Shown here: positions 1 to 64,000 of the stretch, piece by piece
Layout of the letters: each line of letters starts with the position of its first letter
Numbering within the stretch: position 1 is the stretch's first letter
NCBI RefSeq assembly: GCF_000284015.1
Contig: NC_016943.1
Coordinates: forward strand, 847,541 to 911,540
Origin: Blastococcus saxobsidens DD2
GTDB taxonomy: Bacteria > Actinomycetota > Actinomycetes > Mycobacteriales > Geodermatophilaceae
Direction of reading: 5' to 3'
Length of the DNA stretch: 64,000 nt
The notes under the pieces: generated by a model
Told to the model about the DNA's origin: nothing
The model's database searches: none
Seen by the model: the letters and a program-made list of their open reading frames with translations, nothing else
Program-made: the position numbers and the translations under genes

Positions 1-783
1 GACCGCGGCGATCCCCTCGTCGGTGACCGCGGCGTCGACGGTCTCGACCTCGCCGTCCGGGGTCAGCACGTCGACGTTCGTGGCACCGTCGGCCTCGACG
101 TCGTCGGCCGACGGCGCGGGCCCGTTCTCGAGGAGCGCCTGCTCCAGGGCGTCGGCGTCCTCGGTCGCCACGGCGTCGTCGACACCCGGACCCAGTGGGT
201 CGGTGTCGGGGACCTCGGGGACTGCCTCGTCGATGGCCAGCTCGTCGAGCACCTCGTCGGTGCTGGGCGCCTCGGTGGGCAGGTCCGTCAGGCTCTGCTG
301 GGTCTGGGCCGCGCCGTCGGCGAGGTCCTCCACACCCCCGGCGAGGTCCTCCACACCCCCGGCGAGGTCCTCCACACCCCCGGCGAGGTCCTCCACCAGC
401 TCCTGGCTCAGGTCGTCGACCGCGGCCACGACCGCGTCGGCCGCTGGGTCGTCGGGGAGTTCGGCCACCTCGTCGTCGGTGATTGTGCCGGAGGGGGCGC
501 GGTCGAAGGCGGACTCCCGGAAGCCGGTGGCGGGCGCGGCCTCGTCGTCGTCGAAGGTGGCCATGCCCGGCTCGGCGTCGCCGCGCAGGCCGACGAGCAG
601 CTCGTCGCCGCGGGCGATCAGCCCGGCGTAGGTCTGCTGCACCTTCATCGCGTGCTGCATCGCCATGCCGATGACGCGCACCGGCAGGCCGGGCAGGGTC
701 TCGGGCAGCTTGCGCACCTCGTCGAGCGCGGTGGCCGCCAGACCGGCGGCGGCGCGGACAACCTCGGGGATCTCACGGGCCAT
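1..783 (-). CDS. Partial conserved actinobacterial protein, lipid droplet-associated-like (3' end outside window)
   Basis: The reading frame starts at the ATG complementary to 781-783 and stays open for 261 codons to the window edge, so the C-terminus is missing. The first 70 or so residues form a basic/hydrophobic helical region (starting [17 protein letters not shown]). The rest is a very acidic tail rich in Asp, Glu, Ala and Pro. The tail contains a seven-residue unit (EDLAGGV) three times in tandem plus a fourth partial copy. The gene lies divergently upstream of ispH. In Mycobacterium tuberculosis the divergent neighbour of ispH (Rv1109c) is a comparable small protein named lipid droplet-associated protein in some annotations, and I base the name on this position and the N-terminal character. 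The function is not shown by the sequence. Confidence 0.7.
322..384 (-). repeat. Three tandem 21-bp units inside the acidic tail gene
   Basis: The unit GAGGTCCTCCACACCCCCGGC (written on the plus strand, 322-342) is repeated exactly at 343-363 and 364-384. A fourth copy diverges after about eleven bases. The unit length is a multiple of three, so copy-number change would add or remove seven residues (EDLAGGV) without a frameshift. Confidence 0.9.
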
Positions 784-913
784 GGGGACAGCGTGCCCCA
801 GAACACCCGACCCGACACACCCACCAGGGAGGATGCGCTCTCCGGAGGGATGGGGCTCGTCACATCCGTGTCCTGTGCCACCCGCGCGAACCCGCCCGCC
901 GCCGGGACCCACC

Positions 914-919
914 TACCAT
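914..919 (+). promoter_or_regulatory. Candidate -10 element for leaderless ispH transcript
   Basis: TACCAT lies six bases before the ATG at 926 and no purine-rich ribosome binding site separates them. This spacing puts a likely transcription start on or next to the initiation codon. Leaderless mRNAs are common in actinobacteria, but the assignment here rests on pattern only. Confidence 0.4.
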
Positions 920-925
920 GGGGGC

Positions 926-1897
926 ATGGCTGATCAACGCGGACGGGTCCTGCTGGCCGATCCCCGGGGGTACTGCGCCGGCGTCGACCGGGCGGTGGTG
1001 GCCGTCGAGCGGACCCTGGAGATTCACGGCGCGCCCGTCTACGTCCGCAAGCAGATCGTCCACAACAAGCACGTCGTGGCCACCCTCGAGCGGCGTGGCG
1101 CGATCTTCGTCGAGGAGACCGACGAGGTGCCCGAGGGCTCGGTCGTCGTCTTCAGCGCGCACGGGGTGTCCCCGGCGGTCCACCAGGAGGCGACCGCGCG
1201 GCAGCTGCGCACCATCGACGCCACCTGCCCGCTGGTCACCAAGGTGCACCAGGAGGCCAAGCGGTTCGCCCGCGACGACTTCGACATCCTGCTCATCGGT
1301 CACCGCGGGCACGAGGAGGTCGAGGGCACCGCGGGCGAGGCCCCGGCCCACGTCCAGCTGGTAGACGGCGCCCAGGACGTGGCGAACGTGCAGGTCCGCG
1401 ACCCCGAGAAGGTCGTCTGGCTGTCGCAGACCACGCTGTCGGTCGACGAGACGCTGGCGACGGTCGACCAGCTGAAGAACCGCTTCCCCGGCCTGCAGTC
1501 GCCGCCGAGCGACGACATCTGCTACGCCACCCAGAACCGGCAGCAGGCGGTGAAGCAGATGGCGGCCGAGTGCGACCTGGTGCTCGTGGTCGGCTCCACG
1601 AACTCGTCCAACTCGGTCCGGCTGGTCGAGGTGGCCCTCGAGGCCGGCGCGCGTGCGTCCTACCTCGTCGACTACGCCGCCGAGATCGACCCGGCCTGGC
1701 TGGACGGTGTCTCGACGGTGGGCGTCACCAGCGGTGCCTCGGTGCCCGAGATCCTGGTCAGCGAGGTGCTCGACTGGCTGGCCGAGCGCGGCTACGCCGA
1801 CGTCGGGACGGTGAAGGCGGCCGAGGAGCGGCTGGTCTTCGCGCTGCCGCACGAGCTGCGGGCCAAGCGCCGCGACGCCGGTCCCGCGGCCGACTGA
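926..1897 (+). CDS. ispH: 4-hydroxy-3-methylbut-2-enyl diphosphate reductase
   Basis: IspH (LytB) performs the last step of the methylerythritol phosphate pathway, reducing HMBPP to isopentenyl and dimethylallyl diphosphate in the cytosol. The 323-residue length matches the family. The three cysteines that hold the iron-sulfur cluster are present: C17 in [11 protein letters not shown]101 in ATCPLVTK and C199 in CYATQNRQ. The substrate-binding motifs [17 protein letters not shown] and [10 protein letters not shown] are also intact. The frame is open upstream to 665, but the ATG at 926 begins exactly where family similarity begins and has a -10-like hexamer just before it. The flanking genes (divergent acidic protein, convergent DUF6542 protein) match the mycobacterial neighbourhood of lytB2. 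Confidence 0.97.
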
Positions 1898-1915
1898 CCC
1901 ACCCGTTCCACGAGA

Positions 1916-1949
1916 AAGCCCCGGTCCCGCGTCCGCGGGGCCGGGGCTT
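1916..1949. terminator. Bidirectional hairpin terminator between ispH and DUF6542 gene
   Basis: AAGCCCCGG (1916-1924) pairs with CCGGGGCTT (1941-1949), and the inner bases CCCGC/GCGGG extend the stem around a short loop. It sits between two convergent genes and has A/T at both ends, so it could serve both. Confidence 0.8.
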
Positions 1950-1971
1950 CGTCGTGCTCAGGGGGCGACGC

Positions 1972-2607
1972 CTAGCGTCGGCCGGCCAGCCGCACCAGGC
2001 CGAGCACCACGGCGATGGCGGTCGCGACGGCCATGGTCGGGAAGCCGCGCACCAGCAGGGTGGCCATGGTGGGCAGGTTGACCGTCGCCGACGGGGCCAG
2101 GCTGATGTTCGCCATGGCGACCAGCACGAAGACCAGCGGCGGCGCCACGATCACGGTGAGCAGGTCGCGACGCCGGACGAGCCAGGTGGCGATCGCGGTG
2201 CCGGCGGCCAGGGTGACGAGGGTGATCGTGCCCAGCCCCGTGCCGACGAACGAGTCGACGGCGCAACCGGCCAACGTCAGCAGGAAGACGCCGAGGACGG
2301 CGACCGCGCCACGCAGCCTGCTCTCCCGGGCGCCGCTGGCCGAGGTCCGTTCCCGGCCGCGCGCCTCCGCCGGCCGGGCGCCGGCGGGACGGCGGGGCAC
2401 GGGGTACGGCTGGTCGAACCGGTCCTGGGGGAACTCGCGCTCCGCGGCCCGGAATCCTTCCGCGGCAGGGCCGCGGGCCGGTGCCCCTTGCCGGGCGGGA
2501 CGACCCGGTCGCTCGGCGCCGGCGGTCGGGCGCGGTGCGCGCGCGGGGTAGGGCCGCTCGGGGCGCCCTCCGCTGTGCCATGCGCCCGCCGTGCTCGCCG
2601 TGGCCAT
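1972..2607 (-). CDS. DUF6542 domain membrane protein
   Basis: The 211-residue product has a proline/arginine-rich cytoplasmic N-terminal half of about 100 residues. Four hydrophobic segments follow (about residues 102-121, 123-142, 150-170 and 185-205), which is the layout of the DUF6542 family. It is convergent with ispH, as the homologous gene Rv1111c is in mycobacteria, where ychF also follows. Here ychF lies 8 kb away because other genes separate the two. No enzymatic motif is visible, and the role is unknown. Confidence 0.8.
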   Translation of the reverse strand: MATASTAGAWHSGGRPERPYPARAPRPTAGAERPGRPARQGAPARGPAAEGFRAAEREFPQDRFDQPYPVPRRPAGARPAEARGRERTSASGARESRLRGAVAVLGVFLLTLAGCAVDSFVGTGLGTITLVTLAAGTAIATWLVRRRDLLTVIVAPPLVFVLVAMANISLAPSATVNLPTMATLLVRGFPTMAVATAIAVVLGLVRLAGRR

Positions 2608-2807
2608 GGCGCACCTCCGTCCCGTTTCGCAGGGCGACCCGGCTGGCCGACCTTCCGGGCAACGGTAGCGACCGGAGCTGCCCCGAGGCGGGAGGACGAC
2701 GCCGCGTCGCCGCCTTCCTGTGGTGGTTCAGCGACACAGCGTGATGCCTGTGACACGGGGGGCACACGTGTCGCCCGGCAGAGCCGGTCGGCCGGGGTCG
2801 ACCGGGG

Positions 2808-3914
2808 TCAGCCGGACGTGCCGTCGCGTTCGCGTTCGGTCACCACGTCCAGCCGACCGGTGGTGTCGGGGCCCGGGAGGTCGGGCAGCTCCGTCGGGCG
2901 GAGCGTGCGCACCGTCGCCTCGACGGGGGCCGGTTCCGGCACCGCCGACTCGGCGATCCCCAGGTCGTCGAACCGCCGGGCGGCGGTGAGCACCGACCGT
3001 TCGTAGGAGCCGATCGTCTCGTTGTAGCGGGTGAGGGTCGTCGACAGGGCCGAGCCCAGCCGGGTCAGGTGCCCGGAGAGAGTGCTCAGCCGGGCGTGCA
3101 GCCGCCGGCCCACCTCCAGGACCTGGTCGGCGTCGCGGGCCAGGCGTTCCTGCCGCCACGAGTAGGCGACGGTGCGCAGCAGGGCGAGCAGGGTGCTGGG
3201 GGTGGCCAGCACGACGTCGCGGGCGAAGCCGTGCTCGAGCAGGCCGGGCTCGGCCTCCAGTGCCGTGGTGAGGAATCCGTCGGACGGGACGAAGAGGACG
3301 GTGAACGGCGCAGCCGGCCGGAAGGCCGTGGGATAGCGGCGGGCGGCGAGCGCGTCGATGTGGGCGCGCAGCTGGCGGGCGTGCGCCGCGATCCGCTCCG
3401 CACGCACCGCGCGGTCGTCTGCCTGGACGGCCTCGATGTAGCCGGTGAACGGCACCTTCGCATCAACGATCACCTGCCGGCCGTCGGCCAGGGTGACCAC
3501 CAGGTCGGGGCGGACGCCGGCGCCCTCGTCGTTCGTGCCCGACGGCTGCTCGACGAAGTCGCAGTGCTCGATCAGCCCGGCCACCTCCACCACCCGGCGC
3601 AGCTGCACCTCACCCCAGCGGCCGCGGACGTGCGGGGTGCGCAGTGCGGTGACCAGGGCCGCCGTCTCGTGCTTGAGCTGGGCCGACGCCTGGCCGACCG
3701 TGCCCATCTGCTCCCGCAGCTCGCCGTGGGCGGTCGCGCGGGCCCGCTCCATGCCGGCGAGCAGCCGGTGCAGGTGGTCCAGCGACTCGTGCACCGGTTC
3801 GAGGCCGACGTCCTCCGGCCGGCGGCGCGCCAGCAGCGTGACCACGCCGAGGGTGACGGCGGTGGCCAGCAGCGCACCGAGGAGGAGCCCGAGGAGCAGG
3901 GAAGCGGCGTCCAT
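2808..3914 (-). CDS. rmuC: DNA recombination protein RmuC
   Basis: RmuC family proteins are predicted to combine a nuclease-like domain with a long coiled coil, and they limit recombination between short inverted repeats. The 368-residue product starts with one transmembrane segment (about residues 5-27). A helical region follows, then the conserved core with GRWGEVQLRRVVE, VIVDAKVP and FVPSDGFLTTAL. The motif TPSTLLALLRTVAYSWRQE is typical of the family. The ATG at 3914 places the membrane anchor at the very N-terminus. The gene is transcribed away from a 60-bp palindromic repeat. Confidence 0.93.
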   Translation of the reverse strand: MDAASLLLGLLLGALLATAVTLGVVTLLARRRPEDVGLEPVHESLDHLHRLLAGMERARATAHGELREQMGTVGQASAQLKHETAALVTALRTPHVRGRWGEVQLRRVVEVAGLIEHCDFVEQPSGTNDEGAGVRPDLVVTLADGRQVIVDAKVPFTGYIEAVQADDRAVRAERIAAHARQLRAHIDALAARRYPTAFRPAAPFTVLFVPSDGFLTTALEAEPGLLEHGFARDVVLATPSTLLALLRTVAYSWRQERLARDADQVLEVGRRLHARLSTLSGHLTRLGSALSTTLTRYNETIGSYERSVLTAARRFDDLGIAESAVPEPAPVEATVRTLRPTELPDLPGPDTTGRLDVVTERERDGTSG

Positions 3915-3965
3915 GACCCGGAGAGTGCCCGAGGGGGCCGACAGTTCCGGTCAGCCCCGCGGTGC

Positions 3966-4025
3966 GGCATAGGAGGCCATGCCTACGGATCCCAGCCGCC
4001 AGACGTAAGCAGAGCCTCCTATGCC
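3966..4025. repeat. 60-bp dispersed palindromic repeat, copy A
   Basis: The outer arms GGCATAGGAGGC and GCCTCCTATGCC are inverted repeats. The interior shares CCGCCAGACGTA with the second copy at 46571-46630 (CCGCAGACGTA). Both copies are exactly 60 bp. Next to copy A an extra CCTCCTATGCC occurs at 4027-4037, as if the right arm had been duplicated. The element lies in the gap between ogt and rmuC, outside both coding regions. Confidence 0.85.
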
Positions 4026-4046
4026 CCCTCCTATGCCTTCGTGCGG

Positions 4047-4598
4047 TCAGGCGGGAACGGCGGCGTGCTCCGCTTCGTGGTCCAGCAGCCAGCGCTTGAC
4101 CGGAGTTCCCCAGCGGAAACCGCCCAGCCCACCGTCGGAGCCGAGCACGCGGTGGCACGGCACGAACAGGGCCGCGGCATTGCGCGCGCAGGCGTTCGCC
4201 GCGGCCCGCACCGCGGCCGGCCGGCCGCAGCGGGCGGCGAAGGCGGCGTAGGTGTCGGGCCGGCCGGCGGGGACCGTGCGCAGCACCTGCCACGCCTCCT
4301 CGAGGAACGGGCCGGATCGCTGGGCCACGGGCACGTCGTCGATGGCCGTGACGTCGCCGGTGACGAACGCCTCCACCGCCGAGAGCACGGGCAGTCGCGG
4401 GTCCTCGTCCGCTCCGCCGGGTCGCAGCGCGCGGTGGATCACCGGCCACAGGTCGTCGAGCTCCGCGGTCCACCCGCTGGCGAGGACGACGTCGCGGCCG
4501 TTGCCGTCCGCGCCGACGACCACGGTGAACGGACCCGGAGGAGTCGGCACGGTGGCGTAGCGGACGCGCGGGGCGGTGGGGTCGAGCAGGGCGGTCAT
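4047..4598 (-). CDS. ogt: Methylated-DNA--[protein]-cysteine S-methyltransferase
   Basis: This suicide protein transfers the methyl group from O6-methylguanine in DNA to its own cysteine. The acceptor is C148 in the motif FVPCHRVLGS, followed by the conserved GGLGGFRWG loop. The 183-residue length fits an Ogt/Ada-C type enzyme. The ATG at 4598 overlaps the TGA of the upstream alkA fusion in the form TGATG, so translation is probably coupled. The frame is open much further upstream, but that part is antisense or out-of-frame sequence of the alkA fusion. Confidence 0.95.
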   Translation of the reverse strand: MTALLDPTAPRVRYATVPTPPGPFTVVVGADGNGRDVVLASGWTAELDDLWPVIHRALRPGGADEDPRLPVLSAVEAFVTGDVTAIDDVPVAQRSGPFLEEAWQVLRTVPAGRPDTYAAFAARCGRPAAVRAAANACARNAAALFVPCHRVLGSDGGLGGFRWGTPVKRWLLDHEAEHAAVPA

Positions 4599-6115
4599 CA
4601 GGCGCTCCTGGGGAGGTCGGGTGCACGGGTGAGGGGTGTGGCCGGGCGGGTGAAGAGGGACGGGACGGCGAGCGCCCACAGGTGGAGGACGGCGTAGGAC
4701 CGCCACGGCCGCCAGCGGGTGGCGGCGTCGGTGTCGCTGCTGCCGAGCGCTGCCAGCGACCTGCGCAGCGCGAGGTCGCCGGGCAGCCAGACGTCGGGGT
4801 CGGCCAGGCCACGCAGGCCGACGAGCGCGGCCGTCCACGGGCCGATCCCGGGGACGGCGCGCAGTGCCCGCTCGGCCTCGGCGCGCTCGGCACCCGGCCC
4901 GAGGGCGACGGCGCCGTCGGCAAGGGCGGTGGCCAGCGCGTGCACCGTCCGGTGGCGCGCGCCGGGAAGGCCCACCGCCGACAGGTCGGCGTCCGCGAGC
5001 GCCTCCGGCCGGGGGAAGGCGTGCGTGAGCGTGCCGACCGGCTCCGCGAGGGGCGTGCCGGCCGCGGTCAGCACGCGGGCGGTGAGCGTGCGGGCGCCGG
5101 CGACCGACACCTGCTGGCCGAGCACGGCGCGCGCGGCCAGCTCGTCGGCGTCCGGGGAGGCGGGCACCCGCCGCCCGGGGGCGGCGGCGACCAGCGGGGC
5201 CAGCGCCGGATCCGCGCCCAGGACGTCGTCGACGGCGGCGGGGTCGGCGTCCAGGTCGAGCATCCGGCGGCAGCGGCTGACCGCGGCCGCCAGGTCGCGG
5301 AGTTCGCCGAGCCGCAGGCGGACGGTCACCCCCGCGCCGCCGTCGGCTGCCGGGGACAGCCGGACGACCGCGGGGCCGTGCGGCAGGTCGAGCACGCGGG
5401 AGAACGTCGTCCCGTCCCACTCCTCGAGGCCGGGGACCGCGTGCGCGCCGAGGAAGAACAGCACCTCGTCTGCGGAGTAGGGAGCCCGGGCGGCCAGCCG
5501 CAGCGTCAGCCAGCCGGGCGGGCCCCCGTGCGCGCCGCGGCGGCCGCGGCGCAGCTCGGTCGGCGTGGTGGCGAACACCTCCCGGACGGTGTCGTTGAAC
5601 TGCCGGACGCTGGCGAACCCGGCCGCGAACGCGACGTCGGCCATCGGCAGGTCGGTCGTCTCGACGAGCAGCCGGGCGGTCTGCGCCCGCTGGGCGCGGG
5701 CCAGTGCCAGCGGGCCGACGCCCAGCTCCGCGACGACCAGCCGGTGCAGCTGCCGCTCCGAGTAGCCGAGGCGGGCGGCCAGTCCGGGGACGCCGGAGCG
5801 CTCGACCTCGCCGTCGGCGATCAGCCGCATGGCGCGGGCGACGACGTCGGCGCGCACGTCCCACTCCGGTGACCCCGGGGCGGCGTCCGGCCGGCACCGC
5901 CGGCAGGCCCGGAAGCCGGCGCCCTGGGCGGCGGCCGCGGTGGAGAAGAAGGAGACGTTGCGGGCCAGCGGGGTGCGGGCCGGGCACGACGGACGGCAGT
6001 AGATGCCGGTGGTGTGCACGGCGGTGAAGAACCAGCCGTCGAAGCGCGCGTCCCGGCCGGCGACGGCGCGGTAGCAGTGCTCCTGGTCGAGGGGCTCGTT
6101 CACGTCCCCGAGCAT
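4598..6115 (-). CDS. Ada-N / AraC / AlkA fusion: transcriptional activator with 3-methyladenine DNA glycosylase
   Basis: The 505-residue protein combines three modules. Residues 10-78 are an Ada zinc domain with the four cysteines C40, C44, C71 and C74; C40 is the likely acceptor of methyl groups from phosphotriesters. Residues about 90-190 are an AraC-type double helix-turn-helix. Residues about 200-500 are an AlkA N-domain and HhH-GPD glycosylase fold with PGIGPWTAALV and a downstream catalytic Asp in WLPGDLAL. It should sense methylated DNA, activate its own promoter and remove alkylated purines. With ogt downstream it forms a compact adaptive-response operon. I chose the ATG at 6115 because similarity begins there; the frame is open to 6439. 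Confidence 0.92.
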   Translation of the reverse strand: MLGDVNEPLDQEHCYRAVAGRDARFDGWFFTAVHTTGIYCRPSCPARTPLARNVSFFSTAAAAQGAGFRACRRCRPDAAPGSPEWDVRADVVARAMRLIADGEVERSGVPGLAARLGYSERQLHRLVVAELGVGPLALARAQRAQTARLLVETTDLPMADVAFAAGFASVRQFNDTVREVFATTPTELRRGRRGAHGGPPGWLTLRLAARAPYSADEVLFFLGAHAVPGLEEWDGTTFSRVLDLPHGPAVVRLSPAADGGAGVTVRLRLGELRDLAAAVSRCRRMLDLDADPAAVDDVLGADPALAPLVAAAPGRRVPASPDADELAARAVLGQQVSVAGARTLTARVLTAAGTPLAEPVGTLTHAFPRPEALADADLSAVGLPGARHRTVHALATALADGAVALGPGAERAEAERALRAVPGIGPWTAALVGLRGLADPDVWLPGDLALRRSLAALGSSDTDAATRWRPWRSYAVLHLWALAVPSLFTRPATPLTRAPDLPRSA

Positions 6116-6190
6116 GCCAGTGCCCCCGGCTCCTTTCTGGCGGATTTCGGACGCCGCCGTGGGCCGCGGCACCCGGCCGGTGGAGCCGAT

Positions 6191-6212
6191 CCGTCCACCG
6201 GTCGGTGGACGG
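6191..6212. promoter_or_regulatory. 22-bp perfect inverted repeat in divergent promoter region
   Basis: CCGTCCACC (6191-6199) and GGTGGACGG (6204-6212) are exact inverted repeats around GGTC. They sit in the 151-bp gap between the alkA fusion (leftward) and the ABC operon (rightward). The symmetry suggests an operator for a dimeric regulator. Which promoter it serves is not clear. Confidence 0.55.
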
Positions 6213-6266
6213 CGGACCAGCGCTTCGGCGGTCCCGGGCCGGTGCGGTGGCGGACAGGCTCGGTGC

Positions 6267-7178
6267 ATGACGACGACAGAGGTGGCGCCGCTCCCCGTCG
6301 GGGCCGGCGACCGGGATCCGGCCGTGATGGTGCGCGGCCTGTGCAAGGCGTACGGAGGGCGCCCCGTGCTGCACGGGGTGGACCTGGAGGTGCGCCGCGG
6401 GGAGTGCTTCGCGCTGCTGGGCCCCAACGGGGCCGGCAAGACGACGACGATCGAGATCCTCGAGGGGGTGCGGCGCCGGGACGGCGGCCAGGTCCGGGTG
6501 CTGGGCGAGGACCCGGCGACGGCCGGCCGGGGCTGGCGGGACCGGATCGGGGTGGTCAGCCAGGGGGAGGGCGCCGGACAGGCGCTGACGGTGCGGGAGA
6601 CGCTGGACCACTTCGCCGGCTACCGCGGCAGGTCCCGGCCCACCGACGAGCTGCTGGACACCGTCGGCCTGGCCGGGCAGGCGGCCACCCGCGTGGGCGC
6701 GCTCAGCGGCGGGCAGCGGCGCCGGCTGGCGGTGGCCCTGGGCGTGCAGGGCGCCCCGGAGCTGCTCTTCATCGACGAGCCGACGACCGGGATGGACCCC
6801 GTGGCCCGGCGCGGGTTCTGGCAGCTGGTCCGCGACCTGCGGGCCGCCGGCACCACCGTGCTGCTGACCACCCACTACCTGGACGAGGCGGCCGAGCTGG
6901 CCGACCGGGTCGGCGTCGTCGCCGGCGGCCGGCTCTTGGAGGTCGCGCCCCCGGCCGAGCTCGGCGCGCGGCTGCGCCGCCGGGCCACCGTGCGCTGGCG
7001 GGAGGACGGCGGGTGGCGCGAGCTGCGCACCGAGGCCCCGGCCGCCGTGCTGCGCGACCTGCTGGCCACCGCACCGCACGAGGTGCCCGGCCTCTCCGTC
7101 ACCCGCCCCGGCCTGGAGGACGTCTACCTCCAGCTGGTCGGCGCGGTCCCCACCGACTCCGAAGGAGACCCCCGGTGA
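6267..7178 (+). CDS. ABC transporter ATP-binding protein (exporter type)
   Basis: This 303-residue ATPase drives an ABC-2 type exporter together with the next gene. The Walker A motif is GPNGAGKTTT (about 53-62), the signature is LSGGQRRRLAVAL, and Walker B is LLFIDEPTTGMDP, followed by the H-loop TTHYLDEA. The DrrA-like C-terminal region is present. The ATG at 6267 gives about 20 residues before the nucleotide-binding fold. Four genes (ATPase, permease, histidine kinase, response regulator) follow one another with short overlaps, so the transporter is probably regulated by the kinase pair or senses the same stress. Substrate is unknown; antibiotic, lipid or peptide export are all possible. 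Confidence 0.92.
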   Translation: MTTTEVAPLPVGAGDRDPAVMVRGLCKAYGGRPVLHGVDLEVRRGECFALLGPNGAGKTTTIEILEGVRRRDGGQVRVLGEDPATAGRGWRDRIGVVSQGEGAGQALTVRETLDHFAGYRGRSRPTDELLDTVGLAGQAATRVGALSGGQRRRLAVALGVQGAPELLFIDEPTTGMDPVARRGFWQLVRDLRAAGTTVLLTTHYLDEAAELADRVGVVAGGRLLEVAPPAELGARLRRRATVRWREDGGWRELRTEAPAAVLRDLLATAPHEVPGLSVTRPGLEDVYLQLVGAVPTDSEGDPR

Positions 7179-8008
7179 CCGCCGCCGTCCTGTCCACCAC
7201 CGTCCGTCCCGCTCCGCCGTCGGCCGCCCGCATCGCGCTCGCCAGGGTGCGGCTGGAACTGCGGCTGTTCTTCCGGGAGCGCCAGCAGGTGGTGTTCTCG
7301 TTCGCCTACCCGGTCGTGATGATGGTGATCTTCGCGTCGGTGCTGGGCGCCGACGAGCGGCCCGGCGGCATCCCGTTCCCGCACTACTTCCTGGCCGGGA
7401 TCGCGGCCACCGGGATCATGCTGACCAGCTTCCAGGCGGTCGGCACCGCGGTCGCGGCCGAGCGGGAGACGGGTCAGCTGGAGCGGCTGCAGCTGTTCGG
7501 CACCCCGCCGGTGGCCTACTTCGCGGGCAAGGCCGGCCAGGTGCTGGTCACCACGACGGCGCAGCTGGCCCTGCTGCTGCCGGTGGCCCGCTACGGGTAC
7601 GACGTGCCGATGCCGGTCGACCTCGGGCACTGGGTCACGTTCCTGTGGGTGGCGGCGCTCGGTGCGCTCGCCGGCACGGTGCTGGGCATCGCGGTCTCCG
7701 CGCTGCCGGGCAGCGCCACCTCGGCGGCCACCGCCATCACCGCCTTCGCGATCGTGCTGCAGTTCCTCTCCGGCGTCTTCTTCGGCTTCCTGGAGCTGCC
7801 CGGGTGGATGCAGCAGGTGGCCGCTCTCTTCCCGCTGAAGTGGCTGACCCAGGGCATGCGGTCGGCGTTCCTGCCCGAGGGGGCCGGTGCGTTCGAGATC
7901 GCGGGGGGATGGGAGCACGGCCGGACGGCGCTGATCCTGGTCGCATGGGTGATCATCGGCGCCATGGTCTGCGTGCGCACGTTCCGCTGGCGCCAGGGCG
8001 AGCGATGA
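7175..8008 (+). CDS. ABC-2 type transporter permease
   Basis: The 277-residue product has six hydrophobic segments typical of ABC-2 membrane subunits (first near residues 33-52, then about 69-87, 120-140, 152-175, 182-205 and 245-264). The GTG start at 7175 overlaps the TGA of the ATPase gene in GTGA, which fixes the start and indicates coupling. It should form the membrane channel for the preceding ATPase. The kinase gene follows with a 4-base overlap. Confidence 0.9.
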   Translation: MTAAVLSTTVRPAPPSAARIALARVRLELRLFFRERQQVVFSFAYPVVMMVIFASVLGADERPGGIPFPHYFLAGIAATGIMLTSFQAVGTAVAAERETGQLERLQLFGTPPVAYFAGKAGQVLVTTTAQLALLLPVARYGYDVPMPVDLGHWVTFLWVAALGALAGTVLGIAVSALPGSATSAATAITAFAIVLQFLSGVFFGFLELPGWMQQVAALFPLKWLTQGMRSAFLPEGAGAFEIAGGWEHGRTALILVAWVIIGAMVCVRTFRWRQGER

Positions 8009-9258
8009 GCTCGGTGCTGCTGGGTCCCGCCGTCGTCCCCGGTGCGCCCGGGGACGACGGCGGGGCGCCGCTGTCCCCGGCGGGCCGGCGGATCACCGCC
8101 CTGGTCCTGCACATCGCGTTCGGCCTGCTGGTGGCGCTGGCGCTGGCGCTGGCGGTGGCCCTGGCCGGGGACGTCGACGGCGACCGCGCCGTCCTGGTCG
8201 GAGCGCTGGGCGGGTGGGCGCTGGCGTACGTGCTCCTGGGCGGCCCGGCGATCGGGGGGCGGGAGTCGTGGCGGGCGACGGGCTTCCTCGTCGTCCACGT
8301 GGCCGTGTTCGGGGTGCTCGCCTGGGAGCAGCCCTCCCTGCTCTTCTTGATGTTCCTCGGCTACCCGCTGGTCTGGTTCCTCGTGGAATCGGTCCGGGAC
8401 GGCGTCCTGTGGACCCTTGCGCTGGCCTTCGCCGCGACCCTCGGCCCGTCGATCGCCTGGACCCGGGGCGACGAGCCGCTCTGGGGGCCGGGGCAGACGC
8501 TGGTCGGCATGGTGCTCAGCCTCGCCATGGGGCTGTGGGTGCACCGGGTGCTGGAGCAGAGCGCGCAGCGGGCGCAGCTGATCCGCGACTTGGAGTCCAC
8601 CCGCGCCGAGCTCGCCGCCGCGCACCGCGAACAGGGCGTCGTCGCGGAGCGGGAGCGGCTGGCCCGCGAGGTGCACGACACGCTCGCGCAGGGCTACACG
8701 AGCATCGTGGTGCTGGCGCAGACGGCGGCGGCCGCGCTGCCGGGCTCACCGCCGGTCGCCGCGGAGCGGCTGGCGCTGATCGAGGACGTCGCCCGCGAGA
8801 ACCTGGCGGAGGCGCGGGCGATGGTCGCCGCGTTCGCGCCCGTCGCGCTGGACTCCGCCACCCTGGTCGAGGCCCTCGGACGGCTGGCGGAACGGTTCGG
8901 CCGGGAGACCGGCATCGCCACCCGGCTGGACACCGACGCGCTCACCGGTGCCGATCCCGGCCTGTCGCGCGCGGAGGAGATCGTGCTGCTGCGCGGGGCG
9001 CAGGAGGCGCTGGCCAACGTGCGCCGGCACGCGTCGGCCGGGGCGGTGGTGCTGCGGGTCGGCCGGGTGGGGGAGGGGGAGTCCGCTCAGGTGTCGGTGC
9101 ACGTGGAGGACGACGGGGTCGGGTTCGACCCGGCGGCCGCGCCGGGTGTGGGGCTGGCGGGGCTGCGGGACCGCGCCGAGGAGGTCGGCGGGGCCGTCGA
9201 CGTCGCCTCGGCGCCGGGGGAGGGGACGCGGGTGACGGTGCGGGTGCCGGCGCGATGA
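8005..9258 (+). CDS. NarL-type sensor histidine kinase
   Basis: The 417-residue kinase has an N-terminal membrane domain of about five segments (residues 25-180). A dimerisation helix with phospho-acceptor H224 in REVHDTLAQGY follows (HisKA_3 family). The HATPase domain has the N box QEALANVRRHA and the G box DDGVGFDPAAAPGVGLAGLRDRAEEVGG. Its ATG overlaps the permease stop in ATGA. Kinases of this DesK/LiaS-like type often sense membrane state or cell-envelope stress and control an adjacent ABC exporter. The signal here is an inference. Confidence 0.92.
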   Translation: MSSVLLGPAVVPGAPGDDGGAPLSPAGRRITALVLHIAFGLLVALALALAVALAGDVDGDRAVLVGALGGWALAYVLLGGPAIGGRESWRATGFLVVHVAVFGVLAWEQPSLLFLMFLGYPLVWFLVESVRDGVLWTLALAFAATLGPSIAWTRGDEPLWGPGQTLVGMVLSLAMGLWVHRVLEQSAQRAQLIRDLESTRAELAAAHREQGVVAERERLAREVHDTLAQGYTSIVVLAQTAAAALPGSPPVAAERLALIEDVARENLAEARAMVAAFAPVALDSATLVEALGRLAERFGRETGIATRLDTDALTGADPGLSRAEEIVLLRGAQEALANVRRHASAGAVVLRVGRVGEGESAQVSVHVEDDGVGFDPAAAPGVGLAGLRDRAEEVGGAVDVASAPGEGTRVTVRVPAR

Positions 9259-9331
9259 CCGCGAGAACGACGGTCGAGCGAGCATCGCGGCGAGGAACGA
9301 GCGAGGAGTGGAACGAGACCGGAGTCGAGGC

Positions 9332-9976
9332 ATGAGCACTGTCCGAGTGCTGGTGGTGGACGACCACCCGGTGGTGCGTGGCGGGCTGGTCGGCTGGCTG
9401 GCGGCCCAGCCCGATCTGGAGGTGGTGGGCGAGGCCGGCGACGGGCTGGAGGCACTGGCGCTCGTGGCCGAGCACGCGCCGGACGTCGTGCTGATGGACC
9501 TGCGCATGCCGCGGATGGACGGCGTCGCGGCGACCGAGCGGATCGGCGTGGCCCACCCCTCGGTCCGGGTGCTCGTGCTGACCACCTACGACACCGACGC
9601 CGACATCGTGCGGGCCGTCGAGGCCGGGGCCACCGGTTACCTGCTCAAGGACACCCCGCTGCCGCAACTCGCCGATGCCGTGCGCGCTGCCGCCCGCGGT
9701 GAGACGGTACTGGCGCCACCCGTGGCGGCCCGGCTGGTGTCGCGGATGCGTGCCCCGGCGGTCGATGCGCCGACGGCCCGCGAGCTGCAGGTCCTGTCCG
9801 GGGTGGCGCGCGGGCTCACCAACGCCGAGATCGGCCGGGAGCTCTTCATCGGGGAGGCGACGGTCAAGACCCACCTGCTGCGCGTCTTCGCCAAACTGGG
9901 TGTCGACGACCGGACGCGGGCGGTGATGGTGGCGGTGGAGCGGGGGCTCCTGCCGGGGCCTGGTGCAGGGCGATGA
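9332..9976 (+). CDS. NarL/LuxR-family response regulator
   Basis: The product is 214 residues long. The receiver domain carries the acidic pair D10-D11 and the phospho-acceptor D56 in VVLMDLRMP. The LuxR helix-turn-helix lies near residues 145-205 (TARELQVLSGVARGLTNAEIG). I chose the ATG at 9332 (MSTVRVLVVDD) over the in-frame ATG at 9308 because receiver domains start this way. It is the partner of the preceding kinase. The 73-base gap between them is purine-rich and contains several GAGCGAG/GGAACGAG repeats. Confidence 0.92.
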   Translation: MSTVRVLVVDDHPVVRGGLVGWLAAQPDLEVVGEAGDGLEALALVAEHAPDVVLMDLRMPRMDGVAATERIGVAHPSVRVLVLTTYDTDADIVRAVEAGATGYLLKDTPLPQLADAVRAAARGETVLAPPVAARLVSRMRAPAVDAPTARELQVLSGVARGLTNAEIGRELFIGEATVKTHLLRVFAKLGVDDRTRAVMVAVERGLLPGPGAGR

Positions 9977-10032
9977 ACGGGTAGCCGGACCTGCGCGCCG
10001 TCCGGCGAGTACGGCTGGTGCGGGGTGTCCTG

Positions 10033-10656
10033 CTAGGCGATTCGGGCGTCTTCTGCCACGGCGCCCAGCCACTCCAGGAAGACGGGACCGATCACGCGGC
10101 TCAGCCGCTCGTAGCCACGCGCGGATGGGTGGGCGCCGTCGCGGGCGGCGACCTCGCGCAGCCACTCGTCGTCCTGCAGGCCGGTGCCGATCTCCACGTA
10201 GGGCACATGCACTGCGGCGCACTGCGTGCCGATGGCCTCGGACAGGTCGAGGATGCGCCGGTTCTGCTGGTCGTCCCGGACGAGGGTGGGCCCGACGACC
10301 AGCAGCGGCCACCCCTGCTCGCCGGCCTGGTCGGCGACGAGCCGCACCGCGCGCAAGGTCCCGGACTGCGGCACCCGCCGCTGCCCGCCGTCGACGGTGG
10401 TGTCGTTGACCCCGACGGCGAGGACCACGCCTCGGCCGTCGCCCTGGTGCAGCCGCGGTCGGGCCTCGGCCAGCCAGCGGGCCTGCACGTCCTGGGAGGT
10501 CTCCCGCCGGACACCGAGGTTGTAGCCGGTGAGGTCGGTGCCGGCGCGGCGCGCGGCGGCCACCACGCGTCCGACCCAGCCCAGTGCGGCGTCGTCTCCG
10601 ACCCCGGCGGTCAGCGAGTCACCGAAGAAGCAGACGCGGAGATCGGGGGACGGCAC
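10033..10656 (-). CDS. SGNH/GDSL-family hydrolase
   Basis: The 207-residue protein has block I GDSLTAG with nucleophile S14, block III VGVND with N84, and block V DGAHPSARGY with D173 and H176. This is the complete SGNH set of an esterase or lipase. No signal peptide is visible, so it is probably cytosolic. It is convergent with the response regulator and divergent from ychF by only 24 bases. The substrate cannot be predicted. Confidence 0.9.
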   Translation of the reverse strand: MPSPDLRVCFFGDSLTAGVGDDAALGWVGRVVAAARRAGTDLTGYNLGVRRETSQDVQARWLAEARPRLHQGDGRGVVLAVGVNDTTVDGGQRRVPQSGTLRAVRLVADQAGEQGWPLLVVGPTLVRDDQQNRRILDLSEAIGTQCAAVHVPYVEIGTGLQDDEWLREVAARDGAHPSARGYERLSRVIGPVFLEWLGAVAEDARIA

Positions 10657-10666
10657 GGTCGCAAAC

Positions 10667-10672
10667 TAGGCT
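10667..10672 (+). promoter_or_regulatory. Candidate -10 element for leaderless ychF transcript
   Basis: TAGGCT ends eight bases before the GTG start of ychF at 10681. There is no ribosome binding site in the gap, so transcription probably begins at or within two bases of the GTG. The region also covers the 5' end of the divergent hydrolase gene. Confidence 0.4.
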
Positions 10673-10680
10673 GGACTCCC

Positions 10681-11754
10681 GTGAGCCTCACCATCGGGAT
10701 CGTCGGCCTGCCCAACGTCGGCAAGTCGACCCTCTTCAACGCCCTGACCAAGAACGACGTCCTCGCGGCGAACTACCCGTTCGCGACGATCGAGCCGAAC
10801 GTCGGCGTGGTGGGGGTGCCCGACCCGCGGCTGGCGAAGCTCGCCGAGATCTTCGGCAGCCAGAAGATCATCCCGGCCACCGTGTCCTTCGTGGACATCG
10901 CCGGCATCGTCCGTGGCGCCAGCGAGGGGCAGGGGCTGGGCAACAAGTTCCTGGCCAACATCCGCGAGAGCGACGCGATCTGCCAGGTGATCCGGGTCTT
11001 CGCCGACCCCGACGTCGTGCACGTCGACGGCAAGGTCAGCCCGGCCGACGACATCGAGACCATCAACACCGAGCTCCTCCTGGCCGACCTGCAGACGCTG
11101 GAGAAGGCGATCCCGCGGCTGGAGAAGGAGATGCGCAAGGACAAGGAGCGCGCCCAGCTGCACAAGGCCGCCGTCGAGGCGCAGCAGGTGCTCAACGAGG
11201 GCAAGACCCTGTTCGCCGCCGGCCTCGATCCCGCACCCCTGCGCGAGCTCGGGCTCATGACCACCAAGCCGTTCCTCTACGTCTTCAACGTCGACGCCGA
11301 CGAGCTGGCCAACAGCGCGATGCTCGACGAGCTGCGCGGGCTGGTTGCGCCGGCCGAGGCCATCTTCCTCGACGCGCAGACCGAGTCGGAGCTGATCGAG
11401 CTGCCCGAGGAGGAGGCCGCCGAGCTGCTGGCCTCCATCGGCCAGGACGAGCCCGGACTGGACCAGCTGGCGTCGGTGGGCTTCCGCACCCTCGGGCTGC
11501 AGACCTACCTGACCGCCGGGCCGAAGGAGGCCCGCGCCTGGACCATCCCGGTCGGCGCCACGGCACCGCAGGCCGCCGGCGTCATCCACTCCGACTTCCA
11601 GCGGGGCTTCATCAAGGCCGAGATCGTCTCCTTCGACCAGCTGGTCGAGGCCGGCTCGATGAACGAGGCCAAGGCCAAGGGCTGGGTCCGCATGGAGGGC
11701 AAGGAGTACGTCATGGCCGACGGCGACGTCGTGGAGTTCCGCTTCAACGTGTAG
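10681..11754 (+). CDS. ychF: Redox-regulated ATPase/GTPase YchF
   Basis: YchF (OLA1) is a universally conserved ribosome-associated P-loop NTPase linked to stress and translation. The 357-residue product has G1 GLPNVGKST (9-17), G3 VDIAGIVRGASEG, the coiled-coil insert, a NVDADEL segment at the G4 position and the C-terminal TGS domain ending VEFRFNV. The GTG at 10681 gives the canonical N-terminus. The last codons lie inside the 15-bp attachment core of an integrated element: the final GTG TAG is supplied by the element, while GTC TGA at 25806-25811 represents the original end. The protein sequence is therefore unchanged by insertion. Confidence 0.97.
   Translation: MSLTIGIVGLPNVGKSTLFNALTKNDVLAANYPFATIEPNVGVVGVPDPRLAKLAEIFGSQKIIPATVSFVDIAGIVRGASEGQGLGNKFLANIRESDAICQVIRVFADPDVVHVDGKVSPADDIETINTELLLADLQTLEKAIPRLEKEMRKDKERAQLHKAAVEAQQVLNEGKTLFAAGLDPAPLRELGLMTTKPFLYVFNVDADELANSAMLDELRGLVAPAEAIFLDAQTESELIELPEEEAAELLASIGQDEPGLDQLASVGFRTLGLQTYLTAGPKEARAWTIPVGATAPQAAGVIHSDFQRGFIKAEIVSFDQLVEAGSMNEAKAKGWVRMEGKEYVMADGDVVEFRFNV
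11736..11750 (+). other. Attachment site core, ychF side (attL)
   Basis: GTTCCGCTTCAACGT forms the end of the ychF coding sequence (codons for FRFNV). An identical copy lies at 25793-25807. Crossover must occur within these 15 bp because the bases on either side differ. Confidence 0.88.
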
Positions 11755-11762
11755 ATCGGCAT

Positions 11763-11820
11763 AAAACCGCAGGTCAGCGAGTTAATGACTCCTCCCAATC
11801 CACACTCAGTCCACAAGAAT
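11763..11820. repeat. Left subterminal integrase arm-site candidates
   Basis: Two sequences recur near the right end of the element in the same orientation. AAAACCGCAGGTCA (11763-11776) matches 25732-25745 with one mismatch. ACACTCAGTCCACAAGAAT (11802-11820) matches 25674-25692 exactly. The second lies within the 3' end of the integrase gene. Such paired short repeats beside the core fit arm-type binding sites of a tyrosine recombinase. Confidence 0.65.
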
Positions 11821-12928
11821 CTGCGAGCAAGGCCTGCGCGGCGGTCCGGGTGCGGTCCTCCGCACTCGGCCACAGGTGGCTGTACGTGTTCAGCGTTGTG
11901 GTGGCGGAGGCGTGCCCGAGGGCCCGCTGCACGGTGACGACGTCGCAGCCGGCCGCGATCAGGCCCGAGGCGTAGAAGTGCCGGAGGTCGTGCAGTCGAA
12001 GCCCCGCGATGCCGGCGGCCGAGGTGGTGGTGCGCCAGCGGTAGCCGACAGTGTTCTGGTGCGGGGGCTGTCCCGCTTCTCCGGTGAAGAGCCATCCACC
12101 ACCCGGGCAGAACGCGGCGACATGCGCCGCCAGGAGGTCGACAAGCCCCGGGGCGAGGAAGACGACCCGCTCACTGCCGTACTTGGGCGGCCGCAACTCG
12201 ACCCGACCCCGACCTCCTCGCTGTACCTGGCGGGTGACGGTGAGCGTGCGCCGCAGGAAGTCGATGTCCTCGACCTGGACGGCGGCGGCCTCGCCGAGTC
12301 GGAGACCGGCGAAGGCGCAGAGCGCGACGAAGGGGCGGAAGGCGTCGTCGGCGGCCTGGAGGACGGCGCCGACCTGGGCCGCCGTGGGCAGGGTCATCGC
12401 GGCTGCCGCCCGGCGGCGCCGGGGGAGCGTGACGCCGACACTCGGATCACTCGCCATCAGCTTGTCGGCGACGGCGCCGCGGAGGACGGCGCGCACGTTG
12501 TTCATGCGCGTGTGCACGGTGCCGGGGGCAAGACCCCGGTTGACCATTCCCTTCACCCAGCCCTCGACGTGCGAGCGGCGCAGCGATCTCAACGGGACGT
12601 CGGCGAACGGCACCGAACCGGCCGCGAGGTTCATCGCGAGGACCGTCCCCGGTGCCCACACCTGCCGGCTGGACCAGTCCGCGTAGAACTCAGCGAACGT
12701 GGTGCGGCCGGCGCCCGGGTCGACGTACGTTCCGCGCGCGATGTGCGCTGTCTGGTCATCCAGCCAGCGCTGGGCGTCGCGTTTGAGCGCGAAGGCCTTC
12801 ATGATCTGACGGCCCGACGGGTCCCGGAACTGCGGGCGGTAGCGCAACCCCTTGCCGTCCAACTCCGTGGGCACCAGGCGGCCGGTGGCCGGATCCCTGC
12901 GACGCCATCGATCCTGGATGCTCGCCAT
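11774..12928 (-). CDS. int: Tyrosine recombinase (element integrase)
   Basis: The 384-residue integrase has an AP2-like arm-binding N-terminus (about 1-70), a SAM-like core-binding domain (about 75-165) and the catalytic domain. R210 (AGLRLGEA), H313 and R316 (HDLRHF), H339 (GHASATT) and the nucleophile Y349 (NTYSHL) are all present, so it should be active. The start at 12928 (MASIQDRWRRRD) is preferred over the open frame to 13243. Its stop lies 23 bases from the left core, the usual position for an element that excises by itself. No excisionase gene was recognised. Confidence 0.93.
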   Translation of the reverse strand: MASIQDRWRRRDPATGRLVPTELDGKGLRYRPQFRDPSGRQIMKAFALKRDAQRWLDDQTAHIARGTYVDPGAGRTTFAEFYADWSSRQVWAPGTVLAMNLAAGSVPFADVPLRSLRRSHVEGWVKGMVNRGLAPGTVHTRMNNVRAVLRGAVADKLMASDPSVGVTLPRRRRAAAAMTLPTAAQVGAVLQAADDAFRPFVALCAFAGLRLGEAAAVQVEDIDFLRRTLTVTRQVQRGGRGRVELRPPKYGSERVVFLAPGLVDLLAAHVAAFCPGGGWLFTGEAGQPPHQNTVGYRWRTTTSAAGIAGLRLHDLRHFYASGLIAAGCDVVTVQRALGHASATTTLNTYSHLWPSAEDRTRTAAQALLADSCGLSVDWEESLTR

Positions 12929-13073
12929 GGCTCCGCCCTTCAAATACCGATGGACCTCACCGGAAACCGACGCGGCCGAACGTAGTCCGAGGGCCTGACA
13001 CTGCGCCGTGCCCTGGCCGCGACGGCGTCCGCGAGCTCGACCGTGCACATGTGCCGGCCCAGCGGACATCCGG

Positions 13074-13499
13074 TCAGGTTGACGTGACCTCGGGAAGCAG
13101 CGTGAACGCCACGACGTGGGCGGGGCGGACGACCGTGAAATGGCGCCGGTCGAAGGTGGCGATCCGATCGATGCGCAGGCGCTCGGCGATGGCGACGAGC
13201 GAGGCATCGGTCCCGCCGAGACGGAGGTCCGCGTACCGCTCAACCAAGTCGGCCATGCGTGCGACGTCGGCAGCGGTCAACTCTGTCAGCTGCAGCCCGC
13301 CGGGCCGGATGTCGCGGAGAAACCGGACCTCGGCACCGGGTCCGCCCCACTCGTTGAGGAGGTAACAGACCTCTGCCAGCACGGTGGGCGGAACCAGCAG
13401 CGGCTCGTCGAAGGTCTCGAGCAATCGCGCCGCGGCATCGTGGTTGGTGTCAGCGGTCCGGGCAGCCGCGACGAGGACGTTCGTGTCGACGAGGATCAC
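13074..13499 (-). CDS. vapC: VapC-type PIN-domain ribonuclease toxin
   Basis: The 141-residue protein has the PIN acidic residues D5 (VDTNVL), E43 (LAEVCYLL), D98 (GGTDASLVA) and D117 (ATFDRRHF). These coordinate the metal for RNA cleavage in VapC toxins. The ATG at 13499 overlaps the stop of the upstream antitoxin gene. In a mobile element the pair is expected to stabilise inheritance by post-segregational killing; this role is inferred. Confidence 0.9.
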   Translation of the reverse strand: MILVDTNVLVAAARTADTNHDAAARLLETFDEPLLVPPTVLAEVCYLLNEWGGPGAEVRFLRDIRPGGLQLTELTAADVARMADLVERYADLRLGGTDASLVAIAERLRIDRIATFDRRHFTVVRPAHVVAFTLLPEVTST

Positions 13500-13756
13500 T
13501 CGCGGCCGAAGCCTCGCTGCAGGTACTCGTCGGTGCGGGTGGACAGGTCCGAAGGACCACCGTGGACCGAGCCGATGAAGTCGAGCTTCGCCCGGGGAGG
13601 CCGGGGAGCATCTTCGCCGCTTGACGGCTCGGGCTCCTCATCCGCGCGCACCACATGCAGGCGCTGGCCGGGCCGCACGCCGTGACGGCGCAGCTCGGCG
13701 AGCAGCTCGGCTGCATCCTCGGGGACCGTCAGGTCCCAGCCGTCGGCCGAACTCAT
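13496..13756 (-). CDS. vapB: VapB-like antitoxin
   Basis: The 86-residue product begins MSSADGWDLTVPEDAAELLAELR. It contains RPGQRLHVV, a short beta-hairpin segment like the AbrB/SpoVT DNA-binding fold. A proline- and acid-rich linker follows, then a C-terminal segment (SDLSTRTDEYLQRGFG) that is a plausible toxin-binding tail. The ATG at 13756 is chosen because codons upstream to 13888 look non-coding. It overlaps vapC by four bases (ATGA), and the antitoxin-first order is usual for type II systems. Confidence 0.78.
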   Translation of the reverse strand: MSSADGWDLTVPEDAAELLAELRRHGVRPGQRLHVVRADEEPEPSSGEDAPRPPRAKLDFIGSVHGGPSDLSTRTDEYLQRGFGRE

Positions 13757-13825
13757 GATCACAGGGTATCGGGGTTCTCGGACCACGAGCCAAAATCGCT
13801 GGAGCCGCTCCCTCCGCGTGAGTAT

Positions 13826-13914
13826 GCCGGCTGGCGTGGGTCGCCGGAAGGGCGCTGCGCGGCCCTCCGGGCTGGGCCTTCGGCCCACCCTTCCCCCGAC
13901 TCACCCCAGCCGGC
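13826..13914. other. Nested inverted repeats in the vapB / hypothetical gene gap
   Basis: The 366-base gap 13757-14122 holds no convincing gene. GCCGGCTGG (13826-13834) is matched by CCAGCCGGC (13906-13914). Inside this lies the hairpin TGGGCC-TTC-GGCCCA (13873-13887). The structure could be a folded RNA, a terminator for an upstream rightward transcript, or a remnant end of a small mobile sequence. Nothing in the sequence decides between these. Confidence 0.45.
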
Positions 13915-14122
13915 CTGGAAGCGGTTATCGGGAACTGGCTGGGAAGTGACCACCCGTCGCACCCCGGCAGTTCCGCTTGGGGATCGTCGAACGGCGCATC
14001 CCCTGCCCCAGCTCGGTAGACAGGGCCGGACGACGGGCGCAGCTGGCGGTTTGCCGTGATCGCGCATGCGCGTCCGCCCGCTCCTGCTGCCGATGGAACT
14101 CCGTGCCAACTACGGTCCGCGC

Positions 14123-14599
14123 ATGATGCTCCCGAGGCTCCTGCTGCGGGTGAGTGACCCCGCGCAGGTCTACTTCGACCGGCACTCAATGGGCCAGCGT
14201 TGGGGCGGGCCCGTCCATCGACAGGCGGCCGTCTTCGGTCCCGGTGTTCCGAGCGGAAGCCGACCCGCAACAGGCGAGGAACGCGCCGCCTTGACCGAGC
14301 GGCGCGTTCGCCACCGGGCCGACCACGAGGCAGCGCTGGCTGAGGTGAAGAGGCGCTGGAAGCCGCAACTGCTGAAGGCCGCGGAGCAACTGCTCGACGA
14401 GGGCACCACACGAATCGTGCTCGACGACCGAGCGGTGGACGCGCGCATCATCAAGTTCTGGCGCGGCGACCGCGTGCTGCACACCGCCACGAACGGTCCC
14501 GACGGTGGTGAGTCACTCTCACGCATCAGCCGCGACCCACGGCGCGGCGGGGCCGATGTCCTCGTGGAGTACCTGGCCAGAGCCGCGACCAAGCGGTAA
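14123..14599 (+). CDS. Hypothetical protein of the integrative element
   Basis: I do not recognise this family. The frame shows G/C-rich third positions and gives 158 residues starting MMLPRLLLRVSDPAQVYFD; an in-frame ATG at 14066 is an alternative. Residues about 65-100 form a charged helix (RHRADHEAALAEVKRRWKPQLLKAAEQLL). A compact segment with TTRIVLDDRAVDARIIKFWRGDRVLH follows. There is no signal peptide or membrane segment. It lies between vapB and the AAA ATPase gene and has no clear operon partner. Confidence 0.5.
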   Translation: MMLPRLLLRVSDPAQVYFDRHSMGQRWGGPVHRQAAVFGPGVPSGSRPATGEERAALTERRVRHRADHEAALAEVKRRWKPQLLKAAEQLLDEGTTRIVLDDRAVDARIIKFWRGDRVLHTATNGPDGGESLSRISRDPRRGGADVLVEYLARAATKR

Positions 14600-14749
14600 A
14601 GGCTCCTGTTCAAATCTCCGCTCCTGGTCGCCTCCGACGCCCCGTTCGAGGATCGTCGCGCGGGACGTCAGGGACGTTGTTGCTATGGGGCCGAGGGATC
14701 GTCGTCGCCGCCCCCTGCAGCGGGGAACGCGTTATGAATTTTAGTCGGG

Positions 14750-14768
14750 TTTATCCAGACTCGATAAA
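14750..14768. promoter_or_regulatory. AT-rich inverted repeat in promoter region of the AAA ATPase gene
   Basis: TTTATC (14750-14755) and GATAAA (14763-14768) are inverted repeats with seven bases between them. They lie in an unusually AT-rich stretch 28 to 46 bases before the GTG at 14796. The site could be an operator or overlap the promoter. Confidence 0.45.
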
Positions 14769-14795
14769 GCATCATAAGAAGGGTAACGTCTGCTC

Positions 14796-16019
14796 GTGGA
14801 CCCGATTCGGAACCCCTACACGCCAAACGCCGGTGCGCAGCCGCCCGCTGTGCTTGGCCGCGACGTACAGCTCATGACCTTCGAGCTACTGCTGCGTCGG
14901 ATGAGTGCGGGGCGCACTGAGCAGTCCATGATCATCACGGGCCTTCGCGGCGTCGGCAAAACCGTGCTACTTGGCCGGTTCCGAAGCAAAGCGCAGGAAC
15001 TCAACTGGGTGGTGGTCGAGCGCGAGGCGTCCAAGCACGACGACGAGCAGTTCCGGCGGCAGATGGTGAGCGCGATCCGCACCTCGCTGTTCGAGATGTC
15101 GCCCAAGGCCCGCTGGGGTGACCGTATGCAGCGCGCTGCGGCCGTGCTGAAGTCTTTCAGCGTCTCAGTCGACCCGACTGGAGCGTTGACCGGCGGGATC
15201 GACGTCGACGCCGCGCAAGGCTTTGCCGACCAGCAGGAGCTTCAAGCTGACCTCACCGACCTTCTCGTAGCGGTGGGGGAGGCTGCGCAGGACACGAACA
15301 GGGGTCTCGTGCTTCTCTTCGACGAGGTGCAGTTCCTGTCCACCACGCAGTTGGAGGCGCTGATCTCAGCGCTCCACAAGACCGTGCAGCGAGGACTCCC
15401 GGTCACGATGGTGGGTGCCGGCCTGCCGCAGATCGCAGAACTCGCCGGGGACGCGAAGTCCTACTCAGAGCGGCTGTTCAAGTTCCCCCGGATCGGGAAC
15501 CTTGAAGACAAGGACGCGCGCGCGGCCCTGGCTGAGCCTGCCCAAGCCGAGGACGCCGATTTCAGCGACGAGGCGCTTGACCTGGCGATCGAGGTCACCG
15601 GCGGCTACCCGTACTTTCTACAAGAGCTAGGTTACGCCGTGTGGGGTGTCGCCGACGGCCCCACGATCACTCGGGAGGATATCGCCTTGGCCCTGCCCAC
15701 CTACGAGGCGAAGCTGGACGAGTCGTTCTTCCGTGTGCGGCTGGACCGGGCAACCGAGATGGAGCGCATCTATCTACGCGCGATGGCCGAGCTCGGTCCC
15801 GAGGCGCAGAAGGCTCAGGACGTGGCGGCCGCGATCGGGCGTAAGTCGACGCAGATGGGTCCAACACGCGCACAGCTGATCAACATGGGGCTGCTCTACA
15901 CGCCCGAGCACGGTTACGCCGCGTTCACCGTGCCGCACTTCGACAAGTTCATGCTGCGGGCCATGCCGGAGCTCATGATGCCCCCGGAGCGGCCGAAGCG
16001 GTCTCGGAAGACGGACTGA
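14796..16019 (+). CDS. AAA-family ATP-binding protein with C-terminal winged helix
   Basis: The 407-residue protein has Walker A GLRGVGKT (49-56) and Walker B LVLLFDEVQ with D176-E177. A sensor-like segment (MVGAGLP) and a C-terminal region resembling a winged helix follow (about residues 320-390). This arrangement resembles Orc1/Cdc6-like and AAA_16 ATPases that are common on actinobacterial and archaeal mobile elements. The start is a GTG behind an AT-rich region with an inverted repeat, and a purine-rich AAGAAGG precedes it. The codon bias is slightly less G/C-rich than neighbouring chromosomal genes, which is consistent with acquisition. A role in element maintenance or host takeover is possible but unproven. 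Confidence 0.8.
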   Translation: MDPIRNPYTPNAGAQPPAVLGRDVQLMTFELLLRRMSAGRTEQSMIITGLRGVGKTVLLGRFRSKAQELNWVVVEREASKHDDEQFRRQMVSAIRTSLFEMSPKARWGDRMQRAAAVLKSFSVSVDPTGALTGGIDVDAAQGFADQQELQADLTDLLVAVGEAAQDTNRGLVLLFDEVQFLSTTQLEALISALHKTVQRGLPVTMVGAGLPQIAELAGDAKSYSERLFKFPRIGNLEDKDARAALAEPAQAEDADFSDEALDLAIEVTGGYPYFLQELGYAVWGVADGPTITREDIALALPTYEAKLDESFFRVRLDRATEMERIYLRAMAELGPEAQKAQDVAAAIGRKSTQMGPTRAQLINMGLLYTPEHGYAAFTVPHFDKFMLRAMPELMMPPERPKRSRKTD

Positions 16020-16244
16020 CCACGCCCGGGATGTTCGGCCGATGTGAAGAACAGCGCGGACAAGCCGCAATCCGTGCTGTTCCCCCGGGAACCCGCTACG
16101 GCGACAGCAAATCGCTTGGATGAGTCGTCGACCGGCGTCCCGCATGGGATCCTCGAGCGAGACACCGCGCGCATTGCGGCATGAGCGGGCGCGATGGGTG
16201 GGCCAGAAGAACCACGAAGACATCGCTTGTCACGCTGCCGACGG

Positions 16245-16406
16245 CTATTGCCGTGGCGACCATGAGGCGACGAGGACGACCTTGCCGGCCTTCGCCCGGC
16301 CCTCCTGAACGTAGGACAGCGCCTCGCCGGTGGCGTCCCGCTCGAAGACGCGGTCGAGGACGGGCCGCAGGACGCCGGCGTCGACCAGCGTCGCGAGCTC
16401 GGTGAG
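16245..16406 (-). pseudogene. C-terminal remnant of a zinc-type alcohol dehydrogenase / quinone oxidoreductase
   Basis: Only about 54 codons remain. They encode LTELATLVDAGVLRPVLD and RVFERDATGEALSYVQEG followed by KVVLVA. This matches the last segment of medium-chain dehydrogenases of the QOR type. The cofactor- and substrate-binding domains are absent, and upstream sequence does not continue the homology. It is a relic beside the MFS gene, left by an earlier rearrangement inside the element. Confidence 0.7.
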
Positions 16407-16497
16407 TGGTGAGCGAGCCGGGGGACCCGGTGCAGGCGGCAGACCGGCGCCGCGGGGGTGCGGCCGGTCGGTCCTCATTGCGAGCGCGAGCGGTGGG

Positions 16498-17940
16498 CTA
16501 CTGCGGTGCGGGCCCGGGCGCTGCTGCTTGCTGCGTGGTGCGCGGTGTCATGCCGATGGCGGCGGCGGCGGCGAGCCCGCCTGCCAAGGCGAGGGCCCAC
16601 CGGACGTTGTCGAACGCGTTGTTGACGGCGGCGTAGCCGACGGGTGTCCCGAGCAGCGCGACGAGAATGCTGACGCCCAGGACGCTGCCGACCTGGCGGC
16701 TCATGTTGACCACGGCGCTGCCTGTCGCGGCGCGGGCGGGAGGCAGGTCGACGGTCGCAGACGCCAGGATCGTCGGCAGCGCCAGGCCGACGCCGGCGCC
16801 GGTGATGAGCAGGCACGGCAGCATTTGGGTCGCGTACGCCGGGTCGGCGCCGAGCAGGAGCACGCTCAGCATCAGCCCAGTGCCGAGCAGCAGGCTGCCA
16901 GCGGCGGCGATGACGCCGATGGGCACCCGGTGCGCCACGCTCTGCGCCACCGCGGCGAACACCGGGACCATCAGCGGGCCGGCTGCCACCCCGAGGCCGG
17001 TGCGTAGGGCGGAGTACTCCCAGACCTGCTCCATCCACAAGATGTTGACGAGCAGGTTGCCGGCGAACGCGATGCCGAACAGCAGCGAGGTCGCGTTGGA
17101 CCAGGCGAAGGCGCGGACGGCAAGCAGCGCGGGTTCCACGACAGGTGCGGTGTGGCGCACCGACCGGCGCCAGAAGGCCGCCAGCGTCAGGACCGAGACG
17201 CCGAGCGCGAGAAGGGTGTCCGGGCTGGCCCAGCCCCACTCGGGGGCCTGGACGAGTCCGAGGGCGAGGGCGCCGACCGATACCGCGAGCAGGGCGGCGC
17301 CGAGCAGGTCGGGCAGCGGCCCGGGCTGAGGGTCCTTGGACTCGGGCACCACGCGGGCGGCGAAGACCAGAGCCAGCAGGCCGATCGGGATGTTGACGAG
17401 GAACACCCAGCGCCAGGAGGCGCCAACCAGCAGCCCGCCGACGACGGGACCGGCCGCGGCGGCCAGCGCGCCGGTGGCGGCCCAGATGCGCACAGCGCGG
17501 GCCCGGCGCTCGGGCGGCATCGCGTGCAGGAGCAGGCCCAGGCTGGCGGGAGTGAGCAGAGCGGCGCCGGCGGCCTGCAGGGTGCGGAAGGCCACGAGCT
17601 GCCAGAGCTCACCGGCTGCCGCGCAGCCGACGCTGGCCAGGGTGAAGACGGCGAGCCCGAGCAGGAAGCCGGCCTTGCGGCCGAACCGGTCGGCCAGCCG
17701 CCCCAGCGGCACGAGCAGCGCGGCGTAGACGACGGCGTAGGCGCTCAGCACCCAGCTCACGCTGGATAACGAGGCGCCGCCGAAGTCCGAGGCGATCGAG
17801 CCGAACGCCACGTTGACGATGAACAGGTCCAGGCTTGCCATAAACGCGGCGAGCGACAGCACCCCGAGCACGGCAGCAGGCGAGGCGGGTGGCCGCGGCG
17901 CGCGGGAGCGAGTCGGCGCTGTGCCCGCGCCCGCCGTCAC
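16498..17940 (-). CDS. MFS efflux transporter, DHA2 (EmrB/QacA) type
   Basis: The 480-residue protein has about fourteen hydrophobic segments. It carries motif A in GRLADRFGRK (near residue 80) and the DHA2 signature region LDLFIVNVAFGSI in the first helix. It probably exports drugs or other toxic organic compounds by proton antiport at the inner membrane. The GTG start at 17940 faces the HxlR regulator gene across a 181-base divergent promoter region. This arrangement predicts control by that regulator. It is cargo of the integrative element. Confidence 0.9.
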   Translation of the reverse strand: MTAGAGTAPTRSRAPRPPASPAAVLGVLSLAAFMASLDLFIVNVAFGSIASDFGGASLSSVSWVLSAYAVVYAALLVPLGRLADRFGRKAGFLLGLAVFTLASVGCAAAGELWQLVAFRTLQAAGAALLTPASLGLLLHAMPPERRARAVRIWAATGALAAAAGPVVGGLLVGASWRWVFLVNIPIGLLALVFAARVVPESKDPQPGPLPDLLGAALLAVSVGALALGLVQAPEWGWASPDTLLALGVSVLTLAAFWRRSVRHTAPVVEPALLAVRAFAWSNATSLLFGIAFAGNLLVNILWMEQVWEYSALRTGLGVAAGPLMVPVFAAVAQSVAHRVPIGVIAAAGSLLLGTGLMLSVLLLGADPAYATQMLPCLLITGAGVGLALPTILASATVDLPPARAATGSAVVNMSRQVGSVLGVSILVALLGTPVGYAAVNNAFDNVRWALALAGGLAAAAAIGMTPRTTQQAAAPGPAPQ

Positions 17941-18098
17941 GACCGGCCCCGGCTCTGCCCGGGACGGGGACTGCTGGACGGCGGGTGACCGGGCTGGTGT
18001 GGCGTCATCGGCTGCACAGGGGCCTCTCAGTGAGCGACTGCGCTGCCTGGCGAGCAGTCAGTGGGGAAACCGGACTGAGGCGAAAGTAGCGGCTGTCA

Positions 18099-18113
18099 GT
18101 TTGATGTGCAAAC
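18099..18113. promoter_or_regulatory. Candidate HxlR operator
   Basis: GTTTG-ATGTG-CAAAC is an inverted repeat ending eight bases before the HxlR start codon, in the region shared with the divergent efflux gene. HxlR proteins bind such short palindromes as dimers. The assignment is by position and symmetry only. Confidence 0.5.
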
Positions 18114-18121
18114 CTTGATGC

Positions 18122-18592
18122 ATGCCGATCACCCCACTGCAGGACCTGCCGGGCAGAGCGTGCTCCATCGCCGGCGCCCTCGAGGTCGTCGGGGACCGGT
18201 GGGCGCTGCTGGTGGTGCGTGAGGTGTCGATGGGCAGCCACCGCTTCACCGACATCGCGCACGGAACCGGCGCGCCGCGGGACCGGCTCACGGCCCGGCT
18301 CAACGACCTGGTCGAGGTAGGCGTGCTCGAACGGCGCCCGTACAGCACCGCGCCGCCGCGCTCCAGCTATCACCTGACCAAGAGCGGCCGGGACCTCATA
18401 CCGGTGCTGCAAGCCCTGCTGCAGTGGGGTGACCGCTGGGTCGCCGAGGAGCCGACCGTGCGCTTGCACCACGCGCCGGGCGACCACCCCGACCATCCCG
18501 TGGATCTGGCGTGGACCTGTCGTACCTGCGGTGAGCCGGTGAACGGCTCTCCGGTGCGACGCGTGTTGACCAGCCAGGACGCCGCCGAGTGA
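18122..18592 (+). CDS. HxlR-family transcriptional regulator
   Basis: The 156-residue product has the HxlR winged helix-turn-helix at about residues 12-108. Family features seen are C14 near the N-terminus, GDRWALLVVREV and the wing RRPYSTAPPRSSYHLT. A C-terminal extension carries CRTC (C133, C136), which might bind a metal. HxlR proteins often respond to electrophiles or quinones and repress adjacent detoxification genes. Here the neighbours are the divergent efflux pump and a co-transcribed thioesterase, and the next gene overlaps by four bases. Confidence 0.9.
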   Translation: MPITPLQDLPGRACSIAGALEVVGDRWALLVVREVSMGSHRFTDIAHGTGAPRDRLTARLNDLVEVGVLERRPYSTAPPRSSYHLTKSGRDLIPVLQALLQWGDRWVAEEPTVRLHHAPGDHPDHPVDLAWTCRTCGEPVNGSPVRRVLTSQDAAE

Positions 18593-19044
18593 CCCGGCCA
18601 AATCTGGCCGCCATGACCGGCCTCGAACAGCTCCGCTGGATCAAGTCCGAGAGCCCGCCCGACACCCCCTCCATCGGGCGGCTGCTCGGCATGCGCTTCG
18701 ACGAGGTCGACCACGGCCACGTCGTCATGTCCGTCAAGACCCGCCCCGACTTCTCCAACCCGCTCGGCACCGTCCACGGCGGGATCGCCGCCACCTTGCT
18801 CGACTCCGTCGTAGGCTGCGCCGTGCATACCACCCTGCCCGCCGGTGTCGGCTACACGACCCTCGAACTAAAGGTCAACTACGTCCGAGCGGTCCAGACC
18901 AACGGCGAGACCCTCACCGCGACCGGCAGCGTCATCCACGTCGGCCGGCGCACCGCAACGGCAGAGGGCAAGGTCGTCGACGGACACGGCAAGCTCATCG
19001 CCCACGCCACCACCACCTGCCTGATTCTGCAGGCCGCCGGTTGA
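18589..19044 (+). CDS. PaaI-family hotdog thioesterase
   Basis: The product has 151 residues from the GTG at 18589, which overlaps the HxlR stop (GTGA); an ATG at 18613 is an alternative. The hotdog-fold signature NPLGTVHGGIAATLLDSVVGCAV includes the catalytic HGG loop of the PaaI/YdiI class, which hydrolyses acyl- or aryl-CoA thioesters. It is apparently co-transcribed with the regulator, which suggests that the inducer or pump substrate is an aromatic compound processed through CoA esters. That link is inferred. Confidence 0.88.
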   Translation: MTRPNLAAMTGLEQLRWIKSESPPDTPSIGRLLGMRFDEVDHGHVVMSVKTRPDFSNPLGTVHGGIAATLLDSVVGCAVHTTLPAGVGYTTLELKVNYVRAVQTNGETLTATGSVIHVGRRTATAEGKVVDGHGKLIAHATTTCLILQAAG

Positions 19045-19632
19045 GCGAGGCCCATCTCCTAGAGGCGCTCAGTGCAGCCAGCGCGGACGAGCCGGGTCCC
19101 GTCGGGTTATCGTGCCGCGCGCTAGACCTCATACGGGGCTGGAGGGAGCGCCGACGGTCGACCAACTCGTCCGCATCCCGCGGGGCGCGTCGTGACCGCG
19201 CCGTTGACGGTGACGTGCGGGTGCTGCGCCAGGGCGTGCCCCGGTCGAATGCCGCCGAGCTCGGGAGCACACCCGGCGTGTTCGTCTGCTGCAGGTGCGC
19301 CGCATGGGCGCTGCTTCGGACGTTCCGCCGATAGCTTTTCTGGCAGCGCCGCCGCGAGCCGTTCGGCACAGTGCCGCAAGCAGAAATCCCGCGCCGCAGG
19401 CTTTCGAAGGACAGTGCGGAGCCACCTCCTCCCGCGGCCCGAAGCCGTCAGCAGCGGGGCGTCGAGGCGCGCGCTGCCGCAGAGCGTGGTCAACCCCTCA
19501 TCGGCATGAGCGCGTGTCTCACAAGCCGAACCCCCAGCCGGGAACACCGCAGGACAGGGCAGGTGCCGCTCGTCCGCCGTCCCGTAAGACCCGCCCGGTG
19601 AACCTTCCCGCACGGGGGAGGGTGGATTCCAG
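19045..19632. other. 588-base stretch without a convincing gene
   Basis: Several overlapping open frames exist on both strands, but none shows family similarity or consistent third-position bias. A plus-strand frame near 19192-19509 is Cys-rich at its start (VTCGCCARACPG) and might be the relic of a small zinc-finger protein. I would not annotate it as a gene. The stretch separates the cargo module from the IS30 copy. Confidence 0.5.
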
Positions 19633-21467
19633 CGGTCGACGCAACGCGAGCTCGTGTTGATCTTCGTTGCAGAGCCTAGCTGTGTGACGGTGGGAGGGAA
19701 GGGCTTCGCATTTCGGCGCGGAAGCGGGCGGCTGGGGTGTCGTAGTTCAGGCCTTTGCGGGGGCGGGTGTTCAGTTCGTGCATGACCGCGGCGACGTGGG
19801 CGTCGGTGTGCACGGACAGGTCGGTGCCTTTGGGGAAGTACTGGCGCAGGAGGCCGTTGTAGTTCTCGTTCGCGCCGCGCTGCCAGGGGCTGCAGCGCTC
19901 GGCGAAGTAGATCGCCACGCCGGTGGCTCGGGCCAGCTCGCGGTGTCGGGCCATCTCCACGCCCTGGTCCCAGGTCAGGGTGCGTTTCATGTGCGCGGGC
20001 AGGGGCGCGAACGCGGCGGTGGCGGCGGCGTTGACCGTCTCGGCGGTGTGATCGACCGGCAGGTTGATCACGATGCCGTACTGGGTGGTGCGTTCGCGCA
20101 GGGTCATCATCGCTGAGGCGCACCCCACGCCGAGGATGAGATCGCCTTCCCAGTGCCCGGCCTGCTGTTTGGTCTCCACCTCGGCTGGCCGCTGGTCGAT
20201 CATGGTCATGTCGCGGACGGCGGCGCCGTGCCCGGATCGGGTCAGCCAGCGGGACTTGCGGATCCGCCGGCCGGTGCGCAGCTTGCGGCAGTAGCGCTTG
20301 TGCAGTCCCTGGCCGCCGGGCACCAGCAGCGCCCGGTAGATCGTCTCCGGGCACAGCCACATCGTCGGGTCGGTCGGGTAGGTGCGGCGCAGCCAGCCGC
20401 TGATCTCATCGGGTGACCAGCACCGGTTGAGCTTGCGCTGGACGAGCGTGCGCAGCCTCGGGTGGGCGATTAGCTTGTGCTGTCGGGGCCGGGCGGCGCT
20501 GCTGGGCCGGGACGTGATCGGCGTGGTGGGGCAGGTAGCGGCCGTGCTCGTCGCGGTGTCGGTCCAGCTCCCGTTTGATCGTCGAGGGGTAGCGGCCCAG
20601 CTCGGCGGCGATCACCCGGATCGAGTAGTCCAGCCGCAGCAGGTCGGCGATCTGCAGCCGTTCGCGCAGCGACAGGTAGCGGCTTGAGCGCTCGGTGGGC
20701 CGGGACGGCGGGGCGGTCTGCTGGTGGCGGCGGGCGCGGATGCGTGCGCCGGTTTTCCTGTGCACGCCCAGGATCGTGGAGGCGGCGGTGTTGCTCAGCC
20801 CGGCACGCATCAGCTCCCAGTAGCGCGTGTCGCGCGCCAGCACGTCCGAGCGCGGTGCCCGCCGGCGGGTGAGTTCCTCGGCATGGCGTGCCGAGGTGCG
20901 AAGCGCGCGCCGCAGGAGGGCCTCCCGCTCCCGGCGGGCGTGCTCATCGGCGCGGCGCCGTTGGTCCTCCCACTGCCTGGTCAGGGGCGTCGGTATCCGC
21001 AGCCGCAGCGCGGCGGCCCGCGCGGTCAGGCCCTGCTCGCGCAGCTGCCCGTAGCGGGCGCGCCACCACCGATAGCCCGTCGAGCGACCCACCCCGGCGG
21101 CTCGAGTTGCGGCGCCGATCGAGTCGCCGCCTGCAAAGCGGCGCCAGAAGGCGTCCTCGACCCCGGCGTCGACGGCCAGGTGATGCCGCCCGCGGGGGCC
21201 CGGTCGCTGCCGTTCCCAGTCGACCATCAGTGGCGAGCAGTAGCCCAGCTCGGCCGCGGCCTGCTCGACGCTGAGGCCCTCGTCCCGCAGCGCGAGGAAC
21301 GCCTCCCGCAGCCACCGGTAGCCAGTCTCCTTGCCGATCCCGGCGGCGCGGGCGGACGGTTTGAGACCCCGCCCCTCCTTGACCGCCGCCAGGAACCGGA
21401 TACCAGTAGCGGAATCCCGTCGCGCATGCACCAATGACCGCCTTCAAAGAAGGCGTTGCGTCGACCG
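19633..21467 (-). mobile_element. IS30-family insertion sequence, frameshifted
   Basis: The 1.8-kb element is bounded by perfect 15-bp inverted repeats: CGGTCGACGCAACGC at 19633-19647 and its complement at 21453-21467. It holds one transposase gene read leftward. No matching short target duplication is evident (flanks CAG on the left, ATA on the right), so the ends may have changed or extend slightly differently. It lies between the thioesterase gene and the relaxase gene of the integrative element. Confidence 0.8.
19676..21434 (-). pseudogene. IS30-family transposase, interrupted by a frameshift
   Basis: The N-terminal part (21434-20406, TTG start or GTG at 21431) has repeated helix-turn-helix motifs, including SIRVIAAELGRYPSTIKRELDRH. 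The C-terminal part (to 19676) holds the DDE integrase core with GHWEGDLILG, LTWDQGVEMARH and the terminal E in NENYNGLLRQYFPKGTDL. Similarity passes from one frame to the other near 20490-20503, where the minus strand reads CAGCAGCGCCGCC. Beyond this point only the second frame gives HKLIAHPRLRTLVQRKL. A one-base change there would restore a single protein of about 585 residues. Programmed frameshifting cannot be excluded, but IS30 elements usually have one uninterrupted gene. Confidence 0.82.
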
Positions 21468-21644
21468 ATAGAACCTGGGGGAGGACAACCGGGACACCCC
21501 TGCCAGCCGCTCGCAGCCTCGTCATCCGCCTGTCGCTCAACGTCCACGCCACCGGGTCGCAAGGGCCACGTGACGCGAGCCGGTGCATGCGGAGCTGATC
21601 GTCATCCGCAGCTGCAGCTCGAAAGAAGGCGACCTGCTCTCAAT

Positions 21645-21656
21645 CGACAATTGTCG
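21645..21656. promoter_or_regulatory. 12-bp perfect palindrome upstream of the relaxase
   Basis: CGACAATTGTCG is fully symmetric and lies in an AT-rich part of the 377-base gap 21468-21844 between IS30 and the relaxase gene. A transfer-gene repressor or a relaxosome accessory protein could bind here. Confidence 0.45.
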
Positions 21657-21753
21657 TAAACGATCAACGACATGACGCCCGCGGCGTCTTTCCGCCCGCC
21701 ACTCCAGTCTTCCCGAACCAAGGTCAGGTCTTCACGAAAGAACGGCACACATA

Positions 21754-21810
21754 CTACCTTTGGAGGTAGCCAGGGCCCCGCTTCGCGGGGCCCGTAGGTG
21801 TTTCTAGGGG
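21754..21810. other. Candidate origin of transfer (oriT)
   Basis: Two hairpins lie side by side 35 to 90 bases before the relaxase gene: CTACCT-TTGG-AGGTAG (21754-21769) and GGGCCCCGC-TTC-GCGGGGCCC (21773-21793). The second is followed by GTAGGTGTTTCTAGGGG. MobF relaxases such as TrwC of R388 recognise a hairpin followed by a short T/G-rich tract that contains the nick. The layout here is similar, with the T/A step near 21805-21806 a possible nick. The second hairpin could instead be a simple transcription terminator. Confidence 0.45.
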
Positions 21811-21844
21811 TGGCGCGTTGGACATTATTGGGTGGCGTTGAGAA

Positions 21845-24800
21845 ATGCAGGGCGGGATGAAGATCTACGCCGGCGCGCCTGCGGCCGCCCGGCACTACGT
21901 CGAGGTCGACCGCAGCCGGGCGGATGACTACTACCTGGCGGAGGGAACCGGGGTGGCCCGCCGCTTCACGGCCGGCGACGGTCGGGTGACCGAGCTTGCC
22001 CCGCTGACCGGCCAGGCGTACGAGACCTGGGTGGCCGGACGCGACCCGGCCACCAACGACGCACGAGGGCAGCTGCGCCACGACGAGCACGCCGTCCGCT
22101 TCGTCGAGGTCATCGTGAACGGGCCGAAGACCTGGTCGATCGCGTCGGCGCTGCACCCGGACATCGCCCGGGCGTACGAGGCGGCGCAGGACCGGGCCGC
22201 GGGGCAGATCATCGCCTGGCTGTCCGAGCACGCCACCACCCGGGTCGGCCCGCGCGGTGGGCAGGTGCCGATGCCGGTGGAGGTGCTGGAGGCGGCGACG
22301 GTGCGGCACTTCACCTCCCGCGCCGGGGACCCGCACTGGCATCTGCACCTCCAGTTCCTGTCCAGAGTGTTCGCCGCCGGGAAATGGCGCGGCATGTTCA
22401 CAGTGGATGTGCGCGACTCCCTCGCCGCGATCAACGGGATCGGGCATGCGGCGATGGACACCGACCCGGAATTGAATGCCACGTTCGCCGCGCACGGGTA
22501 CGCCAAGGACGCGACCGGAGAAATACGGGAGCTCTCCGACTATGTCGGTCCTTTCAGCGCCCGGCATGCGCAGATCGCCCGGAATGCGGATCGCTACGAA
22601 CGGGAATGGACCACCGCGCACCCGGGCGAACACCCCGGCCCCGCCCTGCGCCGCTCCTGGGACACGCGCGCCTGGGCCGAGGGTCGCCCGGACAAGGTCA
22701 CCCCGCAGTCGGGGGTGAACGTGACCGAACGCTGGCGCACGGAGCTGCACCGCCTCGGCTTCCGGCCCCCGAGCAGGCCCGTGCCCCTGGTCCCCGCCCC
22801 GGTCGGCGCGCTGAACCGGGACGAGCTCGTGGGGCGGGCGCTGACGCGGCTCGCGGCCGGCCGGTCGGCCTGGAACGCGGCGGACGTGCGCGGGGAGGTG
22901 GAGCGGTTGATCGCCGCCGAAGGCATCGTCACCGGGCCGGCGGTACGCATCGAGCTGGCCGAGGATCTCACCGCCCGCGCTCTGGGACGCTGCGTGCCGC
23001 TGCTGGACCGCGACGGCATACCCGAGCACATCCGGGCCTGGACCTCCCGCCCGGTGCTCGCCGTGGAGACCGACCTGACCGCCCGGCTCGCCGTCCGCGC
23101 CGCGGCCGGCACACCTGACACCGACCTGACACCCCTGCCGACCAACCTGATACCTCCGGTCGCGCTCACGCCGGGTGCCGGGCGGCTGGACGCTGGCCAA
23201 GCTGCCGCCGTGACCGCGTTGGTCGGCGACCGGCCGCTGGTCGTGATCGAGGGCGCGGCCGGTGTCGGGAAGACCACCACGCTCGCCGCGACCCGCAGTC
23301 TGCTCGAGGCACAGGGGCGGAGGCTGGTGGTTGTCACTCCGACGCTGAAGGCCGCGAAGGTCGCCGCCGCGGAGGTGGGCGCGGCCGCGGGGTCGGCGGC
23401 CCGGCTGGTCTACGAGTACGGCTGGCGCTGGAACGACGACGGCGCCTGGGCCCGCCTCGCGGTCAGCGATACCGACCCGGTCACCGGCCGCGTCTACAGC
23501 GGCCCGGCCAACGCCGCCCAGCTGCGGCCCGGCGACCTTCTCGTCGTGGACGAAGCGGGCATGCTCGACCAGGACACCGCGCGAGCCGTCCTGACGATCG
23601 CCGACGAGTGCCGGCTTCGGGTGGCGCTGCTCGGCGACCGGCACCAGCTGGCCGCAGTCGGCCGCGGCGGCGTCCTCGACCTCGCGGTCGGCCAGGTCGA
23701 CGCCGACGCCTACCTGACATTGCAGGGGGTGCATCGCTTCACCCGCATCGGCCCGGACGGCCGCACCCTGCCGGATGTCGGCTACGCGGACCTGACCCTT
23801 GCGATGCGTGTCGGCGACGACTCCGGCAAGGTGTTCGACACCCTGCTGGCCCGCGGGCAGATCCGATTGCACCCTGACCCCGACGTGCTGCGGGAGGCCA
23901 TCGCCGCCAGCGCCGTGGCGTCGTACGCCGACAGCCGCCAGGTGGCGGTGGTGGTCGACACCCGCGACCAGGCCGCCATGCTCAACGCCGCCATCCGCGG
24001 CCGGCTGGTCGTCGCTGGCCGCGTCGACGACACGTGGGTCGTCAGCACCGCCGCGGGGGAGCGGATCGGGGTCGGCGACCGGGTGGCCACCCGCCGCAAC
24101 GACCGCGACCTCGATGTCGCCAACCGCGACGTCTGGATCGTCACTGGCGTCGGCCGGGACGGCGGGTTGCGTGTCACCCCCGCCGATGTCACCCCAGCCG
24201 GACTTGTTCCTGCATCTGCCAGCCCGACCGCCACGCGGCAGCGGTGGCTGCCGGGCGACTACGTCACCGCGCACTTGGAGCTCGCGTACGCGACCACCGC
24301 GCACGGCGCGCAGGGTGACAGCGTCACCGCTGCCCATCTGGTGGTCGGGGAGCACACCGGTGCCGCGTCGGCGTACGTCGGAATGACCCGTGGACGCGAG
24401 GCGAACACCGCTCACCTCGTCGCCGCCGACGCGGACGAGGCGAGGGAGCAGTGGGTCGCCGTCTTCGCCCGTGACCGCGCCGACCTCGGCCCCGCTCACG
24501 CCGCCGAACAGGCCGCCGCCGAGGCCGCCCGCTACTCCGCACGTCCGCTGGAGCAGGTCGTGGCCGACCTGCACCGGGCGTGGACCGTCGAGCAGAACTG
24601 CCTGGACCGGCTGGCCTTCTGGCAGCCGCAGCGTGACCAGCTACGGGAGGTGGTCACGCTCGAAGCTCCCCACGCCGGCGAACTCGCGAGGCTGGAGGCC
24701 GTCCGGGAGCGGGCGGCGATCGCCGCCCAGCAGGCTCATCAGCGGGCACAGGCCAGCGCGGCCGCGGTCGCCACCGAGGCCGACCGGATCCGCGACAGAC

Positions 24801-25522
24801 TGCTGGGCTCCTGGGACGGCGAACGCGGCGCCGCCCGCGCGGCGGCGAAGGTCGTGCTCGACGGGTCCGGCCGGCTCGGGCTGCGCCGGGGCGCGGTCGC
24901 CCGCGCCAAAGAGCAGCTCGCCGACTGGGCCGAGCGGTGGCGCGCCCACGTTCCCTCCCTGCCCAGCGATCCGAAGGAGCTCGCGCGCCTGGCTGGCTGG
25001 TTCGACGACCGGCCCGCGCTGTGGGCTGCGCTCGACACCTCCGCTCAACGCGCCGCCGAAGCCGCCCACCCCGAGCACGGCGCCCAGGGCGCCGCCGCGG
25101 TCGCCGCCCGGCAGCAGTACGAGCAGGCCCGGTCCGCGCTGGCCGAGGCCCACCGCCAACGCGACCAGCGACTCCGAGGATTGGAACCCGCCGCCTGGAC
25201 CCCCGAGCCCCAGGCGCGGCTCGCCGAGCTGGACCGAGACATCGCCGCCACCCGGCAGGAGCTCACCGACGCCCGGGCGCGCATCGCCACCCTCAGGGCC
25301 GAACACCTCGCCGTCCCCGGCGCCGAACCGGCCCGGGTGCAGCCTGCCGAGCGGCTCGCCCAGGAGCACGACGCGTGGCGCGCCCGCCGACGGAACGCCG
25401 AGCGGGCCGCCCGCCGAGCAGGCGACGTTCGGACAACCCCGAACCAGCGGCCCATCCATGTGCCACCGCCACCACTGAGCCCCGGACCACGGCCGGGTGC
25501 CGGACCTGGTATGGGGCGGTGA
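21845..25522 (+). CDS. MobF-family relaxase-helicase (TrwC/TraA type)
   Basis: The 1225-residue protein nicks and unwinds DNA during conjugative transfer. The N-terminal relaxase domain (about 1-310) has the tyrosine pair Y29-Y30 (DDYYLAEG) and the HUH metal motif H164-W-H166-L-H168. The RecD-like helicase follows, with Walker A GAAGVGKTTT (470-479), Walker B LLVVDEAGMLD and the late motif YATTAHGAQGDSV. The last 300 residues are helical and Ala/Arg/Glu-rich. The gene appears complete. Start is ATG 21845, with ATG 21857 as alternative. It sits just inside the right end of the element with a candidate oriT upstream. No coupling protein or mating-pore genes accompany it. Confidence 0.93.
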   Translation: MQGGMKIYAGAPAAARHYVEVDRSRADDYYLAEGTGVARRFTAGDGRVTELAPLTGQAYETWVAGRDPATNDARGQLRHDEHAVRFVEVIVNGPKTWSIASALHPDIARAYEAAQDRAAGQIIAWLSEHATTRVGPRGGQVPMPVEVLEAATVRHFTSRAGDPHWHLHLQFLSRVFAAGKWRGMFTVDVRDSLAAINGIGHAAMDTDPELNATFAAHGYAKDATGEIRELSDYVGPFSARHAQIARNADRYEREWTTAHPGEHPGPALRRSWDTRAWAEGRPDKVTPQSGVNVTERWRTELHRLGFRPPSRPVPLVPAPVGALNRDELVGRALTRLAAGRSAWNAADVRGEVERLIAAEGIVTGPAVRIELAEDLTARALGRCVPLLDRDGIPEHIRAWTSRPVLAVETDLTARLAVRAAAGTPDTDLTPLPTNLIPPVALTPGAGRLDAGQAAAVTALVGDRPLVVIEGAAGVGKTTTLAATRSLLEAQGRRLVVVTPTLKAAKVAAAEVGAAAGSAARLVYEYGWRWNDDGAWARLAVSDTDPVTGRVYSGPANAAQLRPGDLLVVDEAGMLDQDTARAVLTIADECRLRVALLGDRHQLAAVGRGGVLDLAVGQVDADAYLTLQGVHRFTRIGPDGRTLPDVGYADLTLAMRVGDDSGKVFDTLLARGQIRLHPDPDVLREAIAASAVASYADSRQVAVVVDTRDQAAMLNAAIRGRLVVAGRVDDTWVVSTAAGERIGVGDRVATRRNDRDLDVANRDVWIVTGVGRDGGLRVTPADVTPAGLVPASASPTATRQRWLPGDYVTAHLELAYATTAHGAQGDSVTAAHLVVGEHTGAASAYVGMTRGREANTAHLVAADADEAREQWVAVFARDRADLGPAHAAEQAAAEAARYSARPLEQVVADLHRAWTVEQNCLDRLAFWQPQRDQLREVVTLEAPHAGELARLEAVRERAAIAAQQAHQRAQASAAAVATEADRIRDRLLGSWDGERGAARAAAKVVLDGSGRLGLRRGAVARAKEQLADWAERWRAHVPSLPSDPKELARLAGWFDDRPALWAALDTSAQRAAEAAHPEHGAQGAAAVAARQQYEQARSALAEAHRQRDQRLRGLEPAAWTPEPQARLAELDRDIAATRQELTDARARIATLRAEHLAVPGAEPARVQPAERLAQEHDAWRARRRNAERAARRAGDVRTTPNQRPIHVPPPPLSPGPRPGAGPGMGR

Positions 25523-25673
25523 GCCCCCCCGCGATCCGTCTAGCGGCACGCGAATTGCCAGCGGGTACTTGCGCCACCGGCCTTCGGAGGAGACACCGCG
25601 ACCGTCACCGAGAGTGCGGATTTGCTCGTCGCGGAACGCTCTGCGACACGCCCGAGCGCGTGGACGTCAGGCA

Positions 25674-25745
25674 ACACTCAGTCCACAAGAATTTCATTCG
25701 AGGCCGTCGACCACCAACATCACCCAACGGCAAAAGCGCAGGTCA
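25674..25745. repeat. Right subterminal integrase arm-site candidates
   Basis: ACACTCAGTCCACAAGAAT (25674-25692) and AAAAGCGCAGGTCA (25732-25745) match the left-end copies at 11802-11820 (exact) and 11763-11776 (one mismatch), all in the same orientation. Their order relative to the core is mirrored between the two ends, as expected when arm sites flank both junctions. Confidence 0.65.
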
Positions 25746-25792
25746 ACCCCGGCTTCCAGTCATGCTCAAGATCGCTCAATCACGCAGGGAAC

Positions 25793-25807
25793 GTTCCGCT
25801 TCAACGT
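25793..25807 (+). other. Attachment site core, right end (attR)
   Basis: GTTCCGCTTCAACGT duplicates the ychF terminus. Together with the next four bases it reads TTC CGC TTC AAC GTC TGA, the likely original ychF ending. The chromosome resumes immediately to the right. Confidence 0.88.
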
Positions 25808-25817
25808 CTGACTGAGC

Positions 25818-27002
25818 TCACACCCGTCCGCGGAGGATGCGGCGGAAGTAGATCTGCTTCAGCACGTAGCGGTCGACGAACCAGGTCGCGCGGCGCGGCT
25901 TGATCGGGTCGACGAACGGCACCGACGGCATCGGCCGGTTGTCCCGGTCGACCTCGACGAGCATCAGCTTCCGCCGGCTCACGGTGATCGGCATGACCGT
26001 GTACCCGTCGTAGCGCTGCAGCTGTGTCCCGTCCCGGGCGGCGGCGATGTTCCGGGCGAGGACGTCGACCTGCTTCCGCAGCGCTCCACCCGAGGGACGG
26101 GTGGCGACGTCGGCCGCGTCGCCGATCGCCCAGATCGACCCGTGCCCGCGCGACCGCAGCGTCTGCGGGTCGATGTCCACCAGGCCCGGCGCGGCATCGG
26201 CACTCAGGCCGGCGTCCGCGATCCAGCCCGGTGCCCGGTAGTGCGGGACAGCGTGGGCGAAGGCGACGTCGTCGAGGACCCGGCGGCCCGTGCGGGAGGC
26301 GATGGTGAGGGAGTGGACGTCCCAGTCCACCCGCTCGATCTGCGCCTCGCGCAGCACCTCGATGCCGTAGTCGTCGAACGCGTCGTCCAGGACCCGGTCG
26401 GCTTCCGGCACACCCGTCGCAGTCGGTGCCGGGAGGACGAGCCGGACCTCGAGGGAGGAGAGCACGCCCACGCGGCGCCAGTGGTCGCACGCCATGAGCA
26501 GCGGCTTGAGCGCGGTCGGAGCACAGGACGCCGGTTCCGGCGGCATCGTGAAGACGACGGAGCCGGTACGCAGCGACGACAGCCGCGGCCACACCTGCGG
26601 CGCGCTGCCCGGCACGTAGGTGGACGCCGCCCACCCGTCGGCGTACGCCTGCTGCAGCCCCGGGGTCGCCTCCCAGTCCTCCACCAGGCCGGGGCAGAGG
26701 ACGAGGGTCGAGCAGTGCAGCGTCCGCCCGCCGCGCGTGCGCACGGTCATCGCGGCCGGATCGACGGCCTCGACGCTGTCCCGGATCCAGGTGCATCCGT
26801 CCGGGACGACGTCCGCCATCCGGCGCTCCAGGTCCGGCATCGTGGCCTCGCCGCCACCGACGTAGTTGAGCAGCGGTTTGTACCGGTGCACCGGCTGCGG
26901 AGCCACGATCGTGACGTCCCGGGCGCTGTCGCGGAGCAACCGCGCCGCCAGGGAGATGCCGGCGTTGCCGCCACCGATGATGAGGATCTCGCTGCGTTCC
27001 AC
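25818..27002 (-). CDS. Sulfide:quinone oxidoreductase-like FAD flavoprotein
   Basis: The 394-residue protein has the FAD-binding start ILIIGGGNAGISLAARLL, a second nucleotide-binding region and the late FAD motif SIWAIGDAADV. A C-terminal hydrophobic/aromatic tail (RYVLKQIYFRRILRG) resembles the membrane-docking end of SQR. C160 is in the position of the conserved SQR cysteine in PPEPASCAPTALKPL. The later cysteine expected in a YTSCP-like motif is replaced (DGYTVMP, residues 333-338). Classical sulfide oxidation through a Cys pair is therefore doubtful, and a divergent SQR or type II NADH dehydrogenase-like role is possible. It is the first chromosomal gene beyond the integrated element. Confidence 0.82.
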   Translation of the reverse strand: MERSEILIIGGGNAGISLAARLLRDSARDVTIVAPQPVHRYKPLLNYVGGGEATMPDLERRMADVVPDGCTWIRDSVEAVDPAAMTVRTRGGRTLHCSTLVLCPGLVEDWEATPGLQQAYADGWAASTYVPGSAPQVWPRLSSLRTGSVVFTMPPEPASCAPTALKPLLMACDHWRRVGVLSSLEVRLVLPAPTATGVPEADRVLDDAFDDYGIEVLREAQIERVDWDVHSLTIASRTGRRVLDDVAFAHAVPHYRAPGWIADAGLSADAAPGLVDIDPQTLRSRGHGSIWAIGDAADVATRPSGGALRKQVDVLARNIAAARDGTQLQRYDGYTVMPITVSRRKLMLVEVDRDNRPMPSVPFVDPIKPRRATWFVDRYVLKQIYFRRILRGRV

Positions 27003-27238
27003 GTCGCTCCCGACTGAAGGCCGCGGACCTCCGTCACCGCCGCAGCTCGGCCACGGTGTCGAGCCTGCCGATTCCGGGGCGATCGCGCATCACATGGACG
27101 CCGGGGATCCGGCCGTGCTCCATGGGAGCCGGGTCGGTCGGCCACCTGGGCGCTGCTGTGCGGGCGCGGGCGGGTCCCCGGCCGGCGGCATCGATCCCGC
27201 CGGCCGGGTACCCGCCGACCTCGGGCTGTTCCCGGTCC

Positions 27239-27472
27239 TCAGCCGCGGAGACGGCTGGCGAGAAGCTTCTTGCCCTGCTCCCCGCCCTTGCGGCTCTCGG
27301 CCTGGGCGCGGCGGAACAACTCGGCGAGCTCGCTGTCGCCGTCCCGCTCCGCGTCCTGGATGTAGGCCTCCATCCGCAGGGCGTTGCTCAAGGACGCCTC
27401 GGTGAACCAGATGAGGTTGTAGTCCTTGTCCTTGGTGCCGGTGACACTGCCGGTCTCGGTGCTCGTGGTCAT
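27239..27472 (-). CDS. Small helical protein, possible ferritin-like hairpin
   Basis: The 77-residue product starts with a Thr/Ser-rich tail. Two amphipathic helices follow (about 20-42 and 46-72), rich in Glu, Arg and Ala with LRMEAYIQDAERDGDSELAELFRRAQAES. The spacing of acidic residues resembles half of a rubrerythrin-like four-helix bundle, but no full metal-binding set is visible. A strong AGGAGG lies seven bases before the ATG, so it is probably well expressed. The next gene upstream on the same strand is the A-type scaffold-like protein. Family unknown. Confidence 0.7.
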   Translation of the reverse strand: MTTSTETGSVTGTKDKDYNLIWFTEASLSNALRMEAYIQDAERDGDSELAELFRRAQAESRKGGEQGKKLLASRLRG

Positions 27473-27519
27473 GACGGTCCTCCTGTTCGCGACGTGATCG
27501 GTATCAGTGCGCGCCAGGG

Positions 27520-27804
27520 CTAGGCGCCCTGCTCGGCGATCCCGAACGTGAGGCGACCTTCGGCGTCGGCCCCGGCGTCGAGGGTCTTGTCGTCCAGCAT
27601 CACCGCGGCTTCGGGATCGAGGAACAGCCGAGCTCCGGAGGCGTCGAGGATTTGATCGTCCTCGGCGGGGAGCGCGGCGAGACTCAAGGTCAGCGCCCCG
27701 GCGCCCGGCTCCTTGGCGATCCGCAGCCCTCCGGCGTCGGGGACCTCAGAGCCCTCCACGAGGGTGCGGATGGTGGTGGCGGCGTTCGTGGTCAAGGTCA
27801 GCAT
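27520..27804 (-). CDS. HesB/IscA-like protein lacking cluster cysteines
   Basis: The 94-residue protein starts MLTLTTNAATTIRTLVEG and contains GGLRIAKEPGAGALTLSLAALPAEDDQI and ARLFLDPEAAVMLDDKTLD. This follows the A-type iron-sulfur carrier fold. The three cysteines that would hold a cluster are missing: there is no Cys in the whole protein. It therefore cannot act as a normal IscA carrier. An AGAGGA precedes the ATG at 27804, and the open frame to 27978 is ignored because it lacks similarity. Related cysteine-free HesB-like proteins occur in actinobacteria, with unknown role. Confidence 0.8.
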   Translation of the reverse strand: MLTLTTNAATTIRTLVEGSEVPDAGGLRIAKEPGAGALTLSLAALPAEDDQILDASGARLFLDPEAAVMLDDKTLDAGADAEGRLTFGIAEQGA

Positions 27805-28041
27805 GCTGACGTCCTCTCGGTGTCGCACGCCGGGCGGGAGGCCGGAAACGGTGTCGCGAGTCGTCGGTCCGTCGCGACTCCGGCGGCCCTCGGGTGACCC
27901 GGCGTGATGGCCGGTGGCCGGGGCGGGATCGTTGCCCGCCTCATCCCCCAACGTTCTCCGTCGGGCCGGACACGTCAAGGGCGTGGCGGTATTTCGATCC
28001 AGTGTTCCGGCGGACGCCCGCCGCCCGGATCCGGCGGCGGG

Positions 28042-28599
28042 TCAGGCTCTCTCGAGGAGCCGGCTGACGACGGCGACCCACCGCTCCCGCGCCCCGTCGT
28101 TCAGCTCCGGCGTCGCCAGTCCGACCTGGTTCACCACGAGCGACGCCGTTCCGTTCTTCTTCGGCTCGCTGGTGACGACGACGGATGACCCGTCCCGCGC
28201 CTTCGTCCGCCAGGTGATCCGCCGGTCGGTCCCGCTGATCCGTGGCTCGCCGTCGACGACGATGCCGTGCACGGCCTCGTCGGCGGCCGCGAACTCCTGC
28301 CACCGGTCCATCAGGTCCTGCATGCCGAGCGGCGTCGACCGGCTCACGCTCAGCTGGAAGGTGCCGTCGGAGCGCTGCCCCGGGATCCGCCGGCCGACGT
28401 GCTGTTCGTAGGCCACGGTCACCGACTGGGTCCACCAGCCGGCCTGTTCCATGGTGCCGTCGAGCTCCTCGTAGACCTTGAGCGCGATCGCCCGGTGGTC
28501 GAGGTTCTCGGCGCCGATCCCGTCCATGAACCGGAGCCACTCGTCCCACGACCGGTTGGTCGCCCGTTCGACCGGCGCGATGCGGGGGTTGGTCGCCAT
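28042..28599 (-). CDS. DUF4287 / SRPBCC two-domain protein
   Basis: The 185-residue product has an N-terminal DUF4287-like helical segment (NRSWDEWLRFMDGIGAENLDHRAI, then GWWTQSVTVAYEQHVGRR). A C-terminal SRPBCC/AHSA1-like beta region follows, ending TASLVVNQVGLATPELNDG and an amphipathic helix. SRPBCC folds bind hydrophobic ligands. The ATG at 28599 begins the conserved part. It is likely a monocistronic gene; no specific ligand can be named. Confidence 0.82.
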   Translation of the reverse strand: MATNPRIAPVERATNRSWDEWLRFMDGIGAENLDHRAIALKVYEELDGTMEQAGWWTQSVTVAYEQHVGRRIPGQRSDGTFQLSVSRSTPLGMQDLMDRWQEFAAADEAVHGIVVDGEPRISGTDRRITWRTKARDGSSVVVTSEPKKNGTASLVVNQVGLATPELNDGARERWVAVVSRLLERA

Positions 28600-28695
28600 G
28601 TTCCGCATTTTCCCCGGCCGCGCTGCCTCATGCCGCCGGAGTGGGCGCCGCGGGTGTCCGCCGGGTGACGCCCCCTCGAACACTGCGCGGGAGTG

Positions 28696-29235
28696 TCAGC
28701 CCGTCGGTGCCGGCCGGTAGACCAGGTGCAGGACGCCGGTCGGGAGCGCCTCGGAGGAGACCAGCTCCAGCGGCGTGCGACCCAGCTCGTCGGCCCAGCG
28801 CCGCTCGCCGGAGACCACGATCGGGTCGACCAGCAGCACCAGCTCGTCGAGCAGGCCGGCCTCGAGCAGCGAGCGGACGGTGGCCAGGCTGCCGGACATC
28901 CCGATGGTGCCCTCGGTGCGCTCCTTGAGGGCGCGCACCTCCTCCAGGTCGTGCAGCACGGTGGTGCCGGCCCAGTCCGAGCTTTCCAGCGTCGTGGAGA
29001 GCACGTACTTCGGGATGGGGTTGATGAAGTCGGCGAACTCGTCGGTGTCGTTGCCGGGCCAGTACTGCGACCACTGGTCGTGCAGCACGCGGCCCATCAG
29101 GTAGGCCTCGCACCGGCCGATGTGGCGATCGACGGCCTCGCCCATCGCCTCGTCGAAGTACGGGAAGTGCCACTGGTCGGGCCGCTCGGCCGAGCCGTCG
29201 ACGGTGGTGAACAGCGAGGCGGCGATGTGTCCCAC
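28696..29235 (-). CDS. Dihydrofolate reductase-family protein (RibD C-terminal like)
   Basis: The 179-residue product starts at GTG 29235 (VGHIAASLFTTVDGS), preceded by GAAGGAGA. The start is chosen on this ribosome binding site. Features of the DHFR/RibD_C superfamily are the opening strand, a NADPH-loop segment YLMGRVLHDQWSQYW and GTIGMSGSLATVRSLLEAGLLDEL. Proteins of this group are usually NADPH-dependent reductases of unknown substrate rather than true DHFR. It is divergent from the DUF1348 gene. Confidence 0.85.
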   Translation of the reverse strand: MGHIAASLFTTVDGSAERPDQWHFPYFDEAMGEAVDRHIGRCEAYLMGRVLHDQWSQYWPGNDTDEFADFINPIPKYVLSTTLESSDWAGTTVLHDLEEVRALKERTEGTIGMSGSLATVRSLLEAGLLDELVLLVDPIVVSGERRWADELGRTPLELVSSEALPTGVLHLVYRPAPTG

Positions 29236-29384
29236 GGGGATTCTCCTTCGGTGCAGCGGTTCGTCGGGAAGTAGACCTGGCCGCGGCCCGGAACTCATCG
29301 CACCGGCGCGTTCGCCGCTCCCGCGTACTCCGGGCAGGGTAGGGGCGGGCGGTCGAGAAGCGGCCGTCGCATCGAGGAGGCCCC

Positions 29385-29837
29385 ATGTCCCGTCCGCCCT
29401 TTCCGCCGTTCACCCTGGAGACCGCCCGCCAGAAGGTGCAGGCCGCCGAGGACGGGTGGAACACCCGCGACCCGGAGAAGGTGGCGCTGGCCTACACCGA
29501 GGACACCGTCTGGCGGAACCGGGACGAGTTCCTGACCGGCCGGGACGAGGTGGTCGCCTTCCTGACCCGCAAGTGGGAGCGCGAGCGGGACTACGCCCTG
29601 CGCAAGGAGCTGTGGGCCTTCACCGACGACCGGATCGCCGTGCGGTTCCAGTACGAGTGGCAGGACGCAGCGGGCGGCACCTGGCGGTCCTACGGCAACG
29701 AGAACTGGGAGTTCACCGCGGAGGGCCTCATGCGCCGGCGGGAGGCCAGCATCAACGACGTGCCGATCGCGCTGGAGGAACGCTGGATCCTCGGCCCGCG
29801 GGAGGACGGCGACACGACGCCGCTGCCGCTGAAGTGA
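29385..29837 (+). CDS. DUF1348 / nuclear transport factor 2-like protein
   Basis: The 150-residue protein matches the DUF1348 type of the NTF2-like fold: an N-terminal helix ([29 protein letters not shown]) followed by [20 protein letters not shown] and [21 protein letters not shown]. Such cone-shaped domains bind or act on small molecules. A GAGGAGG lies just before the ATG at 29385. No partner gene is suggested by the context. Confidence 0.88.
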
Positions 29838-29999
29838 CCGCCGCTCAGGGCAGGGGGTCCACCTCGCACGGGACGATCCGGGGCGTGCGCTCGTCCCCGC
29901 AGACGGCCGGCCGGTAGGGGAGACCCTGACCCCGGAACCAGGGACGGATCCGGGCGTCACCTGATGGTCCCGACGGCGCCCTCTCGGCAGGCTCGTGGC

Positions 30000-30317
30000 A
30001 TGACGAACCCGCTCCCTCCCACCGCCCCGTCCGACCCGCAGCAGACGCCCGGCCGGCCGCGGCTGCGCCGCAGCAGCACCGACCGGATGGCCGGCGGCGT
30101 CTGCGGTGGCCTCGCCGACCACAGCGGCATCGATGCCGTCCTCTGGCGGGTCGGTTTCGTGGGCCTCACCGTCGCCGGTGGCGCCGGGATCCTGATCTAC
30201 CTGCTGCTCTGGGTGCTCGTCCCGCCCGCACCGTCCGGCAGCGACGAGCCCCTGAGCCCCCTCGAGCAGCTCGTCCGGCGGCTGCACGAGGCGCTGACCG
30301 GGGGGCGGGCGCGCTGA
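30000..30317 (+). CDS. PspC-domain membrane protein
   Basis: The 105-residue protein has a proline-rich start followed by a PspC domain (RRSSTDRMAGGVCGGLADHSGIDAVLWRV) and one long transmembrane segment (GLTVAGGAGILIYLLLWVLVPP). PspC proteins take part in envelope-stress responses. The ATG at 30000 begins MTNPLPP. A short basic tail faces the cytoplasm. No pspA is nearby. Confidence 0.88.
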   Translation: MTNPLPPTAPSDPQQTPGRPRLRRSSTDRMAGGVCGGLADHSGIDAVLWRVGFVGLTVAGGAGILIYLLLWVLVPPAPSGSDEPLSPLEQLVRRLHEALTGGRAR

Positions 30318-30426
30318 TCGACCCGGTCACCCGCGTGCGGGACACGGCGGGCAGCCGGTTCCTGGACCATGGCGGTTCCGACAGGATGGGCCCGCCCCCG
30401 CCACCGACCTGCCACGGAGCACCGAC

Positions 30427-31047
30427 GTGACCGTTCCTCCCGAGCACCAGCCGCCCGCCCCGATGCTGGTGCCGCAGTTCTTCATCAGGCAGCGGGTCAC
30501 CGTGATGGTCAACCGCTACGACATCCTGGCGGCCGACCCCGACGGCAGCGAGGGGCAGTTGATCGCCCTCGCCGAGCAGAAGCGGATGAAGTTGCGCGAG
30601 GAGGTCGCCTTCTTCGCCGACGAGTCCAAGAGCCGGCGGGTGTTCTCCTTCAAGGCCCGGCAGCGGCTGGACGTCGGTGCCCAGCACGACGTCTTCGACG
30701 AGTACGGCCGGCCGATGGGCTACTTCAGCAAGCAGTTCGGGGCCAGCCTGCTGCGCTCCACCTGGAACCTCTCGGCCCCGGGCGTGGAGGCCGTCGGGCA
30801 GGAGCGGAACCAGTTCATCGCGGTGCTGCGCCGGGTCTGGAACTTCATCCCGTTCCTGAACAGCATCCCGGTGCCGTTCGTCTTCCACTTCGACTTCACC
30901 GACACCCGGACCGGTGCGCTGGTGATGAGCAGCCAGAAGCGGGTCGCCCTCCGCGACCACTACACCGTCACCGTGCCCGATCCGCGGCTGGACTTCCGCG
31001 TCGCCGCGTCGATGGCGGTGGCCCTGGACGCGCTGCAGAGCCGATGA
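30427..31047 (+). CDS. LURP-one-related / scramblase-like protein
   Basis: The 206-residue product matches the Tubby-like LURP-one fold: [16 protein letters not shown] near the start, then [37 protein letters not shown] and a hydrophobic segment [20 protein letters not shown]. The start is GTG 30427, with ATG 30463 as alternative. Members are thought to bind phospholipids or associate with membranes. Function in bacteria is not established. Confidence 0.78.
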
Positions 31048-31180
31048 CCGTCTGACGACGGGGTGCGGGTACGCCCGGTTCGCGGCGCTGGGATCGGGCG
31101 TATGCGCACCCGCTCACGGGAAGCAGCCGTCCACAGCAGGTGTTGCGCCGAGTAACCGACGTGAAAGGCCTGCACCGCAC

Positions 31181-32170
31181 ATGAGCATTCCGCTGTCCGT
31201 CCTCGACCTGGCCCCGATCCCGCGCGGGGAGACCGCGAGCAGCGCCATCGCCGCCAGCGTGGCGCTGGCGCAGCGCGCGGAGGAGCACGGCTACGAGCGG
31301 GTCTGGTACGCCGAGCACCACAACATGCCGTCGATCGCGTCGTCGGCCACCAGCGTGCTCATCTCCCACGTGGGCGCGCAGACCAGCAGCATCCGGCTGG
31401 GTGCCGGCGGGGTCATGCTGCCCAACCACTCGCCGCTCACGATCGCCGAGCAGTTCGGCACCCTCGACGCGATGTATCCGGGGCGCATCGACCTGGGACT
31501 GGGCCGCGCCCCGGGCAGCGACCAGAACACCATGTACGCGCTGCGCCGCGATCCGAACTCGGCCGACACGTTCCCGCAGGACGTGCTGGAGCTGCAGGCG
31601 TACCTGGCCGGTGAGAGCCGCGTGCCCGGGGTCGACGCCATTCCCGGCAAGGGTTCCCGGGTCCCGCTCTACATCCTCGGCTCGTCCATGTTCGGCGCCA
31701 CGCTCGCCGCCGCCCTGGGCCTGCCCTACGCATTCGCGTCGCACTTCGCGCCGGCCATGCTCGAACCCGCCGTCGCCGCCTACCGCCGGGAGTTCACGCC
31801 CTCGGCCCAGCTCGACCGGCCCTACGTCATCGCCGGCGTGAACGTCGTCGCAGCCGACAGCACCGCAGCCGCCCAGGAGCAGCTCGCCGCCGTCCGGCGC
31901 AACCTGGCCATCGGCCTGTTCGGCCGCGGCCAGGCGCTCACCGACGGGCAGGCCGACCAGCTGCTCGCCCAGGGCGCCGGGCAGCACGTGCGCACGATGC
32001 TCACCCACACCGCCGTCGGGGCCCCGGCCGAGGTGCGGGAGCACCTCGAGGGCTTCGTGCAGGTCGCTGACGCCGACGAGCTGATCGTCGCCCACCAGTC
32101 GGGGTCGCTCGAGGGCCGGCTGCGGTCGGTGCAGCTGCTGGCCGAGGCGATGGCGTCGGTCACGGTATGA
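31181..32170 (+). CDS. LLM-class flavin-dependent oxidoreductase
   Basis: The 329-residue protein belongs to the luciferase-like TIM-barrel flavoenzymes of the MsnO8/limB-like subgroup. The typical [24 protein letters not shown], the strand [26 protein letters not shown] and [13 protein letters not shown] are seen. It should use FMN with a reduced flavin or F420 supply to oxidise an unknown substrate. The start ATG 31181 follows GAAAGG. Confidence 0.9.
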
Positions 32171-32204
32171 CCGCCCGGTGTTTCGGCACCCGGGGAGCCG
32201 CGGG

Positions 32205-32210
32205 TAGCTC
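32205..32210 (+). promoter_or_regulatory. Candidate -10 element for leaderless DUF1028 gene
   Basis: TAGCTC ends six bases before the GTG at 32217, with no ribosome binding site in between. It follows the same pattern as the ispH and ychF starts in this window. Confidence 0.35.
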
Positions 32211-32216
32211 GCGCCG

Positions 32217-33122
32217 GTGACCTACTCGATCGTGGCCCGCGACCCGGGGACCGGGGAGATGGGCGTCGCCACCCAGTCCCAGGCCTTCGCGGTCGGCAAC
32301 AGCGTCCCCTTCGCCCTGCCCGGCCACGGGGTGATCGCCACGCAGTCGATGGCCGAGCCGATGTACGGCTCGGTCGGCCTGGACCTGCTGCAGGGTGGGT
32401 TCACCGCCCAGGAGGTGCTGACGGCGCTCAGCAGCGTCGACCCGCAGCCCGAGCGCCGGCAGGTCGCCGTGCTCGGGGTCGCCGGTGACTTCGCGGCCTA
32501 CACCGGCACGAGTTGTGTCGACGACGCCGGTCACCTGGAGGGGGACAACTGCGTGGCCCTGGCCAACATGGCCAGCTCGCCGGCGGTGTGGGAGGCGATG
32601 GTCGAGCGGTTCGAGGGGTCGGCCGGCCCCCTGGCGCAGCGGCTGCTCAGCGCGCTGGTGGCGGGGGAGGAGGCGGGCGGCGACTTCCGGGGGCGGCGGT
32701 CGGCCGCGATCATCGTCATCCGTGCCACCACGACCGGCCGGCCCTGGCACGACATGGTGGTCGACCTCCGGGTGGACGACTCGCCGGACCCGCTCGGGGC
32801 GCTGGCGGACCTCACGGTCACCCGCGCCCGCTACCAGGACGTCGTCCGCGCGTTCCAGATGGCCATCGACGGCGACCCGGTGACCGCCGACCGCGAGCTG
32901 GAGCTGCTGCGCCCGATGGACCCGGTCACCGAGCCGGACCAGCTGATGTGGCGGGCCGTCGTCGCCGCCCTGGCCGGCCGGGAGGACGCCGCCCGCGAGA
33001 TGCTGGTCGAGCTGGCCGCCTCGGCACCGCAGTTCCTGGAGGCGGCCAGCCGGTTCGGCAAGGCCGGGCTGATGCCGGCCGACGTCGTCGAGCGGATCAT
33101 GCCGCCCGTTCCCGCTCGGTGA
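32217..33122 (+). CDS. DUF1028 family protein (Ntn-hydrolase-like fold)
   Basis: The 301-residue product begins VTYSIVARDPGTGEMGVATQSQAFAVGNSVPFA, the hallmark of DUF1028. GVIATQSMAEPMYG and the segment YTGTSCVDDAGHLEGDNCVALANM also fit. The C-terminal third is helical and resembles TPR-like repeats. DUF1028 proteins are sometimes placed with peptidoglycan-binding domains, but none is seen here. Its stop lies eight bases from the convergent GGDEF-EAL gene. Confidence 0.88.
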   Translation: MTYSIVARDPGTGEMGVATQSQAFAVGNSVPFALPGHGVIATQSMAEPMYGSVGLDLLQGGFTAQEVLTALSSVDPQPERRQVAVLGVAGDFAAYTGTSCVDDAGHLEGDNCVALANMASSPAVWEAMVERFEGSAGPLAQRLLSALVAGEEAGGDFRGRRSAAIIVIRATTTGRPWHDMVVDLRVDDSPDPLGALADLTVTRARYQDVVRAFQMAIDGDPVTADRELELLRPMDPVTEPDQLMWRAVVAALAGREDAAREMLVELAASAPQFLEAASRFGKAGLMPADVVERIMPPVPAR

Positions 33123-33129
33123 CCCGGGG

Positions 33130-35685
33130 TCAGACCACGCGCAGACCGTGCCGGCCCGGCGCGGATCGACGGCCGGCCAGCCAGCCGGGGAGCTCCTCGG
33201 CCGGCATGGGCCGGGCCAGGTGCCAGCCCTGCACCAGGTGGCAGCCCATCGACCGGAGCAGGTCCCAGGTCGCCTGGTCCTCCACGCCCTCGGCGACGAC
33301 GTCCAGCCCCAGGTGCCGGCCGAGGTCGACGATGGCCCGCACGATCGCCACGTTCTCGCCGTCGCCGCGCAGGGCGGAGAGGAAGCTCCGGTCGATCTTG
33401 ACCTCCTGCACGGGGAGTCGCTGCAGGTAGGACAGCGACGAGTACCCGGTCCCGAAGTCGTCGATCGACAGCCGGACGCCCAGCGCGCGGAGCTGGTCCA
33501 GGAGCGCGACGGCGCGGCCCGGGTCGGCCATGACCGAGCTCTCGGTCACCTCCAGCGTGAGCCGGTGGGCCGGGACGCCGTAGCGCAGCAGCAGCCCGGT
33601 GACCTCGTCGATCAGCGCCGGGTCCTGCAGGCTCCGGGTGGACAGGTTCACCGCGACGCCCAGGTCGTGGCAGTCCGCCCGCCACCGCGCGCACGCGGCC
33701 AGCGAGGCGTCGAGCACCCGGGTGGTGAGCAGCCCGATGAGGCCGCTGCGCTCGGCCACGGACACGAAGTCGTCCGGCGGCACCCAGCCGCGCTCGGGGT
33801 GCTCCCAGCGGACCAGGGCCTCCACGCCGACGACCCGGCCCGACGCGAGCTCGGCCTTGGGCTGGACGTGCACGACGACCGAGCCGTCGTGCAGGGCGGC
33901 GCGCAGCTCGGACACCAGCGTCAGCCGCCGCGGGCTGGTGGCGTGCAGGTCGGGCTCGTAGAGGCGCATGCCGCCGGTGGAGGACTTGGCGTCGTACATC
34001 GCCAGGTCGGCGCACTTCAGCAGTGCCGCCGTGTCCGAGGCGTGCGCCGGAGCCAGCGCGATCCCGATCGAGGCCCCGATCTCGATGGCCAGGCCCTCCA
34101 GCGGCACCGGCTGCTCGAGCGCCCGCAGGAGGGCGCGGGCGATCCGGAAGGCGTGGTCCTCATCGGCGGTTGCGGGGAGCAGGACGGCGAACTCGTCGCC
34201 GCCCAGCCGGGCCACCGAGCCCGCCGGGCCGACGGCCGCGGTGAGCCGGGTGGCGACCTCGACGAGCAGCGCGTCGCCCTGGTGGTGGCCCAGGGTGTCG
34301 TTGACCTCCTTGAACTCGTCGAGGTCCAGGATCATGACCGACGCCCCGGTCACCCGGCCGGCGGCCACCTCCGCCAGCGCGGCGGTCACCGCGCGCTGCA
34401 GGTGGGTGCGGTTGGGCAGCCCGGTCAGGGCGTCGTGCAGGGCGTCGTAGCGCAGGCGGCCGATCAGCTCGTCGTTGCGCAGCGCCACCCCCGCGTGGTT
34501 GGCGACGGTCTCCAGGAGCAGGACGGCGTCACCGTCGAAGGTCCGCACGTCACCGAGCCGGTCGCCCACCACGAGGGCGCCGGTGAGGTCGGCGGAGCCG
34601 CTGAGCGGGACGACGACCGCATCCCGCATCCCGAGGGACGCCAGCTGCCTGCGGGCCTGCGGGTCGCGGGTGCCGCGGGGCAGCAGCAGCGGCCGGCCGC
34701 CGTGGGCCACCAGGTCGGTCACCCAGCAGGCCGAGGTCGCATCCTCGTCCTGGTGGCGGCGCAGCTCTCCGGCGGGACCCAGGCTCACCCGGGTGACCGT
34801 GCCCTCCGCGGTGGACGCGAGGACGATCATGGCCTGCTCGCAGGACAGCAGGTCCCGGGCCTCGGCGAGCACGTCGGCCAGCAGGTCACCGGCCTCGGCG
34901 GTCGCGCTCACCGACTGGCTGAACCGGTACAGCCGCTCGAGGTTCAGGTGCCGCTCGGCCAGGGAGGCGTAACTGCGGAAGGCCAGCAGCAGGAGTGCCC
35001 CGCAGGCCGCCAGCAGCCACCCGGCCGTCAGCGACGCGGTCAGGGTGAGGACGGCCATGAGGGCCAGGGTCGTGCCGATCAGGGGCACCACGAGCGAGCC
35101 GGCGTCGGAGAGCAGCGCCCGCAGGTTCACCCCGCCGTCGTGGGCGACGATGACCACGCTGATGGAGACGGCCGCGAGGATGTCGGCCGCGAGCGTGGCC
35201 ACGTAGGCCGCCAGCCAGGTGGCCGGTCCCGGGAAGCCGCTGCCGGGTGCGATCGCGTGGAACAGCGCGATCGCCAGGCTGGTCTCACCGGCGAGCAGCG
35301 CGAGGTTGAACAGGATCTTCGACGGTGACGTGCGGCGGTACGCGAGCATGGCGACCAGGCCGGCCACCACCCGCCCGGCCACGACCGCCAGCGGCGCGGC
35401 GAAGAACATCCCCAGGACCAGCGGGATCTCGCTGAACGAGATGGTCTGCACCTCGCGGCGGGTCTGGATGTGCAGGACGAACGCCTCGGTGACGGCGAAG
35501 GCCATCGCGATCGCCCACCAGGGCACGTCGATCCCGGAGATGAACGGGGCACGGCCCAGGAGGGCGGGTGCCAGGAGTGCCGCCAGGCCGAAGAGCGCGG
35601 CGACGAGCACCGCCAGGCACAGCGTGCGCGCCCGTCTGCCCAGCCCGCCGGCGGGTGCTCGCGGTGTGGTCGCCTCGATGTCCAC
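33130..35685 (-). CDS. Membrane GAF-GGDEF-EAL protein (cyclic di-GMP turnover)
   Basis: The 851-residue protein has an N-terminal membrane domain of about seven segments (residues 20-270). A GAF-like sensor follows (about 290-430), then a GGDEF domain with intact RLGGDEFAVLLP and an EAL domain. The EAL domain shows EALVRWEHPERG, VNLSTRS, LEVTESSVM, IDDFGTGYSSLSYLQRLPV, KIDRSF and VAEGVED, so all catalytic residues for c-di-GMP hydrolysis are present. The protein could both make and degrade the messenger. I chose GTG 35685 because GGAGGGA precedes it at good spacing; the frame is open to 35865. Confidence 0.92.
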   Translation of the reverse strand: MDIEATTPRAPAGGLGRRARTLCLAVLVAALFGLAALLAPALLGRAPFISGIDVPWWAIAMAFAVTEAFVLHIQTRREVQTISFSEIPLVLGMFFAAPLAVVAGRVVAGLVAMLAYRRTSPSKILFNLALLAGETSLAIALFHAIAPGSGFPGPATWLAAYVATLAADILAAVSISVVIVAHDGGVNLRALLSDAGSLVVPLIGTTLALMAVLTLTASLTAGWLLAACGALLLLAFRSYASLAERHLNLERLYRFSQSVSATAEAGDLLADVLAEARDLLSCEQAMIVLASTAEGTVTRVSLGPAGELRRHQDEDATSACWVTDLVAHGGRPLLLPRGTRDPQARRQLASLGMRDAVVVPLSGSADLTGALVVGDRLGDVRTFDGDAVLLLETVANHAGVALRNDELIGRLRYDALHDALTGLPNRTHLQRAVTAALAEVAAGRVTGASVMILDLDEFKEVNDTLGHHQGDALLVEVATRLTAAVGPAGSVARLGGDEFAVLLPATADEDHAFRIARALLRALEQPVPLEGLAIEIGASIGIALAPAHASDTAALLKCADLAMYDAKSSTGGMRLYEPDLHATSPRRLTLVSELRAALHDGSVVVHVQPKAELASGRVVGVEALVRWEHPERGWVPPDDFVSVAERSGLIGLLTTRVLDASLAACARWRADCHDLGVAVNLSTRSLQDPALIDEVTGLLLRYGVPAHRLTLEVTESSVMADPGRAVALLDQLRALGVRLSIDDFGTGYSSLSYLQRLPVQEVKIDRSFLSALRGDGENVAIVRAIVDLGRHLGLDVVAEGVEDQATWDLLRSMGCHLVQGWHLARPMPAEELPGWLAGRRSAPGRHGLRVV

Positions 35686-36174
35686 GGCTGTCCCTCCGCT
35701 CGCTCGAACCCGGACGCTGATCCGATCGGTTGTCGGCTCGCCGGCGCGCGAGCTGAACGGTCTGTCACCCGTCCGGGCTGGTCGGCCCGCGCCACCGGCG
35801 CGCCGATGCGCTGCCCCGAAGCGTTGCGGTGTGTCCCCCGTCGCTCCGACGAGGCAGCCGGGCATCGCGGGTGACGACCAGCGCTGACGTGCGATACGGA
35901 ACCGGCTCCGCTGAACTCACGTTCATCGCCGAGCCCGGCCAGCGCGGCGACGGTGGCCGCATCCCCGCGTCCCCCCGCGCCCTCCGCGACCAGGTCCAAG
36001 GCCAGGGCGTGCGCCAGATGCAGCGTGGAGGTGACGATCGATCCACGCGCTGCCGGCCATGGCAGTGCGACGCCGTCCAGGGGTATCACGTGAGCCCGCT
36101 GCTTCCGCCGAACCAGCTATGGCGGTGGTTGCACGAGCGGGCGCCGCTGCCGGTCGGCTGACCCGCCGATGGAA
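35686..36174. other. 489-base intergenic stretch
   Basis: It lies between the start of the GGDEF-EAL gene and the terminator of the sdh operon. Open frames on both strands lack family similarity or initiation signals. I see no RNA gene. It probably holds the promoter of the GGDEF-EAL gene near its left end. Confidence 0.5.
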
Positions 36175-36207
36175 ACGGGCGGGCATCCGTGGCGGATGCC
36201 CGCCCGT
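36175..36207 (-). terminator. Strong terminator of the sdhCAB operon
   Basis: ACGGGCGGGCATCCG (36175-36189) and CGGATGCCCGCCCGT (36193-36207) form a perfect 15-bp stem with a TGG loop. On the minus strand the stem is followed by TTTCC. It lies 59 bases after the sdhB stop codon. Confidence 0.85.
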
Positions 36208-36266
36208 GCCGGCGGTCCGTTCCGAGCCTCAGCCCAAGCCAGGGGTCAGGAGGACGGGGTCCTTCG

Positions 36267-37073
36267 TCAGCTCTTGGGGCGGGCCCCGGCGCGCAGCGCG
36301 CCGAGCAGGTCGTGGTTGAGCCGGGAGATGGTCTCCATCGAGATGCCCTTCGGGCAGGCGGCCGAGCACTCACCGATGTTGGTGCAGCCACCGAAGCCCT
36401 CGAGGTCCTGCTGGGCGACCATGTTCACCACGCGGTCGTTGCGCTCCGGCTGGCCCTGCGGCATGAGCCCCAGGTGCGTCACCTTCGCCGCGGTGAACAG
36501 CATCGAGGAGGCGTTCGGGCAGGCCGCCACGCAGGCGCCGCAGCCGATGCAGGTGGCGGCGTCGAACGCGGCGTCGGAGTCGGCCTTCGGCACCGGGGTG
36601 GCGTGCGCCTCCGGAGCGGTGCCGGTGGGCACGCTGATGTAGCCGCCGGCCTGGATGATCCGGTCGAACGCCCGCCGGTCGACGGCGAGGTCCTTGATCA
36701 CCGGGAACGCGGTGGCCCGCCACGGCTCGATGTCGATCGAGTCGCCGTCCTTGAACGACCGCATGTGCAGCTGGCAGGTGGTCGTCTGCTGCGGACCGTG
36801 CGCCTGGCCGTTGATCATGACGCCGCACATGCCGCAGATGCCCTCGCGGCAGTCGTGGTCGAAGGCCACCGGGTCGTCGCCCTGCAGGATCAGCTGCTCG
36901 TTGAGCACGTCGAGCATCTCGAGGAAGGACATGTCCGGGGAGATGTCGGTGACCTTGTAGGTCACCATCTTCCCCTTGACCGACGGGCCCTTCTGCCGCC
37001 AGATCCGCAGGGTCAGGTTCATCCCGCGCTTGCCGGTCTGCTCGTCGCCGGCCCGGGTGGCACCGTGGGTCAT
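36267..37073 (-). CDS. sdhB: Succinate dehydrogenase iron-sulfur subunit
   Basis: SdhB carries electrons from the flavin to the quinone site. The 268-residue product has the [2Fe-2S] motif [10 protein letters not shown] with downstream C in TTTCQLHM. The cysteine sets [12 protein letters not shown] and [15 protein letters not shown] serve the other two clusters. The ATG at 37073 lies two bases after the sdhA stop and has GGAG upstream. An ATG at 37022 ([13 protein letters not shown]), where family similarity begins, is a real alternative. Last gene of a three-gene operon ended by a strong hairpin. Confidence 0.93.
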
Positions 37074-37075
37074 CG

Positions 37076-39022
<1,947 letters not shown>

Positions 39023-39034
39023 CGGTGGAGCTCC

Positions 39035-39733
39035 TTAGTCGATGAGCCCGAAGAGGACGGAGAAGGGCACGAGCAGGAAGCCGAGCGTGAGGAGGGTGGC
39101 GAACCCGAGGGCGAAGTAGTTGACCGTCTTCTCCCGGCGCCGGTTGCTCTGGCCGAGGGTCTGCGTGGCGCTCCAGATGCCGTGCCGCAGGTGCATGCCG
39201 AGCAGGATGACCGAGATCGCGTAGAACAGCGTGACGAAGGGGTTCTGGAAGCTAGCCACCAGCCGCTCGTACGGCGTGCTGTCGAAGCCCTCGGCGTTCA
39301 CCGTGCCGGTGGTGAGGTCGAGGATGTGGTAGATGATGAAGGCCAGGATGATCACGCCTCCCCAGCGCATGGTGCGCGAGGCGTAGCTCTGCGCCACCGC
39401 CTTCTTGGTGACGTATCCCTCCGGGCGCGCCCGCTTGGCCTGGCGCCACAGCGAGACGGCGGCCCAGAAGTGGGCCACGACCGCGGCCAGCAGTACGAGC
39501 CGGATGATCCAGAGGGCGGTCGCCCCGGGGATCGCCGGGTTGCCGACCGTGCGGATCCAGCCGGAGTAGGAGTTGAAGGCCTCCGCACCGGAGAAGGCTT
39601 TCAGGTTCCCGACCACGTGCGCGATCAGGTACAGCACCATGATGATGCCGCTGATGGCCATCACGGCCTTCTTGAAGACCGAGTTGGTCTTCGCAACCTT
39701 CGGGGTCCTGCGCTGCGCGTGCGTCACCGTCAC
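39035..39733 (-). CDS. sdhC: Succinate dehydrogenase cytochrome b subunit (type B, five helices)
   Basis: The product of about 232 residues has five hydrophobic segments: GIIMVLYLIAHVVGNL, LWIIRLVLLAAVVAHFWAAVSLW, GGVIILAFIIYHILDLTT, FYAISVILLGMHLRHGIW and FATLLTLGFLLVPFSVLFGL. The histidines in the first four are candidates for ligands of two b-type hemes. A single large subunit with no sdhD is the type B layout used with menaquinone. The start is uncertain: in-frame GTG codons occur at 39736, 39733 and 39727. It is the first gene of the operon. Confidence 0.9.
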   Translation of the reverse strand: MTVTHAQRRTPKVAKTNSVFKKAVMAISGIIMVLYLIAHVVGNLKAFSGAEAFNSYSGWIRTVGNPAIPGATALWIIRLVLLAAVVAHFWAAVSLWRQAKRARPEGYVTKKAVAQSYASRTMRWGGVIILAFIIYHILDLTTGTVNAEGFDSTPYERLVASFQNPFVTLFYAISVILLGMHLRHGIWSATQTLGQSNRRREKTVNYFALGFATLLTLGFLLVPFSVLFGLID

Positions 39734-39782
39734 CACAACTGACCACGCTAGGACTACACCGCGCTCGCCACCAAGCCAACAC

Positions 39783-39797
39783 GAGGTGACACACCTC
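39783..39797. promoter_or_regulatory. Inverted repeat upstream of sdhC
   Basis: GAGGTG-ACA-CACCTC lies about 50 bases before the sdhC start, in the 255-base region shared with the divergent molybdoenzyme gene. Its position suggests an operator for the sdh operon. I do not recognise the regulator. Confidence 0.45.
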
Positions 39798-39988
39798 ATG
39801 TAAGGGTGCCCTCACCGCAGGTCAGCGTGCTCCTGGGTGGCTCCCGCGCACGTCAGCGCCCCGTTCCCCGTGCGGGCGACGTCGGCCCCAGCTTCCTCTC
39901 GGAAGCAGCGACCGACTGCCGGCCGGACAGGCTCCCCGGGCGGTCCTGCGCTGGTCGAGCACCGTCCGGCCGGGGGAGGATGCGTCCC

Positions 39989-40589
<601 letters not shown>

Positions 40590-40597
<8 letters not shown>

Positions 40598-41369
40598 CGG
40601 CGGACCCCCTCCTCCTCACCCCTCGCACGCTCGGGGCGAGCCTCGGGACGGTGCCGTACTGGGTGCCGGGGTCGCCGGCGCGCCGAGCGGCGGCTGGCGC
40701 ACCGCCACCGTGGCGGGGGTCCGTCGCCCGGTGCCGCGCTCGGTCCAGCTGCGGCTCGACGTCACCGACCGGGTCGACCACCTGCCCGGCCAGCACTACG
40801 TCGTCCGGCTCACCGCGCCCGACGGCTACACCGCGCAGCGCTCGTACTCGGTCGCCTCGGCGCCCGGCGACCCGCTGCTGGAGGTGTTCGTCGAACGGCT
40901 CGACGACGGCGAGGTCTCCACCCACCTCGCCGACGTCGTCGAGCCCGGCGACGTGCTCGAGATCCGGGGCCCGATCGGGGGCTGGTTCGTGTGGGACGGC
41001 GTGACCCCGGCGCTGCTGGTGGCCGGCGGCAGCGGCGTCGTCCCGTTCGTGTCGATGCTGCGCACCGCACGCGCCCTCGGGCGCACCGACCTGCTGCGCA
41101 TCGCGGTCTCGGTCCGCACGCTGGAGCTGCTGCCCTACGCCGACGAGCTGCGGAACGCCGGCGCGCTGCTCGCCACCACCCGGGAGCCGAGCGGCATCCG
41201 CCCCGCCGGCCGGCTCACCGCGGAGGATCTCGTGCCGCTGTGGGAGCCCGGCCAGACCGCCTTCGTGTGCGGGTCGGCGGCGTTCGCCGGCGCGGCCACC
41301 CGTCTGCTCGAGACGCTGGGCATCCCGGCGGCGGCCATCCGGGTGGAGCAGTTCGGCCCCAGCGGCTGA
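40590..41369 (+). CDS. Ferredoxin reductase-type FAD/NAD(P)-binding oxidoreductase
   Basis: The 259-residue protein has the flavin-binding RSYSVASAP motif and the NAD(P)-binding glycine motif LLVAGGSGVVPFVSMLR. It ends CGSAAFAGAATRLLETLGIPAAAIRVEQFG, typical of the FNR family. There is no ferredoxin domain. GTG 40590 overlaps the end of the molybdoenzyme gene by eight bases, so the two are translationally coupled. Most likely it passes electrons from NAD(P)H to the molybdoenzyme. Confidence 0.9.
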
Positions 41370-41457
41370 CATTCGTTCCCGCCAGGACGGGGCCGCGCCT
41401 ACCGCGTCCACCTCCGCTCGTGGTCGGGCCGGACCGGTAGCAGCACCTGCTGCCGGG

Positions 41458-42183
41458 TCACGCCACGACGTCCCGGGTCGGCAGCGGATCCTGGCCTCCG
41501 ACGGTTCCCCGGCCGGAGAGCACCGCGAAGCGGGCGAACAACTCCTCGGCGTACCAGCGCTCCGCCGCGGTGCGGTCCACGACGGCGGCGTGGGGAGCCC
41601 GCTGGTAGGCGAAGGCGTTGAGCGCCGCTGCCGACTCCCACAGACTGAAGGTGCCTTGCAGCCCGATCGGCGCCTCCCCGATGCCCAGCGCGAGACGCAG
41701 CCCCGGGCTCCGGTGCAGGTCCACCGCCACCGGCGGGACGGCGCGCCAGAAGGTCAGCGTCCTCGTCGGCGTGAGCCGAGCCCGGGTCACCGCGGCCACC
41801 GGCCCGTCCCAGCGCTGCGGCCGGGGATCGCCGAACGGTTGGCGGCGGCTCCAGCGCCCCCGGGCGGCCAGCGGGCGCAGTCGCGCCGTCCACTCCTCGT
41901 CGGCGATCCGCCGCCAGCGGGTGACGACCGGGCCGTCGTCGAAGGCGGTGGCCGTGGCCTCGTCGTCCCACACGGCGAGCAGGGCCCAGCGTCGGGGGTC
42001 GGCGTCCCGCGGGGTGAACGTCCGGCCGGCGCCGGTGCCCAGCAGCTTGGCGAACCGCAGCCCGGGCGTCCGGCGCAGCGACCGGCGGTCCGCGGCCAAG
42101 CGCCACACCGCCAACGGAACCGAGCGACCCGGCACGCCCCAGAGGTGCAGCGTGACCGGCCCCGGGCCGTGGTCGGCGTCCAC
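41458..42183 (-). CDS. CrtA-like (spheroidene monooxygenase-related) protein
   Basis: The 241-residue product shows features of the CrtA family: LHLWGVPGRSVPLAVWRLAADR near the start, LGTGAGRTFTPRDADPRRWALLAVWDDE, and a C-terminal part with LALGIGEAPIGLQGTFSLWESAAALNAFAYQR. CrtA proteins are heme-dependent carotenoid oxygenases in purple bacteria, built as two dimeric alpha-beta barrel-like halves. No carotenoid genes are nearby, so the substrate may differ. It is a single gene convergent with the reductase gene. Confidence 0.75.
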   Translation of the reverse strand: MDADHGPGPVTLHLWGVPGRSVPLAVWRLAADRRSLRRTPGLRFAKLLGTGAGRTFTPRDADPRRWALLAVWDDEATATAFDDGPVVTRWRRIADEEWTARLRPLAARGRWSRRQPFGDPRPQRWDGPVAAVTRARLTPTRTLTFWRAVPPVAVDLHRSPGLRLALGIGEAPIGLQGTFSLWESAAALNAFAYQRAPHAAVVDRTAAERWYAEELFARFAVLSGRGTVGGQDPLPTRDVVA

Positions 42184-42373
42184 AGCCCGAGACTACGGCC
42201 GCGTGACACCGTGGCGGCGGAGGTCAGGAGGCTCCACACCCGCCAGGACCTCCTCCGCTCGAGCCATGACCGACGCCACCTGGGCGGTCGGTGTGCACGG
42301 GACGCCCATGGGTAGAGCGCCCGGGACGCATCGCCGGCCTGGGCTCCGGCGTCCTGCCATCCGAGGAGAGACC

Positions 42374-43195
42374 GTGGCCGTGGATCACACCCGCGAGGAG
42401 CTGGGCCACACCGACGCCCCGGTCGAGGACGAGGTGACCGAGGCCTTCGACCGGATGGTCAGCCAGGGGGCCCAGCGCCTGCACCGCACCTGGCGCGAGG
42501 TGCTCACCACCGGGCTGGCCGGCGGGCTCGAGGTCGGCGTGGGCGTGCTCGTCCTGTTCGCCGTCTACGCCGAGACGGGCAGCCACCTGCTCGCCGGGCT
42601 GGCCTTCAGCGTCGGCTTCATCGCGCTGCTGCTGGCCCGCAGCGAGCTGTTCACCGAGGGCTTCCTGGTGCCCGTCACCGCCGTCGTGGCCGGCCGGGCG
42701 AGCAGCCGTCAGCTGGCCAAGCTGTGGGGCGGCACCCTGGTCACCAACCTGGTGGGCGGCTGGCTGGTCATGTGGCTGGTGGTCCAGGCGCTGCCCGACC
42801 TCCGGGCGACGGCCGTCGAGTCGGCCCGCACCTTCGTCGACGCGCCGCTGGACCTGCAGTCGATCTGCCTGGCGTTCCTCGCCGGCAGCTCGATCACCCT
42901 GATGACCCGCATGCAGCAGGGCGCCGAGAGCGAGGCCGGCAAGATCGTCGCCGCCGTCGCCGGTGCCTTCGTGCTGGCCGGGCTGATGCTGTTCCACTCG
43001 ATCCTCGACTCGCTGATCATCTTCGCCGGCATCCACGCCGGCGGGCCGCTCGGCTACGGCGACTGGCTGGCCTGGTTCTGGTACACGGCACTGCTCAACA
43101 TGGCCGGCGGCCTGCTGGTGGTCACCGCGCTGCGGCTGGTCCGCAGCAAGGAGCTGATCGACCTGGAGCGCAGGGCCGTCGCCGAGGGCGATTAG
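42374..43195 (+). CDS. Formate/nitrite transporter (FNT) family channel
   Basis: The 273-residue protein has about six membrane segments. FNT features are TGLAGGLEVGVGVLVLFAVY, ARSELFTEGFLVPVTAVVA, WGGTLVTNLVGGWLVMWLVV and a FLAGSSITLMTRMQQG region. The N-terminal 45 residues are hydrophilic, as in YfdC-like members. FNT channels pass small monovalent anions such as formate, nitrite or hydrosulfide. GAGGAG precedes GTG 42374 by five bases; GTG 42380 is an alternative. No nitrite or formate enzyme gene lies beside it. Confidence 0.88.
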   Translation: MAVDHTREELGHTDAPVEDEVTEAFDRMVSQGAQRLHRTWREVLTTGLAGGLEVGVGVLVLFAVYAETGSHLLAGLAFSVGFIALLLARSELFTEGFLVPVTAVVAGRASSRQLAKLWGGTLVTNLVGGWLVMWLVVQALPDLRATAVESARTFVDAPLDLQSICLAFLAGSSITLMTRMQQGAESEAGKIVAAVAGAFVLAGLMLFHSILDSLIIFAGIHAGGPLGYGDWLAWFWYTALLNMAGGLLVVTALRLVRSKELIDLERRAVAEGD

Positions 43196-43737
43196 CCCCG
43201 GGCCGCCCGGCGGATCGCTGCCCCGTACCTGGCGGTCGCCAGCCGCTGCAGCGCCAGGCCCAGCGGTCCGGCCAGCCGGGCGGCGGGGGAGGCCAGGCGG
43301 AAGAACACCCGGATCTCGTAGTGGACGTCGCCGTCCGGGGTCAGCCGGACGGTGAACCGTTCCTCACCGCTCTCGGGATGGCCGGGCAGCGTGCCGTAGG
43401 AGAACCCGCATTCGTCGCCGTCGGTCCCGGCCCACACCACCCGGCAGGGGATGTCGTAGCCCAGCCGGGGCAGCCCCGCCGTCAGGACCACGACGGTCCC
43501 CGGCGTGCTCGCCGGGCCGTCGGCGCACACCCGCAGCCCGACCCCGCGCTGGGCCCGCCAGTCGAACACCGCGGCCGCGGCGCGCTCGAACGCCGCGCGT
43601 CCCGAGCCGACGACCGTCCGGTGCTCGGCGTGGTGGTAGCCCACGGGCAGGGCGGCGTCGCCGGTCGCCCCCACCTCGGCGTAGGTGAACGGCGCACCGG
43701 CGAGGACGGCCGGATCGGTCGCGCGCAGGAGGCCCAC
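43192..43737 (-). CDS. DUF1990 family protein
   Basis: The 181-residue product matches the DUF1990 layout: a start region FTYAEVGATGDAALPVGYHHAEH, then GFSYGTLPGHPESGEERFTVRL and the end YEIRVFFRLASPAARLAGPLGLALQRLATARY. The family has an SRPBCC-like fold. The GTG at 43737 is chosen because similarity starts there, and the frame upstream belongs to the broken GGDEF-EAL gene. Its stop overlaps the FNT stop by four bases. Confidence 0.82.
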   Translation of the reverse strand: MGLLRATDPAVLAGAPFTYAEVGATGDAALPVGYHHAEHRTVVGSGRAAFERAAAAVFDWRAQRGVGLRVCADGPASTPGTVVVLTAGLPRLGYDIPCRVVWAGTDGDECGFSYGTLPGHPESGEERFTVRLTPDGDVHYEIRVFFRLASPAARLAGPLGLALQRLATARYGAAIRRAARG

Positions 43738-43741
43738 GTCC

Positions 43742-45140
43742 GGCAGTCTTCCGGTCGGGGCGTCTTCCTGCCCGGTGGTCGGCCCGGGTGCGAGCGGGCC
43801 GGCCGGTCCTCGAGCTCGGCCACGGATCCCGCGACGGCGGCGTGCGGGAGCGGCCGGGCCAGCCAGTAGCCCTGGGCGACATCGCACCCCAGCCGGCCGA
43901 GTTCCGCCCAGGTCGCGCGGGTCTCCACCCCCGGAGTTCCTGCAGCACCTCGAGCGCACGGCCGGGATCCTTCATGGCCGCGCTCTCGGTGATCTCCAGT
44001 TCCAGGCACGAGGCGGGCAGACCGTGCCGGCGGAGGAGCCCGGCGATCTGGTCGGCCAGGCAGGGGTCCAGCAGGCTGCGGGCGGAGAGGTTGACCGCCA
44101 CGACCAGGTCCAGGCCGTCGTCCCGCCACCGCCGGCAGTCGGTGAGCGCCTGATCGAGCACGGCCTCGGTGAGGGGGCGGACCAGCCCGGTCTGCTCGGC
44201 GAGCGGGATGAACTGGTCGGGTGGGATCAATCCGCGCTCGGGGTGCTGCCAGCGCACGAGCGCCTCGACGCCCACCACCCGACCGTCGTCCAGCCGCACC
44301 CGCGGCTGGTAGTGCACCACCAGCTCGCCGTCCCGGATGGCCCGGCGCAGGTCACCGGAGAGGCTCAGCTGTGCCGCGGCGTCGGCGTCCATCGACGGGA
44401 CGTAGACCGCGACCCCCAGGTGGTCGGCCTTGGCGGCGTACATGGCGACGTCGGCGTGCCGCAGCAGATCCGTGGCGCTGGTCCCGTGGACGGCGACCCC
44501 GCAGCTGCCGTCCACCTCCAGGGTCAGCCCCTCGACCTGGCAGGGGCTGCGAATGGCGTCGAGGGTCCGGCCGGCCACCTGCACGGCCTCCTCACCGCTG
44601 CAGTCGCGCAGCACCGGCACGAACTCGTCGCCGCCCTGCCGGGCCAGCACGGTTCCCTCGCGCAGCTCGTCGGTCAGTCGCTGGGCCACCGAGCGGAGCA
44701 GCGTGTCGCCGACGTGGTGGCCCAGCGTGTCGTTGACCTCCTTGAACCGGTCGGGGTCCAGCAGCACCACCGCGGTCGGCGGGCCCCCCGCCAGCGTCTC
44801 GTCGAGGGCCGTGGCGAGCTCCTCGGTGAGCGCCGCCCGGTTGAGCAGGCCGGTGAGGGAGCTGGCGCGCCCGGTGGCGGAGCTGCTGCTCGGCCTCCCG
44901 GCGGGAGACCACCTCGGCCTTGAGCTCGTCGGACCGGCGCTTTCCGAACACCATCATCAGCAGGTGGGAGAAGGCCAGGACCAGGACGATGTCGTCGGCC
45001 GGCCCGCCGAGCTCCCCGGGCCAGTTCCACCGGATGGCCGCGACGGCGAAGGCGATGGTCAGCACGGCGACCACCGCCGCCTCCCGCAGGACCCGGGCGC
45101 GTAGCGAGGCCGGGCCGTGACCGGCTGCGGTCCGCGCCAT
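43742..45140 (-). pseudogene. Broken GGDEF-EAL gene with internal EAL deletion and a frameshift
   Basis: The protein starts MARTAAGHGPASLRARVL with two membrane segments and a helix (KAEVVSRREAEQQL). Near 44861-44876 the frame shifts before ASSLTGLLNRAALTEEL. The GGDEF domain then reads through intact (QGGDEFVPVLRDC), followed by EAL (EALVRWQHPERGL, VNLSARS, LEITESAAM). At about 43930 the sequence jumps from LEVLQEL to GVETRATWAELGRLGCDVAQGYW in another frame. About 65 residues are missing, including the DDFGTGYSS loop and the catalytic Lys. The deletion cannot be a sequencing error. The end of the gene is approximate because the natural stop is lost next to DUF1990. Confidence 0.85.
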
Positions 45141-45291
45141 CCGCACCTCCCCGTCGATGGGCCTGAGGGGTGCGATCGGCGGCTCCCGGCGCGTGCTTGA
45201 GGCCGGGCCCGCCGACGTCCCCCCGCCGGGGCACGGCGACCGGGACACGGCGCGGCGGCCGGCTGCGGACGGCGGTAGGTTCACCCGCACT

Positions 45292-46149
45292 GTGCTGCCC
45301 GCCGTCACCGCCACCCGCTACGTCACGCCGCTGCGCGAGGGCGGGTCGCTGCCTGGCCTGATGGAGGCCGACGACCTGGGCACATACGTGGTGAAGTGGC
45401 GCGCGGCCGGCCAGGGCGTGCGGGTGCTCGTCGCCGAGGTGGTGTGCGGGGAGCTGGCCCGGGCGCTCGGCCTCCCGGTGCCGGCGCTGGTGACCGTGGA
45501 CGTCGCCCGCGAACTGGCGGTGGGCGAGCCCGACCACGAGGTCCAGGAGCTGCTGCAGCGTTCCGCCGGGCGCAACCTCGGCCTGGACTACCTGCCCGGG
45601 GCGCTGGACTTCGAGGCCGGCGCCGACGGCGTGGACCCGGAACTGGCCGGGCGGGTGCTGTGGTTCGACGCGCTGACCGGCAACGTCGACCGCTCCTGGC
45701 GGAACCCGAACATGCTGTTCTGGCACGGGCGCCTGCAGCTGATCGACCACGGCGCGGCGCTGACCTTCCACCACCACTGGCCCGGCGCCGAGGCCGCCGT
45801 CGTCCGGCCCTACGACGCGTCGGCGCACGCGCTGATCGAGTGCGCGCCGGACGTGCCGGCGGCCGATGCTGCGCTGGCGTCCCGGATCACCCGGCCGCTG
45901 CTCGAGAGGGTGCTCGCCCAGGTGCCCGACGACTGGCTGGAGGGGGAGACCCCGGAGGACCCGCCGCACGCCGTCCGCAACCGGTACGTGGGCCAGCTGC
46001 TGGCCCGGCTCGCGGCCCGCGACGCCTGGCTGCCGGGGCTGGTGGCCGCCGCGGCCGCCGGTGGGTCAGGCCGTCGCCGGGCGCCGGTCGGGCAGAACCG
46101 TCCCGGCTGGCTGGGCCCGCCGCCGCCCGAGGGGATCACCCAGCGATGA
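45292..46149 (+). CDS. HipA-like kinase family protein
   Basis: The 285-residue protein resembles the kinase core of HipA. A strand with the ATP-binding Lys (GTYVVKWRAAG), the catalytic-loop-like WFDALTGNVDRSWRNPNML and the metal-binding Asp segment LQLIDHGAALTFHHH are seen. It lacks the N-terminal HipA region, and there is no HipB repressor gene; instead a DUF3037 gene overlaps its end. The GTG at 45292 starts VLPAVTATRYVTPLREGGS and follows a TAGGTT hexamer. This is not a standard hipBA toxin system. Confidence 0.82.
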   Translation: MLPAVTATRYVTPLREGGSLPGLMEADDLGTYVVKWRAAGQGVRVLVAEVVCGELARALGLPVPALVTVDVARELAVGEPDHEVQELLQRSAGRNLGLDYLPGALDFEAGADGVDPELAGRVLWFDALTGNVDRSWRNPNMLFWHGRLQLIDHGAALTFHHHWPGAEAAVVRPYDASAHALIECAPDVPAADAALASRITRPLLERVLAQVPDDWLEGETPEDPPHAVRNRYVGQLLARLAARDAWLPGLVAAAAAGGSGRRRAPVGQNRPGWLGPPPPEGITQR

Positions 46150-46565
46150 GCGCCATGACATCGAGGGCCATGACATCGAGGGACGTGTTCGAGTACGCGG
46201 TGCTGCGCGTCGTTCCGCGCATCGAGCGGGGGGAGTCGCTCAACGCGGGCGTCCTCGTCTACTGCCGCCAGCGCGACTACCTCGGCTCGCGACTGCACCT
46301 GGACGCCGCCCGGCTGCGGGCGCTGGACCCGACCGCGGACGCCGCGGCCATCGAGCAGGCGCTGCAGGCGGCCGCCGACGTCTGCGCCGCCGATCCGGTG
46401 GCCGGCGCCGCCGGCCGGGAGGCCCTGGGGTCGCGCTTCCGCTGGCTCACCGCCCCGCGCAGCACCGTCATCCAGCCCGGTCCGGTGCACACCGGACTGA
46501 CCGCCGCCCCCGACGCCGAGGCCGACCGGCTGCTGCGGCTGCTGGTCCTGCCCATCGAGGGCTGA
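46146..46565 (+). CDS. DUF3037 family protein
   Basis: The 139-residue product contains FEYAVLRVVPRIERGESLNAGVLVYCRQ and ALGSRFRWLTAPRSTVIQPGPVHTGLT, which are typical of DUF3037. The ATG at 46146 overlaps the stop of the HipA-like gene by four bases; ATG 46155 and 46170 are alternatives. Genes for a HipA-like kinase and DUF3037 often occur side by side, so a joint function is likely, but it is not known. The 60-bp palindromic repeat lies six bases after its stop. Confidence 0.85.
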   Translation: MSAMTSRAMTSRDVFEYAVLRVVPRIERGESLNAGVLVYCRQRDYLGSRLHLDAARLRALDPTADAAAIEQALQAAADVCAADPVAGAAGREALGSRFRWLTAPRSTVIQPGPVHTGLTAAPDAEADRLLRLLVLPIEG

Positions 46566-46570
46566 CCCCA

Positions 46571-46630
46571 GGCATAGGAGGCTATGCATGCGTTTCGCGG
46601 GCCGCAGACGTAGGCATAGCCTCCTATGCC
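46571..46630. repeat. 60-bp dispersed palindromic repeat, copy B
   Basis: GGCATAGGAGGCTATGC and GCATAGCCTCCTATGCC form inverted arms. The interior shares GCCGCAGACGTA with copy A at 3966-4025. Here it fills the gap between two convergent genes, where it could act as a bidirectional terminator. Confidence 0.85.
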
Positions 46631-46637
46631 CTGCTGC

Positions 46638-46931
46638 TCAGGCGGGGAGCAGGGCGTCGATGCGCCGGGCCAGTTCGAGGTCCAGCTCGCTGACGCCGCC
46701 GGCGGAGTGGCTGACCAGCGTCAGGTGCAGCGTCCGGTACCGCAGGTCGACGTCGGGGTGGTGGTCCATCTCCTCGGCGACGTCGGCGATCGCCACGATC
46801 GCGGCGACCGCGTCCCGGAAGCTCGGCTGCTCCACGGTCCGGCGGATCCCCGCACCGTCTCCAGACCACAGCGGTAGGCCGTGCAGCGCGGCGGTGAGCT
46901 CGTCGGGGGAGAGGCGCGGTGGGCGAGGCAT
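46638..46931 (-). CDS. 4a-hydroxytetrahydrobiopterin dehydratase (pterin-4a-carbinolamine dehydratase)
   Basis: The 97-residue enzyme carries the family core EEMDHHPDVDLRYRTLHLTLVSH followed by GGVSELDLELARRID. The HHP and Asp residues form the active site that removes water from the pterin carbinolamine. No aromatic amino acid hydroxylase is nearby. In bacteria such stand-alone enzymes may serve pterin recycling or act in molybdopterin-related pathways. Confidence 0.93.
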   Translation of the reverse strand: MPRPPRLSPDELTAALHGLPLWSGDGAGIRRTVEQPSFRDAVAAIVAIADVAEEMDHHPDVDLRYRTLHLTLVSHSAGGVSELDLELARRIDALLPA

Positions 46932-46995
46932 CCGCCCATCCTGCCGCCGGATGGCCGAAACGGTGAAGCCTTCCGGTTCCCCAGCGGAGCTGTGT

Positions 46996-47706
46996 TCAGG
47001 TGTGCAGGCCGCACTCCGTCTTGGTCGACCCCGCCCATCGGCCGGCGCGCGCGTCCTCGCCCGGGGCCACCGGCCGGGTGCACGGGGCGCACCCGATGGA
47101 GCCGTACCCGAGCTCGAACAGCGGGTTGACCGGGATCCGGTGCTCGGCGATGTAGCCGTCGACGTCGTCCTGGCTCCAGGCGGCGATCGGGTTGACCTTC
47201 ACCATGCCGCGCTTGGCGTCCCAGTCGACCAGCCGGGTCCCGGCGCGCGTCGGCGACTCGTCCCGGCGGACGCCCGAACCCCACGCCGCGTACCCGGACA
47301 GCGTCTGGGCCAGCGGCTGCACCTTGCGCAGCGAGCAGCAGAGATCGGGGTCGCGCTCGTACAGCCCCGGGCCGTGGGAGAGGTCCTGCTCGGCGACGGT
47401 CTGCGGCGGTGTCACGTTGACCAGCGTCACCGGCAGCACACCGGTGATCCAGTCCCGGGTGCCGATCGTCTCGGCGAAGTGGTAGCCGGTGTCCAGGAAG
47501 ATCACGTGCACGCCGGGGATCGCGCGGCTCGCCAGGTGCGCGAGCAGGCCGTCGGCCATGGACGAGGTGATCGCGAACCGGTCGCCGAAGTTGTCCCCGG
47601 CCCACGCGAGGACGGCCAGCGCCTGCTCGACCGGGTCGGCGATACCGGCGAAGCGCGCGTCGGCGTCGGCGGCGACCTCCGGCGTCGGCGAGATCGCAGT
47701 CGTCAT
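46996..47706 (-). CDS. cysH: Assimilatory adenylyl-sulfate (APS) reductase
   Basis: The 236-residue enzyme reduces adenylyl sulfate to sulfite. It has the [4Fe-4S] cysteines C123-C124 and C206/C209 that distinguish APS reductases from PAPS-specific ones. The catalytic C232 is in the terminal motif ECGLHT. The ATP-pyrophosphatase-like fold has SSMADGLLAHLA and DTGYHFAET. The ATG at 47706 overlaps the upstream zinc-ribbon gene by four bases. It belongs to the leftward sulfur operon. Confidence 0.94.
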   Translation of the reverse strand: MTTAISPTPEVAADADARFAGIADPVEQALAVLAWAGDNFGDRFAITSSMADGLLAHLASRAIPGVHVIFLDTGYHFAETIGTRDWITGVLPVTLVNVTPPQTVAEQDLSHGPGLYERDPDLCCSLRKVQPLAQTLSGYAAWGSGVRRDESPTRAGTRLVDWDAKRGMVKVNPIAAWSQDDVDGYIAEHRIPVNPLFELGYGSIGCAPCTRPVAPGEDARAGRWAGSTKTECGLHT

Positions 47707-47873
47707 CCCTGAACCCCCGTGGCGAGCAGTCGGACGGTGAAGGCGCGCAGGCAGGCGCCGCAACGCCAGCCGTCGGCCGACTCCCCGTGGGGAGACAGCT
47801 CTTCCTCACCGCAGTACGGGCAGTGGAACACCGGCAGCTGCCGGGTCCTTCCCGCGACCGGCTCCTCCGTCAC
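47703..47873 (-). CDS. Small zinc-ribbon protein of the sulfur assimilation operon
   Basis: The 56-residue product has two knuckles, CPYCGEEEL and WRCGACLRAF, which should bind zinc. GTG 47873 overlaps the sulfite reductase stop in GTGA, and the gene's end overlaps cysH. A similar small gene lies between sulfite reductase and cysH in Streptomyces. It may stabilise or regulate the reductases, but its function is unproven. Confidence 0.82.
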   Translation of the reverse strand: MTEEPVAGRTRQLPVFHCPYCGEEELSPHGESADGWRCGACLRAFTVRLLATGVQG

Positions 47874-49543
47874 AGGAGCCAGTCCTCGTCCGCCCGGGAG
47901 ACGTAGTGCGCGAACGACTCGCCCGGCGTCCGGCGCTCGAGGAAGCCGCGCAGCACGCGCTCGCAGTAGTCGGCGGTCTCCGCCTTGGTCACCTTGTGGC
48001 CGCGGAACTTGCGGCCGAAGGTGGCCTCCACGCCGAGGTGACCGCCCAGGTGGACCTGGAAGCCCTCCACCATCTCGCCGCTCTCGTCGCGGACCATCGA
48101 GCCCTTGAAGCCGATGTCGGCGGTCTGGAACCGGGCGCAGCTGTTCGGGCAGCCATTGACGTTGATGCCGATCGGCACGTCGAAGTCGGGCAGCCGCTTC
48201 TCGAGTTCCGCGTAGAGGTCCTGCGCGTGCTGCTTGGTCTCGACGATCGCCAGCTTGCAGAACTCCAGGCCGGTGCAGGCCATGGTGCCGCGGCGGAACG
48301 CGCTCGGCCGGACCTGCAGGTCGTGCTCGGCCAGTGCGTCGACCAGCGCCTCCACGCGCGCGTCGGGCACGTCGAGGATCACCAGCTTCTGCTGCGTCGT
48401 CGTCCGGATGCGTCCCTGTCCGTACTCGTCGGCGAGGTTCGCGATCGTGGTGAGCAGCGAGCCGGTGATCCGGCCGGTGCGCAGCGCGAAGCCGACGGCG
48501 TTGCGCCCGTCCTTCTGCTTGGCGACGCCGACGTGGTCGCGCTGGTCGTGCTTGGCCGGCGCCGGGGCGGGACCGTCGGGCAGCTGCGCGTGCAGGTACT
48601 CGTCCTGCAGCACCTGGCGGAACTTCTCCGGGCCCCAGTCGGCCATGAGGAACTTGATGCGGGCGCGGTTGCGCTGCCGGCGGTAGCCGTAGTCGCGGAA
48701 GACGGCGGTGCAGGCCGCCCAGACGTCGGTCACCTGATCGGGCCGGACGAAGACGCCGATCCGCTGGGCGAACATCGGGTTGGTGGACAGCCCACCGCCG
48801 ACCCACAGGTCGTAGCCGGCCTCGCCGTCGGAGTTCACGACGCCGACGAAGGAGACGTCGTCGATCTCGGGCTCGGTGCAGTGGTCGACGCAGCCGGACA
48901 TCGACGTCTTCCACTTGCGCGGCAGGTTGCTGAACTCGGGGCTGCCCACGTACGTGGCGACGGTCTCGGAGATGACGTCGGTGGCGTCGAGCACCTCGTC
49001 CTCGAGGATCCCCGCCAGCGGGCAGCCGAGCATCACGCGCGGGGTGTCACCGCAGGCCTCCATGGTCGACAGGCCGACCGACTCCAGCCGCCGCCAGATC
49101 TCGGGGACGTCCTCGATGCGGATCCAGTGGTACTGCACGTTCTGCCGGTCGGTCACGTCGGCGACGTCCCGGCCGAACTCGGTGCTGATGCCGCCGAGCA
49201 CCCGCAGCCCGTCGCTGGTCAGCTGCCCGCCGTCGATGCGGGCGCGCATCATGAAGTACTCGTCCTCGAGCTCCTCGGGCTCCAGCACGGCGGTCTTGCC
49301 GCCGGGGATGCCCTGCGCCCGCTGGGTGTAGAGGCCCATCCAGCGCATGCGGCCCCGGAGGTCACCCGGGTCGATGCCGTCGAAGCCGGTCTTCGAGTAG
49401 ATGTCGAGGATCCGCTGCCGGACCTCGAGCCCGTCGGAGTCCTTCTTCATCCGTTCGTTGGGATTGAGCGGCTCGCGGTAGCCCAGCGCCCACTGGCCCT
49501 GACCGCGCTGCGGCCGGTTGCTGGTGCGGGTGGGGGTGCTCAC
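47870..49543 (-). CDS. Ferredoxin-dependent sulfite reductase (NirA/SirA type)
   Basis: The 557-residue siroheme enzyme reduces sulfite to sulfide with six electrons. The cluster cysteines are in CTGLEFC and CPNSC. Y72 (MGLYTQR) and C164 (EACGDTPRV) match the Tyr-Cys pair seen next to the siroheme in mycobacterial NirA. Siroheme-binding arginines lie in the RWMGLYTQR region. The GTG at 49543 gives VSTPTRTSNRPQ, and AGGAAG lies upstream. A leader peptide and hairpin precede the gene. The nearby cysH makes sulfite rather than nitrite the likely substrate. Confidence 0.92.
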   Translation of the reverse strand: MSTPTRTSNRPQRGQGQWALGYREPLNPNERMKKDSDGLEVRQRILDIYSKTGFDGIDPGDLRGRMRWMGLYTQRAQGIPGGKTAVLEPEELEDEYFMMRARIDGGQLTSDGLRVLGGISTEFGRDVADVTDRQNVQYHWIRIEDVPEIWRRLESVGLSTMEACGDTPRVMLGCPLAGILEDEVLDATDVISETVATYVGSPEFSNLPRKWKTSMSGCVDHCTEPEIDDVSFVGVVNSDGEAGYDLWVGGGLSTNPMFAQRIGVFVRPDQVTDVWAACTAVFRDYGYRRQRNRARIKFLMADWGPEKFRQVLQDEYLHAQLPDGPAPAPAKHDQRDHVGVAKQKDGRNAVGFALRTGRITGSLLTTIANLADEYGQGRIRTTTQQKLVILDVPDARVEALVDALAEHDLQVRPSAFRRGTMACTGLEFCKLAIVETKQHAQDLYAELEKRLPDFDVPIGINVNGCPNSCARFQTADIGFKGSMVRDESGEMVEGFQVHLGGHLGVEATFGRKFRGHKVTKAETADYCERVLRGFLERRTPGESFAHYVSRADEDWLL

Positions 49544-49616
49544 GTGGCGTACTTCTTCCTGCGCTCGCCGTCCGCCCAGCTGCGGGCCGGGGGAGACGGG
49601 GCGCTGCTGGATCGGA

Positions 49617-49636
49617 GCGCAGCGGAGGAGCTGCGC
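49617..49636 (-). promoter_or_regulatory. Hairpin between leader peptide and sulfite reductase gene
   Basis: GCGCAGC (49617-49623) and GCTGCGC (49630-49636) pair around a six-base loop. On the transcript the loop reads UCCUCC, complementary to a Shine-Dalgarno sequence. It lies 13 bases after the leader peptide stop, where an attenuating structure would be expected. Confidence 0.45.
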
Positions 49637-49649
49637 GGGAGAACCTGGG

Positions 49650-49736
49650 TCAGCGCGCGGCGCGACAGGCGGCGCTGGAGACCAGCGCGAGATCGATGTG
49701 CAGGCGCGCGACGAGGAACGCGCTGCCATCGGTCAT
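49650..49736 (-). CDS. Sulfur-operon leader peptide
   Basis: A 28-residue frame starts at ATG 49736 (MTDGSAFLVAR) and ends LHIDLALVSSAACRAAR. Short peptides with an RLH-I/V-DL stretch and a terminal Cys-Arg are found upstream of sulfur assimilation genes in many actinobacteria and are annotated as putative leader peptides. Slow translation of the Cys codon when Cys-tRNA is scarce is thought to alter the mRNA so the downstream genes are expressed. The peptide lies 106 bases before the sulfite reductase start. Too short for ordinary gene finding. Confidence 0.75.
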   Translation of the reverse strand: MTDGSAFLVARLHIDLALVSSAACRAAR

Positions 49737-49901
49737 GCGTCGATGGTGCCACAGTGCCGGGGAACCCGGCGGGTGCAGCGGATCACGCCCGGTCCGGTGG
49801 CGGTCGATCCCCGCCCGGACGAGGGATCCCGACCCTGCCGGGAGCGTTCCCGAGGTGTCGGTGACGGGCACCGCCCGGGCCGGATGCTCACGGGCTCCGG
49901 A

Positions 49902-50384
49902 TCACTCCTCCGGCGGGGCGCTGAAGGACCGCCAGGCGTCGTCGATGGCCACCAGCTCGGCGGCGTGCGGCGGCAGCTGGCCGGCCACGACGTCGGCGAC
50001 CGTGACCCCTTCCAGGACGCGGCGGTAGGCCTCCCGTGCGGCGACCCACACGCCCGCCAGCCCGGCAGCCGCACCCGGGTACACGACGTCCTCGGGGCGC
50101 TGGCCGTGCACCTCGGCGAGGAATCCCTGCTCCACCCGCATGACGCGCGCGATGGAGATCTCCGAGGCGGGGAGCGCCAGGCGGTACCCGCCGTCCCGGC
50201 CACGCTGGCTGGTGACCAGCCGGGCGTGCTGCAGATCGGCGAGGATGGCCTGGAGGAACCGGCTCGGGATGTCCTGGGCGGTGGCGATGCGTTCGGCGGT
50301 GAGCGAACCCGGCGCCGCAGCGGCGAGCTCGACCACCGCTCGGACGGCGTAGTCGACGCGGGCGTTGATGCGCACGCAGGACAT
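49902..50384 (-). CDS. Rrf2-family transcriptional regulator
   Basis: The 160-residue protein starts MSCVRINARVDYAVRAVVELA and has the Rrf2 winged helix (IPSRFLQAILADLQHARLVTSQRGRDGGYRLA). The three-cysteine cluster motif of IscR/NsrR is absent, so it probably does not bind an Fe-S cluster. CymR-type members without cysteines control cysteine synthesis in other bacteria. Its position just upstream of the sulfur operon supports a similar role by inference. The start is 27 bases from the divergent Nudix gene. Confidence 0.88.
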   Translation of the reverse strand: MSCVRINARVDYAVRAVVELAAAAPGSLTAERIATAQDIPSRFLQAILADLQHARLVTSQRGRDGGYRLALPASEISIARVMRVEQGFLAEVHGQRPEDVVYPGAAAGLAGVWVAAREAYRRVLEGVTVADVVAGQLPPHAAELVAIDDAWRSFSAPPEE

Positions 50385-50411
50385 AGTGCCGCCATCTGCG
50401 ACAGTGCCCCG

Positions 50412-51197
50412 GTGTTCCGGCTGCGTTTCACCACGTTGGTGGAGGCGCCGCTGACCGTGGCGTTCGACGTCGCCCGTGCGCTGGGCCGGCCGTGGCCGGT
50501 GCCGCTGGAGGAGGTCGTCTCCGTACGGCCCGAGCGGGACGTGTACGCCGTCGCCCGCGGCCGCGGCTGGATCACCCACTCACGGCGGTTCACGGCCACC
50601 GGCGCCGGGACGCTCGTCGACGAGCAGGTCGACTGGGACACCGGGCTGCCCGGCATCGTCAGCGGCGTCGTCGACCGGCTGGTGCTGCGCGGCCGGGTCG
50701 TCCGGGCGATGCAGGCGCACCTGGACGGCTACGCCGCGGCGGCCGCCCACCGGGCGCTGGACGTCGTCCGGGTGGTCGGCGCCGCGCTGGTCGACGGCGA
50801 CCGGGTGCTCGTCGCGCAGCGATCCGGGGGCCGCTACGACGGCTGCTGGGAGTTCCCCGGCGGCAAGGTGGAGCCGGGGGAGTCGGACCTGGCCGCCCTC
50901 GTCCGCGAGTGCGCGGAGGAGCTGCGGGTCGACGTCGTCCCGCAGGCGTTCCTGGGCGAGGTGCTGCTGGACGGCGTCGTCGCCGGTGGTGCGCCCGGCG
51001 CGTCCACCATGCGCGTGTGGTGGGGCCGGATCGCGCACGGCCGGCCGGTTGCGCACGAACACGCTCAGCTGCGGTGGGTGGGTGCTGCGGACCTCGACGC
51101 GCTGGACTGGATCCCCGCCGACCGCCCGCTCCTCCCCGCCGTCCGTGCCCTCCTCGGCCTCGGCGGGGCGCCTCGCAGGGGCCGTACCAGCCGGTAG
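50412..51197 (+). CDS. Nudix hydrolase with N-terminal SRPBCC-like domain
   Basis: The 261-residue product has about 120 residues resembling an SRPBCC domain (FRLRFTTLVEAPLTVAFDVARALG, later RVVRAMQAHLDGY). A MutT-type Nudix domain follows with AQRSGGRYDGCWEFPGGKVEPGE and the box end RECAEELRV. The C-terminal fold resembles 8-oxo-dGTP-cleaving MutT proteins. The fusion is unusual. GTG 50412 is the first start that keeps both domains. Confidence 0.82.
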   Translation: MFRLRFTTLVEAPLTVAFDVARALGRPWPVPLEEVVSVRPERDVYAVARGRGWITHSRRFTATGAGTLVDEQVDWDTGLPGIVSGVVDRLVLRGRVVRAMQAHLDGYAAAAAHRALDVVRVVGAALVDGDRVLVAQRSGGRYDGCWEFPGGKVEPGESDLAALVRECAEELRVDVVPQAFLGEVLLDGVVAGGAPGASTMRVWWGRIAHGRPVAHEHAQLRWVGAADLDALDWIPADRPLLPAVRALLGLGGAPRRGRTSR

Positions 51198-51517
51198 GCA
51201 CGCCGACACGCCGGGCGCGGCGGTGCGGAAGGTCTTCGGTGCGTGCCCGCTGTCACAGGACGGCTGCCCGGTTGTCGGCCCGCCCGCTACGGAAGTTGCG
51301 GTTGTTCCGCGGAACGTGACCCGAGGTCACAACTCGATGACGTACGTGGACACCCTTCGCGCGGCGTGCCTAGGGTCCTCCCGTCGTACTCGGGAGACTC
51401 CCGTCTCCGGGTGCGTATCTGCTCGAGACCAACCCCGTCGTCCGGTCGTCCTCGCGAGAGGCGGCGCTCGACATGTCCGGTCCCCCCGCGGAATGCGGGC
51501 TGAGGGAGGCATTGCAC
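51198..51517. other. 320-base upstream region of the peptide transporter operon
   Basis: No gene is supported here. A 13-base inverted repeat, CGGGAG-A-CTCCCG, lies at 51391-51403 about 115 bases before the start codon and may be an operator. GAGGGAGG (51503-51510) is the ribosome binding site for the GTG at 51518. Confidence 0.5.
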
Positions 51518-53173
51518 GTGAAGTTGAGCAAGCGCAACAGTGGGCTCGTCGCGACGGCCATCGCCGCCGCGCTGCTGATGACGGCCTGTGGCGGTGGCGA
51601 TGACGAGGGCGGCGAGGGCGGCGGCTCCGCCGACGGCGGCGGCTCGTACAGCCTGGCCATCAACAACCCGGAGAACCCGCTCGTCCCCGGTAACACGACC
51701 GAGAGCGAGGGCGCGCAGGTCATCAAGGCGCTCTGGACCGGTCTGATCGAGTACGCCGAGGACGGCGAGGTCCAGTACACGGGCATCGCGGAGTCCATCG
51801 AGTCCGACGACAACACCACGTGGACCATCACCCTCAAGGACGGCTGGACGTTCCACGACGGCACCCCGGTGACCGCGTCGTCGTTCGTCGACGCGTGGAA
51901 CTACACGGCCTACAGCCCGAACGCCCAGGGTGGGTCGTACTTCCTCTCCAACATCGTGGGCTACAAGGATCTGCAGGCCCCGACCGACGACGCCGGTGAG
52001 ATCACCGGGGACCCGGTCGCCACCGAGATGACCGGTCTCGAGGTCGTCGACGACCAGACCTTCACGGTCACCCTCAACGACCCGTTCGCCCAGTTCCCCG
52101 TGACGGTGGGCTACAACGCCTTCTTCCCGATGGCCGAGGCCTTCTTCGAGGACCCGGAAGCGGCCGCGCTCGACACCCCGATCGGCACCGGTCCCTTCCA
52201 GGCCGAGGGCCCGTTCGAGGAGGGCGTGGGCATCACCCTGTCGAAGTACGACGACTACGCGGGAGAGAACGAGGCCAACGCCGAGACCCTGGAGATCGAC
52301 GTCTACTCGGAGATCACCACCTCCTACCGGGACGTCCAGGGTGGCAACCTGGACGTGGTGAAGGACATCCCGGCCGACGTCATCGCCACCGCGCCGGCGG
52401 AGTTCGGTGACCGGTTCATCGAGCGCCCGTCGTCGTCGTTCACGTACCTCGGCGTGCCCACCTACGACCCGCGCTTCGCCGACAAGCGGGTGCGCCAGGC
52501 GTTCTCCATGGCGATCGATCGCGGGGCCATCACCGACGCGATCTTCAACGGCACCTTCACCCCGGCCACCGACGCGATCGCCCCGGTCGTCGACGGTTAC
52601 CGCGAGGGTGCCTGCGAGTACTGCGAGCTCGACGTCGAGCGGGCCAACCAGCTCCTCGACGAGGCCGGCTTCGACCGGAGCATGCCGGTCGACCTGTGGT
52701 TCAACGCCGGCGCCAGCCACGACGCCTGGGTGGAGGCCGTCGGCAACCAGCTGCGGGAGAACCTGGGCATCGAGTACACGCTGCAGGGGAACCTCGAGTT
52801 CGCCGAGTACCTGCCGCTGCTGGACTCGAAGGGCATCACCGGCCCGTTCCGGCTCGGCTGGGCCATGGACTACCCGAGCCCGCAGAACTACCTGGAGCCG
52901 CTGTACTCCACCGCTGCGCTTCCCCCGGCCGGCTCGAACGTGACCTTCTACTCGAACCCCGAGTTCGACCAGTTGATCGCTCAGGGCAACCAGGCGGAGA
53001 CCAACGAGGAGGCCATCGACTTCTACCAGCAGGCCGATGACATCATCCTCGAGGACATGCCGATCATCCCGATGTTCTTCGGCGTGGAGCAGATCGTCCA
53101 CAGCGAGGACGTCTCCGACGTGGTGATCGACGTCTTCGGGCAGATCGACACCGCGCGGGTCAAGGTCAACTGA
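51518..53173 (+). CDS. dppA: Peptide ABC transporter substrate-binding lipoprotein
   Basis: The 551-residue protein begins with a lipoprotein signal ending MTAC-G, with the lipidated Cys at residue 24, followed by a Gly/Asp/Glu-rich linker. The SBP_bac_5 fold follows: SYSLAINNPENPLVPGN, TTWTITLKDGWTFHDGTPVTASSFVDAW, DKRVRQAFSMAIDRGAI. It binds di- or oligopeptides outside the membrane and delivers them to the permeases encoded downstream. GTG 51518 is preceded by GAGGGAGG. A strong hairpin after the gene separates it from the permeases. Confidence 0.92.
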   Translation: MKLSKRNSGLVATAIAAALLMTACGGGDDEGGEGGGSADGGGSYSLAINNPENPLVPGNTTESEGAQVIKALWTGLIEYAEDGEVQYTGIAESIESDDNTTWTITLKDGWTFHDGTPVTASSFVDAWNYTAYSPNAQGGSYFLSNIVGYKDLQAPTDDAGEITGDPVATEMTGLEVVDDQTFTVTLNDPFAQFPVTVGYNAFFPMAEAFFEDPEAAALDTPIGTGPFQAEGPFEEGVGITLSKYDDYAGENEANAETLEIDVYSEITTSYRDVQGGNLDVVKDIPADVIATAPAEFGDRFIERPSSSFTYLGVPTYDPRFADKRVRQAFSMAIDRGAITDAIFNGTFTPATDAIAPVVDGYREGACEYCELDVERANQLLDEAGFDRSMPVDLWFNAGASHDAWVEAVGNQLRENLGIEYTLQGNLEFAEYLPLLDSKGITGPFRLGWAMDYPSPQNYLEPLYSTAALPPAGSNVTFYSNPEFDQLIAQGNQAETNEEAIDFYQQADDIILEDMPIIPMFFGVEQIVHSEDVSDVVIDVFGQIDTARVKVN

Positions 53174-53201
53174 CCCCCACGGAGTAACAGCACCGCCCCG
53201 T

Positions 53202-53242
53202 GCCGCCGGGGGTGCTGCCCGAGAGGGCAGCCCCCCGGCGGC
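53202..53242 (+). terminator. Intra-operon hairpin after the binding-protein gene
   Basis: GCCGCCGGGGG (53202-53212) pairs with CCCCCGGCGGC, and the inner stem CTGCCC/GGGCAG closes on GAGA. It probably terminates part of the transcripts, or protects the upstream mRNA end, giving more binding protein than permease. Confidence 0.75.
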
Positions 53243-53366
53243 TTCCGTGAGGCCGTTCGCGGTCACCTCACGGCGTCCCGGCCCGTCGATGCCCCCGAGC
53301 TACCGACTGGCAGAGTGACCCGCACGCCGCTCCGTCGAGGTCGGCGCAGAACTTCCGAGGGGAGCC

Positions 53367-54290
53367 ATGGGCCGCTACATCGCGCGCCGGCTGTTGCTCA
53401 CGATCCCCGTCATGTTCGGGGCGACGTTCTTGATCTTCGCGATGGTGTACGCGCTGCCGGGCGACCCCATCCGCGCCCTGGGCGGCGACCGTCCGCTGGC
53501 GCCCGCGGTCATCGCGCAGTTGCGCGAGGACTTCAACCTCAACGATCCGCTGCTGGTCCAGTACTACAAGTACGTGGTCGACCTGTTCCAGCTGGACTTC
53601 GGCACCGATTTCCGGGGCCGGCCGGTGTTGGACACCATCGAGCAGCGGCTGCCGGTGACGGCGAAGCTGACCCTGGTGGCCGTGGTCTTCGAGATCCTGA
53701 TCGGCGTGGTCGCCGGCGTGCTGGCCGGCATCCGGCGCAACGGCTACTTCGACAACCTGGTGCTGGTCTCGACGACGCTCGTCGTGTCCATCCCGATCCT
53801 GGTGCTCGGCTTCCTCGCCCAGTTCGTGTTCGGCCTGAAGCTGGGCTGGTTCCCCATCGCCGGCATCGGTGAGGGCTGGTACAGCTACCTGTTGCCCGGC
53901 CTGGTGCTCGCCGCCGGATCCGTCGCCTACGTCGCCCGGCTGACCCGTACCAGCATGTCCGAGAACCTGCGCGCCGACTACGTCCGGACGGCGAAGGCGA
54001 AGGGCCTGACGCCGCGGACGGTCGTCGTCCGCCACACCCTCCGGAACAGCCTGATCCCGGTCATCACCTTCATCGGCGCCGACGTCGGGACGCTGATGGG
54101 CGGAGCCATCGTCACCGAGGGCATCTTCAACATCCCCGGGCTGGGGCGGGCGATCTTCGAAGCCATCCTCGCCCAGGAGGGCGCGGTCGTCGTCGGCATC
54201 GTGACCCTGCTGGTCTTCTTCTTCATCTTCTTCAACCTGGTCGTGGACGTCCTGTACGCCGTCCTCGACCCGAGGATCCGTTATGACTGA
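53367..54290 (+). CDS. dppB: Peptide ABC transporter permease DppB
   Basis: The 307-residue subunit has six membrane segments and the start RYIARRLLLTIPVMFGATFLIF of DppB/OppB. The EAA-like cytoplasmic loop is DYVRTAKAKGLTPRTVVVRH. It pairs with DppC to form the channel. The gene overlaps dppC by eight bases. GGGGAG precedes the ATG. Confidence 0.93.
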   Translation: MGRYIARRLLLTIPVMFGATFLIFAMVYALPGDPIRALGGDRPLAPAVIAQLREDFNLNDPLLVQYYKYVVDLFQLDFGTDFRGRPVLDTIEQRLPVTAKLTLVAVVFEILIGVVAGVLAGIRRNGYFDNLVLVSTTLVVSIPILVLGFLAQFVFGLKLGWFPIAGIGEGWYSYLLPGLVLAAGSVAYVARLTRTSMSENLRADYVRTAKAKGLTPRTVVVRHTLRNSLIPVITFIGADVGTLMGGAIVTEGIFNIPGLGRAIFEAILAQEGAVVVGIVTLLVFFFIFFNLVVDVLYAVLDPRIRYD

Positions 54291-55236
54291 GCAGCGTCCG
54301 GAGCAGGCGCAACTGGGCCACGAGGAAGTGGGCGCCGGCGCCGTCACCCAGACCGAGGAGCATGCGGCCGCTGCCGACGAGCGGCAGAACTCGCTGTGGA
54401 GCGACGCCTGGAAGGCGCTCAAGCGCAACCCGCTGTTCTGGATCGGCTCCGTCCTCATGGTGCTCTTCGTGACCATGGCGCTGGTTCCGCAGCTGTTCGC
54501 GCGGGGCGCCGATCCGCGGGCCTGCAGCCTGACCAACTCGGCCGAGCCGCCGTCGGCAGAGCACTGGTTCGGCTTCGACCAGCAGGGCTGTGACTACCTG
54601 GCCAACGTGGTCTACGGGGCGCGCAATTCGCTGGCCATCGGTGTGGTCGCCGTCGTGGTCATCCTGGTCCTGGGCGTCGTGGTCGGGGCACTCGCCGGCT
54701 ACTACGGCGGGATCACCGACAGCATCCTGGCCCGGATCGCGGACATCTTCTACGCGCTGCCGCTCATCCTCGGCGCCCTCGTCCTGCTGAGGTCGGCCTT
54801 CGACCGGCCTGGGCCGATCGCGGTCGCGGTCGCGCTCGCGGCGTTCGGCTGGATGACGGCGATGCGCCTGGTCCGGTCACAGGTGATCGCGGTCAAGAGC
54901 AGCGACTACGTGGCTGCGGCCCGCGCCATGGGCGCCTCCGGCCGCCGGATCATGGTGCGGCACATCCTGCCCAACGCGGTCGCGCCCGTGCTCGTCTACA
55001 CGACGATCACGATCGGTGTCCTGATCGCCGCGGAGGCGACCCTGACGTTCCTCGGGGTCGGCCTGCAGCGGCCGGCGATCTCGTGGGGGCTGCAGATCAA
55101 CACCGGGCAGAACCTGCTGCAGTCCGCACCCCACCTCGTCCTGTTCCCCAGCGCCGTGCTGACCCTCACGGTCATGGCGTTCGTCATGATGGGTGACGCG
55201 CTCCGCGACGCCCTGGACCCGAGGCAGCGTTCATGA
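54283..55236 (+). CDS. dppC: Peptide ABC transporter permease DppC
   Basis: The 317-residue subunit has an extended cytoplasmic N-terminus (about 45 residues), then six membrane segments. The EAA loop is DYVAAARAMGASGRRIMVRHILPN. It is the second half of the peptide channel. The ATG at 54283 overlaps dppB, and the stop overlaps the start of dppD by four bases. Confidence 0.93.
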   Translation: MTEQRPEQAQLGHEEVGAGAVTQTEEHAAAADERQNSLWSDAWKALKRNPLFWIGSVLMVLFVTMALVPQLFARGADPRACSLTNSAEPPSAEHWFGFDQQGCDYLANVVYGARNSLAIGVVAVVVILVLGVVVGALAGYYGGITDSILARIADIFYALPLILGALVLLRSAFDRPGPIAVAVALAAFGWMTAMRLVRSQVIAVKSSDYVAAARAMGASGRRIMVRHILPNAVAPVLVYTTITIGVLIAAEATLTFLGVGLQRPAISWGLQINTGQNLLQSAPHLVLFPSAVLTLTVMAFVMMGDALRDALDPRQRS

Positions 55237-56297
55237 CCCTCTCCGATCCCACGGCCGCCGCGGTGTCCGCGCCGACCGACCCCGGTGCCGTCCTCGAGGT
55301 CGACGATCTCTACGTCCAGTTCCGGACCGGCTCCGGTCTGGTCCGCGCCGTCAACGGGCTGAGCTACACCGTCCGTGCGGGGGAGACCCTGGCGATCCTC
55401 GGGGAGTCGGGGTCGGGCAAGTCGGTATCGGCACAGGCGATCATGGGCATCCTCGACATGCCGCCGGCCGAGATCCCCGAGGGGCGCATCTGGTTCGAGG
55501 GGCGCAACCTGCTCGACCTGCCCGCCGAGGAGCAGCGGCAGGTCCGCGGCCCCGGGATCTCGATGATCTTCCAGGATGCCCTGTCGTCCCTGAACCCCGT
55601 CTACAGCGTGGGCTTCCAGATCGGGGAGATGTTCCGGGCGCACCGGGGCACCTCCCGCAAGGAGGCCAAGAAGATGGCTGTCGAGCTGATGGAACGGGTC
55701 CGCATCCCGGCGGCGGCGCAGCGCGTCGACGACTACCCGCACCAGTTCTCGGGTGGCATGCGCCAGCGCGTCATGATCGCCATGGCGATCGCGCTGGACC
55801 CCAAGATCCTGATCGCGGACGAGCCCACGACGGCGCTGGACGTCACCGTGCAGGCCCAGGTCATGGACCTGCTCAAGGACCTCCAGCGGGAGACCGGGAT
55901 GGGGCTGGTCCTGATCACCCACGACCTCGGCGTGGTCAATGAGGTCGCCGACAAGGTGGCCGTCATGTACGCGGGCACCTCGGTCGAGACCGGAACGGTC
56001 GACGACGTCTTCGAGGGTCCCGCCCACCCCTACACCGAGGGCCTGATGGCTTCGGTGCCCCAGGTCGAGGCCAAGGGTGGCCGGCTGCGCCCGATCGCCG
56101 GGCAACCACCGAACCTGGCCGCGATCCCCAGCGGCTGCTCCTTCCATCCGCGCTGCTCGCACCGCCGCATCGGGGCAACCGCGCGGGCGGGCGCCGACTG
56201 CGCCGTCGACGTGCCGCCGCTGCGCCTGGTGCGCCCCGGCCGTGAGGCGGCCTGCCACTACAGCGAGGAGGTGCTCCGTGGCGAACAGGGACGCTGA
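55233..56297 (+). CDS. dppD: Peptide ABC transporter ATPase DppD
   Basis: The 354-residue ATPase has Walker A GESGSGKS (57-64), the signature [14 protein letters not shown] and Walker [13 protein letters not shown]. The oligopeptide-ATPase C-terminal extension has cysteines in [10 protein letters not shown] and later ADC and ACHY. It powers import with DppF. It overlaps dppC and dppF at its ends (4 and 20 bases). Confidence 0.93.
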
Positions 56298-57360
56298 GGT
56301 CCATCGCGCCGAGCAGGCGCCGACCGGTCGGAATGCCTCGGAGCGGGGCGGGTCGACCGGCGAGCCGTTGCTCGAGCTGCGGGACCTGAAGAAGCACTTC
56401 CCGCTCACTCAGGGCGTCCTCTTCAAGAAGACCGTCGGGCATGTCCGCGCGGTGGACGGCGTGACGCTCACCCTCGGCCGCGGCGAGACCCTCGGCCTGG
56501 TGGGCGAGTCCGGCTGCGGCAAGTCGACGGTGTCGAAGCTGCTCGTGGCGCTCGAGCGGCCCACCAGTGGCGAGCTGCTCTACAAGGGGCGCGACGTCAC
56601 CACGATGAACCGCCGGGAGCTCAAGGCATACCGCCGCGAGGTGCAGATCATCTTCCAGGATCCCTATGCCTCGCTGAATCCGCGGATGACGGTCGGCGAC
56701 ATCGTCGCCGAGGGTTGGTCGGTCCATCCCGACATCGCGCCGAGGAAGGGGCGCCTGCAGCGCACGCAGGAGCTCATGGAGCGGGTCGGGCTCAACCCCG
56801 ACTACGTCAACCGCTACCCGCACCAGTTCTCCGGCGGTCAGCGGCAGCGCATCGGCATCGCCCGTGCGCTGGCCCTGCAGCCGGAGGTCATCGTCTGCGA
56901 CGAGCCGGTGTCCGCGCTCGACGTCTCGGTCCAGGCGCAGGTGGTCAACCTGCTCGAGGACCTGCAGAACGACTTCGGGCTCTCCTACCTGTTCATCGCC
57001 CACGACCTGTCGGTCGTCCGGCACATCTCCGACCGGGTCGCCGTCATGTACCTGGGAAGCATCGTCGAGGAGGGCACGGACGCTGACGTCTACGGGCGGC
57101 CGTCGCATCCCTACACGCAGGCACTCCTCTCCTCGGTCCCGCTGCACGAGCCCCGTCTGCGCGGGCAGAAGGACCGGATCCTGCTGCAGGGTGACGTCCC
57201 GAGCCCGGCCGATCCGCCGTCGGGATGCCGCTTCCGCACCCGCTGCTGGAAGGCGCAGGACATCTGCGCCACCGAGCCGCCGGCGTTGATCGACCGCGGC
57301 CAGGGACACCCGTCCGCCTGCCACTTCGCCGAGGCCCGCACGGTCGTCCCTACGGAATGA
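56278..57360 (+). CDS. dppF: Peptide ABC transporter ATPase DppF
   Basis: The 360-residue ATPase has Walker [10 protein letters not shown], the signature [17 protein letters not shown] and Walker [13 protein letters not shown]. The C-terminal peptide-transporter extension [15 protein letters not shown] is present. GTG 56278 is inside the end of dppD, preceded by GAGGAGG, which decides the start although the frame is open further upstream. Last gene of the importer operon. Confidence 0.93.
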
Positions 57361-57522
57361 TCTGTCGTCCTTCGGACGACACCGCGGCCAGGTGCCGTCC
57401 CGACCGGCGCTGAGCCGTTGCCCATGTCCCGGTCGGGAGGCCCTCCGGGGCCCCGCGACCGATCCACTCCAGCTGCTTGCCGTCCGCATCGGGGCGGGAG
57501 CGTCACCTGGGATGATGCAGCG

Positions 57523-58422
57523 GTGACCGCTGACAGGCGCGTGCTGTTCGTGCACGCCCATCCCGACGACGAGACGATCACAACCGGGGCCACGATGGCG
57601 CGCTACGTCGCCGAGGGCGCCGCCGTCACCCTGCTCACCTGCACGCTGGGCGAGGAGGGCGAGATCATCGTCCCGGAGCTGGGCCGGCTGGCGGCCGACC
57701 AGGCCGACCAGCTGGGCGGCTACCGGATCGGCGAGCTGCGCGCCGCGATGGCGGCGCTCGGGGTCGAGGACGTCCGGTTCCTGGGCGGTGCCGGCCGGCA
57801 CCGGGACTCCGGGATGGTCGGGACGCCGGCCAACGACCACCCGCGCGCCTTCTGGAACGCCGACCTGACCGAGGCGGTCGGGCACGCGGTCGCGGTCGTG
57901 CGCGAGGTCCGGCCCCAGGTGGTGGTCACCTACGACCCCGACGGCGGCTACGGGCACCCCGACCACGTCCAGGCGCACCGCGTCGCCATGCGGGCGGTGC
58001 AGGCCGCCGCCGACCCGGCGTTCCGGCCGGACCTCGGCGCGCCCTGGGAGGTCGCCAAGGTGTACTGGTCCTGCGTGCCGCGGTCGGTCGTCCAGGAGGG
58101 GGCCCGGGCGCTGGCCGCCGCGGGGGAGCGGGTGCCGTTCCAGCGCCCCGGCGCCGTGGAGGACGCGCCGTTCGCGGTGCCCGACGAGCAGGTGACGACG
58201 GCGATCGACGCGGGTGGGCACGTCGGGCGGAAGGCGGCGGCCATGCGGGCGCACGCCACGCAGATCACCGTCGACGGGGAGTTCTTCGCCCTGTCGAACG
58301 ACCTCGGGCAGCAGATCCTCGGCACCGAGTACTACCGGCTGGTCCGCGGGGAGCCCGGGCCGGCCGGGAACGGGCACGGGCACGGCTGGGAGGACGACCT
58401 GTTCGCCGGGCTCCGCGGGTGA
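57523..58422 (+). CDS. mshB: N-acetyl-1-D-myo-inositol-2-amino-2-deoxy-alpha-D-glucopyranoside deacetylase
   Basis: MshB removes acetate from GlcNAc-inositol in mycothiol synthesis, the main low-molecular-weight thiol of actinobacteria. The 299-residue enzyme has the zinc motif AHPDDE (H13, D16) and the second metal His in [11 protein letters not shown]. The longer C-terminal part fits MshB rather than the related Mca. GTG 57523 lies six bases after a -10-like GATGAT. The membrane-protein gene downstream overlaps by four bases, as in mycobacteria (Rv1170-Rv1171). Confidence 0.92.
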
Positions 58423-58847
58423 GCGGAGCGCGGTGGGCGGTGGCCGGCTGGGGACTCTGCGCCGTGGCCGCCTCCTCTTGGCTGGCGCTGGTGGAGGTCT
58501 TCTGGCTCCCGTTGCGGGTGGGCGGCGTGCTGGTGCCGGTGTCGGTGGCCGCCGCCGTGGTGGGGAACCTGCTGCTGGTCGGCGCAGCCCTGCGGCTGTC
58601 GGGATCGAAGGTGGTCGCCGTCCTCCCCGCCGCGAGCTGGCTGGTCGTGGTTGTGGCGGCGATGGTGCGCCGGCCCGAGGGGGACCTGCTCCTCGTCGGC
58701 GGGGGCGCCACCGGCATCGTCAACACGGCGTTTCTGCTGCTGGGGGTGCTGGCCGCCGCCTTCGGCGCGGGTCTGGCCCTGGGCGCCCCGCCGCGGCCGG
58801 CTCCGGTGGCGGCGCCGTCCGGTAGCGGTAGCGGTGGTGCTCGGTGA
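58419..58847 (+). CDS. DUF6113-like small membrane protein
   Basis: The 142-residue protein has four hydrophobic segments (about 5-27, 38-58, 65-84 and 98-120) and a Ser/Gly/Pro-rich tail. GTG 58419 overlaps the mshB stop in GTGA. A similar gene follows mshB in other actinobacteria. No catalytic motif is visible. Confidence 0.8.
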
Positions 58848-58897
58848 AGCCGTGCCGGGCGTAGCGCCGGCGCGGCGGAGCCGGCCGCCGCTCCGCG

Positions 58898-61753
58898 TCA
58901 GTCGCCGGTGCGCACACCCGGCTTGAGGGCGGCCGGGACGGGACGGCTGGTCAGCCAGGACAGCACCCGCTCGGCCGGCATGGGCCGGGAGATGTGGTAG
59001 CCCTGTGCGACGTCGCAGCCCCACTCGCGCAGCGCGGCGAGGGAGTCGGCGTCCTCCACGCCCTCCACCACCATGCTCATGCCCAGGTCGCGGCTGAGCT
59101 GCAGGGTGCTGCGCACGATCGCGGCGGCGCGCGCGTCGGTGGTCAGGTGGGTGACGAAGCTGCGGTCGAGCTTGAGCTCGTCCACCGGGAGCGCGCGCAG
59201 GTAGGACAGCGAGGAGTAGCCGGTCCCGTAGTCGTCGACCGACAGCCGGACGCCCAGCCGGCGCAGGCCGGCCATGACCTGCTGGCTGCGCGCGGCGTCG
59301 GCCATGAGGACGTCCTCGGTGATCTCCAGCACCAGCGCCCCGGCCGGCACCTTGCAGGCGTCGAGCAGCATCTCCACCTGCCCCGGGAGGGCGACGTCCT
59401 GGAGGTTGGAGACCGACAGGTTCACCGCGACGGAGAGGTCGTGCCCCGCGCTCCGCCAGATCTGCAGGTCGCGCAGGGCGCGCTCCAGCACGCGCAGGGC
59501 CAGCCGGCGCATGAGCCCGGCCTGCTCGGCCAGGGGCAGGAAGACGCCGGGGTACAGCAGGCCGCGGTCCGGGTGGTTCCAGCGGACCAGCGCCTCGACC
59601 CCGACCACCGCACCGGTGCGCAGGTCGAGCTGGGGCTGGTAGTGGTTGTCGAGCTGCTCGCTGTCGAGGGCCGCCCGCAGCTGCTCCAGGGTCTCCAGCC
59701 GGTCCCGCGAGGCGGGGGTGCCGTCGGGCGCCCACACCTCGTAGCCGTGCTTCCCGCGCTTGGCCGCGTACATCGCGGTGTCGGCGCGGGCGAGCAGGAG
59801 GGAACGGTCACGGCCGTGGCCGGGGCACAGGGCGATGCCGATGCTGGCGTCGACGTGCAGCGCCATGCCGTCCAGGACGAAGGCCTCGCGCAGCGCGGCG
59901 CCCAGGCCTTCAGCCACCTCCCGTGCGCGCTGCTCGTCCGCGTCGGGCAGCAGGACGGCGAACTCGTCCCCACCCATGCGGGCGAGCAGGTCCCCGTCGT
60001 GCAGGACGTCCTGCAGGCGCGGGCCGACGAGGCACAGCAGGTCGTCGCCCACGCTGTGCCCGAAGCTGTCGTTGATCTCCTTGAACCGGTCCAGGTCGAT
60101 CATCAGCAGGGCGCACCGGGGCTCCCCGTCGGCGTAGACGGCCGACTCGACCTGCTCGATGAACCGACGCCGGTTGGCCAGTCCGGTGAGGGGGTCGTGG
60201 TGCGCCTCGGTGGCCAGCTGCGCGAGCCGTCGCTGCTCGGCGGCCCGCAGCTCGGCGTTCTCCACCACCAGCGAGCCCTCCAGGGTGACCTGCCGGACGG
60301 CGGCCCGCACCGACGAGGACCACCTGCGGGTGGAGCCGACCGACCCGGTGACGACCAGACCCATGAGGCGGTCGCCGGACAGCAGCGGGACGCTGACGTA
60401 GGAGGACAGGTCCAGCGCCTGCACCAGCTGGGGGTCGAGCAGGTCGCTGGCGGCGGCATCCTCGACGAAGACCGGGCTGCGCTGCTCGGAGGTGAGCCGC
60501 CACAGCGGTACGGCGGCGGCGGGGCTGCCGACCAGCCGGGTGGCGACGACCTCCTGGTGCGACTGCGGCCAGTCGACGTGGCGGACCTCGGCGATGCGGC
60601 CGTCGGCGTCGACCAGGTAGGCGGCGCTGCGGTCGGTGCCGGCCAGACGCTGGACGGCGCGGGCGAGCACCTCGGCCGCCTCCGCCGCCCCGGTGACCGC
60701 CGATCCGTCCACCAGCAGCTGCCGGACGATCTGGGCCGTGGCCAGGGACGCCGCCCGGGCCTGGCTGGTGCGGGCCTGCTCGATGACGCCGCCCAGGTGC
60801 GCTCCCGCCGCGGCGGCCAGCCGGCGTACGGCTTCGGAGAACGGGCGCACCTGGGTGCTGTCGAGCGTCAGCACGCCGGCCAGCTCCTGTCCGCGACCCA
60901 GGGGCACCGCCAGCGCCGAGGCGATCTGGAAGGAGTCCACCCACCAGCCCGCGACCAGGTCGGACGAGCGGTCGGCGGTCATCGGCGTGCCGGTGCGCAG
61001 CACCGTCTCGGCCAGCTCGAGGGCGACCGGTGCGTTGCGGAACTGCTGCCAGGTGGCGAGGTCCCGGCGGCCGTCGGCGTAGGCGGCCATCCGGGGGACG
61101 AGCCGGCCGTCCTCGAGCAGGAAGATGCAGGCGCGCTCGACCTCGCCCAGCTCGGCGAGCTGACGGCAGGCCGAGCCGAGCAGATGGTCCATCGACTGGG
61201 CCTGGGCGGCGGACTCGATCAGCCCGAGCAGCACGGCTGCCTGCTCCAGCCGGCGCTGCTCCGTGCGGCGGGTCCACGCCTCGGCGAGGGCGGCCGCCAG
61301 CTTCGGGACCACCTGGCGCAGCAGGTGCGGCGCGGCAGCGGCCGCGGGTTCGACGGTCAGGATGCCGACGACCTCGCCGTCGAGGATCAGCGGCTCGCCG
61401 TGGCCCGACCGGATGCCGACCTCGGCCAGCTGGCGATCGGCGGCGCGGCGGCCGTCGGCCCGGGCGACGACGGGCTGGCGGCTGGCGATGACGGCGGAGA
61501 GGAACGGGGAGTCGGACACGAACGCGGGGATGCGCAGCGCCGGGTGCATGGGCACCTGGGCCCCTGGGCACGACGCCTGCCGGAAGGGGATCACCAGCTC
61601 GGTGGTCGACTCGTGCACCCACACGGACACCCGCGTGGCCCCGGACGACGAGCGCAGCCGGTCGAGGAGCTGCTCCAGGGCCGCCTGGGCGTCGTAGGGC
61701 GAGGCGGTCGAGAGGCGTCGCGGCGCAGCCGGGGAATGCGGCGTCTGGGACAC
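58898..61753 (-). CDS. Cytosolic multi-GAF GGDEF-EAL protein
   Basis: The 951-residue protein has three GAF-like sensor regions (about 25-170, 190-330 and 350-500). A GGDEF domain with ARMGGDEFAVLLP (about 520-680) and an EAL domain (about 690-940) follow. EAL residues are complete: EALVRWNHPDRG, VNLSVSN, LEITEDV, VDDYGTGYSSLSYL, KLDRSF and VEGVED. The usual Phe in DDFGTGYSS is Tyr. No membrane segment is present, so it should sense a soluble ligand and adjust cyclic di-GMP. It lies inverted between the mshB and fdxC blocks that are close together in mycobacteria. Confidence 0.92.
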   Translation of the reverse strand: MSQTPHSPAAPRRLSTASPYDAQAALEQLLDRLRSSSGATRVSVWVHESTTELVIPFRQASCPGAQVPMHPALRIPAFVSDSPFLSAVIASRQPVVARADGRRAADRQLAEVGIRSGHGEPLILDGEVVGILTVEPAAAAAPHLLRQVVPKLAAALAEAWTRRTEQRRLEQAAVLLGLIESAAQAQSMDHLLGSACRQLAELGEVERACIFLLEDGRLVPRMAAYADGRRDLATWQQFRNAPVALELAETVLRTGTPMTADRSSDLVAGWWVDSFQIASALAVPLGRGQELAGVLTLDSTQVRPFSEAVRRLAAAAGAHLGGVIEQARTSQARAASLATAQIVRQLLVDGSAVTGAAEAAEVLARAVQRLAGTDRSAAYLVDADGRIAEVRHVDWPQSHQEVVATRLVGSPAAAVPLWRLTSEQRSPVFVEDAAASDLLDPQLVQALDLSSYVSVPLLSGDRLMGLVVTGSVGSTRRWSSSVRAAVRQVTLEGSLVVENAELRAAEQRRLAQLATEAHHDPLTGLANRRRFIEQVESAVYADGEPRCALLMIDLDRFKEINDSFGHSVGDDLLCLVGPRLQDVLHDGDLLARMGGDEFAVLLPDADEQRAREVAEGLGAALREAFVLDGMALHVDASIGIALCPGHGRDRSLLLARADTAMYAAKRGKHGYEVWAPDGTPASRDRLETLEQLRAALDSEQLDNHYQPQLDLRTGAVVGVEALVRWNHPDRGLLYPGVFLPLAEQAGLMRRLALRVLERALRDLQIWRSAGHDLSVAVNLSVSNLQDVALPGQVEMLLDACKVPAGALVLEITEDVLMADAARSQQVMAGLRRLGVRLSVDDYGTGYSSLSYLRALPVDELKLDRSFVTHLTTDARAAAIVRSTLQLSRDLGMSMVVEGVEDADSLAALREWGCDVAQGYHISRPMPAERVLSWLTSRPVPAALKPGVRTGD

Positions 61754-61974
61754 GTGACCAAGATCGGCCCTGGAACCGGATGCTTGAGCCGGGCTCCGCG
61801 GCCTCCCCCCGTGGGGGGAGGCCGGCGTCCGCAGCCCGCCGTGCCCTCCCCGGCCGGGGGACGTCCCGGTGGCCCGCCGAACGGCGGCGGGCGGGAGAGG
61901 TGATACTAGGTGTCCGTCCTGCTGCTCCGGTCCCGGCCGGTTGCGCTGCCCGAACGTCCCCCGGAGGGAACTTC

Positions 61975-62301
61975 GTGACCTACGTCATCACTCAGGCCTG
62001 TGTCGACGTTCTCGACAAGGCGTGCATCGACGAGTGTCCGGTGGACTGCATCTACGAGGGCGACCGGATGCTGTACATCCACCCCGACGAGTGCGTCGAC
62101 TGCGGGGCGTGCGAGCCGGTGTGCCCGGTCGAGGCGATCTACTACGAGGACGACGTCCCGGACAAGTGGAAGGACTTCTACAACGCCAACGTGGAGTTCT
62201 TCTCCGACCTGGGGAGCCCCGGCGGCGCCGCGAAGACCGGCAAGATCGGCAAGGACCACCCCCTCGTGGCCGCCCTGCCGCCGCAGGGCGAAGAGCACTG
62301 A
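61975..62301 (+). CDS. fdxC: Seven-iron ferredoxin, FdxC type
   Basis: The 108-residue ferredoxin has an N-terminal [3Fe-4S] site (CVDVLDKACIDECPVDC) and a [4Fe-4S] site (CVDCGACEPVCPVEAI). The tail NVEFFSDLGSPGGAAKTG is typical of FdxC. It serves as a general electron carrier; possible partners include sulfite reductase. GTG 61975 is preceded by CGGAGGGAA. DapC follows after five bases, as Rv1178 follows fdxC (Rv1177). Confidence 0.95.
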   Translation: MTYVITQACVDVLDKACIDECPVDCIYEGDRMLYIHPDECVDCGACEPVCPVEAIYYEDDVPDKWKDFYNANVEFFSDLGSPGGAAKTGKIGKDHPLVAALPPQGEEH

Positions 62302-62306
62302 CGGCT

Positions 62307-63419
62307 GTGCCGGCAGGGCCCTCCCGGGCTCTGCCGGACTTCCCGTGGGATTCCCTGACCGCGGCGCGGAACCGTGCGGCCCAGCACCCCGGCGGCGTGG
62401 TCGACCTGTCGATCGGCACGCCGGTCGACGACACCCCGGGTGTGCTCCGCGCGGCCCTCGCCGAGGCCGCTGACGCGCCCGGCTACCCGACGGCCCTGGG
62501 CACCGCCGCGCTCCGTACGGCCGCGGCGGGCTGGCTCCGGCGGCGCCTGGGGGTCCAGGTCGCCGACCCGGTGGGTGCGGATCCCTCGGTGATCCCGACG
62601 GTCGGTTCCAAGGAGCTCGTGGCGCTGCTACCCACGCTCCTGGGTCTGCAGGGCAGCGCGACCACCGTGGTCGTCCCCGAGGTCGCCTACCCCACCTACG
62701 AGGTGGGTGCGGTCCTGGCCGGGCTCGCGGTGCGCCGCGCGGACACCCTGCCGGCCGACGCGGCCGGCATCTCCCTGGTCTGGCTGAACTCCCCGGGGAA
62801 CCCGCACGGCCGGGTGCTCACCGACGACGAACTGCGGGCCTGGGTGGCGTGGGGACGTGCCCACGACGTCCCGGTCGTGGCCGACGAGTGCTACATCACC
62901 CTCGGCTGGGACGTGGCGCCGCGGTCGATCCTGCACCCCGCCGTGGCGGGGGAGGACCACACCGGCCTCCTGGCGGTGCACTCGCTGTCCAAGCAGTCGA
63001 CCGCGGCCGGGTACCGCGGTGGCCTGCTCTCCGGCGACCCCGCGCTGGTGCGCCGGGTCTGGGAGGTGCGCCGCCACCTCGGTCTGCTGGTGCCGGGTCC
63101 GGTCCAGGCCGCGATGGCTGCCGCCTTCGACGACGACGCGCACGTCGACGCCCAGCGCGAGCGGTACCGCGGCCGGCGGGAGCGGCTGGCGGCCGCCGTG
63201 CGGGCCGCCGGGATGCGGATCGACCACTCCGAGGCCGGGCTGTACCTGTGGGCCACCCGCGACGAGGACTGCTGGGGCACCATCGACCGGTTGGCCGCCC
63301 TGGGGATCGTCGTCGCCCCCGGCAGCTTCTACGGTCCCGCGGGCGCCCGCCACGTCCGGCTGGCGCTGACCGCCACCGACGAGCGGATCGTCGCGGCGGT
63401 CGAGCGACTCACCGCCTGA
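62307..63419 (+). CDS. dapC: N-succinyldiaminopimelate aminotransferase
   Basis: DapC makes an intermediate of lysine and meso-diaminopimelate synthesis. The 370-residue type I PLP aminotransferase has the substrate loop LSIGTPVDDTPG, the PLP Asn region NSPGNPHGR and VVADECYITLGWD. The Schiff-base Lys is in HSLSKQSTAAGYRGG, and a late R in HVRLALTATDE binds the carboxylate. GTG 62307 begins VPAGPSRALPDFPWD. The length and the fdxC neighbour match DapC of mycobacteria. Confidence 0.92.
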   Translation: MPAGPSRALPDFPWDSLTAARNRAAQHPGGVVDLSIGTPVDDTPGVLRAALAEAADAPGYPTALGTAALRTAAAGWLRRRLGVQVADPVGADPSVIPTVGSKELVALLPTLLGLQGSATTVVVPEVAYPTYEVGAVLAGLAVRRADTLPADAAGISLVWLNSPGNPHGRVLTDDELRAWVAWGRAHDVPVVADECYITLGWDVAPRSILHPAVAGEDHTGLLAVHSLSKQSTAAGYRGGLLSGDPALVRRVWEVRRHLGLLVPGPVQAAMAAAFDDDAHVDAQRERYRGRRERLAAAVRAAGMRIDHSEAGLYLWATRDEDCWGTIDRLAALGIVVAPGSFYGPAGARHVRLALTATDERIVAAVERLTA

Positions 63420-63454
63420 CAGCAGGGGCCCCTCACCCCGGCGCGGACAACGGA

Positions 63455-63486
63455 AGAGGGGCCGGTCCCGGAGGACCGGCCCCTCT
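63455..63486. terminator. Bidirectional terminator after dapC
   Basis: AGAGGGGCCGGTCC (63455-63468) and GGACCGGCCCCTCT (63473-63486) form a perfect 14-bp stem with a CGGA loop. It lies between dapC and a convergent secreted-protein gene. Confidence 0.88.
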
Positions 63487-63503
63487 CGTCTACCGCTCAC
63501 GGA

Positions 63504-64000
63504 CTACTTCAGGATGAAGTTGGCCGTCTGCTTCGAGCCGTCCGCCGTCGTGACCGTCACCGCGTAGCAGCTGCCGGGCTTCTTGGGGGTCGCCCAGTTC
63601 TGGATGAACTGGCCGGCCGTGGTGTCGAAGCGGAGGCTCGTGCCCCCGGTGGAGAGGATCTCGATCTCGTCGGTGGTGGCCGCACCGCTCGGGCAGGTGA
63701 TCGCCTTCGCCGTGAAAGCCGCGCCGATCCCGGCGGTCGTGGTCAGCTCGGTGGAGCCGGCGAACACCTCGAACTTGAGCGGAACCGTGCTGCCGCCCTT
63801 GACGGTGTTCCACACGCCGTTCATGTCCACCGGCGAGTACAAGCCGTTGAGGGTCCACGCCGAGACGGTGTACGTCAGCCTCTCCGTGCCGGTCCGCCCG
63901 GCGACGTCCGTGGCGGTGGCCGTCAGGGTGTGCGTCCCGACCGCGGTGCTGTAACCGGTGACCACGCAGCCGGCCGCGCCGGAGCCGGTGGCCGTGTCTC
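63504..64000 (-). CDS. Partial secreted PxKF-domain protein (5' part outside window)
   Basis: The frame runs from the right window edge to the stop at 63504. The visible 164 residues hold an Ig-like end (VGTHTLTATATDVAGRTGTERLTYTVS) and a PxKF domain with NTVKGGSTVPLKFEVFAGSTELT, AITCPSGAATTDEIEIL and a final CYAVTVTTADGSKQTANFILK. Such C-terminal domains occur in large extracellular proteins of actinobacteria and have structural or adhesive roles. The signal peptide and main domains are not in the window. Confidence 0.8.
   Translation of the reverse strand, partial: DTATGSGAAGCVVTGYSTAVGTHTLTATATDVAGRTGTERLTYTVSAWTLNGLYSPVDMNGVWNTVKGGSTVPLKFEVFAGSTELTTTAGIGAAFTAKAITCPSGAATTDEIEILSTGGTSLRFDTTAGQFIQNWATPKKPGSCYAVTVTTADGSKQTANFILK

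Follow-up and report, generated by a model that had tools for sequence, protein, structure and literature searches.

A MobF-encoding element of probable integrative mobilizable type at the 3′ end of ychF in Blastococcus saxobsidens DD2

A 14-kb segment of the Blastococcus saxobsidens DD2 chromosome is best explained, as a whole, as a mobile element that integrated site-specifically and belongs to the integrative mobilizable element (IME) type, and we hold this explanation with considerable confidence. A 15-bp repeat bounds the segment, the last codons of ychF are completed at its left end, integrase and relaxase genes lie within it, insertions recur at the same site in related genomes, and a near-identical sister element occupies ychF in two species. 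The window analyzed here is a stretch of 64,000 nucleotides (NC_016943.1, positions 847,541 to 911,540), and positions are those of the window unless the chromosome is named.

Insertion site and junctions

The element occupies positions 859276-873347 of the chromosome. The repeat and the sequences around it were located as follows.

10681..11754, + strand: ychF, 357 aa, with the final Val-stop (GTG TAG) from the element; YchF-GTPase_C and MMR_HSR1 (Pfam)
11736..11750, + strand: left core (attL side), GTTCCGCTTCAACGT; repeat search of window and chromosome
11769..11776, + strand: GCAGGTCA, candidate arm-type site 18 bp inside the left core; motif class
11802..11820, + strand: left copy of the 19-bp repeat ACACTCAGTCCACAAGAAT; repeat search
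25674..25692, + strand: right copy of the 19-bp repeat ACACTCAGTCCACAAGAAT; repeat search
25793..25807, + strand: right core (attR side), with the original ychF end GTC TGA; repeat search of window and chromosome

The two copies of GTTCCGCTTCAACGT are spaced 14,057 bp apart and are the only exact ones in the 4,875,340-bp (4.88-Mb) chromosome; with up to 2 mismatches allowed, the window contains 2 matches, and the expectation from 100 shuffles is 0.08. Exact identity is limited to 15 bp because the preceding base differs (A at the left, C at the right). The last two letters of the core are the GT of the final ychF Val codon, so any next base gives Val, and the in-frame stop directly after the core is supplied by the element itself. 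An earlier note, made from the letters of this DNA, had placed the repeat in the last ychF codons and again 14,057 bp to the right, had read the original ychF ending at the right copy, and had concluded that insertion leaves the YchF protein unaltered. All three statements hold: the left junction reads GTG TAG and the right junction GTC TGA, with Val-stop on both sides, and the ychF product matches YchF-GTPase_C at 1.9e-37. In the mechanism proposed here, a tyrosine integrase would recombine attP of the element with the terminal 15 bp of ychF; the third letter and stop provided by the element would complete the Val codon, leaving YchF whole and moving the old ending to the right end.

We examined 55 junction rows, at least two genomes being entered twice (G060/L110 and G092/L126). 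All 51 rows that contain the ychF end have GTN followed by an in-frame stop at the left junction, and some of the repeats extend across the stop, so those Val-stop cases are not independent. The base 5′ of the core is C in 19 of the 19 main-type right junctions read, A in ychF itself, and G in the G019 type. Main-type right junctions read CGTT-CCGCTTC-AACG, and because CGTT and AACG form an inverted repeat around a 7-bp middle, we infer that strand exchange in attP takes place inside CCGCTTC. The motif class of GCAGGTCA occurs in 42 of the 51 left junctions, a descriptive count, as the pattern was written after the junctions had been seen. A second arm-like motif stands right after the right core in G008, G084, G098, and G103 (L040:8364-8378, L094, L096, and L097), which suggests tandem or nested ychF elements in these genomes.

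The right neighbor (25818-27002, − strand) encodes a pyridine nucleotide-disulphide oxidoreductase (Pyr_redox_2, 1.6e-08); the label "SQR-like" given to it earlier is fair as to family, with SQR identity itself unproven. No tRNA genes were found in the window, no Rfam family matched in 11000-28000, and GC content does not distinguish the element. Tandem and inverted repeats called over the element were GC-rich chance matches and were discarded.

Gene content

The gene order of the element is core, integrase, PIN and small gene, cargo, 104-bp block, MobF, core.

11774..12928, − strand: tyrosine integrase, 384 aa from ATG; Pfam Phage_integrase 1.3e-19
13074..13499, − strand: PIN-domain protein, VapC-like toxin by family; Pfam PIN 1.5e-18
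13496..13759, − strand: protein of 87 aa whose gene overlaps that of PIN, a possible antitoxin from its position only; conserved with PIN
13989..21738, no strand: cargo absent from G001 and G008; blastn ends of the flanking shared modules
14796..16019, + strand: AAA ATPase (AAA_16), cargo; Pfam
16498..17940, − strand: DHA2-type MFS exporter, cargo; TIGR00711, 234.6 bits (cut-off 230.2)
18122..19044, + strand: HxlR-type regulator and 4HBT thioesterase, cargo; Pfam
19676..21434, − strand: transposase-like gene in two frames (rve 19676-20362; HTH 20406-21434), cargo; Pfam
21741..21844, + strand: candidate oriT, a non-coding block conserved ahead of MobF; nine genomic copies
21845..25522, + strand: MobF relaxase-helicase, 1225 aa; TrwC 7e-50, AAA_30, NF041492

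The intact tyrosine integrase that had been described beside the left core is an open frame, and the MobF relaxase described as complete near the right core exceeds the curated NCBIfam cut-off for MobF (110.6 bits versus 100). The PIN gene is retained in G001, G008, and G038; its 87-aa partner has no Pfam or NCBIfam match. The transposase-like gene, which spans two frames, looks broken. The 104-bp block contains an inverted repeat with 9-bp arms at 21773-21793. The MobF protein found no close relative among 688 plasmid records (best, 41.6% identity over 72%), and the integrase remained below 60% against all 823 phage records (best, about 33% identity).

Ten proteins of the element were scanned, the smaller frames lying outside the scan, and none matched a mating-pair-formation or coupling protein, an FtsK/TraB-like translocase, or, in Pfam, a phage structural or packaging gene. 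All PF02534 (T4CP) and SCO6880 matches of the genome fall outside 859276-873347, and the complete T4SS that is the ICE criterion is absent from the element. The element would be mobilizable by its gene content.

Sister elements and empty sites

Window positions 11751-13988 align with G001 and G008 at 91-92%, and positions 21739-25792 align with them at 83-84% (blastn); both genomes, from other species, carry these end modules at the same core, with different cargo between them. Their integrases are 95-96% and their MobF proteins 79-80% identical to those of the element. A closely related pair is found in two species: G008 and G038 carry an 11.2-kb sister element at ychF that is 99.79% identical over 11,204 bp, versus 92.6% over 403 bp for the host ychF end. 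The match begins and ends precisely at the core, and no right-flank alignment was obtained over the about 1.6 kb of G038 flank compared. This sister element, which has the same left module as ours, appears to have moved recently between species. The mobility deduced in the earlier note gains support from it, and the segment is probably a real, mobile element. The same note had set two outcomes against its own reading, namely that the 14 kb might be ancestral or that no genome might have ychF beside the 25.8-kb flank. Neither occurred: G001 and G008 have the same end modules and the same core with other cargo, and the oxidoreductase gene comes after ychF in 11 of 22 congeners.

Those 11 congeners have an element-free site, with no second core and no integrase match. 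It had been expected that ychF would be followed directly by the oxidoreductase gene in genomes without the element; the order is as expected, but the gap is about 0.3-3.4 kb rather than nil. From the displaced ychF end to the gene there are 10 bp here, so no sequenced empty site matches this junction, and its exact empty-site form was absent among the 22 congeners examined. G011 and G012 have neither a second core nor an integrase match, and the oxidoreductase gene is absent within 20 kb; in G009, the contig ends. An arm-like GGTCAGC follows ychF in G004 (by eye) and G011, perhaps as scars of lost elements.

The unlike right junction would also suit a fixed, decayed island that, once inserted at ychF, could not leave because it has no excision factor and was inherited vertically. 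No HTH_17 (excisionase-type) match was found within the element, a match of this kind adjoins the integrase in three further IMEs from the same genome (I2, I4, and I9), and the transposase gene among the cargo looks broken. We regard such an island as unlikely, however, as both the integrase frame and the MobF frame are open, with the identities to G001 and G008 given above, and as a sister element sharing the left module has apparently moved between species in recent times.

ychF as a recurrent target

The core pattern is present in 100 of 112 family genomes, and 26 of these 100 have two copies on the same contig and strand, at most 60 kb apart, whereas a reversed-pattern control gave zero pairs in every genome. 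These pairs, the presence of two copies only in 4.88 Mb, and the congeners with an empty site refute the idea that the repeat is a chance or gene-conversion trace in 14 kb of ordinary chromosome, which retains a negligible probability. A second core or this integrase type is at ychF in 37 of the 100 core-bearing genomes; the union is 38 genomes and becomes 37 without G061, which was excluded because its paired cores are away from its ychF end; G105 is added by inspection. In G061 (L089, 4.08 Mb), these two cores are 13.4 kb apart, perhaps through rearrangement or at a secondary site.

Among the best 35 integrase matches in the family, 30 adjoin a core and are oriented as expected; the top 24 are all among these 30. 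Of 79 loci from named relatives, 34 have ychF next to the integrase, among them loci from Nocardioides, Phycicoccus, and Pimelobacter. Thirteen of the 34 come from outside the family, labeled Phycicoccus, Terrabacter, Pimelobacter, Pedococcus, Nocardioides (five), Pseudonocardia, Frankiales, Acidimicrobiaceae, and Thermoleophilia, at least 7 of these 13 being metagenome bins, for which the label may be wrong. Among 15 such genomes searched, 7 have a same-strand pair of cores on a single contig, and one of the 7 (G125) is G019 again. On these sequences, the ychF 3′ end is a recurrent target and not a curiosity. To call it "less familiar", as had been done, understated the case, since the site is recurrent, and also overstated it, since 3′ ends of housekeeping genes are described as IME targets in PMC5704250.

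In a tree of 83 integrases, the ychF label requires 7 changes versus a shuffled mean of 25.8; 0 of 500 shuffles had as few, and at least 4 changes are forced by the starred branches, finer claims being unsafe given the long branches and quick method. The tree and the family integrase search were built on the clean alignment A1, and five integrase fragments of <200 aa (L133, L135, L136, L138, and L167) were omitted from the tree. In the other home-made integrase profile, used where right junctions were read, the G021 row is mis-framed, with 3 stops. The label is found in two places, a clade of 40 rows, 29 of them ychF and 11 other, and a separate group (L142, L156, and L170). Two of the 11 other rows, L118 and L123, have a core directly after the integrase and no ychF, as would be expected if they were second in an array. 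A third type (G002, G021, and G084) is marked by a shorter integrase, placed at the right end, and by repeats of 25-52 bp at the site, and the G002 integrase as a query reaches one first-type integrase only, at 23.7 bits. G027 has a 42-bp repeat at the site and no recognized integrase. Judged by the integrases, at least three lineages use the ychF site.

The G002 element (L033:2559-10828), of this other type, has a 43-bp repeat and carries serine recombinase, DNA methylase, and HNH and PDDEXK nuclease genes. In G014 (L046:1-1570), the integrase frame lacks the usual stop and continues into the antisense strand of ychF.

The MobF family and its candidate oriT

The chromosome contains two long and nine short MobF genes, one short gene being split in two frames. 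The short genes are at chromosome positions 24097, 671469, 1168914, 1721732, 1971083, 3814373, 4196792, and 4674026 and at window position 21845, and their proteins are 61-70% identical to that of the window. The 104-bp block has nine copies in the genome, 78-86% identical, one directly upstream of each short MobF gene; one copy is broken, leaving an 83% piece. Across the genus, 49 copies are spread over 17 of 23 genomes. When the block is folded, 1 of 26 pairs is changed on both sides, which is almost no covariation. We consider the block at 21741-21844 a candidate oriT: after excision, MobF would nick it directly upstream of its own gene and would lead one strand out via a T4SS encoded elsewhere, for example, by either chromosomal T4SS locus.

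Two chromosomal T4SS-marker loci lie near the two long MobF genes and contain SCO6880-family proteins, a TraG/TraD-type coupling protein, and an M23 peptidase, with a weak VirB4-like match far under the cut-off. Both are candidate helpers for the element. The block and the T4SS marker are not associated in the genus, the marker being present in 12 of 17 block-bearing genomes and in 4 of the 6 that lack the block.

Four of the eight remaining elements lie in ARAGORN-called tRNA genes (tRNA-Arg(CCT), tRNA-Lys, tRNA-Ala, and tRNA-Arg(CCG)) and have flanking repeats of 43-46 bp. I5 has a 43-bp repeat of tRNA-like look with no ARAGORN call, I2 has an 18-bp flanking repeat, and no flanking repeat was found for I8 and I9. 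The integrase is 3′ of MobF on the same strand in 7 of the 8 (I3 differs), whereas in the window element it is at the end opposite MobF and reads toward the left core; integrase modules therefore seem to have been exchanged. G023 resembles a derivative without a relaxase: at ychF it keeps the block and the PIN pair, and the stretch read there has no MobF.

MobF genes were found in 6 of 26 genomes with ychF elements fetched (the count covers G062 and G078 without their middle parts and G039 without its right end), and the G019 element at ychF carries a phage tail-type protein. Both observations are in keeping with an integrase-inserted island that is spread by transduction, transformation, or another replicon, with MobF uninvolved. 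We think this improbable, as MobF and the upstream block remain together and open in 8 of the 9 short copies in this genome and are also kept in the sister element that appears to have moved recently.

The broader reading of these data is that the ychF 3′ end is a phylum-wide hotspot in Actinomycetota, on which at least three tyrosine-integrase lineages have converged and where tandem arrays form, and that, in Geodermatophilaceae, a large MobF IME family uses it as one among several docking sites; members of this family would share one oriT block, trade integrase modules between targets in tRNA genes and in protein genes, and outnumber the resident T4SS loci (9 versus 2 here). We give this reading an even chance of being right. 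If true, it would help explain why actinobacterial genomes have many relaxases but few T4SS, as noted for Actinobacteria in PMC3158045, a question for which the element provides a concrete case. With nine MobF elements, one shared candidate oriT, and two T4SS loci, helper sharing is directly testable. Because the landing site and integrase clade may serve many actinobacteria, the integrase and the 15-bp core in a single-copy gene are a candidate insertion tool.

Comparison with known systems

With an integrase, att sites, a relaxase, and no T4SS, the element would work like an IME, as a MobF-carrying variant of that type. It shares with the canonical IMEs described in PMC5704250 a tyrosine integrase, a 3′-end target restored by the element, its own relaxase, the lack of its own T4SS, and toxin-antitoxin type genes. 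It differs in its MobF: according to that 2017 review, neither MobF nor MobH was then known as the relaxase of a canonical IME, and the one Actinobacteria IME named, ATE-1, has MobV. A MobF in an IME of canonical type was thus unknown as of that review. MobF-like IMEs are not wholly unprecedented, because the plasmid-borne IME pPDL2 (2012) has a protein with weak MobF likeness, as described in PMC3516476; MobF is reported as common on Mycolicibacterium plasmids (PMC8190616). ychF is not named as an IME target in the text of PMC5704250 available to us, and no report of integration into the ychF 3′ end was found in the searchable literature, outside of which lie supplements and most subscription papers.

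The pneumococcal satellite prophages between dnaN and ychF (PMC6375853, PMC8637289, and PMC10383233) are likewise adjacent to ychF and flanked by short direct repeats, and their excision is reported there by PCR; they are described as intergenic, upstream of ychF, and altering its promoter. In contrast, the target of the present element is the last ychF codons, and the protein end is restored. AICEs move as double-stranded DNA by means of an FtsK/TraB-like protein and have no relaxase. The present element has a relaxase, and no FtsK-like match was found in its 10 scanned proteins; common to both is that AICEs (pSAM2 type; PMC3158045) are integrating Actinobacteria elements with tyrosine integrases. 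The dusA integrase family (PMC4482086) and the SGI1-like islands at trmE (PMC8409611) resemble it in that, as described, a lineage is devoted to one housekeeping gene across many bacteria; the former uses the 5′ end of dusA and the latter the 3′ end of trmE, both in other hosts.
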